From the NCBI GenBank assembly GCA_013115135.1, contig JABANP010000165.1:1-64000 (forward strand): DNA of 64,000 nucleotides, written 5' to 3'. This DNA comes from Perkinsus olseni (lineage: Eukaryota; Perkinsozoa; Perkinsida; Perkinsidae). Of the stretch, positions 1 through 64,000 are shown one piece after another. Under the pieces are notes generated by a model. The model had not been told where the DNA came from and did not search any database. It saw only the letters and a program-made list of their open reading frames with translations. Within the stretch, counting starts at the first letter, position 1; every line of letters begins with the position of its first letter. The translations under genes and the position numbers were made by a program.

Positions 1-621
1 AATGAGCGTGTGGAGCGCAGTAAAAGAAGTCGTTGACAGGAGTGCCCAGGCTGGCTCTCTTGTCTGATCACCACTTGCGCAGTGACATACGGCCAGCTTC
101 TCCAGGAGAAGTTCTCCTTGATACCGCCGAAGAGTCCTCACACTGATTTCCGTCTCCGCAGAGACTTCCCTCATGGGGGCACCCTTGCCTGCTAGCTCAT
201 CGGCACGTTCGTTGGCATTGATGGAACTGTGCCCCGGTACCCATCGAAGGGATACCCTACCAGGGATTTCGGACAAGGACAGATAGATCTGTCTCGCCTT
301 ATCCCACCGGGCCGTGGATGCTCGGGACGACAGGATCTTGAGTACCGCCTGAGAGTCCGTGAAGATCTCCCCGGCCTCGTCACCCGCTGTCGAGACAATC
401 CAGCGGACTGCTTCCAGAACTCCTAGGAGTTCGCAATCCGTAATAGTAGCGTAGGGGAAGAGCTTCCAGAAATTGGAGTAGACCTCTCCGCCCTCACGAT
501 AAACGACCATTGCAGCGCCAGTCTTGACGTCCTTGACCACAGAGCCATCCGTGAAAATGGCGTTCTCGGTTCGGAGAGCCTCGACTGCGTAGCTTCGAAA
601 ATCGGAGGTCAGTGCTCTGAA
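1..621 (-). mobile_element. Non-LTR retrotransposon fragment: RNase H domain, runs off the window
   Basis: The minus strand is open without a stop from an in-frame TAA at 622-624 down to base 1, but it has no start codon. The translation contains a complete RNase HI core in order: TDGS (first Asp), DCELLG (Glu), FTDSQ (second Asp), then VPGHSSI and ERADELA (last Asp). This is the DEDD set that degrades RNA in RNA-DNA hybrids. RNase H followed by a short tail is typical of the C-terminal end of I-like or Tad-like non-LTR retrotransposons. No reverse transcriptase is visible upstream, so this is either a 5'-truncated copy or one exon-sized relic. The part beyond base 1 may continue the element. 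A cellular RNase H is less likely because of the SSINANERADELAGKGA style of the last motif. Confidence 0.75.
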
Positions 622-2020
622 TTATGTCGTCACACAAATCACTGATTCGAAATCAGCCACTCTTCTCTTACCTCACCTTTTGTAAACTAACTGCCTTGTC
701 AGTCATCCTATGAAACGTCCCATATGCCTGTATGTGCGTGTCGTTCGACGGCTGGTTCCGGATCAATTACGCTCTCACCGATGTGCTCATTCCTCGAAGG
801 TATTATGCACAGGTCAATACGAACTGACTATCAAAGCACCAGACGCAGAGGATTTTGACCAGCCTCTTGACTCTGAATGCTTCCCTCGGGGGTCTACTCG
901 TTATCAGCTTTTCGAGAACCAAAGAGGTCTGGGAATACACCGTTCTGGGCGTTTGGGGCATTCCGACACCGATATGAGTAGTGCACCCCTCTCGGTTCTC
1001 GGCGTTGGACTACAAACTCACACACACAGACGTACCCGTCTCCACAGTCACTTCTCCAACTTCAAGCGCGAGTGCATATGGCTCGAGTAAACCTTTAAAT
1101 CGAGGATCTGCATCCTCACTCCCTTCCAGTCCTCCATGCCTACGATTTCGCAGGATGAAAGCGAGCCCCTGGTACCAACCCGGCTTTCGGGTTGCGTTGC
1201 TGTGATGCAGCGTCACGATGACGGCGTCACCTGTGTTACCGGGAGTCCCTGACTATCCTGGGCCGCTTGAGCGCTTAACGTGCTTGCGTTGAACTGTGGG
1301 CACGCATGCGTCGCTCGGGCCGAACGCACTTTAATCCATAGTTTTTATCCGAGCTCGGAAAAGCCGCTTTTCCGAGAACTTGGACTCGGAAATCAGAGCA
1401 CTTTAATCGGCTCCTGGTGTGACATCTGTTACGCCGCGTCACCTATCCCGGGTCTATCTCAACTGATCCAGCACAACTTCGTCCAGTGGTGTAGCCCGAA
1501 GCTTTAACTCGTCCGTATCAGTGCGTGATGAGAATGAGGTGCAGACAGTTAACCACCCGGTCGGCGTAGGGTTGGCGACTTGAGACATGATGGCACCCTC
1601 CGCGCCCTCCCCATGCGGTGAAAGCCTAGTCAAACTTCCGCACATCTGAGCCAGTTCTGACTGAGGTGCGGCACATTCGTCCAACCTAGCTTGGGGATAT
1701 GGCGCTTGTGAACACAGTGCGTGCGAGCGTTTCCTCTCCCTCGACCCCCTTGCAGCGACCCTGCACTGCGTTGAGTTGCCGTCGAAGCTTTCATAACAAC
1801 CATCCGTCGTCGTAGCCGTCGCCGCTGCGAGTGGGCGAGCGCCAGTTCTGTCCCGTGGTGACGTGACACAAATCTGATGGTTTTGTTCACTACCAATCGA
1901 CGTTCATAGTCTTGGGAGTCTGAGCTAGTCGCCGGCATTAAATCGGCAAATCTCAATACCGCCCTAATGTTCGGCTCCTTCTCGATGAATTATTCCTGTA
2001 CTTCAGCTTCCGCCACCCCA
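622..2020. other. Intergenic region upstream of secreted-family copy 1
   Basis: I see no convincing gene. A short hairpin lies at 1354-1376 (10-bp arms, 3-nt loop). At 1852-1867 is a GGTGACGTGAC motif that recurs upstream of other members of the secreted family. The last 130 bp align with the 5' flank of copy 2, including the stretch around 1890-1915. An upstream ATG at 1967 is in frame with copy 1 but its equivalent in copy 2 is out of frame, so it is probably not used. Confidence 0.5.
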
Positions 2021-2812
2021 ATGATGAACTCCGTCCCGACTTGGCTCCTGTTCGCTCAAGCTCTGGTCATAAGTACGGCCCAAGATGTTGGCAGGTTTGC
2101 TTACGAGGAGTCCCTCTTCAATATGTATTACGATGTGAACGAGAACAAAGAAGTTACGTTGACGGTCGAAGTCCCCAGACCTCTGCATGGTAGAGGCGAC
2201 ATACCTATTGGCGTCGATTTCACTTGGGGGCCTTACCCCCTACGCAAAGAGGAGGGCTTCACCTACACCATCGACTTCAAGAAATCCGGGATATCACGTG
2301 ATGATTGGGACCAGTCCATCGAGACTTTTCTTCGAAACAACGGAGTACTCGAGCATGATGACACATTCAACCCGGGTGATCTGGCCACTCTTACCTACAC
2401 GGGCGGGGATGAGTTTTTCGTTAACCTCGGCGACGAAGAGATCCTCTTCTTAAGAGTGGGACGTGATTTGGTGCCGGGAGAATACGTGTACAAGGAGCCC
2501 GTGTCCCCCCGTATGAGGATAAGTTACAAGATTTTCGATAATGGAACTGGTGGTGTACTGGTCAAGTGTAGGAGGCGTAGCACTTCCCGCTTCGCTCACA
2601 TGCTTTATCGTCGCGATCGTGGTCTTCAGTACCTTCACCATGCTGTGGAGTCAGCTGGGAGAGGTACTTTGGATCAATTCGTGACCAAGTGAGGTATGTC
2701 TGCCCAGGCAAACGTGTGCTTCCCGATGACTTCTCAAGAGTAGTCGCCGCCACTGACAAGACGATTTATGTGGAGTTGGAAGGGAGGTCGTCTGGCTCTC
2801 ACTAAGGTCTAA
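2021..2812 (+). pseudogene. Secreted family, copy 1 (frameshifted near the 3' end)
   Basis: This is a member of the window's intronless secreted-protein family. It starts MMNSVPTW and has a hydrophobic signal peptide ending near TAQ, then the N-module (YDVNENKE, GPYPLRKEEGFTYTIDF, PGEYVYKEP) and the C-module (VKCRRRSTSRF). Compared with copy 2 it has lost one base at about 2679, which brings in TGA at 2690-2692, and gained one base at about 2786. The final 40 codons (homologous to the VCPGK...LALTKV end) are therefore out of frame. The 223-residue product would lack the second conserved cysteine. It is either a young pseudogene or two sequencing errors. Function is unknown. The start was chosen because every homologue starts with MM or MV at this point. 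Confidence 0.75.
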
Positions 2813-4013
2813 GCCCTCCGTGTCGTGACACATCCGACATTGTGTGATAGACTGTTGATAGTTGTTTACTTTTAGCCCGAGTACTATCGGCCGCTACTCC
2901 GGGCAATTTTTTAGCTTCAGGGTCACTCTTCTCTGCCGGAGACGAAGTGCCTGATAGCCCCAATATTTCCCCGTCGAATTTCTGTATGAAGCATGGACCG
3001 CGAATAGCCTCTCTGATCAGAGAGGCTGCGGGTACTGATTCATCAGATAGACTATGAGACTATTATTAATCTGGCATCATAGGGCTCCAGCTCCTCTGAT
3101 AGAGTGTAGCAGGCCTTGCTTTCGATGCCTTCTATCGTTCGTGGATCGTTCACGGTTCCCGAAGGCTTTTCCGCCCTTGTGCACCGGTTGTACGCATAAC
3201 GATTCATTCTCGCTCCAGTGGTTCTACTCTTGCGTTACGAAAGAGCTGCGCGTCATTGAACCAATCATGCCATACTTGTCAGCCCCCTCAGTGTTCCCAA
3301 GGCAAATTCCATCGCCACTGCAACTAGGAATGGTCTGACACACACTCAGGCACCCTAACAGGGAGGGGCATAGTTTCGAAACTCAGCGAAGCTTCTTCAT
3401 GCTGACGACTCGAAGGCGGTGCGTAACAGAGCGATTAGGAGCTTTCAAGGACAACGCCCCGGTAGAGAGTATTAGGCTGTAGCGACATGAGAGATCTCGT
3501 TAGTCTACCGAACGTGTTATGGAACAGAGTATGCAGCCTCGTGTTAGTGCGCACGGCAATCCTCATGACTGCATACGTAACGGTGTCTAAGAGCCTCGAG
3601 CCCGCATGCCTTCGTGTTGTGAACGCTGATCTGAGCAGTTCAAAGCTCAAACTTTGGGGATCTCTCGGCGTCCACACTTGAGTCGATCTCAGACTCACGG
3701 CTTCGTTTCCTACCACTCTTCTCACTACTCTCGCGAATGATCCATACAACAATGACACTACATTTACGACAGTACTATCGATCAACTGGGCGAGCCACGG
3801 ATACGGCGTAGGATAGGTCATGGCGACTCACGGCGGACTATCGCTTGCAACACTCCCCCACCGGGATCTTCCCTGCCGCAGAGGAGACCCATCATATACT
3901 CTCCGTAACACTACAGCGGTCAGCGACAGAAAATTAAGTGCGGCAGGCATCACAGCAGCCAGCCCGAAGCCCTAGGCAATGAAACGACATCGATTCGAGG
4001 ATGGTGGACCACA
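2813..4013. other. Intergenic region between copy 1 and aminopeptidase A
   Basis: No gene is supported. The region has a perfect 22-bp palindrome at 3006-3027. At about 3050-3080 it has an AGACTATTATTAAT stretch resembling the conserved 3' element downstream of other family copies. A 128-codon minus-strand open frame at 3435-3821 has no recognisable domain. Confidence 0.4.
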
Positions 4014-5972
4014 CTAGTCCAGTGCTCCTAATAACTGGGAAACAAGAGCAACGCCAAAGCCAGAGGCCCGACCCTCGAGGTTGGAGCACACCGCCGCCAT
4101 GTCAACATGTAAGAACTTAACAGAGTCACCGCCAACCGCTGCGATGAGGTTCTCGTAGATGAACGACCCAGCACAGGAGCAGCCGGCGCCGGGCGTGGGC
4201 TGAAAAAATAGATTTGCAGAGCGTCGTGTACAAAGGGAAGGCGCTGCCGAGTCGTCTACCGCTCCGGAACTCACCTGATTCTTGAGATCGGCAATGTCAC
4301 TGTGCAGTTGCGGTTTATGAACTTCTGGGCAGAACAGAACTGGGAAGACCAAGTCACCGCTCCTCCTGCCAGCCTCGAAAGCCTTCTTCTCAGTATCCGC
4401 ACAATTGCTGAAAATGGCGCCATGGGACAGGCCGGTAGCCACGCCTTGTGCATAGGTCAGCGTTGCCATATCAATGATAAGCTCTGGGTTGAGGTGTTTA
4501 GCAGCATACGCAACCCCATCCGCCAAGACCAGCCGCCCTTCACAATCCGTGTTGTTGATCTCCACTGTAAGGCCGGAGTACATCCCAATAACATCACCAT
4601 GACGATAGGAGTCAGGCCCGATAGAGTTCTCAGCAAGGCAGCCGATGAAATAAAGCGACTCGTTCACGATCGCCTTCGTTTCCACCAGAGCAGCGAACGC
4701 CCCGAGGAGCCCCGCCGAACCTGAGCGTGATGTGCGTCACCGCGGTCATGACGAAAAACTGACCTCCCATGTCGGTCTTCATTCCCATCATCCCGTCCTT
4801 CGTCTTCAGGGCCAGTCCACCAGTATCGTACACGATACCCTTACCAACCAAGACAATCGACTTACCATCTGGCTTGGCATTGGAAGCGTTCCACGAGAGG
4901 ACCACCAGCGCCGGAGGGTTCGCCGTGCCTGAACACCGCAGAGCGTGGCGGAGCATAGGCGGTGTGCTGCTGCCCACAAGCCTTCCCAACGTTCCACAGC
5001 CCGCCGAAGCCCTGTCGTTCCAACTCTTGTCCCTTGATGATCTCCAATCCGATATCCGCTCCAAAGCGATCCCGAAGACGGCCAGCGACGCCCTCGATAG
5101 CTCTGGTGTACCTTACCGGAACCGGCCTCTCCTTTGACGTCCATCCGACGGCGCGGCCACTGCGCGCCACCAGCGTGTCACTACGTGGTAGTGTTGAGTT
5201 GATTGGTCGGCATCTCGGTCAGCAATGCTGCCATCCTGATGTTGTCGACCACCAATTCGAGCTTTCCGCGTCGTCCGAGGTGCGGCGGGCGGCCTTCCGC
5301 AGACCATACCACGACACACGACTCGGAGGAGTTCTTGGCTCTCATCGCTCGTTTGGAGTTGAAATTCAACCTGTGCGCGGCTCTGCCCACCGCCATCGCC
5401 GTCACGAGTGCATCCTCGGTCGTATAGCCCCGAGCGTAGACACCAAACGGCTCATCATCCATACCAGCGAACTGTGGGAACTTCACCAGAGCCTTGGAGA
5501 CCGCATCGGGACGGGCAGAACTGTGCGGGATATAGTTCACTTCCGTCACTCTAAGCCCGTGTCTCGCTGAGGGCACTACTTATTGTTCCTAGTGGCCTCC
5601 GCGGGCACGCCCACAACCACCACTTTACGCAGCCCATCAGTCTCCCGAACGAACGCCACCGTCTGAGATGCCCTCGAAGGAGAGCCTGAATGGCAGAGGT
5701 ACCGAAAGGGTGTTCCAGACGTAACCCGTACCAGCTTCAGCTCGGACGAAGTCATTGATCTTGGCAACGACGCATTTTGGGTCGCTTGCAAACGCTGCGA
5801 GAGCGCGCATCTGGCCGACCACGAATATGGTACTCGAGGACGATAAAGTCAGCGCTTCCTCCCGGTCAAGGAATTCCAGCCGCTGACCATACTCCTTCAA
5901 CAGCAGCTGGTCCACCGGGTCGTAACGTCTCAGGCGTTTGGCAGAAGACTCACCGAGGTGCTGTCTGTCCAT
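4014..5972 (-). CDS. M17 leucyl aminopeptidase A (7 exons, 537 aa)
   Basis: Zinc-dependent aminopeptidase of family M17, releasing N-terminal residues from peptides, normally as a cytosolic hexamer. My model joins exons 5972-5732, 5685-5580, 5520-5185, 5111-4978, 4928-4764, 4720-4275 and 4199-4014. All introns are GT-AG, 43-75 bp long, and the sum is 538 codons including the stop. The catalytic motifs are intact: VGKGIVYDTGGLALK, MKTDMGG joined to SAG, and NNTDCEGRLVLADG. Exon phases match aminopeptidase B at every junction, so the two are tandem paralogues (3.1 kb apart, same strand). What looks like a frameshift after residue 80 is a 46-bp intron. The extreme N-terminus is not conserved with B. 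No signal peptide is visible. Confidence 0.9.
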
Positions 5973-6822
5973 TCAAGGGAAGGGATTGGAGGACTCCAGA
6001 GGAAAGCGGCTACGGTGATAGTCCCTCCCCCGGGGGGACGCCTAACTGCGGATGACATCCGCGGTCGTGGGATTACAGAATTCGCGACGGCCGAGTCGTC
6101 CACGTGATCAGCGGGGGATCGCGAAGCCACAATCGCTCGAAGGGAACCCCCGCCCGCCTCCGTTTCTCCCTGGGAGTATCCAACGCAAGGCACACCGCGA
6201 GCACACAAACCGGTGAGAGACACTCAAGCTTTGGTTCTATCCTCGACCTTGAGATTTACTGGGGGAAACGACAGTATGGTTGCACGAGCTATACCATCAG
6301 AACTGCCGGCAGAGATTGAGTTCGACAACCCGACGATGTATATTACGAATGGCGAGCGCCAAGTCTGTCCCGTGGTGACGTGATGCCGAAGCTTCCAGGC
6401 TGTGGTTGCAGTCTCTGGACTTCTTTTGATCCTCTTTGGCGAGGCCTCTTAGCTGTTATGGCTTCATGACTCAGCTGTGTGTGAATCGACTCCGTTCGGC
6501 GATCCACTGTGGATAATACTGGTCCCTATGCCTTTAAGTCTGTGAGAAGTAGCCAGTATTTGGCGCGCGCTGGTGGTTCAAGCATAGCTTACGTGTGCAT
6601 GCGTCATGCATAAGCGTTCACGATTTCCTTCCACAAGCCTTCTCAGGCTGTTAATTACGTACTGATCCGATTCGACGTTCATAGTGTTGGAGATGTCTGT
6701 CCGCCATCGACATTGCATGGCCAATCTCAAATTGAGATTTTCAACACCGTTCCGATGTTCGGCTCCTTCTCGACGAATAATTTCTGCACTTCAGCTTCCT
6801 CCAAGGCACTCCCGCCACCCCA
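5973..6822. other. Intergenic region between aminopeptidase A and copy 2
   Basis: This is the shared upstream region of two divergently transcribed genes. A CCGTGGTGACGTGA motif at 6369-6383 matches the one upstream of copy 1, and the segment 6660-6822 aligns with the copy 1 leader. No gene is seen. Confidence 0.5.
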
Positions 6823-7629
6823 ATGATGAACTTCGTCCCGACTTGGCTCCTGTTAGCTCAAGCTCTGGTCATAGGCACGGCCCAAGATGTTGGCACCTTC
6901 CTCCATGAGACGCCCCTCTTCAAAATGTTCTATGCTGTGAACGAGGAGCATGAAGCCACATTGACCGTCGTGGTCCCCTCAGTTTTGGTAACTAGGGGTG
7001 ACAAAACCTTCGAAGCTTATTTCAACCGCGGGCCTAACCCCCTACGTAAGGTCGAAGATTTCACCTACACCGTCGACTTCGATAGTTCCGAGTCAGCCAG
7101 TGATGATTGGCACGAGTCCCTCGAGACTTTCCTTGTAAACACCGGAGTGCTCGAGTCTGACGAGATATACTCCCCCGACGACACTCAGCCTCGGCCGCTA
7201 ACCACTCTCACCTACACGAGCGGTGATGAGTTCTCCGTCAACTTCCGCGGCGAAGAGATCCTCTTCTTGAGGCTTGGACGCAACTTGGTGCCGGGTGAAT
7301 ATGTGTACAAGGAATCTGTGGCCCCTTACCTCAGGATAAGTTACACTATACGTGTCGATAGGGTTGGTGGTGTACTGGTTGAGTGTAAGAGGCGTAGCAC
7401 TTCCCGTTTCGGCCACATGCTCGTTCGCCGCGATCGTGGTCTTCAATACATTTACCATGTTGTGGAGTCAGCTGGGAGGGGTACTTTGGATCAATTCCTT
7501 GACCAAGTGAGGTATGTCTGCCCAGGCAAACGTGTGCTTCCCGATGACTTCTCACGAGTAGTCGTCGCCACTGACAAGACGATCTACGTGGAGTTCGAAG
7601 GAGGCCGCCTGGCCCTCACTAAGGTCTAA
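6823..7629 (+). CDS. Secreted family, copy 2 (268 aa, intact reference member)
   Basis: Best example of the family. Residues 1-20 (MMNFVPTWLLLAQALVIGTA) form a signal peptide. The N-module, about residues 21-165, runs from DVGTFLHE through a YAVNEEHE-type strand, GPNPLRKVEDFTYTVDF, a DDWHESLETFL helix, TLTYTSGDEFSVNF and ends at PGEYVYKE. The C-module, about 166-268, contains YLRISYTI, VECKRRSTSRF, GRGTLDQF, VRYVCPGK and ends TIYVEFEGG..LALTKV. Two cysteines (VEC, VCP) are conserved in the complete members and could pair. There is no transmembrane segment after the signal peptide, so a secreted soluble product is predicted. I do not recognise the family and assign no function. The gene has no introns, unlike all neighbouring minus-strand genes. 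Confidence 0.85.
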   Translation: MMNFVPTWLLLAQALVIGTAQDVGTFLHETPLFKMFYAVNEEHEATLTVVVPSVLVTRGDKTFEAYFNRGPNPLRKVEDFTYTVDFDSSESASDDWHESLETFLVNTGVLESDEIYSPDDTQPRPLTTLTYTSGDEFSVNFRGEEILFLRLGRNLVPGEYVYKESVAPYLRISYTIRVDRVGGVLVECKRRSTSRFGHMLVRRDRGLQYIYHVVESAGRGTLDQFLDQVRYVCPGKRVLPDDFSRVVVATDKTIYVEFEGGRLALTKV

Positions 7630-8846
7630 GCCGTCCATGTTGTGACATGCCCGATATCAGACTATGTACAGTTGGTCAATTCTCCCCTAGGTACCACTTT
7701 CGCCCGACCGAGCAAATCTTCTGCTGACAGCTCAGACGGCTTATGTGTCTCCGCTGGGGGAGACTAGGTATTAGATGGCTCATGAAGCTACATCCACTTT
7801 TTCGGCACGCCGCTGGCACGTTGTCCTCTCCTGACGTGTGTCGGGGTGGTGCCCCATTCTTACACAGACTGTTGGATCATTATTAACGTTATCTCATAGG
7901 ATATCTAGCTGTTCGGGCACGGTGTAAAAGCCCGACCTAAGGGCTATATTATCCACTATTCTCCCTTTTCAAGCAAGGCTTCTTTAGCCTCCTACGCCCC
8001 TTTTTCCCTCCACACGGGCTCGCGCTTTTCCAGATAGTAATCGTTCATTTTTGCGTTCAGTTAGCCGTTCAGTCAAGCCTCTCAAGGGTGCCCGAGGCCG
8101 AGGGAGAGAGACGCGTTGATGATGGTAACAGCTTGGCCGAGATGAATACGATTGCCTAGCTGGTTTTCTTTCCAAAACCAAGGATCAATTATTGATCCGA
8201 GCTAAGCAAGCGCTGGTAGTCGGCACTGTGACGAGAGATGCAGCGGGGCGAGTAAAATACAATCCGTAGAGGGACTCAACACACGAAGCTGAGGCCACTT
8301 TGACACGTGGCAGCGGCACCAGCTTACCCGAGATTCGAAGATACGGCCCGACTCTTTTTCCAATTGTGCTCGACCGTCGTTCTCGCGAACCGCGGCATGG
8401 TGGCCAAATTTCGCATGTTGCATACGGACAGTAAAACCAAGTGCTGAAAACGACCTCAAGTTCAAGACGGACGTGAGCTTTGACCAATTCTCTTCAGGAA
8501 AAAAAGTTTCGCCCATTCTGACGACTCAGCCAGAATGGATCGTGGATGCCCTCCCTAACAAGAAAGCACTCGTCTCCCAATCGGGACGCTACCGACGGGA
8601 ACATCTGCGTCTCCTCTCCCGCCGACCAACAGCAACTCAACGCTTTAGCCGTACCATAACTTTCGAAACTCTCGACTCCGCAGAATGATAGTAACAATGA
8701 AGTCAATTGAGTTTCACGAGGAAGACGACGGCAGCAGTGCCACAGTAGTGTCTTTATTCCGAGATGGAAGGGGAGGGGCAGAAACGTTATCGCTACTTCG
8801 ACCCTCTGTAGGGCCGAGTAGCGTTGTAATTAAGTACGTATGAGGC
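7630..8846. other. Intergenic region between copy 2 and aminopeptidase B
   Basis: Convergent 3' ends. I see no gene or repeat that I can support; overlapping short open frames at 8185-8706 have no recognisable motif. Confidence 0.4.
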
Positions 8847-11247
8847 CTACTGAGGCAGGCAGTCGTTGAAGAGGCCGAGAAGCTGACTGATCAGACAGAC
8901 GCCGTAGCCGGTGGCCTTGTTGTCCATAAACTCGACGGGGTAGGCCATATCGACGTGAAGGTACTTGATATCTTCTGTCTTGGCCGCTGCCATCATGTTC
9001 TCGTACACGAACCAACCGGCGCACGACACTTGAGCGTTAGTTCTGTTCTTAACCTGCAGAAACGAGGAATAACCACGACGGAATCAGACGAGTAGGGGAG
9101 CCTCCCTCAACAGCGAAGGACTCATCTCCACAGGAGACGAACGAAACCTATAAGCTCCCGAGAACTACACGTCCTCATTGCCATTAATCAAGCGTCGAAA
9201 TATGAACCATCAGAAAAACCCGTGGCTCTGTCGTTGTTGGGCGGGCCTCAAACGGCAGCGAAAGACTCACCGTCACGACCAAAACGAACGAGCCCTACGG
9301 CCTCTTCCGCACTTCAAGAGCTACACGCTCGCCATGGCCATCACACAATTGACAAAATATCAAACAAAGAAATCCGTGGCAATGTCGTTGTTGCCAAGGC
9401 TCGAGTCGCCTCCCGTGATCTTACCGAATTCTTCATATCAGCGATGTCGCTTTGAAGCTCGGCTCTGTGGAACTCCGGACAGAAGATGAGGGGGTGCACC
9501 ATGTCACCGATCTTCCTACCAGCTTCCACGGCAGCCTTCTCGACCTCCTCAGAGTTGGCCATGATAGCTGCGTGGAAGTGACCAGCAGCGATACCACTAG
9601 CACCAGTAAGGGTGGCCATATCGATCAGAAACTCAGGGTTCAAGCGCTTGGCCGCATACGCAGCGCCATCGGCCATCACCAGCCGTCCCTCAGCGTCGGT
9701 GTTATTGATCTCGACGCTAAGACCCGAGTACATGGTGATGATGTCGTCCATGCGGAAGGCGTTGGGACCGATCGAGTTCTCGGCGAGGCATCCGACAAAG
9801 TACAACGGCTTGCCGAGCTTCACGTCAGACTCGACGATCGCAGCGAAAGCGCCCAACAGGCCGGCAGAACCTGCGAAGTCACATCGTCTGCGGGAGGTTC
9901 ATCGGGTTAAGGGCAATCGGGTCGTGGGCACACAGTAAAGTGACGCGCCGTAGCGCTAGTAAACGCAGCCACAAGGAATGAATTTCGGTGGACTTGTGTG
10001 CAAACGCAGTCGAGTTGGCGTAACCCTTGTAGTACCTCCCATATCTCTCTTCATCATAGACATGCCTTCCCGACTCTTCAAGGCAAGTCCACCAGTATCG
10101 TAGACGATACCCTTACCAACCAAGACAATCGACTTATCATCTGGGTTGGCATTGGAAGCGTTCCACGAGAGGACCACCAGCGCCGGAGGGTTCGCCGTGC
10201 CTGAACACCGCCATTCAGCCGACATTTCAAAATATTTCCCCTTCGTACAAGCCTTCCCCACGTTCCACAGTCCCCCGAACCCCTGCTCTTCCAGCTCGTT
10301 GCCCTTGATGACATTCATCTTCATATCACGCCCCAACGCCTTCAAGTCACCAACAAGGCGCTCCATGAAGGATACATACCTGCCGTCGTGACAGTCAGCC
10401 TCATGCTCGCCCGAGCTTCCCCCGAACTCACGTTGTAGTGTTGAGGAAGTTGGTGGGCATATCCGTCAAAGTCGCGGACATTCTCATTTTGTCCACTACC
10501 ACACCAAGCGCTTCGCATAGCTCCTTACTGGCAGGGCCCGACTCCGCCGACCACACCCCCACAGTGATCTTCGGACTCGGCATTTCGCAAGGCGCTCCTC
10601 GCTTAGTGCTCAGGTTGAACCGGAAGGCTGCGCGGCCCACGGAAATGCCGGTGACGGCTGCGTCGCGGGCTGTGTTTCCGAGTGCGAAGACGTGGACGGC
10701 GCGAATGCCAGGAGCGGTGAAATCGGGGAACTTCACTAAAGCCTTGGCCACAGCGTCGGGGCGAGCCGGACTGAGAGAATGAAGTCAAAATTGGGCAAGT
10801 CAAATCCCGCTAGCTACTACTTGTTGTGCCTCGAGGCTTCAGTAGGGATGTTGATGAGAACGAGTTTAACGAACTTGTCTTCACCGGTCAAATCAGTTTG
10901 CTTGATCATGGTCACTATTTGGGAGGGTCGGGAAACCGTGGCCGACGAGGCTGGAAAAAGATTCCGAGATCCAACGCCATCCCGAGAGTACTCTTATTAC
11001 CATCATCATGAGCAGTAACAAAATTGCTCAGTTCTTGTTTGAGAAACTCAGGGGCCGCTGCGACAAAGGCCTTCATCGCTGCCGGCTGTCCGACAACGAA
11101 GACGCTCGAAACTGCGGCTTCCTTGGGGAGGGCCACGTCGCCGGTGTAGAGAATGGCGGGCCGGTTGAGGATCATCTCCGACACCAGATCGCTCTGACGG
11201 GCGGACTTGGCAGCCGGAGGGCAGGCCTGAGCTGGTCGCTTAGACAT
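8847..11247 (-). CDS. M17 leucyl aminopeptidase B (7 exons, 554 aa)
   Basis: Paralogue of aminopeptidase A with the same seven-exon structure: 11247-11001, 10950-10821, 10770-10432, 10379-10249, 10200-10036, 9870-9425 and 9053-8847, summing to 555 codons with the stop. Introns are 48-52 bp except two expanded ones, 165 bp (10035-9871) and 371 bp (9424-9054). The metal and catalytic motifs are present: VGKGIVYDTGGLALK, MKRDMGG joined to SAG, NNTDAEGRLVMADG. The start MSKRPAQ was preferred over an in-frame upstream start at 11343 because it aligns best with gene A. The C-terminus VSCAGWFVYEN...QLLGLF is family-typical. The large introns contain no coding sequence that I recognise. Confidence 0.9.
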
Positions 11248-12450
11248 TCCAATGACAAGATTTACTGAGGGCACAGGGACTTGGAAGAGAAGGATCGACG
11301 AGAGCTGGAGGCAAGCATGGAAGTTGGGTAGAATGATTATCAATAGAAGCTTTCCTTATACGTCGTGCTGTACAGGGTATAATCGCCACGTCTCTCATCA
11401 CAAAGGCCGCCGCCAGCTGTCTTCACGCCAATTATACGCAATGGTGGGCTTCAAAAACTCACCGGAGTGATCGTGGACCACGTTCTAGTTCGAAAAGTAG
11501 TTCACTGAACGACCCCGAAATTCAAGGGGTTGGAGAGCATGGAATCGCGGAAGGAGGCGTTGGAAGGAGAATGTTCACGCATGGACTTATCTCACACGAC
11601 CCCCACTGAACAGATTTCACTAAGTGGTCCTTGCGACTGAGGACATTTCCCATGCGACGGCAGCTTAGGGACGGACGGTCAGTCTTCAGGGAGCACTGGG
11701 CTTGAGCGACTACTTGAGAGAGAACCAGGGACAGAGCTCGAACTCCACGGGAAAAGACTTTCTCGCAAACAATTCTACTGGTCACTGTTAGTCTTCGAGT
11801 TGCCGGGCTGCGAGTGCTGTTGCACAGTTGCCGCTTGCGTTTTTTTGGTGCAACGGGCGAGCGGCCGGCCAATAACCCGATGCCGTAAACCTTCCCCGGT
11901 TCGATCCGCACACGCGCCATTTAGCGCTACTGGACATTAGGTTGAATCTAATAAGAGTTCTTCCTTGTAACGCGAGAGGGCAAGTCGGGAGAGTGCGGCG
12001 CTCAGATGAGGCCACGCTGACCTATGCTCAAGGCGTGGCTACCGGCCTGTCTCATGGCGCCATTTGAAGCAATTGTGCCGCACAATTTGTGCGAATACTG
12101 AGAGAAAGCCTTTCGAGGCTGGCCGCTTCGTTGAGGGCCCTAGGCTGAGGGGCTATTTGGCAAGTGTCCATTTGAAGCAGTTCATGTGAGACCCGTTGAA
12201 TCGGACCTCAAGTGAGTACTCAGCGTCAGCAGAGATCATGTGGAATTTGTCACTCGTGTTAGAAATTCGGCCTGTGTGCACGCTCGCGCCAGCCTCTGCC
12301 TCACGGTGACGTGACGCTTGAGGGATTAGTTATCTTCCTGTTCATCGTCGTTCTTAGCGTGGGCAACCCTCAGTCGTCCGCATATCCGTCGCCCTCGCGT
12401 GGTTGGCTCGTCGTCGACAACTCTCCTTCAGGCACACCCTCATCTTCCTA
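11248..12450. other. Intergenic region between aminopeptidase B and copy 3
   Basis: Upstream region of two divergent genes. It contains a plus-strand aminopeptidase exon relic (12009-12160, listed separately) and a TCACGGTGACGTGAC motif at 12301-12315, 136 bp before the copy 3 start. Nothing else is identifiable. Confidence 0.45.
12009..12160 (+). pseudogene. Aminopeptidase exon 6 fragment, inverted relative to the genes
   Basis: The plus strand here aligns closely with the coding sense of aminopeptidase A exon 6, the part encoding ...LTYAQGVATGLSHGAI...EKKAFEAG. It is broken by an in-frame TGA straight after the SHGAI equivalent and by small insertions, and the reading frame is lost. It is about 150 bp long and has no flanking exons. 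The orientation is opposite to both functional genes and the same as the secreted family. Confidence 0.75.
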
Positions 12451-13251
12451 ATGGTCAATTTCCTCTCGTCGCTACTAACCGTTCAACCGTTGCTCGTTAC
12501 GGCGCAATACGTCGGGAGGTATATGTACGAGACGGAAGACTTTCGTATGATCTTCGATGTTAACGACGACCACGAAGCTGATTTCACATTCAAGGCCCAT
12601 CCGAGGCCTGGTGTCACCCCAGAAGGCTCGACATCCTTCAGCACTGGGATGGTCCCCTTGGAAAATTTTTCCGATTCTGGCTATCTTTTTGCGCTCGGCA
12701 AGCGAGGCCCTGGCTACGCTACCTTCACTAATTTGTACAACGCTATTGGCCACTATTTGAGCAAGGCCGGTATAATTCAGCCCGATGATTCGTTCCCTCC
12801 TGCTGGGATCCAACACGGTGACCTCACGCTCCTCACCTACACTGACAGTGACCACATCTCCACCGACTTCCAGGGCGAGGAGGTAATTTTTAGGAAAGCT
12901 GGCATTTTGATACCTGGTACATTCGTGTACAACGAGCCAACTTCCCCAAGTTTGAAGGTGGTCTTCAAGGTATGCCCTGATGGGATTGTCCGGATAAAAG
13001 TCAAATGTGGAAGGCACAGTACTCCTCGTTTCCGTTGCAAGCTCACTTCTGGTAGTCGAGAGGAAATCTTCGTTGTGGGTTCCGCTCGCAAGGGCACCAG
13101 CTGCTCTGGGATGCTCGAGAAGGCCAAGAGCGTTTGCCGCAAGAGGTCTTTCGCCTCAGGCGATCTATCGGAGGTGGTCTTCGCTAATGATAAGACGATC
13201 TACACGGAGATAGAGGGGACACGCAAAGCACTCACCAACGCCCGGGCTTGA
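12451..13251 (+). CDS. Secreted family, copy 3 (266 aa, divergent)
   Basis: The first ATG of the open frame is at 12451 (MVNFLSSLLTVQPLLVTAQ), giving a clear signal peptide; upstream in-frame codons lack an ATG. The N-module is recognisable (YMYETEDFRMIFDVNDDHEA, LLTYTDSDHISTDF, PGTFVYNEP), as is the C-module (VKVKC-type strand read as IKVKCGRHSTPRF, KSVCRKR, KTIYTEIEG). It is the most diverged intact member: the GPYPLR motif is replaced by GMVPLEN, and extra cysteines appear in the C-module. Short aminopeptidase relics lie on both sides, so the unit may have moved as a block. Function is unknown. Confidence 0.8.
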   Translation: MVNFLSSLLTVQPLLVTAQYVGRYMYETEDFRMIFDVNDDHEADFTFKAHPRPGVTPEGSTSFSTGMVPLENFSDSGYLFALGKRGPGYATFTNLYNAIGHYLSKAGIIQPDDSFPPAGIQHGDLTLLTYTDSDHISTDFQGEEVIFRKAGILIPGTFVYNEPTSPSLKVVFKVCPDGIVRIKVKCGRHSTPRFRCKLTSGSREEIFVVGSARKGTSCSGMLEKAKSVCRKRSFASGDLSEVVFANDKTIYTEIEGTRKALTNARA

Positions 13252-14863
13252 GCATTATGCCAATTCACCGTGTTAAGCTGCGTGTCACCGCCGATGACCA
13301 CAAACAGCCCATTTTCCCTGGCTTATTTTTGCAACGTTGTTACTACAACTTTCCAGTGATCGCCCCAACTCCCCGCTGCCAGCTTAGTGATCGATCTTAC
13401 GGGTCAGATCTGTCTCTGCTGGAGACGAGCGGTTGGCTGGCCGACGCCACTTTCGTATTTTCCAAAGTATTTATAGCACAGCTAGGCGTATGGTTGCTAG
13501 ATGTTGCATAAAATAGATTGTTATTACCGTACAGTAGCCGCTAGCGTACAGGGTGGATGATCGAACTCAGAATTCTGTCACATGCTGTAGTCTTTTGGGC
13601 AGTCTATTCAGCACGACGCTTATTTCAACTTTTGTGGACCAGTGCTTCGCATGGTTCTACCCCAGTTACCACGGGTTTTGCGTTTCGCAAGTAACTGGGC
13701 ATCCAATACGTGACATCGGACCCGAACGGTTGATGATACAGTTAACCCTTTGCTGGTCCACACCCCGAGATCAACACAAGACACAGGTCTCGATGGCAAA
13801 TAGCTGTAAGACCTTCGTCGTACGACAACGGTACGCGAGGCTCACGAGGAGTGAACGAAACGATGTTCGCAATCTGCAACACGTAGGGTTGCTTTCATCT
13901 GTACATCTAGGGTATATTTCTGCCGTAGGCCCTCTCGTTGCGTAAAGGGCATTGCCGAACCTCTGCTCAAGGCGTGGCTATCGGCCTGCCCCATGGCGCG
14001 ATTGTCAGGGATTATGCGGATACTGAGAAGAAGGCCTTCTATATCGCCAGGAAGAGGGGTGACTTGGCCTTAAGCCGCAACTGCACAGTAAAATCATCGA
14101 TCTCATAAACCGATACTCAAGTACTTCACTTATAGTATTTACTACTACCAAACGAGACATATCAGAGAGAATACAACTGTGAGGCTCCGACGAAGAGTGA
14201 AATGATAGGGATCCTGTGATCCGCCGTAACGACCGAAATGCAAGCGTTGTTGACGAGTAGTATGACAATTCAAGAAATTTGTCGACTCTGCGATTGAGCT
14301 GATGATGTGTCACCCATTGCGGGTGTACAAACAATGTATGCGTTGTTATCATTTCACCTCGGCACTACCAATGCGAGACCTGTCCCAATCGTATAAATGG
14401 TAGAACCCGATAAGAGCGGGCAGACCCAAGCTCCATGTCCCATCGTCACGGAACTCGATGCGCAAGACTGGACCCTGCTATTTCCAGGGTGGGTATGCGG
14501 GCCCTGATTGAGGTATCATAGCCATCGACCGGAATCAGTGTCTGATCCGTGAAGCCTGCTTAAGATTACTTCTGATTTCTTTGGTACTTCCATCTGGCTC
14601 GGTTCCATTTTGCACGAAAGCCTCTTTCATCAGCGGGTTTTTGGTTCCGACTTCCAACGACCACCCAGTATAGAACTCAAGAACAAGATCCCTTGAGAGG
14701 CTATACCCGATATGGTCGGAAATCGGAGTCTTCTCGGAAGTGCAAATATATCGCATGCATGAGATTGCCGTGACAAGCTGTAGTCATGTCAGCACAGTCA
14801 CTCTTAGTTTTCACCAGGCTACCCATAAGGCCTGATCAAAAGCATCAGAATCGACCACCAATC
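13252..14863. other. Intergenic region downstream of copy 3
   Basis: This lies between copy 3 and the 3' end of the rotatin-like gene. Apart from the aminopeptidase relic at 13957-14095 I see no gene. The open frame at 13553-13945 has no recognisable features. Confidence 0.4.
13957..14095 (+). pseudogene. Second aminopeptidase exon 6 fragment
   Basis: The plus strand aligns with the same part of aminopeptidase exon 6 as the fragment at 12009-12160 (CAAGGCGTGGCTA..CTG, GCGGATACTGAGAAGAAGG) and extends further to the AAGCCGCAACTGCACAGT stretch, with about 30 bp deleted in between. It is frameshifted and not functional. The two relics flank copy 3 in direct orientation. Confidence 0.7.
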
Positions 14864-17800
14864 TTACGCCGAGCACCAACCTGCCATCTTTGACGTGTGA
14901 CACGAGATCACCGCCATCGTCATGAAAGCGTCAGCATCCTTATTCTCAACCGCTCGCCGCCACAGCGTCTCAACGGCGGACTCCGAAACAATGAGGTTCC
15001 TGCGGGGTGCCGGGCACGGGCTCAAACCTGCCTACAGCTGACGATTGACGGGGACACTATTCACTCACAGAGGGCCAGAACCATCCGTCCTACGGCGGCT
15101 TGCAGGGTTGGCGTGATCGGTTGCCGGCCACTCGGTATGGGCTTGAGCATCTCTATCCAGCCGTCCTCGACCAGCCGAGGACCCACTTTGGCTGCTGTCT
15201 GTTGGCACTGTGCCAAATCTGGAAAAGTGGGCATGGGCAGGGCCCAGACCGGGAAGTGACTTGAGTCCCCAGGCCACAGCAACATCAGTGCCCACCGCTA
15301 TGCTGACCTGTGACGAGTTCGAACACCACCGTAGCCCTAGTGACAGCAGCGGTTGCGGCTTCGCTCGCTGCCGATCGTAGGATGACTGTTGAATTCACGT
15401 GAGCATCTATGACCGCATTCACGACCTTCCCCAGCACGCTTCGGTTAATCAGAGAACTGTGACCGAACATCAGCTTCGTTCAACAGATGAAATGAGCTCA
15501 CCTCTTAGCCAGCGTGATGACATCACAGCAACGCGCCAGCAGGGCGACCGGTATCTCAGGGCGAGTGGCCAGGGAGAGCACCAGCGACAACACTCCGGTT
15601 CTCGCTAAGTGGTCCGGAATGACCGCGACAGTTTTATTGTCGTCCATCAGAGTAACTGGCCAAAGCAAGAAATATCGATCACCGGATGATCAGAAAACAA
15701 TTGCAAAAATTACGCGAAAGATGAAAAATTTACGGTGCTTGAAAAAAAGGGTTGAAGCCATGCAGCGTGGGACGCTGATCGTGGGTACAAGCGACACGGC
15801 ATAGTGAATGCGTACTGAGTGAGTCGAGAAGGACGGCCGTGAGCTCATCGCTGGCCAGCTCTCCTGGACTTCTCCGCGAAGACGTGGACGCGGACCACAC
15901 TATCTTGAAAGCTCTCACGAACGGTGATGCTTCCGCCTCGAGACTCAGGACAGGGTGTAACTGACAGACCGGGCTGCTACGCTAACGCCGTCCAGATCAT
16001 GGTGAAACGCATCGCCGTCACAAAGGGCGGCTCACAGAGCAGAGAAGCGATCGTCTCACCGTGGCGACCCGTCCAAGCAGCTGCGTCAGATTTGCAACGA
16101 AGCGATGGGCCTCAAGGGGCCTCTCCCTGGGGGTTGAGGCACTCCGAGGAGTGCCCATCTGTAAACCAGTTATTGACTCGGACAAGGCCTTCGCTATGCG
16201 ACCGAGAACAGCGTTGGCTGCGGCGGGGTCCTGAAGCGGTCACAAGACGCTTCACAGGCGACGAAAAAGAATTTCACGGTACCATAGTCGCAGAGCTGGT
16301 GAGCAGGGATTGCAGAGCAATGGCGACATCACAGGTGGCAGTGGAGATGTGCTCGGGCCGGAAGCATGGCAGCAACTGACTTTATGGATGAACGGCAAAA
16401 ACCGCGCAGGGCCAGACCTCGGTCACTGGCTCGACGAAGCCACCAGCGTTGAGCTTCTCCACGTGATGTATCTTCTCCCCCGTTGCCGTTTGGAACCTGA
16501 GAAGCCGGTAGGTGATCGAGACCGAGCTTAACTCACGTTCCGAGGAAACTGAGGATCCATCCAGTACTCTACTGTCAGCCCAGCCATGATGAGCATCTAA
16601 GGTCGATCCTAGTCACTTACAAGTTTATGCTGTCACCAATGCAGCTTATCGATGCCAAAGCCAATGAGGCCTTCCACGGGAGCTGTGATGGTGTACCGCA
16701 GCTCTTGTCCACCAAACAGGGTGTGACCCTAAAACAAATCGTCTGCCTTTCCCTGCACAAGCGGTGCCACGCTTCCATCTCCGAGCACCCTCGAACAACA
16801 CGCGCGAAGGAGCGGGGCACGGAGACCTCGGCATCCTTCGAATCTTAAGGTCCGGCTGATGAAAGATCGGGGGAGAAAGTCCTGCCAAGTCTGCTGATAC
16901 TATAGCGATGGAGGGTTGTGTCTACGCTTAAGACTGCTCTCCCGACCGACCACTCTCGGATCCATCCAGCCATGCGCTCTCCTTGGTGACTCATCCACAG
17001 CACTGCAGGCCTCAGGGCTTCAGCGCTACGGCGTGCGCCAAGCTGGGCTCGCAGGCTGCGTAGTACCTACATCAGCGCCCAGGAGGGGTAACAGTACTGA
17101 TGGCTCGCGAGCCCAAACGCGCAGGGAGTATATGCCTCACACACACGGGGAGAGACGGCAAAAGTACTGCTGAGTACCCGAGTACTAGTATTCTCAGTTC
17201 AGGTTCAGATCCGCAGAAAAGTCCCGCAGTCCCTAACTTGCCACAAATTGAAATGGAAAATGTAAAACGGAAGTGGCGACTAAGTGTTGCTGAGTATCAA
17301 AGCTCAGAAAAGCCAAAACGGAATCAACAACAGCCGGGGATTCCAACGGCCATAAATCGGAAGCGCCGTCGTGCCGAATTATAATTGACGGCCGTCTTAC
17401 TTGGAGCATAGGGCCACACAGTGGCATGGCGCGGGAGGTATCGAAAAGGGTGGTATGCATACTGAGGTAGGGCAACAGCTCTGAGTCGAGGTCCATGCAT
17501 CGCGAGACTAGGCTCCAAACACCGGATGGACTGACAGGAAGGAAGGACGAGCCAGCCTTGCTGGAATAAAGATAGCCTACCTTCCCGAGTCGATCACCGC
17601 ACTCCAAAGATTCGTCTTTGTAAGCTCCCGGGCGAGAGCCTTCAACGATTCCTCGTCCTCTATCGCTCCCATCAGGCCCACGACCGCTTCCCGCATCGCG
17701 TCATCGGGAAGCTGCTGCGGCAGCGGCTCAAACCCCATGAGGGAAGGGAGCCTTTGAACGACTTTGGCGGCGATGGAACGACTCATGTTGGTCTCCGTGA

Positions 17801-20800
17801 TGCGTAGGCACTCGAGTCTAACTTCCACTTCGCACTCCTCACTCAACGCACAGTCCACAACTCGCTCCTCGAAGTCCTCCGAGAAGTGCTCGGCAAGGGC
17901 TCGCCAAGCCAGTCGACGGGTAAGGACCGTGTTTCCCGCATGAGTCAGCGGCCTGAGAGTGTCTCTAAGCTCCGCAGTGTCAACTGACGTAGCATGCAGA
18001 AGCCACAGGGAACCGGTGACCATGAAGTGGCAGGCCGTCCCACAGTTAGCCATCGGGCGAATAACATAGGGGACGATTCCGAGCTGCAGGACATCGGTGC
18101 TGACAACATTCGGACCTAGATGAATCACCATAGTGCACAGCAGCCTGACCGAGTGCAGAGTAAGCTCACGCAGACCGTCGGATTGTAGGAGAAGGAGAAT
18201 GAACGGCAACCACAAGGATGGTCTGAAGGACTTCTGCTTCGCTCCGTTGCAGGCCAGGTTGAGCAAGTCTAGGAGGAACTCTTCCGGCACCAAAGACAGC
18301 TGCCTCCGCGAGTCAATAGCCGTGATGATACACTGCATGGCTTCGACCACTTTGTCACGCAGCCTAGGTCCACCCACGGTGAAGGCATGACGAAGCGTCA
18401 TGCTATACTGGCCGAAGATCATCTCCGCTGTTCTCGAAGAAGCTGCAGCGACCTCGAGTGGCGGTCTGGAGGACAGAAGGACGTCCAATTTCCTCTCGTA
18501 AGCCACGCGATGGGCCTCAGGGATGTCAGTCGTTGCATAGCGCAACTCTACTGCAGCATAAGAGTCGCCGCTCCAGTGGTACTCTTCGTCTTCGAAGCCC
18601 ATCGCCATTAGTTGGCAAGCAGCCTTGGCTCTGTCTGATAGCTCCTCAGGTTGTTGCCCAGCGGAGGCGTGCAGAGCGCGGAAGTCCTGATAGGCTTCTA
18701 TTGAGACGGACTGCAGCACTGAGGCGACCAACTTCTCAACCGATTCCGGCCGATGATGGTAGAGTTGAGGGTCCTGGAAACGAGAGACACTTCGAGCGCG
18801 CAGAGATACGAGCATAGCCCTAGGATTGACATCAAGTATTTTCACACACCATCCGATGTTCCGCGCATGATAGCAACTTGATAATTTCGTTATCCGCTTC
18901 GTGAAGAGTGCAGGATGAAAACACTCATGATCGATAGTGAGCGGCGCGAGGCGCTGTCAGGAATCTCTAGGCCCCTCTTCACATTCGGACCGCTGCTGCA
19001 ATTACTGGAAAAGTCAACACTGGATGGGGGGACCGATCCTTCGGCTACGCAGCTGAAGGAGCCCTTCCAGAGACTCACCAGCGACCAGCTCTTGAGATGC
19101 TCCACAAGCTTCTCGTTCCTCTTCCTCTGCACAAGGACATCTCTCGACATGACCAGCAACTCCGAGCACAAGTCAAAGACAGCCAGCCTCGTCGGCGTCC
19201 ATGCCCTCACCAAGCTCAGCACTGCTGATGCCTGAGCGATGATAACTCCGACAACCCCGACTGCCTCTGGCTTACCTCGTAGTACTCCGACGGGCAGAAG
19301 TATCGGGCCAGAGCGTCGGCAACAAGATCCAAGTACTCGATAATCTCGTCCCGAGCAAGGCCGAGATCGTAGAAACATCGCCTACAGAAATCTTTCTCCC
19401 TCGCGCTACGGCCTGGCGACTCCAACGAGACGTAGAAGCTTCGCTAGAGTATCGGCTCACATCGTGGCTCCCTTCTCGCCATGCTGAAGGATCTCAACAG
19501 CGGTCTTAGCTGACCGATGCAGGGCGCCGCACAGTACGGCCGCCGAGGAGCTGTGCACTATGGCGCTGACGACTGCGACTAGTATGAGATGAATCGTCGG
19601 GATACAAGGCTCCACGGACAGCCTGAAGGATGGGAGATTTCCCGAATCACTCGAGGCCCGCCGTACTTTCCGTTTAGTTTCAGTTTTTTCTCGAGCCCCA
19701 GGAGAACCGCGTGGAGCGCTTCAGACACTAGCTTGCACGTTGGGTCCTCGGCCCTCGCGTCCTGACCCTCGATACCGATTCGACGAACCGTATCCGGCTG
19801 AACTCACCTCTGGCTGTTCGATGTTGTCCGCCAGTGCTGCCACCAAGGCCTCCACAACCAGCACACCAGGTTTGCTGAAGAACACCTCCGGAGGGTAATC
19901 GTAGACCATCAGATATCGGACCTAGCCCGAGTTCTTCGGTGACGGGAGATCAGCCAGCTCACCTCGTTGAGGGCAGCTACACGCTTGCTCCGCCCCACAC
20001 TCGAATACTTTATCCTACACGACGCTTCGAAAAGACGCCTCTCATCTGATCATCAGCGATGCTCACTAGGCCGGGAGTCTAGGAGTCCCTGAAGAACTGA
20101 CCGGCACTAGAGACGGCAACCAGTTCGATCCAACTCGGTCGAGTCTTGGCGGCCTCGGCCTCCACAGCAGCGTGGCCGGGAGGCGGTCGGGGAGTCTTGG
20201 GTGGCCGCTGGACGACTGAGGACGATGGGCACGTTTGGCTCAGAAGACACGACAAGGCAGCGTCGATCTCCTCAGCGTATCTGCTCATACCATGGATGAT
20301 CAGAGGCAACCACGGAAGGACGATACTCACCGGGCTTCAAAGCCTCGGAAATCCTCGAAAAAATCTATCGCTCCGCTAGAGATGAACCTATTAAGGCGCT
20401 CCTCCCGGGCAATGGATACGTGGGGTTGCACACTGGGTCCACAGTGCTCAGCCAAACGACGCGTGAAGTCCTTACCGCTCTCTTAGATGGGCATTCTCAG
20501 CAACACAAGTGGCCACGACTGACGTGTAGAATTTGATAAAGGACTTAACAAGGTCTGTGTGGGCTGTCCTATGGCGATCGTTCAACCAGTGTAGCGCCAG
20601 CTGTGGGAACTCTACGACTCCTGAGAGATGAGCGTCAGGGCTGGTAGAAGAATCTTTCGACCTTACGAGCAACAGTAATGGGGCTGGTCAGACCAGTGGA
20701 AGTCTTGGTCATCAACGCTCTCACTGCGCGATCTCGCACATCATCAAGTTCATGGCCAAGCTTCATGCAAAGTTCATAAATGGATGCCGCCTGGCGAGTG

Positions 20801-20823
20801 TCGTCCTTCTCTGTAGCAGCCAT
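14864..20823 (-). CDS. RTTN: Rotatin-like armadillo/HEAT repeat protein (many exons)
   Basis: Exon 1 (20823-20667) contains KLGHELDDVRDRAVRALM, matching the conserved N-terminus of rotatin (KLGHEL followed by an IRERAL-type helix). Exon 2 starts at 20620 after a 46-bp intron. A later exon has RFISSGAIDFF, matching rotatin's L-GAVEFL segment, and is followed by an AEIDAAL-like helix. Rotatin is a long helical-repeat scaffold needed to build centrioles and basal bodies. Further visible exons include helices near 19960-19990 (KRVAALNE), 19800-19909, 19260-19400, a large one at 17586-18845 (about 420 codons of helical repeat, ending at a GTAGGC donor), 15600-15500, 15470-15310, 15285-15065, and a last one ending in TAA at 14864-14866. 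The start ATG at 20823 was chosen because the longer frame begins at TTG. Intermediate exon borders are not fully resolved. Confidence 0.7.
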
Positions 20824-21319
20824 ACTACTATTCCAGTGAATGCACGCTACGAAGGCCGCCAAGCCTGCATCAATGAACTGTCTAATACCGATGGATCATG
20901 ACTCAACACAAACCGCAATGGATCGACGGAAATCGCATCTTGCCGGTTCAAGTCATCTGTCATCAAACGATGCGATTCCCGTCCCGCTGTACCGGCAGTA
21001 TACTAATTAGCAACTAGTGGCATTCGATGAAAGGAATCAAGCCGGCCGCTTAGGCGTTCAGAAATAATATCCTTGGCAGTTAGCCCGCAACATACGCCGA
21101 GGCATCTGGCTGCTGTATCATCGCAAATTCCCGTCGATCTCATCTTCCCCTTCGAACTTCATTCTCGTCAGCTGATCAGAATTCGGAAGAGTGAAGAGTC
21201 TCTGCAGACTACGCTTGTACTGTGGTGAGTACTCGAAGGTATCTTCCAGAATTTCTGGTCACCAGAAACCACAACCAGCCTGGGCGCCCACATGCAACAA
21301 GGGCAACGCGTACTCTTCT

Positions 21320-21342
21320 GGCTGAGAGTCTCAGCCTGAGAC
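21320..21342. repeat. Direct-inverted-direct microinsertion (unit 1)
   Basis: Unit 2 has a single GGCTGAGAC at 24524-24532. Unit 1 has that motif, then its reverse complement, then the motif again. Confidence 0.75.
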
Positions 21343-21590
21343 CTGACAGCAACAAAAGAGTGACCGTCAGTTGGATGGGTCCCTTAGAAGGAACGAACAT
21401 CGCGTGCTGCGTAGGGTATTCCCATCCTTGCGCCGAAGGGAGCTCATCAGTTCCCGTGTCCGGGTACAAAAGGACAGGCGGCGAACTCGCACCAATCATC
21501 TTTGAATCACAGAGTAGGCATGTAACTTCTCATGTCTTCAGCAGTCGCATACTACAGTAGACGCAGGGGCCCTCTCAGAGACTTTAAATT

Positions 21591-21611
21591 GCGCCAATGG
21601 CGCAGCGCCAT
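21591..21611. repeat. Direct-inverted-direct microinsertion (unit 1)
   Basis: A single GCGCCA in unit 2 (24785-24791) corresponds here to GCGCCA, ATGGCGC and GCGCCAT in a row. Confidence 0.75.
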
Positions 21612-21739
21612 CATTTATCTTCAAGTGAGCTGTTGTCAAGGCCTAGTGCCGTACCGGCATCCGCGAAACTCAGATGTGAATTCCCGAGTATAATTGAAGC
21701 GAGCTTTAAGGATCCTCCTAAGTCGATGCTCTGTCTCGG

Positions 21740-21761
21740 TAGCCGAGTCGGCTAAGCCGAC
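21740..21761. repeat. Direct-inverted-direct microinsertion (unit 1)
   Basis: Unit 2 has TAGCCGAC at 24921-24928. Unit 1 has TAGCCGA, GTCGGCTA and AGCCGAC in succession. Confidence 0.8.
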
Positions 21762-21913
21762 AAAGACGTTATGTCTGGTTCGACCATTGCCGACAGAGGC
21801 CGCTTCTGTAATTATTGGCGCGCGCCACTTGGCACCGCGCTGGCGTCACGGTGACCAAACTTCATTGACCACAGGAATGGGGTTTCTTTGTTCATTGCGT
21901 TTATGCTCGTGTC

Positions 21914-22063
21914 ACGCTCGAGGATCGGTCGGGAATGCACGGCCAGTAGTGCATCATTGATCCGGAGATGACCGAAGCGTCTCCCCTACGTGACGGTTCA
22001 TTCGCTGGGTCGCCTCGTTGGAGCCCGGTCTCGTCTGTGTTAGCTGTCAGGGTAGAATATATC
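21914..22063 (+). promoter_or_regulatory. Conserved upstream block, copy 4
   Basis: About 150 bp from GCTCGAGGATCGGTCGGGAA through CCAGTAGTGCATCATTGAT to TGTTAGCTGTCAGGGT is shared with the blocks before copies 5 and 6. It ends just before the start codon, so it is the likely promoter or 5' leader; recent duplication alone could also explain it. Confidence 0.5.
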
Positions 22064-22075
22064 TTCGCTCCCCCT

Positions 22076-22912
22076 ATGATGAGCTTTGTTCCGACTTGGC
22101 TGATGGTAGCTCAAGCTCTGGTCCTCACCACGACGGCTCAAAAAGTCGGCACGTTTGTTTACGGGGCACGAACTTTCAATTTCACCTACAAGGTGGACGA
22201 GAAGCACCAAGTTACGTTCAGCTACGACGGTTTTCCTGGACCTTGGTGGTGGAATCCTGACGACTCCAGTCCTACTACAGGTTTGCTCAGCCATTACAGC
22301 TCCGGTCCGCAACCGTTGGCGCAGGTTGGACCTTCCACTTACACCATCGACTTCAAAGACTCTGAGCTCGGGGCTCGTGCCTTTCATAATGATGTCGAGT
22401 ATTCACTAAGTAACCATGGCGTGATAGAGCGTGATGATCCTGATGATAGCATTCAGCCGAGCGACTTGATTACCCTGAAGTACGAGAGCGCTGATTCTAT
22501 CTCAACCAACTTCCTTGGTGTAAAGATCCTCTTCATGAGAGTTGGGCAAAGCTGGTCGGCGGGGAAGTTCGAGTACAGGTCGCCTGACCGTCCTAGGTTC
22601 AAGCTGGTTTACAAGATACGCGATGATGGGGATGTGAAGATACGGCCTAAGTGCGGGAGGCGTGGCACCCATCGGTTCCGTTTCAAGCTGTCTGAACGCC
22701 TTGGGCAGCAGTGGACTTCCAAGTACTATGTTTTGGAGGAAGTTGAAAGGAGGAGATCGCACGACCGATTACATGATCTATTAAAGTATGTGAAGCATGT
22801 CTGCCCGGGCAAATCTTTGAAAGCGGACGACCTCGAACAGGTGGTCGTTGCCAGTAGTAATACGATCTACGTACAATTCGAAGGAGATCTTCTCACTCTC
22901 ACCAGAGTCTGA
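22076..22912 (+). CDS. Secreted family, copy 4 (278 aa)
   Basis: Starts MMSFVPTW with signal peptide to TTAQ; an in-frame ATG at 21968 would add 36 residues that hide the signal peptide and is not conserved in copy 5. The N-module has FNFTYKVDEKHQ, a tryptophan-rich insert (PWWWNPDD), GPQPLAQVGPSTYTIDF and FLGVKILFMRVG. The C-module has FKLVYKIRDDG, CGRRGTHRFRFKLSERLG, VKHVCPGK and TIYVQFEG. It pairs with copy 5 in the duplicated unit and differs from it throughout, with both frames kept open. Function unknown. Confidence 0.85.
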   Translation: MMSFVPTWLMVAQALVLTTTAQKVGTFVYGARTFNFTYKVDEKHQVTFSYDGFPGPWWWNPDDSSPTTGLLSHYSSGPQPLAQVGPSTYTIDFKDSELGARAFHNDVEYSLSNHGVIERDDPDDSIQPSDLITLKYESADSISTNFLGVKILFMRVGQSWSAGKFEYRSPDRPRFKLVYKIRDDGDVKIRPKCGRRGTHRFRFKLSERLGQQWTSKYYVLEEVERRRSHDRLHDLLKYVKHVCPGKSLKADDLEQVVVASSNTIYVQFEGDLLTLTRV

Positions 22913-22916
22913 GTGG

Positions 22917-22938
22917 TCGATGACATCGACTCGATGTC
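22917..22938. repeat. Direct-inverted-direct microinsertion (unit 1)
   Basis: Unit 2 has a simple TGTCGATATCC at 26057-26067. Unit 1 reads TCGATG, ACATCGA, CTCGATGTC. Confidence 0.65.
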
Positions 22939-23487
22939 CTCGACTGGCTTGAACAGCATCGTGCGGTATACCACCGACTCTTCTGTTGACTTTCCCCTAT
23001 CACTACTTTCGAATTTTCTAGCCAGTCGCCAGGCCACCTGTTCTACCATCGGGATGGAATTCTAATCCGTCTTCTGAAGGCGAGCCGGCCCAACTCATTA
23101 TCATCCCTCTCATCTCCTCATTTCGCATAGCCTATCACCGGCCTGTGATTACGTCATAACCCGGCGATAACATCCCGTATTATGGATTCTGCTATCGTGG
23201 ATGGGCCGATAGACTATTATTATTATAATGGTAACACAGTGTACCAAATTAAGACTTCTATCATCGAGCATAGCCAAGCATTCCTTGGTCCGTTCATTCA
23301 TTCCCTCTTACCCTTCTGGCCGAGGTTACCCAGTAAACCATGTCTCTTGCGTTAGACAAGTTGCCAGTAATTCCGAAATTACATGCAACCTGGGAGGCCT
23401 CCTCTCGATGGTACAGGCCTTGGCCTTCGAATCATTCTCCTCGACGAGCAGCCCTTTCCCGCAGGAAGAGGCTTGAGGGCGGCCAGC

Positions 23488-23512
23488 TACACCACGGGTG
23501 TAGCACCCGTGG
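23488..23512. repeat. Inverted microduplication (unit 1)
   Basis: Overlapping palindromes CTACACC/GGTGTAG and CACGGGTG/CACCCGTG stand where unit 2 has only TTACAGCCGTGG (26548-26559). Confidence 0.7.
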
Positions 23513-23869
23513 TTCGGGATATGAACACTCGTCGCCACGGCCAATTAGCCGAGATGAACATTTTCAAGACGTTGTTTCCCATTCCAATGGAGACGGAAAT
23601 TTCAGTAACTTTCTCCGGAAATTGACTGAAATTTCCGACGGCTCTGAAATTTCCTGGATGCGTGCACCCCGATTGTGGTGTGTTTTGGGGATCTTCCACA
23701 GTCGATGCTCTGCTGCTCTAATCCCACCATTCCCGACAAGATCAGCTGCTGTAACTGCTAGCAGAACCCGTCTCCCCACTCCAGGGTTCGCTTAGGGAAC
23801 CCGAGTTCTCCCCGAGCGTGAGCGTGCTAAAGGACTTCTCTAGCTCGAGCTCTTCGGGAAGCGGGGACC

Positions 23870-24013
23870 AGCGGCCTCACCTCGTTGAGGGCAGCTACAC
23901 GTTTGCTCCTCACTGCGCGATCTCCCACATCATTTGAGTTCATGGCCAAGCTTCATGCAAAGTTCATAAATGGATGCCGCCTGGCGAGTGTCGTCCTTCT
24001 CTGTAGCAGCCAT
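23870..24013 (-). pseudogene. Rotatin exon fragment, chimaeric and frameshifted
   Basis: The minus strand repeats rotatin exon 1 from its ATG (24011-24013) to the DRAVR segment. One base is inserted just after GHEL, so TGA follows two codons later. It then jumps to the SKRVAALNE segment of a downstream rotatin exon including its GTGAGG donor. The joint is inside both exons, so it is a genomic deletion or template jump, not a spliced product. Confidence 0.75.
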
Positions 24014-24307
24014 ACTACTATTCCAGTGAATGCACGCTACGAAGGCCGCCAAGCCTGCATCAATGAACTGTCTAGTACCGATGGATCATGACTCAACACA
24101 AACCGCAGTGGATTGACGGAAATCGCATCTTGCCGGTTCAAGTCATCTGTCATCAAACGATGGGATTCCCGTCCCGCTGTACCGACAGTATTCCAATTAG
24201 CAGCTAGTGGCAATCGATGAAAAGAATCAAGCCGGCCCCTTAGGCGTTCAGAAATAGTATCTTTGCCAGTTAGCTCGGAACATACGCCGAGGCATCTGGC
24301 TGCTGTA

Positions 24308-24329
24308 TCATCGGCGATGATTCATCGCC
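24308..24329. repeat. Direct-inverted-direct microinsertion (unit 2)
   Basis: Unit 1 has only ATCATCGC (around 21117-21124). Unit 2 reads TCATCG, GCGATGA, TTCATCGCC. Confidence 0.8.
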
Positions 24330-25060
24330 AATTCCCGTCGATCTTATCTTTCCCTTCGAACTTCATTCTCGTCAGCTGATCAGAATTCGGAAGAGTGAAG
24401 AGTCTCTGCAGACTACGCTTGCACTGTGATGAGTACTCGAAGTTATCTTCCAGAATTTCTGGTCACCAGAAACAACCACCAGCCTCGGAGCCCACGTGCA
24501 ACAAGGGCAACGCGTACTCTTCTGGCTGAGACCCGACAGCATAGCAACAAAAGAGTGACCGTCAGTTGGATGGGTCTCCTAGAAGGAACGAACATCTCGT
24601 GCTGCGTAGGGTGTTCCCATCTTTGCGCCAAAGGGAGCTCATCAGTTCCCGTGTCCGGGTACAAAAGGACAGGCGGCGAACTCTCACCAATCATCTTTGG
24701 GCCACAGAGTAGGCATGTAACTTCTCGTGTCTTCAGCAGTCGCACACTACAGTAGATGCAGGGGCCCTCTCAGAGACTTTAAATCGCGCCACCATTTATC
24801 TTCGAGTGAACTGTTGTCAAGGCCTAGTGCCGTACCGGCATCCGCGAAACTCAGATGTGAATTCCGGATTATAATTGAAGTGAGCTTTGAAGATCTTCCT
24901 GAGTCGATGCTCTGTCTCGATAGCCGACAAAGACGCTATGTCTGACTCGACCATTGCCGACAGAGGTCGCTTCTGTAATTATTGGCGCGCGCCACTTGGC
25001 ACCGCGCTGGCGTCACGGTGACACCGAAGTTCATTGACCATAGGAATGGGGTTTCGGTGT

Positions 25061-25210
25061 TCAGTGCCACACTCGAGGATCGGTCGGGAATACACGGCCA
25101 GTAGTGCATCATTGATCCCAAGATGATCGAAGTGTCTCCCCTAGGTGGCGGTTCAATCGTTGGGTCGCCTCGTTGGAGCCCAGTTCGTCTGTGTTAGCTG
25201 TCAGGGTTGG
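25061..25210 (+). promoter_or_regulatory. Conserved upstream block, copy 5
   Basis: Counterpart of the block at 21914-22063 (same GATCGGTCGGGAAT and CCAGTAGTGCATCATTGAT cores), ending at the copy 5 start. The related GTCACGGTGAC motif lies about 40 bp upstream, at 25011-25022. Confidence 0.5.
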
Positions 25211-25229
25211 TTACATCTCCACTTCTCCT

Positions 25230-26054
25230 ATGGTGAACTTCGTCCCGACTCGGCTGCTGGTAGCCCAAGCCCTGGTCCTCGCCACGACGGCTCAAAAAGT
25301 CGGCACGTTTGTTTACAGGGCACAAACTTTCAATTTCACCTACAAGGTGGACGAGGAACATAAAGCTACGTTCAGCTACTCGGGGTTTCCTTGGTGGTGG
25401 AATCCTGACGACTCCGGTGATAGTACAGGTTTGCTCAGCCATTACAGCTCCGGTCCGCACCCGCTGAGGCAGGTTGGGCCTTCGACTTATACCGTTGACT
25501 TCAAAGGATCTGAACTCGGGGCTCGTGGCTTTCATGATGCTCTCGAGCATTCTCTAACCACTCATGGAGTGATCGATGTTCCTGATGATGGCATTCAGCC
25601 GGATGATTTGATCAACTTGAATTACGAGAGCGTTGACTGTATCTCAACCAACTTCCTTGGTGTAAAGATCCTTTTCATGAGGGTGGGGCACAGCTGGTCG
25701 GCGGGGAAGTTCGAGTACAGGTCGCCTGACCGTCCTAGGTTCAAGCTGGTTTACAAGATACGCGCTGATGGGGATGTGAGGATACGAGTGAAACGCGGAA
25801 GGAGCGGTACCCGTCGCTTCCGCTTCAAGCTGTCTGAACGCCTCGGGGCGCAGCGGACCTTCAAGTACTACGTTCTAGAGCAAGTCGAGAGGAGGAGATC
25901 GCACGATCAATGGGATGACCTATTGAAGTATGTGAAGCGTATCTGCCCGGAAAAATCTTTGAAGCCGGGTGACCTTAAACAGCTGTTCGTTGCCAGTGAT
26001 AATACGATTAATGTACAACTCGAAGGAGATCTTCTTACTCTCACCAGAGTCTGA
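25230..26054 (+). CDS. Secreted family, copy 5 (274 aa)
   Basis: Starts MVNFVPTRLLVAQALVLATTAQ; the open frame extends upstream but without an ATG. Architecture matches copy 4: FNFTYKVDEEHK, WWWNPDD insert, PHPLRQVGPSTYTVDF, FLGVKILFMRVG, FKLVYKIRADG. In the C-module the first conserved cysteine is replaced by arginine (VKRGRSGTRRF where copy 4 has KCGRRGTHRF), while the second remains (ICPEK). If the two cysteines normally pair, the bond is lost here. The frame is intact and the end is the usual LTLTRV. Function unknown. Confidence 0.85.
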   Translation: MVNFVPTRLLVAQALVLATTAQKVGTFVYRAQTFNFTYKVDEEHKATFSYSGFPWWWNPDDSGDSTGLLSHYSSGPHPLRQVGPSTYTVDFKGSELGARGFHDALEHSLTTHGVIDVPDDGIQPDDLINLNYESVDCISTNFLGVKILFMRVGHSWSAGKFEYRSPDRPRFKLVYKIRADGDVRIRVKRGRSGTRRFRFKLSERLGAQRTFKYYVLEQVERRRSHDQWDDLLKYVKRICPEKSLKPGDLKQLFVASDNTINVQLEGDLLTLTRV

Positions 26055-26580
26055 GTGTCGATATCCTCGACTGGCTTTTTCCTAACACCACTTTCGAATA
26101 TCCTGGCCGTTCGCCAGAATGCCTGATCTACCATCAAAGTGGAAATCAAATCTGTCTCCTGAAGACGAGCCGATTCTTAAACCAAGTCGTTCCTTCATTC
26201 ACCTTCGCCTCCTCGTCTATATAGCCTATCGCTGCCTATGATTACCTCATAACTAAGCGATAACATCTTGTATTATGGATGCTGCTATAGTAGACGGGTC
26301 AATCGACAATTATTGTTATGAAGGTACCACAAAATACCAATTTAAGACTTCTATCATTAAGCCTAGCCTGGCATCTCTTAGCCCGTTTACGCTAACCCTC
26401 CAACGAGGTTACGCAGTGAACCGTGTCTCTTGCGTTAGTCAAGTTGCCCGTAGTGGGGGGCCTCTTATCGATGGTACGGGCCTTGGCCTTCGCATCACTC
26501 TCCTCGAAGAGCATCCTTTCCGCAAGGAGAGGCTTGAGAGCGGCCAGTTACAGCCGTGGTTCGGGATGTAAACACTCGTC

Positions 26581-26640
26581 ACGGCCAATTAGCCGAGTTC
26601 TACATTTTCTGAAAATGTAGACCTCGGCTTACTGGCCGTA
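26581..26640. repeat. 60-bp hairpin (inverted duplication)
   Basis: Arms of about 28 bp with four mismatches around the centre at 26608/26609, each running from ACGGCCA to CTACATTTT. Unit 1 (23537-23566) has only one arm, so the second arm arose after the unit duplicated. Confidence 0.8.
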
Positions 26641-26662
26641 GTATGATTTTCATGACATTGTT

Positions 26663-27607
26663 CAGGGTGGCTGAGATTAGTCCCGCAGCACCGTGAAATA
26701 TTTCAAGTGAAATATTTCTGAATTTTTCAGAAATTTTCTGAAATTTTCTGAAAATTTTCTTCAAAACCCATTTTAAGCGATTCCGAGCCGGTTTCATAGC
26801 ACTTTCGACTCATATGGGCTCTCAGGCTTGTGGGTGGTAGCCACTGGATACTATCTAGTCTGGCCGATAGTGCGTTCCCAGCTTGTGCAGTAGGTAGAAG
26901 AGCTGTTCTTGAAGAGCAGCGGGGCGGGGCGCGCGCCACGTATAATGAGTGCTACGTGCATTTTGCACTAATTGTGCTATCACCGATGCGGTACAGTTCC
27001 GGTCTGGTATTCCTCAGTAGTTGTTCCCACTAGGTCTGTAAGCGTCATCGTCGCTGGGGGTGGCCGGGTTCTCCGGTACCAAGGATAGACCGAACCTCCA
27101 CACACGCACAAGACGTTGCTGCATGATGCAGCAACGTCCGTGTGATACTAGGGAGCATTTTTTCAATAAAATTGAAAAAATTCGAATATTTTTCAACAAT
27201 TTTCAAAATTTTCAGTAAATTTTCAGAGACGCATCTCTGAGGTGGACTACCTCACCGAAAATCCCTCCCAGGTGGTCCACCTGAGGTGGAGCACCGGCCG
27301 GCTCCTCGAGCAAGAAGGCGCTGCTGACAAAGACGAAGAAACTTCCTAGACGTTCGGAATTTGAAGTACGAACTCGGATCCACGTGCTTACAATCTGTGA
27401 ATGAGTTGTACTGAGAAATCTACTGCACTGTTTGTGTTGAGTATCGGCAACTTGACGGGAAATGGCCAAAAACGGCCGAAATAGGCCAAAATCGCTAAAA
27501 TTTCATCAAAAGTGAAAATTTCACTGAATTTTTTCCGGTGAAATATTTGAAATATTTCACTGAAACTTTCTTGAAATATTTCACTCTGAAATATTTCAGC
27601 CACCCTG
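26663..27607. mobile_element. Non-autonomous hAT-like element (945 bp)
   Basis: Terminal inverted repeats CAGGGTGGCTGA at 26663-26674 and its reverse complement at 27596-27607. It is flanked by a perfect 8-bp target duplication ACATTGTT (26655-26662 and 27608-27615). An 8-bp duplication with CAG-starting ends is characteristic of hAT transposons. The interior is AT-rich with many GAAATATTTC-like motifs near both ends and a 12-bp-arm hairpin at 27112-27138. No transposase is encoded. The equivalent place in unit 1 (23569-23576) is unoccupied. Confidence 0.85.
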
Positions 27608-27768
27608 ACATTGTTCACATTTCAAAAGGGAAATCGCTTTGGGAACAGAAATTTCAGCAAGTTTTCCCAGAAAGCTGACTGAAATTTCCGACGGCTCGGA
27701 AATCTCCTGGATGTGTGCAACCCGGTTTTGGTGTGTTTTGAGAATTTTCCAGAGTCGATGCTCTGCTG

Positions 27769-27790
27769 GTCTGGGCCAGACCGTCTGGCC
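27769..27790. repeat. Direct-inverted-direct microinsertion (unit 2)
   Basis: GTCTGG, CCAGAC, GTCTGG in succession. Unit 1 (about 23714-23722) has no such structure. Confidence 0.6.
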
Positions 27791-28883
27791 CACCATTCCC
27801 GATGAAGACCGCCGTTTTAAATACTAGCCGAAGCCGTCGCACCGCTCCGGGGCTCTCTTAGAGAACCCGACTTCTCTTTAAGCGTAAGCGAGCTCGAGAA
27901 CTGCTGTAGCTCGATCACGCTCGGGGGTATACGCAGTTTGTATGGGGAAAGTGAGACTTACTTGAGACGGTAGGTAGTTCAATGGAATGAGAAAGCACTG
28001 AAGGAACAGAACATCGCTCTCCAGATTGCTCATCGGATGAGACAATAGTCGAGGCTGAAGACGCAAGGGGTCACAACTCGTGATTCACTAGCGAATAATT
28101 AAATTATTATAATTTGCATTCTGTAGGCTAGGATGTCGAATCTGCTTGTTGTCATGAGCAGAGCATGATTTCATGTAGACTTATTCATGACTCAATAATC
28201 ACGAGAACTTAGAATAGGTTGAAGAAGGCAACAAAGTCAGCTTCCGCGAAAAAATATCGTTCGAAGTTGAAGTAGCGCGTCATGAGAAGGAATCCGAATG
28301 CCGTGTTCATATCACGTAGTTTCATCGGCGATGAATCATCGCTCTAACGAAGAATGTTGCCAAGTTGGCGATGCCAACCATGAGGCTGCTCAGCATATTG
28401 CTATGAGCAGTACTTGTGCCTGCACCCTTGCGGTACAAGTGGAACTTACAATATCACTTCTGCGTGCCCTCAGGTGGACTTCGTTGTGCATACATTGCTG
28501 TCTCTGTATACGACAATTGTGCGTGGGAGGACAGTGACATCCGACGGGCTTTATGGTTATGTTTACTCTCCCTCAGTGAAGGGTGCATAGATAGACAGCA
28601 GTCAACATAACAGTCCAATCAATAACAAGAACATACGTGAAAACTGAGTGAGGCTGAGTGAGTAGAACATATTTCGCGGATCTATATTCTAACACTGCTA
28701 TTCTCGACAGGACCTTCCCGTGGCCTTAGTTCGGGGAAGCGGTGAGGAAGACTCAAACTGGTTCGACTCGAAGTTCTGTTCTCGGAGGTGGTCATGGAGC
28801 GGTTTATACTGCATGAATCATGGGGCTGCACATGGCGTGTGCATGAATCATGCACATTCAATGAGAACATGAACAATTTGAGC

Positions 28884-28948
28884 CTTATAGTGGCCACGAG
28901 GTCAATGGCCTCAAATTTTGAGGCCATTGACCTCGTGGCCACTATAAG
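28884..28948. repeat. Perfect 65-bp palindrome
   Basis: Two 32-bp arms with no mismatch around a single central T at 28916. If transcribed it would fold into one long perfect hairpin. It lies in a gene-free spacer. Confidence 0.9.
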
Positions 28949-29992
28949 TACTGTGTTGCTATCTGAGACGGGGCCCAAAGTATGAGAAAAGTGATCTCGC
29001 GGAGCATTTGGGATGGATGTATGCTCACTAGCCTGACGACGGATGCACGTGTTCGCCGGGCTGAACGGATGCACAGCGAACGAAGGCGCATGCACAACAG
29101 TGAAAACATAGTGACGACTATAGTGTACGCTATGTAACAGCTACAGCCTGGTTAAACACTACTCAGCTGTTAGACTACCATAGCTACTCTTGCCTTACTA
29201 ATAGTAAGGCGTAGTAAGTTCCAATGCGCTTTGCACTAGCGTCCATGAGCATACGTGCTACACTAAGCTAAGCGTAGTAAGCTGTAGTGCTCATTATCGC
29301 TGCGCTCCCCTCGAGCCCAATCTTACCTTCCTTTGAGCCCCGTCTCAAAAAGCCACAGTGTACAGAGTGTTATGCCTGCGAGTTGCAGAGGGTAGAAACT
29401 GGCTTGAAGCCAGTGGCTTCGTTTCGCCTGTTTCGGTTCGCCTGCATCTTGCCTCGCGGCGCCCTTGTCCATTTACTGTAGGTGGCTGCGCTGTGCGCAT
29501 GCGTGCACTGCAGCTTGATATACGGCCCGAGCCAGGGAAGATTAGGATTGGACTTAACGGTTCTTCCCACGCACAGTCATTTAGAATGTATGACGTTGTT
29601 GCCTCTCCTACTGGGTCTTAGTCACCGAATCATTCTCGTAGATCTTTTTTGCCTGCGAGGCTACTCTTCGAGTGTCGTTGTGTTTCTCTAGTAGTGGATA
29701 GGTAACAAGAGTTATAGCGCAAACAGAAAGAGCAAGGTGGGTACGCAGCAGCAATAAAGGTAGTTGTCACTATAATGCAGAGGTGTACTCGTGCGACGGA
29801 ATTTCGAACTAACGCGATGTCAAATGCCCTTGTCTGAATCCCGTGCCCTCAACTCGACCGGTTAACAGTCAGAAATCAACAGGCACTAGCTGTGATCGCT
29901 ATGCTAAGTACTAGCTAGCTACTAGCTAGCTAAGGCTTAGCTCAATCCGAAATCATTCATTGCGTTCAACTTTGTATCACGTTCGAGGCGTG

Positions 29993-30017
29993 GTCGGGGA
30001 ATTCCCGACGGGAATTC
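29993..30017. repeat. Direct-inverted-direct microinsertion (copy 6 leader)
   Basis: GTCGGGGAATTC overlaps GAATTCCCGAC and CGGGAATTC, where copies 4 and 5 have a single TCGGGAAT. Confidence 0.75.
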
Positions 30018-30094
30018 ATGGCCAGTAGTGCATTATTGATACTGAGTGGCGGCTCAATCGTTGAACGGTCTCGATTGAGCCCGGTCTCGTCTGT

Positions 30095-30116
30095 GTTAGC
30101 TCAGCTAACTTAGCTG
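30095..30116. repeat. Direct-inverted-direct microinsertion (copy 6 leader)
   Basis: GTTAGCT, AGCTAAC, TTAGCTG in succession. The copy 4 leader has a single GTTAGCTG at 22039-22046. Confidence 0.8.
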
Positions 30117-30260
30117 TCAGGGTAGGACAAACCTCCGCTACTATCGTCGTCATCGAGCCCTCGCTTCCCATCGGATCTTCGACGACTATCTCGTCTTCCG
30201 GCGTGATGCTCTTCGCGTCAGCTTCCGAGTACATTTGTGGCCGACATCTCCACTTCCCAA

Positions 30261-31121
30261 ATGATGAACTTTCCCCTAAATTGGTTGGTAATGAATCAAG
30301 CCCTGGTTATCGTCACCACGGCTCAGGATGTTGGCAAGTTTGTTCACGAGACGGCAGACTACCGTATAACCTACGATGTGAATGAGAACCATCAAGCTAC
30401 TTTTACTTTCTGGGTTCCGAGTCCACCTGGAAGGTGGTCCCCGGACAGGAGTTCTTACAGCTTCAGTGTCGTTAGGCAACCACATGAGGAGTTCACCCAC
30501 GGGCCATACCCCTTGTCAAAGACCGACACTTTTACCTACGCCGTCGAATTTGATGGTTCAAGAGCCAGTGCTCATGATTGGTATAAGTCCATTGAGAGGT
30601 TACTGCTGAGGAACAACGTCATTGACAACGATCATCCCGAGCGGTATGGTGGTGTTCAGCCTGGGGACTTGTCCGTTCTGACTTATACGAGCGGTGACGC
30701 TTTCTCAACCTCGTTCCGAAATGAAGAAATCAAGCTCATGAGGGTGGGAGGCAGCCTGATTCCGGGCTTGTTTGTGTTCAAGCAGAAAGTGGCTCCCTAT
30801 CTCGAGGTTCGTTACAGAATACATCTTGACGGGCGTGGAGATATGAGGTTTAAGTGCAAGAAGCGTCGAACCTCTCATTTAAGTTTCAAGCTTTCCCGCC
30901 GCACGAAGGGTCTGTTATACGATCACTATGCTGTGGAACCGGCCGGTGGTGGTACCTTATATCAATTCCTCCACCAGGTCAGGGCTGTTTGCCCGACCAC
31001 ACATTTGGATGCTGACGACCTATCGAAAGTGGTCTTCGCCACTGAGAAAACTATCTTCGTGACACTTGGAAAGGCTCGCCTGGCTCTCACCTCCTCGGCT
31101 CTCTCTATCGGAGGTGCGTAA
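30261..31121 (+). CDS. Secreted family, copy 6 (286 aa)
   Basis: Starts MMNFPLNWLVMNQALVIVTTAQ; the longer open frame begins at GTG and is not needed. N-module: FVHETADYRITYDVNENHQA, a PPGRW insert, GPYPLSKTDTFTYAVEF, DWYKSIERLL, LTYTSGDAFSTSF. C-module: YLEVRYRIHLDG, FKCKKRRTSHLSFKL, AVCPTTH, TIFVTLG. The 3' end is extended (SSALSIGGA) past the usual LALT ending. The remnant at 41500-41731 and truncated copy 10 are closest to this copy and to copy 9. Function unknown. Confidence 0.85.
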   Translation: MMNFPLNWLVMNQALVIVTTAQDVGKFVHETADYRITYDVNENHQATFTFWVPSPPGRWSPDRSSYSFSVVRQPHEEFTHGPYPLSKTDTFTYAVEFDGSRASAHDWYKSIERLLLRNNVIDNDHPERYGGVQPGDLSVLTYTSGDAFSTSFRNEEIKLMRVGGSLIPGLFVFKQKVAPYLEVRYRIHLDGRGDMRFKCKKRRTSHLSFKLSRRTKGLLYDHYAVEPAGGGTLYQFLHQVRAVCPTTHLDADDLSKVVFATEKTIFVTLGKARLALTSSALSIGGA

Positions 31122-33885
31122 CCAGTTCATTTCTACTTTTGTCTTTTCCTCTTTTTTGCGCGCCGCTTGCTGCGCAGAACGTGCTGACATGTATGAGCCT
31201 TGTGGCTCCCTGTCCAATGCCTCGGGCGCTGCTTCAGCAGATACACGAGGAAGACTATTATCATGGTATCAATGACAGACTTCTATCACTCAGCATAGCT
31301 CACGAGGTCATTCCGCCTTGTCACCTGAGCCCTCTGCTGTGCGCAGTAGCTAAGACTTTCTCAAATCCCGTATTCCATGCCATTTGCGTTCTACGAGTTG
31401 GGCCTCGTTCGCTACCAATCCGAATAAGGTGGGGCCGCCAACGCCACAGTATAGCATCTTGAGTCTTCGCAACCCGAATCGTCGGGGTTCCAGCGAAGGA
31501 GCGTTTGATAGTCAATGCATTCTTTTCTGTCTGGACCAGACAGTCTGGTGCAAGGCACTGTGCTGCAGCTCTTCGATGATTGTACTACAATCATAGAAGC
31601 TCACAATCATTGTAGGCAAAGGCGTATACTAAGTATGCTGTACTTCTATGAGCAGTGGCAAATATTTTCGTTGTTCCGAGTAAGTAATCTACCCGACAGG
31701 TTTTGCAGTCCGATAATCAGACTGCAAAACCTGTCGGGGATATATTCAATCCGATAGAATGATGCACAGACAATCCTCCACTTCTAAGGTGCCCTTGCCA
31801 GCAATTCCCCGGGATTCGCGATTCGCCGAAAATGAGAAGTATGAGGATCACGTCAAGTGACATTATGGTGTTACACTATCAACGCAACTTCGGAATTCGC
31901 AGGATCCGATTCAGGATAGGCTGAAAAACGAGGAGTGGGCGAGCCCGACGGGCTCAGTATTGTCTGATGGACTTCAAGGTCAGGGACGATCATCCCATTG
32001 CGACATAACACCTAAGCTTCAAATCTTCTTCTAGTTCATAACTTGATTGTGTTGTACTTCGTTTACTGATCAAGGGACTCGGCGAAAGACTCCTAAGAGT
32101 GTTTAAACAATATCAACATTGAATGGCTGATGCCTCAGAGTGTCCTCCGAAGTCGGGTACAGGGAGGCTTCCTGAGGGAGCGAGACACGGAGGGGGCACT
32201 GTGAAGTATCGGGGTGGGCTTAGCAGAACCGGGGGAAAAAAGAAGTCGATGTAGACAAGTCTGAGTGGTTCTTGATGTCACAGTAGTTCTGGAAGGCCTT
32301 AATCCCAAATACTTGGAACTCGAAGTCAGAGGTGTAGTAGTTGAAAGGTTGGGTTGCAGAGATCAAATACCACGTAGGAGGAGTCCCACAGCGGCAGCAA
32401 ATGAGTAAACTCGTACTAGAGTCTCTCTCCTCACTCGAAATCTCAGCTTAGGGGGCCCCCCAAAAAATGAAACGGCTGACGGTTATATGTAGACAACTGA
32501 GGCGCGCGCCAACTACCGTGCGCGGCCCCCTCGAACCAGCGGTTCGTCACAGCACTGTCCCGGATCAGGTCCTGGCGCCGTATATTTCGCTACATTTACT
32601 TGTCGGCACCGTCGGTGCTGAGCTCAATGATGTCTCCGAGAGGACCCATCTCAGATGGGCAAGGTGCTGCCCCAACCGGCATCAGTAAGGTCACACAGGT
32701 CTCACGACGGCAGCAAGGGTAACACAAGAGCAGACTTTCCCGCGGCTCAAGGCAATGCTATGAATGGCAATCGGCATTTGGCAGGCACAAGTAACTTGTG
32801 ACAAGTTACCTCTCGAAGACCCGAGGTCTTAGTCTAAGCCTCTGCTTCCTCAAAGCGATGTCTTTGACTCTTAGACCTCGCTTCAAGAGAAAAGAGAGCG
32901 TCGGGCGGGCGACTCCCGTCCGCTCAAATCGTTATCGAGCATTCGACGGCTCGAACACGGTGCTCTGGCACTATTCTGCTAGCGTCGGAGGAACACTGGG
33001 ACACGAGGTGCCCTATTGTGCGTACAACATACCGCTGCATCTCCTCGCATCGGTTTTAACCTAGAAAAGCCACTGGTTTATCTCACACGAGAAACACAAG
33101 GCCAGGGGGAGCTTGTGGAATGAAAATGGAATATAGCTGATGCCCAGACCACCCTGCACGCATAAGCACGGACGGGCGAAACAACACGGAGTGAGACACG
33201 GACTGGGACACTGTCCCGGACCACGTCCAGGCGATCGTCCCATATATTTGGCCACATTAACTCGTCGGTCGGTAGTGTCGGCACCGTCAACGACGGTTCG
33301 CCGGTACTGAGGTGAGCTCAATCAGATCAGTGAGCGGTGAGTGGGCGAGTCCCACCGTGGGACTCCCACGGGGTCAATTTCAGCTGATGAAGTTCGTCGC
33401 CAACGAGGATTGGTCACTCTCGACAAGAGTCTCGTCCCATGGCAGCATAACACCCATGCTTCAGATATTCTTCTGGTTTTCTAAGTGATCGCGTTGTAAT
33501 CCGTTTACTGACCAAGGGGCTCGACTAGAGACCCTCAGATCATGCTTCGACCGTTAAGTATGCTTTTCCTCCCTCTCGGTTCCCGGGAAACGTCCGTGAC
33601 GCCGTGACTTATGGCGCCAGCCTGGCGCCGCCAGGTTCCCGCGTGACGCACGCGGCGTGCGACCCGCACTCGCACGGTGCAAGTATAGCTGAAACTAGGC
33701 CAAATAATTGAGTGTCTCTCTCCCCACGGGTGAAATTGCCTTATTGAACCTCATTGGCCGCCGATGATTGGCGCTAGAGCGATCGAAAAACCTACCGTTG
33801 AGAGGATCAGAGCCTCAGGGCCTGAGGCTCAGGCTGCTGGTCATTTTTCCTCCCGAGTTTCCTCAATCGCTTTTCTTCTCTTTTC
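31122..33885. other. Spacer between copies 6 and 7
   Basis: No gene is supported. The conserved downstream element lies at 31253-31300. Hairpins lie at 31528-31552 and 31692-31738. Two related modules carrying CACTGTCCCGGA...TCGGCACCGTC near 32555-32630 and 33205-33300 also occur around the minisatellite at 42.2-42.5 kb. A stretch at 33077-33160 recurs inverted near 46500-46580. From about 33560 the sequence aligns with the copy 8 upstream region (42530-42800), including a CGTGACGCCGTGAC-type motif at 33595-33608. Confidence 0.45.
31692..31738. repeat. Perfect hairpin, 19-bp arms
   Basis: Arms 31692-31710 and 31720-31738 are exact reverse complements around a 9-nt loop. It lies about 570 bp downstream of copy 6; a role in RNA 3' ends is possible but not shown. 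Confidence 0.85.
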
Positions 33886-34776
33886 ATGAGACACCCCACC
33901 TTGCCCTGGCTACTAGTCGCTCAGGCTCTGGTCATCACGGTGGCTCAGGACGCTGGCAAGTACGTCCACGAGAACAGAGATTTCACTATGACTTACTATG
34001 TGTACGAGGACCACAAAGTCGATTTTGCCTTCACGCTGAGTGGCGAACCCGAAACAAGTCGTCCCAATAGCCGGTCTGCGATTTACTCGTTCAGTCCCGG
34101 AGCTTTCTACGTCGCGTGGCCGTTCCCGTTAGCAGAGGAGGCGAGCTCTGTGTACACCCTCCACGACGATCATTCTCATCTGAGTTTTGATGACTGGTAT
34201 AACACAATCAAGTTCTTGCTAGCAAACGCTGGCCTTGTCGAGCCCGAAAATCTCAACCCTCTGGCGGAGATCCAGCCTGGGGACTTGGCCACCTTGACTC
34301 ACTACGGCAAGAACTCTATCACCACGAGCTTCCGGAAAAGAGAGCTCAGGTTTTTGCGGGTGACGCCTACCCTGACACCGGGTGAGTATGTCTACGAGGG
34401 ACCTCTCTTCACTATGACTTACGATGTGAACGAGGATCATGAAGTTACATTCTCGATCTATGTCCCTGAGCCTCCGCTACGTAGGGGTGATATACCTCAA
34501 GCTGCTTCTATTTCCCTTGGCCCGTATCCTTTACGGAGTGTTACCGGTTTCACTTACACCCTCGGCTTCGATAAGGCTGGGCCCGACGCGCTTGATTGGC
34601 GTGTGGAGCTCGACCGCTTCTTCAGAAACACTGGACTGATGGATTATGACGAGTCCTACCCATCTGCACCTAGCCAGGAGTGGGATCTCACGGTTGTAAC
34701 CTACACGAGCGGTCACTCTATCGTAACCAACTTCCAGGAGGAGAAGGTGGAGTTCAAGAGGGTCACACGCAACTAG
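33886..34776 (+). CDS. Secreted family, copy 7 (296 aa, two N-modules)
   Basis: Signal peptide MRHPTLPWLLVAQALVITVAQ. It then has two successive N-type modules: residues about 24-170 (FTMTYYVYEDHK ... PGEYVYEG) and about 171-296 (FTMTYDVNEDHE, GPYPLRSVTGFTYTLGF, DWRVELDRFF, VVTYTSGHSIVTNF, KVEFKRV). The C-module with its two cysteines is absent; the gene stops where the second module's PGEYVY motif would start. The second module is more like copy 1 or 2 than like the first module of the same protein, suggesting a fusion of two genes. It is nearly identical to copy 8. Confidence 0.85.
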   Translation: MRHPTLPWLLVAQALVITVAQDAGKYVHENRDFTMTYYVYEDHKVDFAFTLSGEPETSRPNSRSAIYSFSPGAFYVAWPFPLAEEASSVYTLHDDHSHLSFDDWYNTIKFLLANAGLVEPENLNPLAEIQPGDLATLTHYGKNSITTSFRKRELRFLRVTPTLTPGEYVYEGPLFTMTYDVNEDHEVTFSIYVPEPPLRRGDIPQAASISLGPYPLRSVTGFTYTLGFDKAGPDALDWRVELDRFFRNTGLMDYDESYPSAPSQEWDLTVVTYTSGHSIVTNFQEEKVEFKRVTRN

Positions 34777-34961
34777 GCGCTGGGTGCATACGTGATCGAG
34801 GAAATGTGCCCCTAACCACGATACGCAGCCTCAAGTGGTGTGATACATTTTCATTTCTTGAACACGGCGGAGTAACATTATGATAATAGCGCTTGACTCA
34901 CAACGAGAAGTCCATCCTCGAGATGGAAATTTTGTGATATACGAGGTCGGTTATGCTCCTC

Positions 34962-34983
34962 CTCCGCAATGCGGAGTCCGCAT
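34962..34983. repeat. Direct-inverted-direct microinsertion (3' of copy 7)
   Basis: CTCCGCA, ATGCGGAG, TCCGCAT in succession, where the copy 8 flank has CTCCACAGG (43893-43901). Confidence 0.75.
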
Positions 34984-35015
34984 GACCATCATAAGATACC
35001 TTCCTTTCGTATTAT

Positions 35016-35211
35016 TCGGAGTTAGCTTGCTAGCGAAAGTTAGATGTGCAGCGCAGAACAAAGCCCGCGGAGGTGGGCCACGAAGTGGCACACACACACA
35101 AGGAGACAGACCGCAATTGAATCGGCTGCCCACGCTAGGACACAAAGGTGTCCCAAACCAGGAAGGAGTGCAAAGCACGATCAATAGTTAACGTCAAGCT
35201 GAAGAAATTTT
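35016..35211 (+). repeat. Split direct repeat A1 (196 bp)
   Basis: Matches 40055-40250 at a constant 5,039-bp offset, from TCGGAGTTAGC to AAGAAATTTT. It ends two bases before the ORF1 start codon, so it acts as leader and probably promoter. Confidence 0.9.
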
Positions 35212-35213
35212 CC

Positions 35214-36293
35214 ATGGCGGACTACACCGAGATCGTTGAGAAGAAAGTCGTGAACTTGTTGATGGAGGACGATGCGGTCGACGCCGAGATTAAGAAGCTG
35301 CTCGTGGAAAAATTGGTCGAGGAGAAGGTCTACTCCATACTGCTGTTGGGTAATCTTGGCAATGACTTGGTCCTGAGGATGACAGCAGCCGTTGAGGAAG
35401 ATAAACGGGACCTTTTCAAGCTCCACCTGGTATCACTAATCGACGAGGCCAAGGCGCACTTGAAGGCGAAGCGTCGCCGAGCAGCCGAACAAGAAGATGA
35501 TGCTGCTGATCTCAAAAAATTGAGAGAAAACGTTGCAGCAAGATTTGGTGAAGGTCTACAGATCCCAGCTAGTGTCATACCTTCTCACAAGGTCTTATCA
35601 CGTATGGTCCAGTCTCCTAATAACTACGTCCCGATTGGTGAATTTCTATCAGGATCTACGGATCCAAACAGAGGTGGTGTCAAGCACGCCGAAGATCTGA
35701 TTACAGGTAAGACGGTCCCGGTGCAGTTGACCAAGTCTCGTAAAATAGACAGTTTTTCGGTTTGGCTTGAGGGGTTCTGCAGATGGGCGGGGGCACTGTT
35801 CCTTGTCTCTCCGAGCAACTCCGAGGTGGACCCGTTGAGTATACTGGCCTATCTCATTCGCATCGCCCAGTTGGTGGACAAGAGTTCTTGGCGTGATGCA
35901 GTGGTATTTGATCATCAATACCGTTCGGCGTCTTTGGGGTACCACGAACAGGGTCACTCCTTGGGTGAAGTGTTAAGGTCCGATATGAACCCTTCCTTAT
36001 ATGTTGGTGCCCAAATGGGAAAACTAAAAGATGACGACCTTTTCGGTTCGGGCAAAAGCCCCGAAGGGCATGACGAGGTCTGTCGTTTCTTCGTGCGGGG
36101 GAGATGCAACAGGGGCCGAAAGTGCCCTTTCAAGCATCCATCTAGGTTGCAACCCAGGTCATTCTACGATATGGCCAACGATCCCGATTTACGTGACGCC
36201 TACTTCCGTCGCCCATCAAGATCCCCATCTCCCAAAAGGTCTCGTGGGAGACGGTCTCGCTCTCCGAAGGAGGAGAAGAAATCAAAAAACTAG
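35214..36293 (+). CDS. Retroelement ORF1, gag-like with CCCH zinc finger (359 aa)
   Basis: The first ATG after repeat A1 starts MADYTEIVEKK; the longer frame starts at GTG. An acidic and basic charged helical N-terminal part (residues about 1-130) is followed by a middle region. Near the C-terminus is CRFFVRGRCNRGRKCPFKH, a C-x7-C-x5-C-x3-H zinc finger of the RNA-binding CCCH type. The tail is basic, rich in R-S and S-P-K. The likely role is RNA binding and particle formation, by analogy with gag of related elements. The last sense codons form a slippery heptamer right before the UAG stop. Confidence 0.85.
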   Translation: MADYTEIVEKKVVNLLMEDDAVDAEIKKLLVEKLVEEKVYSILLLGNLGNDLVLRMTAAVEEDKRDLFKLHLVSLIDEAKAHLKAKRRRAAEQEDDAADLKKLRENVAARFGEGLQIPASVIPSHKVLSRMVQSPNNYVPIGEFLSGSTDPNRGGVKHAEDLITGKTVPVQLTKSRKIDSFSVWLEGFCRWAGALFLVSPSNSEVDPLSILAYLIRIAQLVDKSSWRDAVVFDHQYRSASLGYHEQGHSLGEVLRSDMNPSLYVGAQMGKLKDDDLFGSGKSPEGHDEVCRFFVRGRCNRGRKCPFKHPSRLQPRSFYDMANDPDLRDAYFRRPSRSPSPKRSRGRRSRSPKEEKKSKN

Positions 36294-36325
36294 TTGAGTC
36301 CCGATTCGTGCCCGCCCAATCGGGA
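36284..36325 (+). promoter_or_regulatory. -1 ribosomal frameshift signal between ORF1 and RT
   Basis: Slippery heptamer A-AAA-AAC at 36284-36290 in the correct ORF1 phase, UAG at 36291-36293, an 8-nt spacer to 36298, then a perfect 8-bp stem TCCCGATT/AATCGGGA (36299-36306 with 36318-36325) around an 11-nt loop. The RT frame is exactly the -1 frame, is open across this point and has no ATG near its start. Confidence 0.85.
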
Positions 36326-38521
36326 TTTTCTAGCGGTTTTGCTTTGGAGCGGGAAGAGGTCTGCGTTACAAAAGTTAATGAAGCGAACGAAGTGAATCTG
36401 AAACACTCTGATCTTGGCCAATCCTATCAGTTCCACTCTGGGCCGAATAGTCTGGGCAATGACCTGCTTAACATTGCCCGTAATTGCTTGTATGATTATG
36501 ACGATTCTAGAAAGAAAGCTTTCACAGCAGGGGCTGGGTTAGATGCACCCACGCCGTGGTCGCCCAAAGTGGGGCCAAATAGAGGCTTAGCGGTCTCCAT
36601 TGCATCCTGCCTGTTAAGGGCGGTCTACTCTTCCGGGTTGTATGATGTTTTATCCGAGGTGGCTCGTGAGGGGTTTCCTATGTCGTCGGAGGGTCCTTTC
36701 ATGTCTAAACTTGCTTCCGTCGCGGCTTCAACCGCGGGACAAATTGGCCGTCTACTTGATTTGGACCCGTCACGTGCCGTCTGTGGATCACCGTTGCGTC
36801 CTCATATAATCTCGGGTTTATTGAAAGCCCTCGGGTATGATGAGGAAGCGAAGGCCCTGCTCGAAGAGTTGGACCTAGGTTTTTCCATGGGCGACGTCTC
36901 GTCGATCCCCGAGAGCCAGCTGTGGCCAAAGGCCAAGCGAAATCCGCAATTAGATGTACGTAGGGTTTTTGATAACTACCAATCCGCTACTGACAAGGAG
37001 GAGATCCTTCTCAAAATAATTAACCAAGAAGTTAACTCTAATCGGATGAGACCCTTCGATCCATCGAACGGTCCGAGGGACTGTGTCTTCACTCCTATGG
37101 CGCTGATTCCAAAAGGAGTCGATGAGAATAGTACTGACCCCAAAAAGTACAGAGTAGTCGAAGACTATAAAAGATCAAAAATAAATGAAGGTGTTCACTT
37201 AAACCAAACCCTTCTGCTACCGAAACTCTCTGATCTCAGACTTCTACTGAGCAAAGTAATACACGACGATGCTTCGGATCAAAGCATCTGCTTCTTCGTC
37301 GTCGATATAGAGAGTGCTTATCGTCAGGTAGGCGTTAAGTCTGAAGAGCAACTAAGGTTGAATGTTCGGGTAGGCGCTAGATGTTTTAGACATCTACGTC
37401 TACCTTTCGGGCACCGAGCTTCTGGTTACAACTTCTCTCGGGTTGCGGGAGCGGTTCATCGAATAGTCCTGTCCTTGCTCCCCTTAGTAGGCCTGAATTG
37501 TCACGGCCTACTATATGTCGATGATATGCTCTTCGTATGCAGGGAAAGGTCAGCGGTCCCTTCAATGTGTTTTGTCCTCCTTACTTGGTCCTTATGTGGT
37601 CTGTTCCCCTCATACAGGAAACTTCAACTCAATACTTCGGCTAAGTTCATCGGCTTCAATTTGGAGTCATCTGGGCAGAATGTCTCGGTAACGGTGCCTA
37701 CTTCCAAGATCGACAACCTGATCTCTGATATTTCGGAAATACTGAGCAAGAAGTCTGTGTCACTGGACTGGCTGGCCAAAGTCGGTGGTAAATTAATCTG
37801 GGCTTTTCAAAGCTACCGGTATCTTAAGTCTCATTTGAGCTCTCTCTTCGGTTGCAAAAGCATGATGGAGAGGAAGAAGCTTAAAGTGATTAGGACTCCC
37901 CATAAGCTGAGGAGAGATCTAACAAGCCTAAGAGGTCACTTGAATGATATCCGCAGAGCGGGACTTGTCTTCAACATCGCCCCTATATGTCATAACCTCT
38001 CCTCTCCGAAGAATGCGTGCATAGTCTCGGATGCATCGACAAAGGCGATAGCTGGTACTCTGTACTTCGAATCGAAGTGGTCATATTGGACCTTAAGAAT
38101 CAACTCTTTACCCCTTGAAGTACGAGAAAAAATCTTGAAGGTGCCGGCCTGTCCGTCTGCAAACGACATATGTCAACTCGAACTTCTTGCGGTTCTCATC
38201 AGCCTCGCCCTCCTAGCTCAGAGGGACAAGGCCCCGATGATCTGGGTTTTATGCGATAATATGGGGGTGGTGCATATTCTCAATAAAATCTACAGCGGCC
38301 AAGACCAACTCGCTTGGCTACTACAGCGGGCGGTCCCATTCTTGCTCAAGTTCGTCCCCAACCTGGTTCCATATTACATCAGCTCGAAGCAGAACTTCCT
38401 GGCTGATGGTCTATCTAGGGAAACCCTAGAAGATTTACCATCGGATTGGATGAGGTGCTCCCCGCCCTTACAGTGGCTCTGTAACTCAGACAGTCTACGC
38501 GGGCCCAAGAGCTCGCATTAG
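36290..38521 (+). CDS. Retroelement reverse transcriptase and RNase H
   Basis: Reached by -1 frameshift from ORF1. RT motifs in order: FFVVDIESAYRQV (palm Asp), RLPFGHRASGYNFSR, LLYVDDMLF (catalytic YVDD). RNase H follows with VSDASTKAIAGTLYF, DICQLELLAVL, LCDNMGVVHILN and FLADGLSRE, giving the D-E-D-D set. This RT-RNase H type without integrase or protease is that of DIRS-order elements. The frame ends with a single TAG at 38519-38521 and stays open afterwards into the recombinase. Confidence 0.92.
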   Translation, partial: LVESRFVPAQSGFSSGFALEREEVCVTKVNEANEVNLKHSDLGQSYQFHSGPNSLGNDLLNIARNCLYDYDDSRKKAFTAGAGLDAPTPWSPKVGPNRGLAVSIASCLLRAVYSSGLYDVLSEVAREGFPMSSEGPFMSKLASVAASTAGQIGRLLDLDPSRAVCGSPLRPHIISGLLKALGYDEEAKALLEELDLGFSMGDVSSIPESQLWPKAKRNPQLDVRRVFDNYQSATDKEEILLKIINQEVNSNRMRPFDPSNGPRDCVFTPMALIPKGVDENSTDPKKYRVVEDYKRSKINEGVHLNQTLLLPKLSDLRLLLSKVIHDDASDQSICFFVVDIESAYRQVGVKSEEQLRLNVRVGARCFRHLRLPFGHRASGYNFSRVAGAVHRIVLSLLPLVGLNCHGLLYVDDMLFVCRERSAVPSMCFVLLTWSLCGLFPSYRKLQLNTSAKFIGFNLESSGQNVSVTVPTSKIDNLISDISEILSKKSVSLDWLAKVGGKLIWAFQSYRYLKSHLSSLFGCKSMMERKKLKVIRTPHKLRRDLTSLRGHLNDIRRAGLVFNIAPICHNLSSPKNACIVSDASTKAIAGTLYFESKWSYWTLRINSLPLEVREKILKVPACPSANDICQLELLAVLISLALLAQRDKAPMIWVLCDNMGVVHILNKIYSGQDQLAWLLQRAVPFLLKFVPNLVPYYISSKQNFLADGLSRETLEDLPSDWMRCSPPLQWLCNSDSLRGPKSSH

Positions 38522-39796
38522 TCGCGTTCACATTCCCATTATGCATCTCATATTTCCTTCTCAGGCGCCGAAGGTGCGAGTAAGCAACAACGGGTTGCTC
38601 TTGTACATAAAAGCCCAACACAAGAAATTCTGGCAGAGTTCGTTGCGTCCGCGCATGCGGTGAAAACTAGGCAGCTGTATGGTACGGCAGCCAAGTTCTT
38701 CTCGTCTTTTGTAGCGCCAGAAGTTCCCTTCCCTCTACGAGTTCCCTTTGTTCAAGCGTTTATATATGCTATGACTAAAACTGGTCTGTACAAGTACAAC
38801 ACTATTCTAACTTATACTAAAAGTCTACGATCGGCAAACAGCTCCTTTGGTTATACCTTATCTGAGGCAGATAAGTTCTGCATAAATCTGGCACTCAAGG
38901 CCGCCCGGAGGAAATCCGACGGGTCACTCGCGCAAAAGCGTGCCCTACAAAAAGAAGAGTTGGTGTTGATGGCAACAATTTCGGAGGTCCCAGACAGCAA
39001 TATACCCCTGGAAATGCTCCAAGTAGCTTCTCTTGTAACCGTTTTTGGGCTCTTCAGAGCTAGGGAAACCTTGGCTCTACGATACAAAGATGTATCGTTT
39101 GGTAAAGACGGTAAGTTGATGGTGGACATTGTCAGGTCGAAAACCGATCAATTCGGTGAGGGGGCTCAAGTTATTATCGGATGTGTTAGCAACGACCCTT
39201 CATCATGCGCAAATAAATGTTGTCCTTCACATCGTCTGCAAAGGTGGCTGGAGTCGGTACCCGTCTCTCATGGTAACAACCTCATCTTCGCTGACTTGCC
39301 ATACAATCAGTGGCGTAACGACTTGAAGTCTATCATCTCGTATATAGCTCCATCGGTCTCGACTCCACAGCCCAATGACGTCGGAATACACAGTCTCCGG
39401 CGTACTGGCGCCCAACTCATGTGGGCTGCTGGTTACTCACTGTTCCACATCCAAGAGTATGGACGATGGAAAAGTCTCGCCCTCATGGACTACTTGAAAG
39501 GAGTGACCAAAGGTCTCTCCACCTCATATGCGGCAGCAATGTTATACACTCAAGCATCCACGAAAACCATCGGCAACGCCACGGTGACCCAGGTACCGGC
39601 CTCGACATCATCAAGTGCACCATCAACTGGAGCCTACCCAATGATAGAGCTTGGCGACACCGCCGACGCTGGTTCCACTTCTAACAATGAGAGCGTGATG
39701 TCGTCGCCCATCAAAAAGGGTGTTCGTGTCGAACCGGCGAAGCCGGCCCCGGCCAAACAGAAGCAAGGCAAAGGGGCAAACACGAGGAGTGGCTAA
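38522..39796 (+). CDS. Retroelement tyrosine recombinase
   Basis: Same frame as the RT, separated only by the UAG at 38519-38521; the first likely codons have no ATG. Catalytic features: first Arg in LFRARETLALRYKDV, then HSLRRTGAQLMWAAG (H-x-x-R), YGRW as the second His/Trp box, and the nucleophile Tyr in ALMDYLKG. Tyrosine recombinases replace the integrase in this order and insert a circular DNA copy. The C-terminal tail is rich in S, T, P and K and looks disordered. Confidence 0.9.
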   Translation, partial: SRSHSHYASHISFSGAEGASKQQRVALVHKSPTQEILAEFVASAHAVKTRQLYGTAAKFFSSFVAPEVPFPLRVPFVQAFIYAMTKTGLYKYNTILTYTKSLRSANSSFGYTLSEADKFCINLALKAARRKSDGSLAQKRALQKEELVLMATISEVPDSNIPLEMLQVASLVTVFGLFRARETLALRYKDVSFGKDGKLMVDIVRSKTDQFGEGAQVIIGCVSNDPSSCANKCCPSHRLQRWLESVPVSHGNNLIFADLPYNQWRNDLKSIISYIAPSVSTPQPNDVGIHSLRRTGAQLMWAAGYSLFHIQEYGRWKSLALMDYLKGVTKGLSTSYAAAMLYTQASTKTIGNATVTQVPASTSSSAPSTGAYPMIELGDTADAGSTSNNESVMSSPIKKGVRVEPAKPAPAKQKQGKGANTRSG

Positions 39797-39804
39797 CCTG
39801 ATCG

Positions 39805-40054
39805 GGAGGGGCTGAGACTTTGCTGCAAAAGCTTGCGATGTCCCAGCCGTCTTGATCCCAGCGCGGCTAATGAGAGTTTCGTCAAAGACTGCGACTTCTT
39901 TCCAGCCACGCTCGGGTTCCAGGTTTACCATTCCTCTGTGAAGGGTCCTACTCTTTAAACCGTCGTCCGTCTAACTGTTCCTTTCTGTCCTCAACAATCA
40001 ATGGTTGTGTTAAAAAAAAAGTTAGTTGGGAAACGTTCAACGGCTGAAATCTAA
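39805..40054 (+). repeat. Split direct repeat B1 (250 bp)
   Basis: Identical to B2 except for 9 instead of 10 A in the run near 40010. It is immediately followed by A2 with no spacer; this B1-A2 joint equals the end-to-end junction of the element. Confidence 0.9.
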
Positions 40055-40250
40055 TCGGAGTTAGCTTGCTAGCGAAAGTTAGATGTGCAGCGCAGAACAA
40101 AGCCCGCGGAGGTGGGCCACGAAGTGGCACACACACACAAGGAGACAGACCGCAATTGAATCGGCTGCCCACGCTAGGACACAAAGGTGTCCCAAACCAG
40201 GAAGGAGTGCAAAGCACGATCAATAGTTAACGTCAAGCTGAAGAAATTTT
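40055..40250 (+). repeat. Split direct repeat A2 (196 bp)
   Basis: Second copy of A1. An 18-bp spacer (40251-40268) separates it from B2. Confidence 0.9.
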
Positions 40251-40268
40251 ACCCATCCCGACCCTCCC

Positions 40269-40519
40269 GGAGGGGCTGAGACTTTGCTGCAAAAGCTTGC
40301 GATGTCCCAGCCGTCTTGATCCCAGCGCGGCTAATGAGAGTTTCGTCAAAGACTGCGACTTCTTTCCAGCCACGCTCGGGTTCCAGGTTTACCATTCCTC
40401 TGTGAAGGGTCCTACTCTTTAAACCGTCGTCCGTCTAACTGTTCCTTTCTGTCCTCAACAATCAATGGTTGTGTTAAAAAAAAAAGTTAGTTGGGAAACG
40501 TTCAACGGCTGAAATCTAA
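40269..40519 (+). repeat. Split direct repeat B2 (251 bp), right end
   Basis: Second copy of B1; its last bases CTAA form the right border of the element. Confidence 0.9.
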
Positions 40520-41499
40520 CTGTGTGATGCAATTTCTCACTCAGATTATAGTCATAATGACTAAGTTATTTTGTCCTGGCTTTCACGCACTCAAGTGAAC
40601 CGATTGTCCTCCGCGATACAACCGAGTAAGGGTGCGTGACACGACCAGCTGACCGCTTTTTTTACTCGTATACTTTTTATCTCACTTTTGGGACCATTTT
40701 GTACCACATGTATCATCGTTTCGAGTTTTGGTGTAGCCCCCTAAAATTGGGAGCTCATAGCTAACGCGTTGTACGTTATGAAACTAACGTACGACTTCGA
40801 GGGGGTTCTCGGTCCCCGGTCGCATTTTTTCGTCACTAACAATCAAGTGTCTTATTTCTTTCTCACGCTGTCTGCTTCCCCTACCCATGACCTACTGATC
40901 GAGTTCTTGAGTAGGTAAGTGCGCATGCGTCATGGATCGTCCTGCACCTTCACAAAGTAAGGTTGCGATATCGAATAGTCCACCTCGTGTAACGAAGGAC
41001 TATTACTACTGTTGATGGACTAGGAGGAATACAAATCAGCTCACCGCCTACCTGTCAACCACTTGCCCGCCACGACGATCTCCTTTCGTCAACGTGATCT
41101 TGATCGACGATTTGCGAAGTCGACTCTCATCTGATCGCAGGAACGCATCACCCAGCTGCTGCGTGAGGTAATACAAGCAGTGAGGACAGGATATTCGGCC
41201 CGTCGAATTCAGAGGCGTCGGAAAGGTCTCAGATAGCCGCCCTGACGTTGAACCAACTTCAGTTCGCGGAGGATACTCGAGAACGTCATTAACCTCGATT
41301 TATCGTCACAACACAACACTTGACTTCTCATGCGAGTAAACTGACGATTACCACAATTCCTCAGCTGCGTAAGGCGTTATCAATTCGATATAGTTTCCTC
41401 ATATTCTCCGTAAATTTGATGTATCACCTCGTGTGTCAACGCTGTGTAGTGCAAGGTATCATTATCGGACTCTCGAGTAGCATCTTAAACCTCCTAGCG

Positions 41500-41731
41500 A
41501 TGCATTCTGTCCCGACTTGGCTGATAGTCGCTTAGCGGTGACGCTCTCTCAACCTCCTTCAGAAATGAAGAAATCAAGTTCATGAGGGTGGGAGGCAGCC
41601 CGACACCGGGCGAGTATGTATAAAACATAATGTATTCAAGGAGAAAGCGGGTCCCTATCTCGAGGTGAGTTACAGAATACGCTCTGACGGGTATGGAGAT
41701 ATGGGGGTTAAGTGCAAGAGGCGTCACGAGA
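41500..41731 (+). pseudogene. Secreted family remnant (internal deletion, stops)
   Basis: Begins with ATG and a signal-peptide start MHSVPTWLIVA like copy 9, hits TAG at 41533, and jumps without the N-module core to sequence matching copy 6 from TSGDAFSTSF through the C-module start (VKCKRRH). About 400 bp are missing. A further TAA follows near 41624. The flanks on both sides are still family-typical. Confidence 0.85.
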
Positions 41732-42224
41732 AAGGCTATTATCATAGTACTAATGTTAGACTTCTATCACTAAGCATAGCTCAGGACTCCTTTTTCCCTT
41801 ATCTCCAGAGACTTGCGCAGTACCTCAGTGCCAATTCATTCACCCTCCTGTCCTCGCAACTCCAGTCGACAAGCTCCAGTGAAGGAACGTTCAGGATTCA
41901 ATTGTCTGCTCCCTTACACGGTGCACTGCAGAGTCGTGCGCTCCTATGTGCTGCGGGAAAATATGTTCGATACTTTGAGTGAGTAACCTATCCGATAGGT
42001 TCCGATAGGTGCGATAGGTCCTATCGCAGCGCAGAACCCGTCGGAGCAAAGCAATTGACCACTTTGAAGGCACTCTTGACAGCAGTTCCGTGGACATTGG
42101 GATTCGCTGAGAGTGAGGACCATGCGGATAACGTTAGCAACATTATGGTGTCACATGATATTGAATGGCTGATGCCTCCGAGTGGTATCCGGAGTCGGGT
42201 ACATGGTCACGGACCGCCGTCCGC

Positions 42225-42416
42225 ATCACGTTCCGGACCACGTTCCGCATCACGTCCCAGACCACGTTCCGGACCACGTTCCGGACCACGTCTCGAACCA
42301 CGTCTCGGACCAGGTCTCGGACCAGGTCCCGGACCACGTCCCGGACCACGTCCCGGACCACGTCCCGGACCACGTCCCGGACCACGTCCCGGGCCACGTC
42401 TCGGACCAGGACCCAG
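42225..42416. repeat. 12-bp minisatellite, about 16 units
   Basis: Unit ACCACGTCCCGG with variants (TT, CT or CC in the middle, AGG for ACG). Because 12 is a multiple of 3 and the unit has no stop in most frames, several overlapping open frames on both strands arise (R-P-G-P, V-R-D-V and similar repeats). One or two units also occur near 33210. Confidence 0.9.
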
Positions 42417-42802
42417 GGCTTTCCCCGTATATTTTGCCACATTAACTCATCGGCACCGTCTGTACTGAGCTCATAGTCCCGTTTCTCCTCTGCATTTAAT
42501 GCAGTGCATTACGTCACGAACAATAACCATGCATTTCCTCCTCCTCGGGTCTCGGGGAACCGTTTCACTGAAACGTCAGTGATGTCGCGACTTGTGGCGC
42601 CAAGCACGCGCGTGCGAGTTGGTTTGATCGAACACTGTATAGCTGAAACCAGAGCAAATCTTTGAGTTTCCCACATCGACGAAGGCAGAAGAAGTTGCCT
42701 CCCTGAACTACAATGAGGTATCAGTGATTGAAACCTCCCGATGAGACTCTCATGAGAGGCTTTCCTCATTAGCTTCTGCCCATTCAGTCCCTTCTTTTCT
42801 TG

Positions 42803-43693
42803 ATGAGAAACCCCGACCTACTCTGGCTACTAGTCGCTCAGGCTCTGGTCATCACGGTGGCTCAGGACGCTGGCAAGTTCGTTCACGAGAACAGAGATTT
42901 CACTATGACTTACTATGTGTACGAGGACCACAAAGTCGATTTTGCCTTCACGCTGAGTGGCGAACCCGAAACAAGTCCGCCCCATAGCCGGTTTGTGACT
43001 TACGCATTCAGTCCCGGTGCTTTCTACGTCACGTGGCCGTTCCCGTTAGCAGAGGAGGCGAGCTCTGTGTACACCCTCCACGACGATCATTCTCATCTGA
43101 GTTTTGATGACTGGTATAACACAATCAAGTTCTTGCTAGCAAACGCCGGTCTTGTCGAGCCCGAAAACCTCAACCCTCTGGCTGAAATTCAGCCTGGGGA
43201 CTTGGCCACCTTGACCTACTACGGCAAGAACTCTATCACCACGAGCTTCCGGGAAAGAGAGCTCAGGTTTTTGCGGGTGACGCCTACCCTGACACCGGGT
43301 GAGTATGTCTACGAGGGACCTCTCTTCACTATGACTTACGATGTGAACGAGGATCATGAAGTTAAATTCTCGATCTATGTCCCTGTGCCTCCGCTTCATA
43401 GGGGTGATATACCTCAAGCTGCTTCTATTTCCCTTGGCCCGTACCCTCTACGAAGTGCTACTGGTTTCACTTACTACCTCGACTTCGGGAAGCCTGGGCC
43501 CGGCGGGTATCATTGGCGTGTGGAGCTCGACCGCTTCCTCAGAAACACTGGCCTAATGGGGTCTGACAAGGTCTACCCATCTGCACCTAGCCAGGAGTGG
43601 GATCTTACGGTTTTAACCTACACGAGCGGTCACTCTATCGTAACCAACTTCCAGGAGGAGAAGGTCGAGTTCAAGAGGGTCGCACGCAACTAG
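42803..43693 (+). CDS. Secreted family, copy 8 (296 aa, two N-modules)
   Basis: The first ATG is at 42803; the frame upstream starts at TTG. It has the same design as copy 7: signal peptide ending ITVAQ, first N-module to PGEYVYEG, second N-module (FTMTYDVNEDHE, GPYPLRSATGFTYYLDF, LTYTSGHSIVTNF), stop after VEFKRVARN, no C-module. Differences from copy 7 are few and mostly single residues, clustered in the second module. It shares upstream and downstream flanks with copy 7, so the whole locus was duplicated. Function unknown. Confidence 0.85.
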   Translation: MRNPDLLWLLVAQALVITVAQDAGKFVHENRDFTMTYYVYEDHKVDFAFTLSGEPETSPPHSRFVTYAFSPGAFYVTWPFPLAEEASSVYTLHDDHSHLSFDDWYNTIKFLLANAGLVEPENLNPLAEIQPGDLATLTYYGKNSITTSFRERELRFLRVTPTLTPGEYVYEGPLFTMTYDVNEDHEVKFSIYVPVPPLHRGDIPQAASISLGPYPLRSATGFTYYLDFGKPGPGGYHWRVELDRFLRNTGLMGSDKVYPSAPSQEWDLTVLTYTSGHSIVTNFQEEKVEFKRVARN

Positions 43694-46600
43694 GCGCCGA
43701 GTGCGTGCGTAGTCGAGGCAGGACTCCGCCGCAGGAGTGCCTCTAATCGAGATGTGCAGTCCCAAGTGATGTAATACATTTTTACTTTTTGGAAAAGGTG
43801 GGGTATCGAGGTGATGACAACGCTTGACTCACAACGAGAAGTCCATCTTCCGAAGGGAAGCTTTGTGAGCTGGAAGGTCGGTCATAGTCCTCCTCCACAG
43901 GACCATCATGAGACACCCACCTTCCTCTCATTTCATCTGTGCGATAGTATTTCTCAGAAAAAGTGATAATCATTATCTCCTGCCTTACCGATCATATTCC
44001 GTGATACGATCGAGTAGGGGTGCGTGACATCACCAGCTGGCCTTACTAAAATACTTTTCATTTCTCATTTTGGGACATTGCGAAGGATCGGAGGTTTTTA
44101 TTACTGATCGTTTCGAATTGTACTGCAGCTACCTAAAATTGAGAGCTCGTAGATGATTCGTTGCACGTGCAACAACTAACCTCCAGGGGGTTTTCCATCT
44201 TCGATCGCGGTTTTTTCGTCAAGGGCAGTCCAATGCCTGGTGACCAAAACTCGGATATCCATTATCATGCTATCTGCTTCCGCCTACCTATGCCTTCAAC
44301 TCGAGTTGTTCAGCGGGTCAGCGAACATCCGTCAAATATCGAGCTCCAGCACGAGAGGAACAATAGTAAGGTGTCGAATAGTCTACCTGAATCAGGTCCC
44401 TGATATAGCGATAGACTATTCATATTGCTAGCGGTACCCTCCCAGGCTGGGAGGTACAACGTACCTCCCAGCCGTCGTCATACGCTGGGAGTCCCAGCGT
44501 ACGACGAGCTGCCGATAAACTTACAGAGGGACAGATCACCTCAAGGCCTTGCTGTCAATCGCCCACTGGCCACCCCGGCCAACTTTGGCTTACGTCATTT
44601 TCCAGGGCGATTTGCACAGTCTTCAATCTGTTCGCTGGAATCCACCACTCAGCTCCTGTGTAGACCAATACCAGCAGAAAAAGCAAAGGCCCTTCGAGCT
44701 CAATCGGTGCCTTTGTCGGCTCTACACCGTATGAGGGAGATGCCGCAAGGAGTGAGATGGCTGCCTTGAAGTTGATGTCCTCCGCGAGGATTTTCTTAGC
44801 GAACCGAACTGCAAGGACACTCCATACCCGACTGTCGTCACCTACTACGAGTCACCGCGAGTTAACAACACAACACTCGACTTCTCATGCGACTCAACGT
44901 TGACTCGCACAGCGCGAGTCTGTGCTGCGCGAGTCTGACTGCCTCCTTACGAAGGTCGTATTACCAATCAGTGGGTCCTCGTCGACTCGAGGAATGAGAA
45001 CGGGTACGAACAATGACAAGTGTCATGTTATACGTGGCACGTGTACAAAACTGATAAGCACCCTCATCGCAGCCTGCAATTCGCGGAACGTATCTGAAGA
45101 CCTTCATCCGATGTCTTTTTCTGCGCCATCCGTCCCGGGGAGGGGTGTTACGGCGTAACACAGAGTGCTTGGTGGAAGGAAAAATTGATTCTCACTTTTC
45201 TTCATTTCTTTCATCAAACCCCCGTGATGCAAATCACAGTACGTTCTCAGAACCTGATGCAGATGCACAATCGCTCCGTGAATCACACCAAATTGATATG
45301 CAAAAACGCCCAGATCCAGTACCGAGGGTTTTTCGCCGCGACCCTCATGGGGGATGCAGATTCAAAACTTTGAGGAGCGTCTTGCAGTCTTCAACTTTCG
45401 TAATTTTCCATAAAATCCGGAGGGTTAGTGTCACGTTTGAGAACCCGCTCCCGTACATATTGGGTTTGAGATGCTACGTCTGCATCTGCCCCCTGCCAAG
45501 AGTTGCCCCGCAGTGTCTATAGCTCTTGGGGCGAGCGCTGACTTCGGCTTGTGTGGGGTGGATTGCACAGCGCGTGTCTACATGCCTCCGCTGGGGGATT
45601 TCACACTACGGAAACGTTCCGCTTCCGTCTCCCCTATTCCGAGATACTGTAACTCATTCTGGAATGCGTTTCAGAACCGATTCCGAAGTTCACTGAACAC
45701 GTTGGGTACCGATTCTGGAACCCATTCCAGAATCTGTTCTGGATGCAGTTTACTGAACACTATTTCGCCAAAACTAATTCTGGAATGTATTCTGAATTTC
45801 GGAATAGGTTTACTGAAGTTCAGTAACTGAACACCCCGTAATACTTTTATGCTACGCGACCATAATCGTGCGTGAAATATTTACATTCGGCATGTTCCTT
45901 CCTTCTGCTCTCTTTCTTCCCGTCTTTCGCATACGTCTCAATCAACTCCACAGCTTCCTCATTTAAGCCGGTGCGTTCACATTCCCTCTCTTCATCTCTT
46001 ATAAGGACTGTACTCATTCACTACATCGCGCGTGAAGAATTCACACTTTCCTGCACTTACGCCTAACCGCACTTTTTGTTCAGACTCGACTCTACTTGAG
46101 AGGGCTACGAGTCGTAGCCTACGAATGGAGCGTAGCGACCCCCGGAGCGAAGCGACGGGCTTCGCTCGTAGATTTCTATTTTTCCTTCCCTCCGCAGGAA
46201 AAAATAGGGAGGAATGAAAGAAAGAATGGAAATTTCAGTCAGCGCAACAGTTGCACTATAGTGACAACTACCTTCATTGCTGCTACGTACCCACCTTGCT
46301 CTTTGTGCGCCTTTGCTCATGGTACGTACGTTCGTCCCAGTGAACACGTGCGTTCCTCGCCATGCTATGGAACATACGTTCACCTTCAGTCCGGTTCAGT
46401 CTGGAGTCCGGTTTCACCTTTCTTTGAGCCCCGTCTCAAATAGCCGCACTGTACTGAGTTATACTGCAGTAGTGCACAGTTACGCTCCGTCTATGTTTAT
46501 GCGTGCAGAGTAGTCTGGGAATTAGCTATCGTTATATCCATCTCACAAGCTCCCTTTGGCCTTGTGTTCCACGTATGAGTGAGAAGAATAGAACACGGGG

Positions 46601-46948
46601 CCAACACGCGAGTACAGCCACCCTGCACTCGCGTAAATCCTTCCGCACGCGACGACCGAACTTTGCAGAGAAGTCTTGTGCCAGTCTGGTTTCGATACTC
46701 CGCGGTATCGGCACGCTAGTAACAGTACCCAAGCAGCTCGGCCCGAGCTGATCCAAGTTGGACTAGCAAGTAGTTTCTTGTCCCACTCGGTAGTACCGAG
46801 TCGGTACCTTGAACCCACATTCATGAGGATACGTGCTAGATTGCGCCACAGATCACGCTATCGATCACTTTGTCGTTTGAATCCCATCAAGAGCGCAGTG
46901 CAAGCTGTCATCGATATCGGACGTTCGAGTAGCATCTAAAATCTCTTA
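43694..46948. other. Spacer between copies 8 and 9
   Basis: No gene is supported in 3.2 kb. 43694-44230 aligns with the copy 7 flank, with the retroelement's empty site between 43936 and 43937. Palindromes lie at 44436-44511 (two overlapping, including an ACGCTGGGA stem) and 44898-44935. About 44540-44900 resembles the modules at 41040 and 49790. A run of TTCTGGAA- and ACTGAACA-type motifs fills 45650-45835. The parts 46254-46305 and 46498-46580 are inverted copies of sequences at 29727-29777 and 33077-33160. Confidence 0.45.
43936..43937. other. Paralogous empty site of the retroelement
   Basis: The copy 8 flank reads TTTCAT then CTGTGCGATAG. The copy 7 flank reads GTATTAT, the 5.5-kb element, then CTGTGTGATGC. 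No bases are duplicated or lost. Confidence 0.85.
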
Positions 46949-47776
46949 ATGATGCATTCTCTCCCCACTTGGCTGATAATAGCTCACACTCTGGTCAAAA
47001 CGACGGCTCAGGAAGTTGGCAAGTTCGTTCACGAGGCGGGAGACTACCGTATAACCTACGATGTGGATGATGCTCAAAAGGTCACATTCACCTTCTACGT
47101 TCCGCCCACGCCCGGGATGTGGTCCTCGGATCGGTCGGTTTACAACCTCGGCTTGCCAAGTGAACACATTCGCTACGGGCCATATCCTCTATCTTGGGTC
47201 GACGATTTTACCTACGCCATCGATTCGACAGAAGCTAACCCAAGCTTCCGTACTTGGTACAAGTCTATCGAGAGGCTACTATTGCGTAATCGTGTGATCC
47301 AGCCCGACCACCACTTCCCCGCTGCCGGTATGCAGTTTGGGGACTTGACCACCTTAACCTTCAAGAATGGTGACGCTTTATCCACCAACTTCCGAGGCGA
47401 GAGGTTAATCTTCGAAAGAGTAGCACAAAGCCTAACGCCGGGTCATTTCGTATACAAGGAGGTTGCTTCCCCTTATCTCGAAATAAATTACATGACGCAC
47501 GCTGATGAAACTATGGAGTTCTGGGCTGGATGCGGCGACGACCGTACTACTCGCTACACAGTCAAGCTGTCTCGGCGTGATAATGATCGGCTCTACGTTT
47601 ACTACGCGGCTGGGCCGACTCAGTCGGGTTCCTTAGACCCGTTATTTCAGGCGGTGGGACGGGTGTGTCCGAGCAAATACTTCGACGCCACTGGCCCATT
47701 CGAAGCGGTCTTTGTCAGCGAGGAAACGATATATGCATCATTTGGAGGAAGTAGAATCGCTCTCACCAAGGCCTGA
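46949..47776 (+). CDS. Secreted family, copy 9 (275 aa)
   Basis: Starts MMHSLPTWLIIAHTLVKTTAQ. N-module: FVHEAGDYRITYDVDDAQK, PPTPGMW insert, GPYPLSWVDDFTYAIDS, WYKSIERLLL, LTFKNGDALSTNF, PGHFVYKEV. C-module: YLEINYMTHADE, GCGDDRTTRYTVKL, GRVCPSK, TIYASFGG, ending IALTKA. It is closest to copy 6 and the remnant at 41500. The upstream bases (CGAGTAGCATCTAAAAT) match those before the remnant. Frame intact, no introns, function unknown. Confidence 0.85.
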   Translation: MMHSLPTWLIIAHTLVKTTAQEVGKFVHEAGDYRITYDVDDAQKVTFTFYVPPTPGMWSSDRSVYNLGLPSEHIRYGPYPLSWVDDFTYAIDSTEANPSFRTWYKSIERLLLRNRVIQPDHHFPAAGMQFGDLTTLTFKNGDALSTNFRGERLIFERVAQSLTPGHFVYKEVASPYLEINYMTHADETMEFWAGCGDDRTTRYTVKLSRRDNDRLYVYYAAGPTQSGSLDPLFQAVGRVCPSKYFDATGPFEAVFVSEETIYASFGGSRIALTKA

Positions 47777-49590
47777 GCAGCTCAAAATGAGCTCTTTCGT
47801 CGAATGGTGCCGACAGTTCATGTTGGATGCTCATTGTTCCCAGAGGCCACCGAGCGTTCTTGTATACGCGTAGATATGAGCAACTCGTGATGAACTGATG
47901 ATCGAGTTTTGTTCGATCTTTGCAAAAAAGCTTATGTCAGAAAGAATATTGCGAAGTTTTCTCTCCTCTGACAGGGACCCTGCCGCTACAGGGAGCTTTT
48001 ACGGCACGCGTCATATCAGCCTGTTTAGTTCGTCAATCGTGGTTGGATGCACTCTCCGACAGAGAGTTCCTCACAGAGAGCAAATGTTGTACACAATTGC
48101 CCGTCCTACTCCATGATTCCGCTTGTGACTGCCTTCCTTGCTAGCGTTGCTGGCAAGGAAAGAAACAGTCTAGTCTGGACTAGCGTTGCTAGTCTAGAAA
48201 CACTGCAAACAACCCAAAAGCTATTCTAGAGGAGAATCTCTTCTGGCGATGGCGCACTGATCTCCAACTAGGAGATTTGAAACGAATCTCCTATTAGTCA
48301 TTGATGAATCATTCCATACGGCTGAGTTGATGGACCCGGACGGGCTAGTCTACAGGCGTGCCGAGCGTTGCTACCCGCCGAGCGGTATCGGATCGATCTA
48401 AGCCGAGGGCTCAGCTACCGGAGCTGACCAATCTCACTCATCGTAAAGTCCTCTGTAGCTTTTGTAGTAGACGGCTCGGCGACTTCTCTACACAAGAGTG
48501 GGACCTTGCCAAGGTCACCATGGGGAGCGGAATGAAAACGAATGGCACTTCGCTGATACCCTTTTCATGGACGCAGAGTTCATCGTTAGTCGAGGAACGA
48601 CGATCTGCTCTGAGAGATCTCGTTGTCGGGTATGTTGACCAGGAAGTCCTCGTTTGCCGACGCAGCCCCTGCGTTTAACGCAGTGCGATGGCAGTCGCTT
48701 ACTCCTGCTCTGGAAAGGCCTACTGGGAAATAGCCAGTCCTTCAGATATGGTGTTCAATCGCGGCAAGGAGGCGCATAAAGCCGCGAAGAAGCGGCGACA
48801 TAATGTTGCCAGTCTGAAAGTTGCCAACATGCCAGTGGACGAGCTGGAGCCTCTCCCAGCTCCACAAATTAAAGACCGGCGATTTGTAACCGGCAATTTG
48901 TAGAGGGTGGATGCTAGAGGGTGTTCGCACGCTGGGAGCTTAGTGCATGCGAAGTCGCTCCACTCACTCGAAGATTCTCTGTATATCGGTCGCCCACCCT
49001 TTCTAGACCTCTGCATCCCCACTGATAGACTAAGACAAGAGCTCTCTCTGGCTCCGGCTTGTACTATTGCGTTAATCATGGCCGACCTCAATGAACAGAG
49101 AATTATTGGATGAACTTTTGAGGGTGACCTCGTCGGCCTCTTTAAAGATCTCAGAGTTCCTAGTCCCAGCCACCGAATCTCGTAGACACTACAATCAGCT
49201 ACGAAAGTAACCACCACCTTGCCATGGCTGCTGCACCGCGTCAGCGTACCAGCAAGCCGTCCACGAACAAGGCTACAACACTGAGCAAGCCTTGCTCAGC
49301 AAGGGGCCCGGTATCGCAATCCGATCCAACGGGACAGACCTGGCCGAGCGTCAGCGATATCCAGCGGTCAGCTATGTCCCACTGTGACGTGACACCCCAG
49401 CTACCAAGCTGCGTTTTGCTCATTACATCCCTGTCACATAACGTGAATTTGCGGGGCCCCAGGGAGTTTTCGTGTCGTCGTCGTTGAGCCCTTGCTTCCC
49501 AAGTTGAGAATCCCAACGGCACTTCGACGACCAACTCGTCTTTTCGGCATGATGATTCTATGTCAGATTTCGAGTGGACTCACTTTGCAA
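47777..49590. other. Spacer between copy 9 and truncated copy 10
   Basis: No gene is assigned. A plus-strand frame at 48688-48903 ends in a charged helical peptide (RGKEAHKAAKKRR) but has no known motif. Hairpins lie near 48140-48200 and 48268-48296. An ACTGTGACGTGACACC motif at 49381-49396 and a leader related to that of copy 6 (49470-49590) precede copy 10. Confidence 0.4.
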
Positions 49591-49845
49591 ATGATGAATT
49601 CCTCGCGGAATCGCTTATCGGTAATCCCTCAAGTCTTGAGTCAAGGTATCGTCACAACGGCTCAGGATATTGGCAAGTTTGTTCTCAAACCGGAAGACTA
49701 CCGTATAACCTACGACGTGGAGGAGAACCAAGCAGCCACTTTCACCTTCTGGGTTCCTGCTGATGGACTAGCAGGCAAACAGATCACCTTACCGCCTGCC
49801 TATCAACTGCTCGCCCGCCACGACGATCTCCTTTCGTTAACGTGA
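49591..49845 (+). pseudogene. Secreted family, copy 10 (truncated)
   Basis: Starts MMNSSRNRLSVIPQV with a weaker signal peptide, then TAQDIGKFVLKPEDYRITYDV, like copy 6. At about 49757, just after FTFWVP, family homology stops and the sequence continues into the downstream-flank module also seen at 41020-41440. About 700 bp between the N-module start and the 3' flank are thus deleted. The frame closes at 49845 after 84 codons. Confidence 0.8.
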
Positions 49846-50354
49846 TCTTACTCGACGATTTGCGAAGTCGACTCTCATCTGATCGCAGGGAGGCATCACC
49901 CAGCTGCTACGTGAAATACTACCAGCCGTGAAAACAGGATACTGGGCCCGTCGAGCTCAGTCGAGTCTCTGCTAGCAGGGGGAATGCGTCAGAAAGATCT
50001 GGGATAGCCTCCCTGAAGGTGATGTCCTCCGCGAAGATACTCGTGCTTTGGTGAGTGCTAACTGCCAGGGCACTCCGTTTTGGAACGTCACCTACTACGA
50101 TTCATCGTGACAACACAACACTCGACTTCTCATGCGAGTAAATTGACGATTTTCACAATTTCTCAGTTACGTAAGATATCATCAATTCGATATAGTTTCT
50201 TCGTATTCTCCGTACATTTGATAATCATACCATCCACCTGATAAATCATCAATCAACCATAATAACCCTTAGCAACCCCTATGGCAATTCCCCTCCAGTA
50301 TTTCGACCATGCAGGTTGAGCCCCAAGACCGTTCCACAGATAATTTGCAACGAC
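49846..50354. other. Flank module after copy 10
   Basis: To about 50230 it aligns with 41060-41440 (downstream flank of the copy 7 locus). The rest up to the TatD stop codon is unremarkable. This is the right border of the accessory region. Confidence 0.5.
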
Positions 50355-52434
50355 TCACGCAACTTGCGTGACGCAAGACTCGCCCTCAGCCTGGCATAGC
50401 GTCCGTCCCTCCGAACGGAAGGCGGAGCGCTCAGCTTCTGTATTGAATGCACAAGAAGTCATATTTGCAATCCACTCGTAACAACTGGCTGCGGAGATGT
50501 CGAGAATAGAGCAGAACCCTCGTTCTCGAATCCGGTCGATGTCGCCCGGCTCAGCACAACTCACATCGTTGATTCCCTTAATCCTTGCTATGTGATGAGC
50601 AACCACTGGAATCATCCCACAATGGGCCACGTTACCTACACTCACCTCGGTGAAAGGACAGCATCACCACTGTATCGTGAGGAACTACCTCTGAAAGGCT
50701 CCGGTGCCAGGTACGGGCCGTCTGTCTCTAGCACTAGACGGTCGAGTGGAGTACTGAAAGGGACTTCCCGTCGAGGCTTCGCAGATGACGCACGAGAAAG
50801 CGAGCCGAGAGCTCGGGAAGCCAAGATTCCTCTGACGGGAGGAATTCTTACATCCGTACACTCTCTTGAAGGTCTCGGTTATTTACAAATGATACGACGC
50901 CTGCGTAGCCGAAGTAAGCGTTGGGAAAGTCAGTGGCAATGGCTCGCAAGAATCTCGGGGAATCCGAGAAACAATGGACGTGTATGCTGATCAAGGGGCA
51001 AGCTAAGATACTCCAGAACATGGCAGCACATAAAGGAGATTCATGGCGCACAGCATGTGTCGGGCCACAAAAGATCATGCGTCATGAACTTCGAATTCTC
51101 TCGTCCACGACAGGGCCGCGCCGAGCGAAACAGCGGGAGCATCGGATGACATACGGATGGTCCCTCGGAAGATGTTGTTTCATAATATTGAAAGAATCAG
51201 CCTCAGCACAACGAAGATGCAGAACAACAGGCATGCCATCCTTCACAGGTTGTAGGTCGAGCTGGGTAGCGAACACCTGAGCTCACACCATCAGCCAAAT
51301 ACTCAAGAGCTGCCTACCCTCCTCTGAACATCCTTGGCAACATTGCCGCCTCCGCCGAAATAGTCCAGTCCACACTCACCGAGGGCCACCGCTCGGGGAT
51401 GCGAAGTTGCGTCCACGATGGCCTGCTCGAACTCCTCACTATACCTGCGGTGAAGTCCTCCAGCATCCAAGGAGAGAGGCGGGGACGATAGCTTTTCAGC
51501 GCTACTTGTTTCACCGGCAATATGAGAAAACCAGTCGCGAACTTGCGAGCAAGCATGGCGGGATAACGGTATAACACTGATAATTCTATGAAAAACCGGT
51601 CCACCACGGAATTGATTCCCAGGCAATATCAAGCTCTCCGTAATTTGTCTTGTCGTGTATAAATACTCCATTTCAAATCGTGATTCTCGAGGTGAAGTCT
51701 TTGGAGGAGGCCGCTTTTTCACTATAAGGCCGAAAAAGTGTCATGGTGCCAGTAGGTAGGCCAGAGAATGGCCGTGTCGCGTCTAGGATTGAGAAGAAGG
51801 AGAAGAGGGTGCTAGTAGGTGTATGCCATCGGCATTCTAATATACCCATCAATGGGTCCTGCCGTGTCATCTGTCCTTTCCAAGAGTTGATAGCTGGTCT
51901 CTCCAAACGGAAAATATGTGAAAATAGTAGTTAAAGTCAATCCGCGGCACATGCCAACAACATACCAATGTAAAGAGAGCTCGCACACAAAATTAAGCAC
52001 CAAGTGAGAAGTTCTTCAGAGGACACGATAACCACCCTTGAGAATGGCGCGTACTGTGTGCTGAACAGACTTACTCTTCGCAACAATGCGGATGACAGCC
52101 AAAGGCACCGAAGACTTTATCCTTCAGGAAATTAGCAGTCTCAGAGAATTCCAATATTTCCACTGTGGAATGTACTGTTGACCTGACATGACGAACACCG
52201 CATCGCCAGGGTCACTCGGGTGACCCCGCCTCGCCTGGACCCAAAAAGCAGACTTACAATCCAAAGCCAGCGATGACACACCCTCCGAAGCTCTCGCCGA
52301 AGTTGTCGGAGGCGAAGGTGTCTAGCAGGGGCAACCGCAGGTCCATTCTGACCGCTATTTTATTCCGATTGATCGCGCGGCCCATATGTGACTTGAGCAT
52401 GATCCAATCAAGATGACAATGGGCATCCCAGAAT
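50355..52434 (-). CDS. TatD-family metal-dependent deoxyribonuclease (at least 7 exons)
   Basis: Exons (minus): up to 52434-52258, 52182-52075, 51444-51318, 51276-51155, 50986-50860, 50776-50689, 50635-50355; phases agree at each joint. Family motifs in order: FWDAHCHLD (HxH metal ligands), GAFGCHPHCCEE, AVALGECGLDYF (Glu ligand), MPVVLHLRCAEAD, IHVHCFSDSP with GYAGVVSF, and RLVLETDGPYLAPEP (Asp ligand). TatD enzymes are Mg-dependent exonucleases implicated in DNA repair and degradation. The HPH and GECGLDY motifs are split by a 630-bp intron (52074-51445). The first exon seems to begin at an acceptor near 52435; the true start lies upstream and was not found. The C-terminal tail after NTEAERSAF is unusual and may hide one more intron. 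Confidence 0.85.
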
Positions 52435-52697
52435 CTGATGATGACAGAAGGAGGAAAGAAATCAGGAAGCTGCCGCTAGTAAGCTCGCCGAGTTTGTATC
52501 AGCACGTATTGCAGCAGGGCTGAGGACTTGCGCTCATAATAAGTCGTTCTAGTACTATGTCGTGGCACACGGAGGAGTACAGTCTATCACGCATATAGGT
52601 ATAGTCTCTTCCTCAGGAAAAGATCGAGGAAACTTAACTCGCAAGCGAAAGGAGGCAGCCTCAGAGGCAGCAGGCAGGAAGAGGAGCTCTCGGTCGT

Positions 52698-53097
52698 CTA
52701 CATCTGTGTTTCAGGGGGAGGGGGCACAACAATGTCCGAATTAACGTTGCACTCGTTCTGGAAGCTCTGGTTGTACCGCACATCGCCCGACCGCATTGGC
52801 CTCCTCGGTGGGCCCCTTTTACCTGCACGGAATCTTCGATGTGCGCAAGATACTAATAACATGAACCAACCACATGTGAGCAACAAACGCCCTGCGATGC
52901 TGACAACAGGTGATCCACCTCAGTGGCCCTGTATTTGGGTAGACCGAGCCTAATGGCCCACCTTTCCCCTTGCCCTTCCCCTTTCCTCCTTTTCCCTTCT
53001 TTCCATTGCACTGTCCACTGCCTCCCATCGAATGCTTCCCAGCCCAGCCTGATCCGGAATGGCTGCTCACGCCGCCGTAAGAGTCATTATACGGCAT
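52698..53097 (-). CDS. Small Gly/Lys-rich protein (2 exons, 86 aa)
   Basis: Exon 53097-52962 encodes MPYNDSYGGVSSHSGSGWAG, a glycine-serine stretch and a run of GK repeats. After a 139-bp intron (52961-52823, GT-AG), exon 52822-52698 encodes KRGPPRRPMRSGD and ends VVPPPPETQM. Phases match and the total is 87 codons with stop. The composition (basic, low complexity) suggests an RNA-binding or nuclear protein, but I recognise no family. It lies between the TatD and SF3A1 genes on the same strand. Confidence 0.5.
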
Positions 53098-53356
53098 CAG
53101 TACGATAGACAAGAAGCACTCTAGAGAGACGACTCCTTCGCTTCAGTGTACGATCAATAACAGAGCGATCTACATCGCTTTGATCTATTTGCGATCTACG
53201 ATCTATTTTCGTGGCGCGTGACGGAATGCCCATCATCCAAGACCCGGCAATATTGACACTTCACACAACAACCGCGCCCTCTGCCTCTGATACGATTGTT
53301 CAATATAGTAAACGTTTTTTATATCTTCCTCGCTTCAACCTTAGCAGCGTCATCGT

Positions 53357-56300
53357 CTACTTCTTCGCCTTCTTAGCCGGTGGTTGCTGCGAGGCGGGAA
53401 TAGGAGGCATGGAGCGCTGCGGCGGTAGCGGAGGCATCCCTGAAATCATAGATACACACCCAAAGCAGAGCCGCGCTGGCAACCCTACCAGGCATGGGGC
53501 CCCTCATTCCGAAAAGGCCCGGCATCTGATTGGCCGCATCCGTCACGTTGCTAGCCTGCGGACCAGCATCGTATGATGCTGTCATCATGGACTGCTCGGC
53601 GGCCACTGAGGCCTGAGCAGGAACAACAAATACCGGTTGGAATAAATTGTTCGCAGTGCTGTTATCCGTTAAAAGTTTAATATTTTTTGTCAAACTGTTG
53701 CACTGATCTTCAAAGGCCCCCTTGAATGGTATGACAATCGGGATGAGCTCAGTATGAGAGGCATTGCACCAACGAAGGGAGCCGTTGCCGGCATGAGATG
53801 AACATGAATATGTGCCACAAGTACTGGCATCCAAACGAACGCCAATTACGGGACAAAACTTCGACTCCTGTCACCAATCGTTCAGAGCTTCGTCTTCGAG
53901 GTTAAATTGTCTTCTCACATGCTGGGAAAGGGTCTCCATTTATTGGTCCACTGTCACACGCGCATGAACGGACGCTCCAGAGGAGTCCCCAGATAACCAG
54001 GCCCCACCTGATGCTCAATCTCCTCCTCGACGGTACCGAACAGATCGGGCCTCTTGATAATAAAGCTGGCAAGGTTGCTCTCGATATTAACTTGATCGTA
54101 GTTGGTGTCCTGTCTGGCTCTGTCCAACACCTGCAAAAGGAGGCAGCGCTCACGATGCCACTGCCACGCCACGGCGGTAGCCCACCTTCTCCTTCTGCTC
54201 CTTCCACTTGGGATCGAGCAGGACCACACGGAGATGCTCCGACAGCTCACCGGCGCGAACCATCTGTCCAGTGATCGGGCACTTCACCTGAAGGGAGCCA
54301 TTCACTCAGTGTTCAAGAGAAATATGGGGATTGCTCAGAATACTGAGGAAGCGAAAGACGACGCGCCGATTGCAACGAGTGCGTTTCTATTATTCACCGC
54401 CCGCGTAAAGAGGAGCATCCCAGCCACTCAGGAGCCAACGCCCCACTGCGGATGGAAGAAGGACCTTATGAAGTGCGTGGCCTCTACAAGGCACAGGGCG
54501 AGCCGACCACCTCCGAATCATTGAGATTGCGATCAACGAAGACGAAGACGCTTACCAATCTGTTCTCATCCTCACTGGACTCCACAGCCCGCTTGGGCTT
54601 ACGATGGTAGTCAGTACGAACAACAGCCGGGGCAGGTGCAACTGAGAAAGACAACCAATGATCGGCCCCTGCGATGGCGGCAAATAGGCTCACGCTCAGG
54701 CAGAGGCAGCGACTCGGCCGGCTGCTCTTCCTCCTCTCGTTCCACCTCCGCACGCGCCGCCTTGTCAGTCGTCTGAGGACGGGCTAATATTGAACTTGCC
54801 GAGGCCAGACAGACCTCACCTTGCGCATTTCCGGCGGTACATCGTCCATCTGCATTTCCTCGCCCTCCTCTTCGATCTCCATCTCCTCCTCTTCTTGGAC
54901 GAACGAAGGGCCCTGACACACGCCACGACTTCTTCACAATAACTTCTTCTATGAGTTCCGTCGAAGAAATTTCAAACTCAGTCCTTCCAAAGACTCAGGA
55001 AAAATTTCAGGAAATTTCAAGTAGCAAACCCCGCAGCAGCCCTCACCTCGCCTGTAACCGCCTTCTCCTTCGTGATCACAGCCCTAGCAGCCTCCGCACT
55101 GCCGACCAAAGTCTGAGGGGCCTCTGTCAACGGACGCTTGCCTGTCACCATGAAAAACAGAAGAATACACTGGAAGCAGTAGCCTCTGTTACCAGTAGTT
55201 CCCAGAATCGGTGGCGGCAGAGGAAGCTCGTCATCCTCAGGCTTGAAGTCAATGGTCTCCACGACCACAAAGGCATGCCAGTCCACCGCAGCCATTTGAG
55301 CTCTGACACAAAGTAGCACTCACAAGGCGGGATCGAAGAGAACCGCGCGAAGCATCAATTTCGCTGTGAAGCTGGGCCCCGGCAAAGGACAGCGAAACCG
55401 AGAAGACACGTGAGAGTAGCAAATAGAAGATAGTGAGTAGGACGAACTGGCCTCAGTGCAGCACGAAGATTCACTCGCAGACGGACACGAAGAACCCCGC
55501 AGGAACAGTCGGAAGCGCAGTCATCGCTCCAGGCACACCCTACGGGAATTGAACTGGGTCACCAGCAGAGGACAACGATGCGGGGAAGGGATGGTAGGAT
55601 ACAAAATAATAATCCAGTGAATTCACCGACTGCGCGAGATTAGCGCCTCGCCGACCCACCTCTCCTCCTTCTCCCGCTGCTCCTTGTCAGCCTTCCGACG
55701 AGCCTCCTGCTGGTCGTACTGGAAGCGGCCCATCACTCGGTCCACCACCGCCGACTTGTTCCTGAACACAAAAACAATACCCACCGAGCATCGACGGCCG
55801 GCCTTCGGCGAATGCACTCACTGACTGTACGCCTTGAGCCTTTCCAGATCGTCAGGTGGGGGAAGCAAGGCTCTGGTGTAGCTGTCCACTAGGGCCTGGA
55901 AATAGCCGAACAGAGGATGGTTGGGCTTCACGAAGTCGAACTGGGGGTTCCGACTCTCCCGCGCTGCCAGGCCCTAAAGAGGAACACGATGCTTCAATAC
56001 AGATACCAACCCGAACCGATCTACACGATACTACAGACCGCAGCTTTGACCCAGAGGAATTTCGGGTTGGGCAGTACTCTAGTGTCCTGCCGAATATTAG
56101 CGACCACCGACTTCTGCTGCCAGGACAGATTACTGCCTGATACCGATCATCTCCCCTTCCCGCACATCAGCCACAGCATCGTTCCTAATTCCTAACTCTG
56201 CCATTTCTCATTTTCTCCGCCCGCTGCACTCTCACTACCTGTAGGAACCTATTGCCGTTCTTAGCCGTGAACTGTGCTGTGATCTTGATGATGTCCATAT

Positions 56301-57369
56301 CAATAGGGGCGATAAATGGATGGTCCACCGTGTAGACGTCCGGTGGTGGCGGCTTCACTTCCTTCGCGAGGCCGTCCATCAGCATCTTGCGCTCCTCTCG
56401 CTTCCGACGCTTCTCCTCCTGACCACAAATCTCCGATGGACTTCTAATTCATGATAGTAGAATTGAGCCCCAAGAAAGGCGAATGGGTAAATCTAGGGGA
56501 ATGCTTCCAGCCGAAAAACTTCTCTCCTGCATCTGTGAGTTGGTACGCGAATTCCACATCATGTACACGCGGGAACAACGCTCACGACTGAATAGAGAAT
56601 AGGAGTACAGAAACCTCCTCCTCATCACCCTCGTGTACGATACAACATGCAGAACTTTTCCTTGGCTTCGCTGATCCCATCGAGCTGCTACCAGCCCACT
56701 ATGCCTACCTCCTGCTTCTTATAGTCCTCCAGCTCCTTGGGCATGGCCGGGCCTGATTCGCCCTGCACACCCCCTCTCAACTCCGCCACTCGGTGCTCGT
56801 AGTACCTGTAAGCACGGACTTCACCGCTCCGGCAGCACAGAGGATACAGATTAAATCGATCAATAATTAACGACAAGACACAGCCTCTGCCCACGCCATC
56901 GCCACGATCCTCCCCAGGCCGATCGGCGTACCATAACCTCACCAACACGTCCTTGACGAAGGGTCACAATCAAGGCTGCTCATACTGAAGCAGTAGTGGT
57001 CGCATAGCGCTAGTATCGCTACGACCATTACGATCACCGACGGCCCCCATGAACACCCTCTACTACCTCCGATAAGGGTTCCCAGGCGTCAAGAAGGCGA
57101 ACTTGGCCTGCTTAGCCTGCTGGACCATAACCCTCCTCTCGAACTCATCGCCATGCTTAGCAACGAACTCTGCTGTCTTGTCAATGACTGATTTTATATC
57201 AGCCGGAGGGTAAATAAGAAGGGCGTCGTTCTGCTGTGCGCCCGCTCGACCTGACCAGCTTTGAGTATACGCTCTCAGAAGGTTCCCGGGAGACCTTAGT
57301 ATTTCTATGATTACCTTTGGCCAACTCCATAGCGGCTCTAGCTGCCGATTGCACTGCCGCCGATGACAT
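53357..57369 (-). CDS. SF3A1: Splicing factor 3A subunit 1 (15 exons, 546 aa)
   Basis: U2 snRNP component needed for branch-site recognition. Exons: 57369-57315, 57250-57067, 56805-56709, 56418-56239, 55973-55822, 55761-55660, 55302-55193, 55141-55047, 54888-54820, 54772-54694, 54641-54556, 54287-54186, 54130-54008, 53612-53489, 53439-53357, summing to 547 codons. First SURP domain: KSVIDKTAEFVAKHGDEFE...NPYRRYYEHRV. Second: IIKITAQFTAKNGNRFLQ...FDFVKPNHPLFGYF. Then VDWHAFVVVETIDF, CPITGQMV with LLDPKWKEQ, and NIESNLASFIIKRPDLFG, all diagnostic. The C-terminus is short: a Met/Pro-rich stretch and AKKAKK. The ubiquitin-like domain found in animal and plant SF3A1 is absent. Confidence 0.92.
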
Positions 57370-57638
57370 AATTATAGAGAGCCACGGACAAGAGGAAGGC
57401 TGACCAACGAGGTTGACCATGAGCTTTCGCGTGTAAAAAGATATTCCCCCATCTCTCTGCCATATTCTCCGAAACTTCCCACCTTTCCCACCCTCCAATA
57501 ACACGAGGCGTCATAAACACGAAACTGAACACTCGGCGAGAAGAGGACTCCAGAAGGTTCGAGGTCTGGCAGTCCTGCCAACTTCCCGAAATCGCAAGAA
57601 GCATTGCCCTCTAAACAGTTATGTCCGCAACAACAGGG

Positions 57639-60070
57639 TCAAATACGGATAGGAACTCCTCCTTGCACATCCGCAACTTCAAATCGATATGTCCACCACC
57701 TACGACGGTCATTATGATGACTACCATGGTCCCCGACCGAGCACTCCACCATCTCACCCAGCCAGAAGTCCTCATAAGGCAGTTCATCAATTATTCTATC
57801 AGAAATGATGACGGGCATCTTGGTCGCCATACCAACACAAGTGACAGCATTGTGAGTGAACCTAGAAATAAAATATCCAACCCACATGCCTCACCCATGC
57901 TCCAGACGAACAAAAAGATTTGCTTCATTCCGCATTTCTTCACTCGTGACAAGCAACGCTAGAAGTCCAGATGCTATCCATCACCCGCCATTTGTGTCTG
58001 TCTACCCGTCAGGAATTACGGAAACATCCGTCCTAGGCTGCGTCCTGAGTGCCCATGCTAGATGCCAGCGGGCGATAACGAGACTCGCTAGAGTGACTCC
58101 AGCATGAGGACTCAGTCAACCCCCCCCGTCACGCTGAACCCGACCCACTTACCCTGACAACTTCTGCGATACCTCTGGCTCCACCATCCGCATATTGAAG
58201 GCCTTCCGACCGGCCGCAGGAAGGCCCATCCGTTCCGTTTCGATCCGCCGTACCGCGAACCCCTAAGATACGATACACTCTGCAGATAAATTCATACCTC
58301 AAGCCTGAAAACTCTTCGAAAAAAAAGACCATCTGGTCGTCATTTCCAGAAATGACCAATGCCCCCCCCACCAATGCCGCTTTAAGACAACCACCAGTCG
58401 CAGCTCCCCCGTGTAAACCGCAGAACACAACCGATTTCGTGAATCCCGCAATGCCGACTCAGCATTGTTGAATATTCCCATTAGACTATGATAGAGAAGG
58501 GCGTGGGATCTAGGCATACAAGGGGAGGTTTTAAAGCACTCGGAAGTCACAAAATGAGCTTCCCATTCTCCCCTCCAAGACCCCCGGCGAGACACCCACC
58601 ACCCTCAGCTCCCCCCCCCCCTGTAAACCGTAAAACCCCACCAGTTTTTCCTTGTGCAGTTTCTGGCCGTATTGGACCACCACTGCCACATATCGGAGCC
58701 TTTTCTTCGCTGCCTCCTCATCGACGTGGTTCAACTTCACATTCTCCATTATTAACGTCTTGCACAGCTGGTCAGTTGACGGGATCTCCAGGACCTGTAT
58801 CCAAGGTCGAAGCGGGGAAGTCACAGAATTTCTGAACTGAATTCTCAAAAGCACTTCCTCGCGATCTCTAAGAATAACAAACAGTTTCACAAAAAAAGCA
58901 TTCAGCAATACAGCTACGTCCAAGTCGATGAGCAATCCACTAACCAAGTACGTGCTAGCCCAAGCGACTGAGAGTTTTCAATACTGCTGCTCCACACTGC
59001 TACCAATTTCACGCACAGCCCTCAGGAAGAACTTTCGAAGGGCGCAAGTCACGCAGGCCAGCGAGCCACCCGAGCAACGTGCCATCCCAGAATCCCCCTT
59101 TCCCATCATTACATTTTTCCGCCACTCCAAAGACTGATCATAGAAATCACTGGGGACCTGCCGGAGCTCGAAGTCCTTCAGACCAGCCTCCTTGCACAGC
59201 CCCGCCATCTTGCTCTGTGTCGAAGAGATCGCCGAACTAGCTCTTCTTCGACTGGGGGAAGAGGGGACTGTCGGAGACATGAGGTGAGGGAGAGGAAAAC
59301 AAACCACTGAACGCAGCAGTTGGCCAGCAATAATAAAACTAATTCAGTGTCAGTAAATGGTCCGACCCGGTCACAAAGCATCTCGAAGGCAGTGAGAAGC
59401 TGCAAGGACGCCATGTTTCCCTCTGTAATTGACTGTGAGCAGCCCCCACTGAGTCAGGCCAGTGTACTCATTCACACTCCCTCTGTGAGGAACACTTGCC
59501 GACAATTGACGGTAAATTACCGTGTCGAATGGGAAAGTCATCGTATCAAAGAAAGAAACGAAGACGACCTCAAACCGCCTTCTCCTGTAACACAACCCTA
59601 AATGAAGCTGAGAAACGCTTTAATTACCACACCATGAACAAGCCAAGAAACAGCCACCCAAAGATACCAACACCAGGACCCCTACACGGCTGCACTCCTT
59701 ACCGTATCGTCCAAACCTAACGACGACAGCAGCCAGGGCCACGAGCCCTGATACCTCCAACAACCCACCGTGAGACGACAGCGTCTGCGTACCAAACATC
59801 GCGCTTCTCCTGAGTTCGTGTCGGATCGCTCTATTGGACCTCCTCATAGTAGCCATGGCGTAGATGTTGTGCTCCTCCGCATTCAGAAGTCCGTAGCCCA
59901 AATTGATCGGTTTTCCGACCTACCCCAGAAGCTCGGGGCCCGGCCTGGCAACCCATGGCACCTTACCTCCACCCGAGGCTTAACCATACTCATGGCGTCC
60001 TCGAGGGCCTGTCTACCGATGCGGGTGTTGATCGGCATGCAGTCGGCCAGGCTGATAAATTTTATGCTAC
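57639..60070 (-). CDS. Unassigned multi-exon coding region
   Basis: Several exon-like minus-strand segments with plausible splice sites: near 60055-59980 (LADCMPINTRIG...ALEDAMSM), 59900-59760 (GYGLLNAEEHNIYAMATM), 59414-59310 (LQLLTAFEMLCDRVGPFTDTE), 59215-59080 (LCKEAGLKDFELRQVP), 58900-58640 (PWIQVLEIPSTDQL, NHVDEEAAKKRLRYVAV) and a last one ending at 57639 (MPVIISDRIIDELPYEDFW). They look helical. They may be the C-terminal half of the MORN-repeat gene just upstream, or a separate gene. Splice borders and function are unresolved. Confidence 0.4.
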
Positions 60071-60220
60071 TTACACGTTATTAACCGTCCCTCAGGGATC
60101 GTTCAATAAACCAAATCCGATTCTGGTACCGCATTTTTCGTTTTAAAACCTTTTCCAGATTTCATTCCGAGTTTCGAAATTCGAACCAGCCATGCCACCG
60201 AACACTCAAAAGGCCTCGGG

Positions 60221-63200
60221 CTACCTCGCCACAGGAGCCCCCTCGTCCACGAACGGCATTTGGCACACGCCCTGATGGAACACTACATTCTCATGGATGT
60301 ACCTGCGGCACGCCAATTTCGTGGCGCGCGACATTTTCTGCCTACTTAGGATCTTCAAGATCGCCATGACCATGAGGCACGTCATTGGCCCAGTCGCCAT
60401 CATACGAGTACTGTCCATTCAACACAGTCAACTTGCCCCGTCCCTGCCGCTGGTTCATATCCCAATCGCCATCATAAGTCGCACCAGCTGAGCGGAGCGA
60501 AGCGATTCATGTTTCAAATTTTCATCAGCCACACGTTGTTTTAGCATCCCCTTGCCGTGCATCCTCCCTTCAAACCACTGTCCTGTATAAGTAGAATCGT
60601 TCTGCACCAGCACGCCTTCTCCGTGGAACCGCCCGGCCTACCCCAAAACAGCAACACTCGCCCCTCCCCTGCAGGCCACCCCCTTCCCACCTTCCACTCC
60701 CCCTCATACAAAGCAGGAGGCCTCTTACTCTCATCAATAAACAGGGACCCGCGACCAGAGGGCCTCCCATACCCGTCCAACTCACCGGCATACCTATCGT
60801 ACGACCGTACATCGTCACGCGCCACGAAATTCCACAGCTTACACATGGCCATTCTGAAGCCTCATGAAGCGACAGGATGGGGTCCGGCGATCTCTCTCCC
60901 AGGTCCCCTCGTAGATCAATCGACCACCGCCGTCAAACAGTTTACCTATTCCCACCACTGCGGCCGTGCTGCCCTCACCCAGACCGACCATTGCCGTCGG
61001 GATCATGCCGCTGGTTCATATCAAACCTTCCCTCATACACCGAGCCATCAGTCAACTCAATCCGCCCTTGGCCGCTTCGAATGCCATGCTGGAAGTCGCC
61101 CTCATACCTGCATTCTGGGTAGACCTCGCTTCAACCTAAGATACTCACCTAGTGTATCCGTATAGCAGGCAGACCTTGCTGGCCGCGTCGATAACCTGCA
61201 CACCTCGACCGTGGCGAAGGTCCTCTCGCCATCCACCTTCGTATACCTGATCACCCATACCACACCAATCGTAACAAAAGTTCGTGGAAGTCCTAATACT
61301 ACTCACACTCGCCAGAAGAACCGATCAGTTAAACTACTCGTAGTTACCAAAATGGCGAGAAACAAGTTCGTTATTTTGAGAAGAAGCGACAAGCATGAAA
61401 ATTTCACAACTACAAAGAAAATAATTTATAACTTGTTACCATTTTCGAGAGATATTCACTCACACTCCCTACTTGATACTACTGAACTCATCCTAGTCAA
61501 ATGCTACAACCGTGACAACGAACCTTATAGCATTTTACAGTGCTACTCCATACAGTAGGCAGAATCGTGATTCTAGCGGAAATGGATCAGGACAATGGAG
61601 GTACCAACTTTTACGCATCTCAGAAACCAGCTGTTCTCACTCTGTCAGCCGAATTACAATGACGAGCTTCACGATAATCAACCAGCCACAGCAGGCTTTC
61701 CTACCACTCCATCCCTAAATTCCATCCTCCCTTCACCGTGCTTCCGACCATCCCTCCACTGACCATCATAGACCTCCAGCTCCTTCCCCCAAGACCGAGG
61801 CCTTCTCACACTGACAACCCCCGCAACAACCCCTCCCTGCCGGACCCCATAACCCCCTCCTACTACCCTCTTCCTGCTGCGGTAGTAGTGCTGGTGAAGG
61901 CCGTAAAAACAGTACCGCCACTCACGTTACTCGACAGACTCCGCGAGAACGCATCCCGAGCGGCGTCCGACTGGGCCGGGGGAGGGGCTGACAGACAAGC
62001 CGTAGACATTCTGACACCTCTAGCCACGAAATCTTACGGGCAACAAGTGTCGCGACAGGAACCCTCTTAACCCCCCGGCCGTGCGGTCGACCATTCAAGA
62101 GCTCCCCACAGTAAGTCTCTGTCTCCTTCATAAGCAAGGAAACATCAACTGCCTCGCCCACCAGACTGATGCCTTCCCGGCTGGCAGGCAGCACGCTGAA
62201 ACAACACCCCCTCAGAGTGCCCAGGAGGACTCCAAAAAATAATGAGGAAATTCCCTCCTACTAACCGTATGACAAAAAAGCCGCCTCCAAGCGCTTCTTT
62301 CCGGGAGGAAATAGTCCGAAATTCTTGATCATGCTCTCGAAAATTCAAAGATTCCCGATACTCTGGCGGAAAGACAACAACCCCCAGCTCGCCAGGACGA
62401 CCGTACCGGAGAAATACAGTTCCGATTCGACTCCAAAGCACTAGGTCTAGTTTGCACTCAGTGCTTGGCCGATCATGCAGCTCCATTTTGATATCACCGT
62501 ATGCTTCAAAGACTCTGGCAGGATGCTCCATCGAGAATGACTCGTCGACATCAACCGTCCCCGCCCCTCACCTCACAACCCCATCCAGACAGATGGCCAG
62601 CACGTCTCCGATGGTGCTATACATCGCCAGGGTGTCGTCCACGGGCATTCTACCACACGGTTGGATACCTAGTCACCGGGCCACCGACCGCCCATCGACC
62701 ACCCGAGCATTACCATCATCATCCTGTCTGAAGAACTCCAAAAACTCCGGACTCTTCCTCGACTCACCGGTCGTTACTCCCCTATCATACCTATCAAGTT
62801 CCACAGCAGCGTCACGGAAGCCGCCAGAGAAGCTTCTTTCCTTCACTGGAGAGTCTCCTCATGACTGCATTTTCCGCCAAAAAAATCTTACAGGAATTTT
62901 TCTGACACCTTCGAGCAACACCCAACCGCCACTCACACGAGCAAGCTCATTCACGCAAAAGACAGCCTCCTCATAAAGCAATATTCCCCTCCAACCGTCT
63001 CGAGAAGATACTCCGGAAAATACTTTCAACACGTCCCTCCAGGTACTCACACGCGCGCCTCATCCAGTCGGCCACTCTCCCGTCCACGACCAGTACCCTC
63101 TCCAGCGAAGGCCCCATAATAGCTTACAATACGGCCAGGGTACATCTCCTCACTCCTCGCTACCAGCTCCACATCCTGCACCCTCAAGACCCCCTGCCCG

Positions 63201-63871
63201 CAGAAGACGTCCCCACGGAACTCCCCTTCATAAACGCAGTGATAGAGGACACCCTCGGGGCCCCGCAGCTGGAAGTAATAAACGCCTCGGCCGTGCTTCT
63301 TCCCGCCACGCCATTGTCCTCGATAAATGACATCGCCCCGCATGCCACCACCGGCATCCTTCCAACCCTCCCTCAGTCGCTCTAGGACCCCGCTACCTCT
63401 CGAGGGCCTTCGCCGAGCCAGCACGCCTTCGCCGTCGAAAACATGATTCTTCCAGTGGCCTCTATAGACCAGGCCCTCTCCTCGGTCATTGGACTCAGGG
63501 GAGTACTCCTGCACACCCCAACCATCACGCATATAGCTGCCACTTATACGAGGATGGTCGACCACCTGAACGACGACCACTGGTCTACCAAGAAGAAAAG
63601 CGTCGACAACACAGCCAACGGCGGAGCATTAAGGCCACCCTATCCATCTCGCGGGATCTTCACAACGACGCCCATCGCAATGGCTCGCATCCTTCAAAGG
63701 AAGAGCGGCCAGTAGACGCACGAAGACACCCCCACTGAGACGCGGCCTCAACCGTAACTCTCCTACCTGTCCATCATAGCCTTCTATCACCACCCTCCTC
63801 GCGTCCATGCTGCACTTCCTAATCACCCGCTGCCACATACTACAGTACCCCTCCAAAACAGCGAACGTCAT
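60221..63871 (-). CDS. MORN-repeat protein (multi-exon)
   Basis: The first ATG is at 63871 (MTFAVLEGYCSMWQRV). The large exon around 63560-63055 contains MORN repeats (LVYRGHWKNHVFDGEGVL, VIYRGQWRGGKKHGRGVYYF, CVYEGEFRGDVFCGQGVL). More repeats appear at 61110-60980 (YEGDFQHGIRSGQGRIELTD), 60935-60880, 60810-60670 (YEGEWKVG) and 60480-60350 (TYDGDWDMNQRQGRG, YSYDGDWANDVPHGHG). MORN repeats bind membranes or act as scaffolds, and in alveolates occur in cytoskeletal and budding proteins. Non-repeat exons between 62900 and 61900 are visible but not modelled. It lies directly upstream of the unassigned exons and SF3A1 on the same strand. Confidence 0.65.
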
Positions 63872-63957
63872 GGAGTCCCCGCCCAAAGACGGTTGTGGGG
63901 AACTCTCATAAGACTCCAGACTATACCGATGGTCATTGGTCTAGACAAAAATAAAGA

Positions 63958-64000
63958 TGTCTTCACCGGGATTCGAACCCGGGACCTCCTCCTACCTCTG
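63958..64000 (-). tRNA. tRNA, 3' part only (cut by the window end)
   Basis: The minus strand has a canonical T arm (stem CCGGG, loop TTCGAAT, stem CCCGG at about 63966-63982), a 7-nt 3' acceptor strand TGAAGAC and discriminator A ending at 63958. A T-rich run (TTTATTTTTG, 63954-63945) follows as RNA polymerase III terminator. The anticodon lies at or beyond the window edge and cannot be assigned. Confidence 0.85.

Follow-up and report, generated by a model that had tools for sequence, protein, structure and literature searches.

The genome of Perkinsus olseni contains many 22-bp scars of one form, most likely footprints left by the excision of hAT transposons and not products of template switching during replication. 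Each scar is made from an 8-bp target (T8) and reads T8[1-7], the reverse complement of T8 (rc(T8)), then T8[2-8], a net gain of 14 bp. Paralogous copies show T8 without the scar. We surveyed a 64-kb window (the whole stretch of contig analyzed) and 20 other 10-kb stretches (200 kb), 264 kb in all. An earlier note on the window had described X-X'-X insertions (a segment, its reverse complement, and the segment again) and had proposed a shuffled control; the window holds 24 exact 22-mers and five first-order Markov shuffles of it hold none. Ten of the 13 coordinates in that note are exact scars of the form given above. Two of the other three, 23488 and 29993, are length-conserving variants, and the third, 44436-44475, is a more intricate cluster of palindromes. 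Another 14 exact cases in the window lie beyond its list, and the segment it put at about 6-10 bp is in fact of fixed length. The process also reaches beyond the window, with 56 exact scars in the 20 other stretches. The 264 kb contain 80, where 264,000/4^14 gives about 0.001; this total varies (80, 79, 77) with the overlap and low-complexity rules of each script. Extrapolation from the sampled stretches suggests about 17,000 exact scars in the 61.5-Mb genome.

To describe the geometry, X-X'-X sites with at least 11 matched arm bases were collected from the 264 kb. Net gain was 14 at 86 of the 101 sites, and 79 shared one exact geometry (8, lose 1, lose 1). The remaining 15 were at 11 (nine), 12 (one), 13 (four) and 17 (one). 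One shuffle yielded three sites in all, one each at 11, 12 and 13 and none at 14. Seven of the 86 are variants with an inverted middle 1-3 nt longer and the net gain of 14 kept. Other geometries with a clear excess in the window were shifted readings of the same scar sites (overlaps of 24/25, 24/25, 24/24, 11/12, 5/5, 11/11 and 5/5). The short geometries (6,2,3) and (7,3,3) showed a mild, separate excess, 10 versus 2-5 and 5 versus 0-1 in shuffles. Partial inverted tails were slightly above chance at 3 nt (6 and 2 versus 1.0) and at 4 nt (2 and 4 versus 0.25), with 0-1 for each length from 5 to 7 nt. The targets have a weak but significant preference for T at position 2 and A at position 7 (64/160 versus a background of 0.241, P=6e-6), and the two occur jointly in 12 targets versus 4.7 expected. 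Tandem 6-bp footprints, T8[1-7]+T8[2-8], were discarded as a candidate class, the excess of primitive 6-bp tandems (92 versus 59 in one shuffle) being too weak.

Two duplicated units in the window and a related copy on another contig (C291) allow gains to be read directly. As the earlier note held, the insertions are recurrent, very dense and gained in both units, with unit 1 and unit 2 scars absent from other copies. Unit 1 has exact scars at 21321..21342 (T8 GCTGAGAC), found in C291 with one change and absent from unit 2, and at 21590..21611 (TGCGCCAT), 21740..21761 (TAGCCGAC) and 22916..22937 (GTCGATGT), all three absent from unit 2 and C291. The last lies directly past the stop codon of a 314-aa frame. 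The scar in unit 2 at 24307..24328 (ATCATCGC) is absent from unit 1 and C291, and that at 30095..30116 (GTTAGCTG) is missing from units 1, 2 and C291. The two length-conserving variants, 23487..23510 and 29994..30017, both have an inverted middle of 10 and a net gain of 14; the arms are both 7 in the former, and 5 and 9 in the latter.

Further scars can be compared with C291 or with copies elsewhere. C291 is without the scars at 27768..27789 (GGTCTGGC) and 28094..28115 (AATAATTT), shares those at 28321..28342 (TTCATCGC), 33349..33370 (GTCCCACG) and 33813..33834 (CCTCAGGC), and has copies of scar length for those at 29399..29420 (CTGGCTTC), 31528..31549 (TGTCTGGT) and 42490..42511 (CTGCATTA). 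For the scar at 32786..32807 (CACAAGTT) the left part and the inverted tail are present in C291 while the next 122 bases are missing, and at the T8 of 33614..33635 (GCGCCAGG) C291 carries a +3 form. Both differences can be later deletions rather than separate excisions; at the second site, judged by eye, deletion between the units of a 7-bp direct repeat could have given the +3 form. The scar at 12072..12093 (ATTGTGCG) has scarless copies at 4368-4467 and 13959-14038, and that at 34962..34983 (CTCCGCAT) a 75%-identical copy without it at 43774-43923. The scar at 97..118 (CTTCTCCT) is also present in C192; its repeat has at least 22 other copies of exactly scarless length among the 40 of 195 candidates scored. 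The exact-geometry scan added 45811..45832 (TACTGAAC), 46786..46807 (CTCGGTAC), 49283..49304 (GAGCAAGG) and 50356..50377 (CACGCAAG). In one repeat the scar is present in 9 of the 14 copies compared. Between unit 2 and C291, which are 96% identical, split alignments with the hAT element left out gave eight indels of at least 5 bp. Five of them have the scar structure, in keeping with the earlier view that paralogues differ largely in this way.

The window contains a non-autonomous hAT element at 26655..27615 on the + strand, with ends CAGGGTGGCT. It is flanked on either side by the 8-bp target duplication ACATTGTT, and the corresponding site in C291 is empty. An exact scar lies within the element at 27269..27290 (CAGGTGGA). 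Close by, at 26599..26621, is an odd-centred palindrome (arm 11, extending imperfectly, judged partly by eye) that we read as an old hairpin-derived scar. Nine copies of the element cover at least 933 of its 945 bases, with identities of 85-100%, and all seven copies spanning 1-945 have 8-bp target duplications. A de novo scan of the 264 kb for a duplication plus inverted ends gave six matches at duplication length 8 versus one in a shuffle, four of the six ending in CAGGG or CAGTG, in line with hAT terminal repeats, which begin with CA. Lengths 7, 9 and 10 gave no convincing CAG-ended family among the matches: of the six length-7 matches one carries CAG, at a single end, and the length-10 match is the window element itself. 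For lengths 5 and 6 the counts exceeded the shuffle (38 versus 23 and 22 versus 9), and there may be element families besides the hAT elements with 8-bp duplications. The hAT dimerization domain PF05699 has 21 matches over the cut-off, one in a frame that also has DUF4371.

We also looked for an intact element and a scar as alternative states of one site. The 264 kb hold four intact elements versus the 80 exact scars. At nine intact-element sites no other copy had a canonical scar, in an incomplete query that scored 40 of 61 candidates and gave no row for the C93 site. A repeat search of one of these sites gave none among its seven candidates, all scored. Conversely, no intact element was found at 14 scar sites (27 of 27 candidates scored) or at 17 further ones (40 of 195 scored). 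No particular element or transposase is linked to a particular scar.

The scar geometry matches the hAT prediction because hAT elements make 8-bp target duplications, form flank hairpins and lose one base per side. In the proposed pathway, a hAT element would insert and duplicate 8 bp, giving T8-element-T8. At excision the transposase would nick both flanks, one base beyond the element's ends, and seal each into a hairpin, the left top strand then reading T8[1-7], rc(T8) and onward, with the right flank as the mirror image. These two steps are strongly supported by sequence, and we hold them to be very probable. The hairpins would next be opened away from their tips to give 3' tails, ...T8[1-7]-rc(T8) on the left and ...rc(T8[2-8])-T8 on the right bottom strand. 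Because T8 was duplicated, the two tails would be complementary over T8. They would anneal, probably via a Pol-theta-like microhomology pathway, and 7-nt gaps would be filled and sealed to give T8[1-7]+rc(T8)+T8[2-8]. The outcome would always be +14 wherever the hairpins open, provided the tails overlap. We infer hairpin opening and annealing because they account for the uniform product and its variants, and for annealing through T8 with fill-in the balance is modestly favorable. The seven +14 variants with a longer middle are as expected when a mismatched tail end escapes trimming and is extended. The genome encodes Pol theta (helicase and family A polymerase) and an SNM1/Artemis-type domain, and Ku has one weak match over the cut-off. 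Given that match, classical end joining may be present, and its lack as the cause of the scar form is unsupported.

Palindromes with a 1-nt centre, as expected of such hairpins, are in excess in the 264 kb at arms of 6-14 and of at least 20. At arms of at least 20 there are five with a 1-nt centre versus 0-1 for each other spacer from 0 to 9, and palindromes with 21-32 nt arms are present. Because exact scars alone were removed, the excess consists partly of mutated or variant scars; at least 3 of the 18 with arms of 10-14 are variant scars. Lost and intact element ends were compared at one threshold, a palindrome arm of at least 5 within 45 bp, with 16 intact ends read. A 1-nt-centred palindrome is present at four of six lost ends (C378 and its relative C300, the left end of C359, and C489) versus one of 16 intact ends. 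Two lost ends are without one, and the C359 palindrome has just 5 bases and lies in a repetitive stretch. The C378 copy has the right duplication CGCACAGT; its left flank reads CGCACAG followed by an inverted tail with 18 paired bases, and is joined there to internal element sequence. By eye, the joins at C378 and C270 have microhomologies of GC and CAGC.

The earlier note attributed the insertions to a double template switch at the replication fork, in which the polymerase crosses to the opposite strand, copies a short segment there and returns. Short-range template switching is a known mutation class with an X-X'-X outcome and needs no transposon, and scarless paralogues would look alike under it and under hAT excision. 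It should, however, spread lengths and offsets, and to our knowledge it has neither a fixed length nor a transposon link. The concentration of sites at +14, mostly in a single geometry, leads us to reject it; nor does it give a reason for the T2/A7 preference or for the 1-nt-centred palindromes at lost hAT ends. Excision of hAT elements predicts all three, and the template switch is unsupported and scarcely credible. Palindromes are prone to library artefacts, so an assembly or sequencing error could be suspected. The same scars nevertheless occur on different contigs (unit 1 and C291; the window and C192), some with internal base changes, their geometry is fixed, and none of 77 lies inside a stop-free frame of at least 300 aa though such frames make up 11.5% of the sequence. 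The chance that the scars are artefacts is negligible.

Two other origins would keep a hAT-type enzyme. The 8-nt tail could be set by the transposase nicking the hairpin at a distance of 8 nt from the tip, without annealing of tails. This gives the same product, 8 being the hAT target stagger and the spacing that of the enzyme on target DNA, and it accounts for the scarcity of 1-7 nt tails. Openings at other distances are, however, indicated by the palindromes with 21-32 nt arms, the 18-pair tail of C378 and the variants extending 1-3 nt beyond T8, and we judge a transposase-set nick unlikely. Alternatively, a domesticated hAT-like transposase could make the scars at chromosomal sites rather than at mobile elements, in the manner of Kat1 at the mating locus of K. 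lactis (PMC4763223, in the part available). The large surplus of scars over the intact elements found, and the presence of hAT domains, would fit such an enzyme. Against it, the 10 bp on each side of 102 unique T8 sites have almost no common sequence, and there are intact hAT elements whose empty-site copies are 98-100% identical; a domesticated enzyme is very improbable.

Returning to hAT excision as the origin, a broader proposal is that hairpins in this lineage are resolved almost deterministically, with tails annealing via the 8-bp duplication and being filled in by Pol theta, so that most completed jumps leave the same 22-bp mark. The genome would then be a record of perhaps 17,000 exact past jumps, or about 40,000 if as many as two changes are allowed, and new insertions of at least 5 bp outside genes would come mainly from hAT excision instead of replication slippage. 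We regard this proposal as evenly poised. If true, it would amount to a natural archive of cut-and-paste transposition across a whole genome: donor sites, which ordinarily cannot be seen, could be detected from sequence alone in the absence of the element, and hAT jumps could be counted, dated and mapped directly. How hairpins are opened and joined would become testable by statistics over many natural events. It would also caution that clustered short X-X'-X structures are not always replication template switches.

Footprints of hAT excision are already known as a class, and the uniform full-duplication +14 form is most likely a new variant, a repair outcome unlike those in the available text of the plant, yeast and human-cell studies compared. 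The published hAT footprints covered there mostly have a few flank bases inserted, making the present form unusual. For Ds in Arabidopsis, the portion of PMC1978519 consulted, which also summarizes Tam3 and maize Ds, describes cleavage at the nucleotide next to the insertion, a hairpin formed by trans-esterification, hairpin nicking and microhomology joining. There, 11 of 17 footprints at the single site studied were identical, so uniformity within a site is known; those footprints have few changed or added bases, whereas the Perkinsus scars contain a full inverted copy of the 8-bp duplication and share one form at scores of unrelated sites. With Ds in Candida albicans and S. cerevisiae, hairpin opening leaves P nucleotides according to the excerpts of PMC5873905, which quote yeast palindromes of up to 20 nt, 47% with arms of at least 3 nt. 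In C. albicans 128 clones had 28 different footprints and a longest P insertion of 3 nt, and, unlike here, those excerpts describe no dominant full-duplication product. TcBuster also has a hairpin model for donor repair, but what remains after its excision, in the available part of PMC3499496, is an insertion of a few bases or a deletion of as much as 50 bp. The T2/A7 preference matches Hermes, for which the passages available from PMC10368747 give 8-bp duplications and nTnnnnAn targets. For mPing/Tourist, as described in the text at hand of PMC4561436, repair is likewise uniform because the target duplication provides the microhomology; there, however, the duplication is 3 bp, a staggered cut is proposed, and the result is precise restoration of the site instead of a +14 scar.

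Exact repeats of the form X-gap-X'-gap-X with 6-bp arms occur at 30 merged sites in the window, which is 64 kb of contig C74 in an assembly of 61.5 Mb and 968 contigs, compared with 0-1 per shuffle in 10 shuffles. The spacing is 6-1-6-1-6 in most of them. Spelled out, these sites share one structure: positions 1-7 of an 8-bp target word (T8), the reverse complement of the whole T8, and T8 positions 2-8. This 22-bp scar replaces 8 bp, a net gain of 14. Exact scars, with no base changed, number 24 in the window and 0 in five shuffles, and the remaining strongly enriched geometries are the same sites read with a shift. An earlier note had listed 13 X-X'-X sites here and found the pattern to fit replication template switching; ten are exact scars, two are variants of the form, and one is complex.

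Scars are also found beyond the window. Positions 30001-40000 of contigs C1-C20, a non-random choice of 20 stretches, contain 56 exact scars (range 0-10 per stretch, none in 8 of the 20). Scaling gives a rough figure of 17,000 exact scars genome-wide in an assembly that may contain more than one haplotype. The window and these stretches together (264 kb) hold 77 exact scars, 50 with one base changed and 51 with two, while three shuffles summed gave 0, 0 and 6. The series from exact to twice-changed scars indicates marks ranging from fresh to old. None of the 77 lies in a stop-free frame of at least 300 aa (11.5% of the sequence), five lie in frames at a 200-aa threshold (19.9%) and 12 at 150 aa (33.3%), as expected if genes do not tolerate a +14 shift.

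The window's sequence is of eukaryotic type. Six window frames of 275-314 aa (21968-22912, 25173-26054, 30237-31121, 33886-34776, 42800-43693 and 46949-47776) look like a tandem gene family. All six lack Pfam hits at the E 0.001 threshold. Only four proteins match the first frame, three of them named as hypothetical proteins of P. olseni, a parasite of clams. Beside a frame of 381 aa (35148-36293) that has a CCCH zinc finger lies one of 737 aa (36308-38521) containing a reverse transcriptase domain.

Alignment of scar flanks revealed a plain T8 in paralogues at many window scars. Between unit 2 (23869-27915) and the paralogous contig C291, aligned without the hAT element of unit 2, identity is 96% with 132 substitutions and eight indels of at least 5 bp, five of which are scars, one appearing as a 9-base gap owing to an adjacent change. 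Unit 1 (20716-23868) and unit 2, which the earlier note held to differ by such insertions, do so: at 88% identity they have 13 indels of at least 5 bp, including five exact scars and one variant. In one repeat family, represented by 14 fetched copies plus the copy on C14, four scars occupy four positions: one in 9 of the 14 copies, one, base-changed, in a single copy, one in another, and one on C14. Apart from these, insertions longer than 2 bp in this family are limited to two hAT-type elements of the C14 copy, both with 8-bp duplications; two deletions also occur. The scar at window 97 is shared with C192, and at least 22 copies match the scarless length exactly, with two more close (40 of 195 candidates scored). 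Among a set of 14 scar sites, at least three have a copy elsewhere of exactly the length without the scar; one of these copies lies on the contig of its site and is 99% identical.

C291 parallels the window for about 17 kb (window ~25-42.5 kb), is 96% identical where measured, and is possibly another haplotype; each side has private scars. The scar at 21321 is common to unit 1 and C291 and absent from unit 2, though unit 2 is closer to C291, a pattern that gene conversion, or parallel excision yielding the same product, could explain.

Excision of hAT elements is the probable source of the scars. To form one, 8 bp must be duplicated and each inner edge must lose one base. A blind scan of the 264 kb for duplications with inverted ends, with one shuffle as control, returned six hits at duplication length 8 (shuffle, 1). 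Four of them are elements whose ends read CAGGGTGGCC, CAGGGTGGCT, CAGGGTTTGC and CAGTGTGTTG; hits at lengths 5 and 6 also exceeded the shuffle and may include other element families. One of the four elements lies in the window (26655-27615, inside unit 2); it has an empty site in C291 and nine genome copies covering at least 933 of its 945 bases; all seven copies spanning 1-945 have 8-bp duplications. Flanks of the copies on C834, C91, C288 and C92 have plain-site counterparts elsewhere at 98-100% identity, indicating young or polymorphic insertions. The hAT dimerisation domain has 21 genome matches above cut-off, and one frame bearing it, 595 aa in the portion read, also matches DUF4371. The target preference given for Hermes is nTnnnnAn (PMC10368747); over 80 scars, T at T8 position 2 or A at position 7 accounts for 64 of 160 (P=6e-6). 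Searches for a site with an intact element in one copy and a canonical scar in another found none; two of these searches scored part of their candidates, 40 out of 61 in one and 40 out of 195 in the other. The two halves of one hAT insertion, parted at element position ~542, lie at C220:52806-53292 and C596:12025-12425, each with one flank; either a nested insertion or a rearrangement would account for this.

Flank hairpins that had lost one base would leave an excess of palindromes with a single central base. Over 264 kb, with exact scars taken out and mutated scars adding to the shorter classes, palindromes with arms of 7-9 number 115 at spacer 1 versus 14-28 at every other spacer from 0 to 9, and those with arms of 10-14 number 18 versus 0-5. 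Arms of 15-19 show no excess (0 versus 0-1), and arms of at least 20 give 5 versus 0-1. A perfect palindrome at window 28884-28948, with 32-base arms around one T, is probably a long-type scar left by a hairpin. A cluster at 44436-44501, with CCTCCCAG around G and a 10-base arm at 44481, may represent several overlapping events.

Lost element ends are more telling than this excess. The C378 element retains its right duplication, CGCACAGT; on the left, CGCACAG and then inverted flank form 18 pairs about a single central A and lead into the element interior. Other lost ends have palindromes of 7 pairs (C300, a relative of C378), 9 (C489) and 5 (C359 left); under the same threshold C359 right and C270, the latter joined at CAGC, have none. 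At that one threshold, a palindrome centred on 1 nt is present at four of six lost ends (three of five should C378 and C300 stem from a single event) versus 1 of 16 intact ends.

The product is nearly uniform. A full 8-nt inverted tail occurs 80 times in 264 kb. Tails of 3-7 nt occur in a few cases each at most, some exceeding chance (3 nt, 6 and 2 versus 1.0; 4 nt, 2 and 4 versus 0.25), and tails of 1-2 nt are close to it (19 and 24 versus 16; 10 and 5 versus 4). Widening the scan gave 101 sites, of which 86 had a net +14 (79 canonical, seven variant) and 15 had other lengths. We infer a repair step that explains this near-constancy. Hairpin opening would yield 3' tails, the left ending in the reverse complement of T8 and the right in T8, complementary because T8 was duplicated. 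Annealing of the tails and filling of seven bases per side would give the scar for any opening point that allows them to overlap. A tail running past T8 with an untrimmed mismatched end would lengthen the inverted middle and shorten an arm at constant length; the seven variants have a longer inverted middle, a shorter arm and unchanged length. Alternatively, the transposase could set a nick at 8 nt, and the constant length would then not need tail annealing. The genome encodes Pol theta, in a gene that has both helicase and polymerase domains, and an SNM1/Artemis-type domain. POLQ-type helicase domains lie at three places (C744, C286 and C237), with family A polymerase pieces nearby on C744 and C286.

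Among titles and abstract openings that covered few subscription papers and not the main work on yeast, none described a scar of this form or hAT footprints from Perkinsus; an earlier account of this exact product may exist. For Ac/Ds the cut has been located at the flanking nucleotide, with hairpins and P nucleotides (PMC1978519, PMC5873905). Ds footprints in Arabidopsis were identical in 11 of 17 cases at one site, a per-site uniformity.
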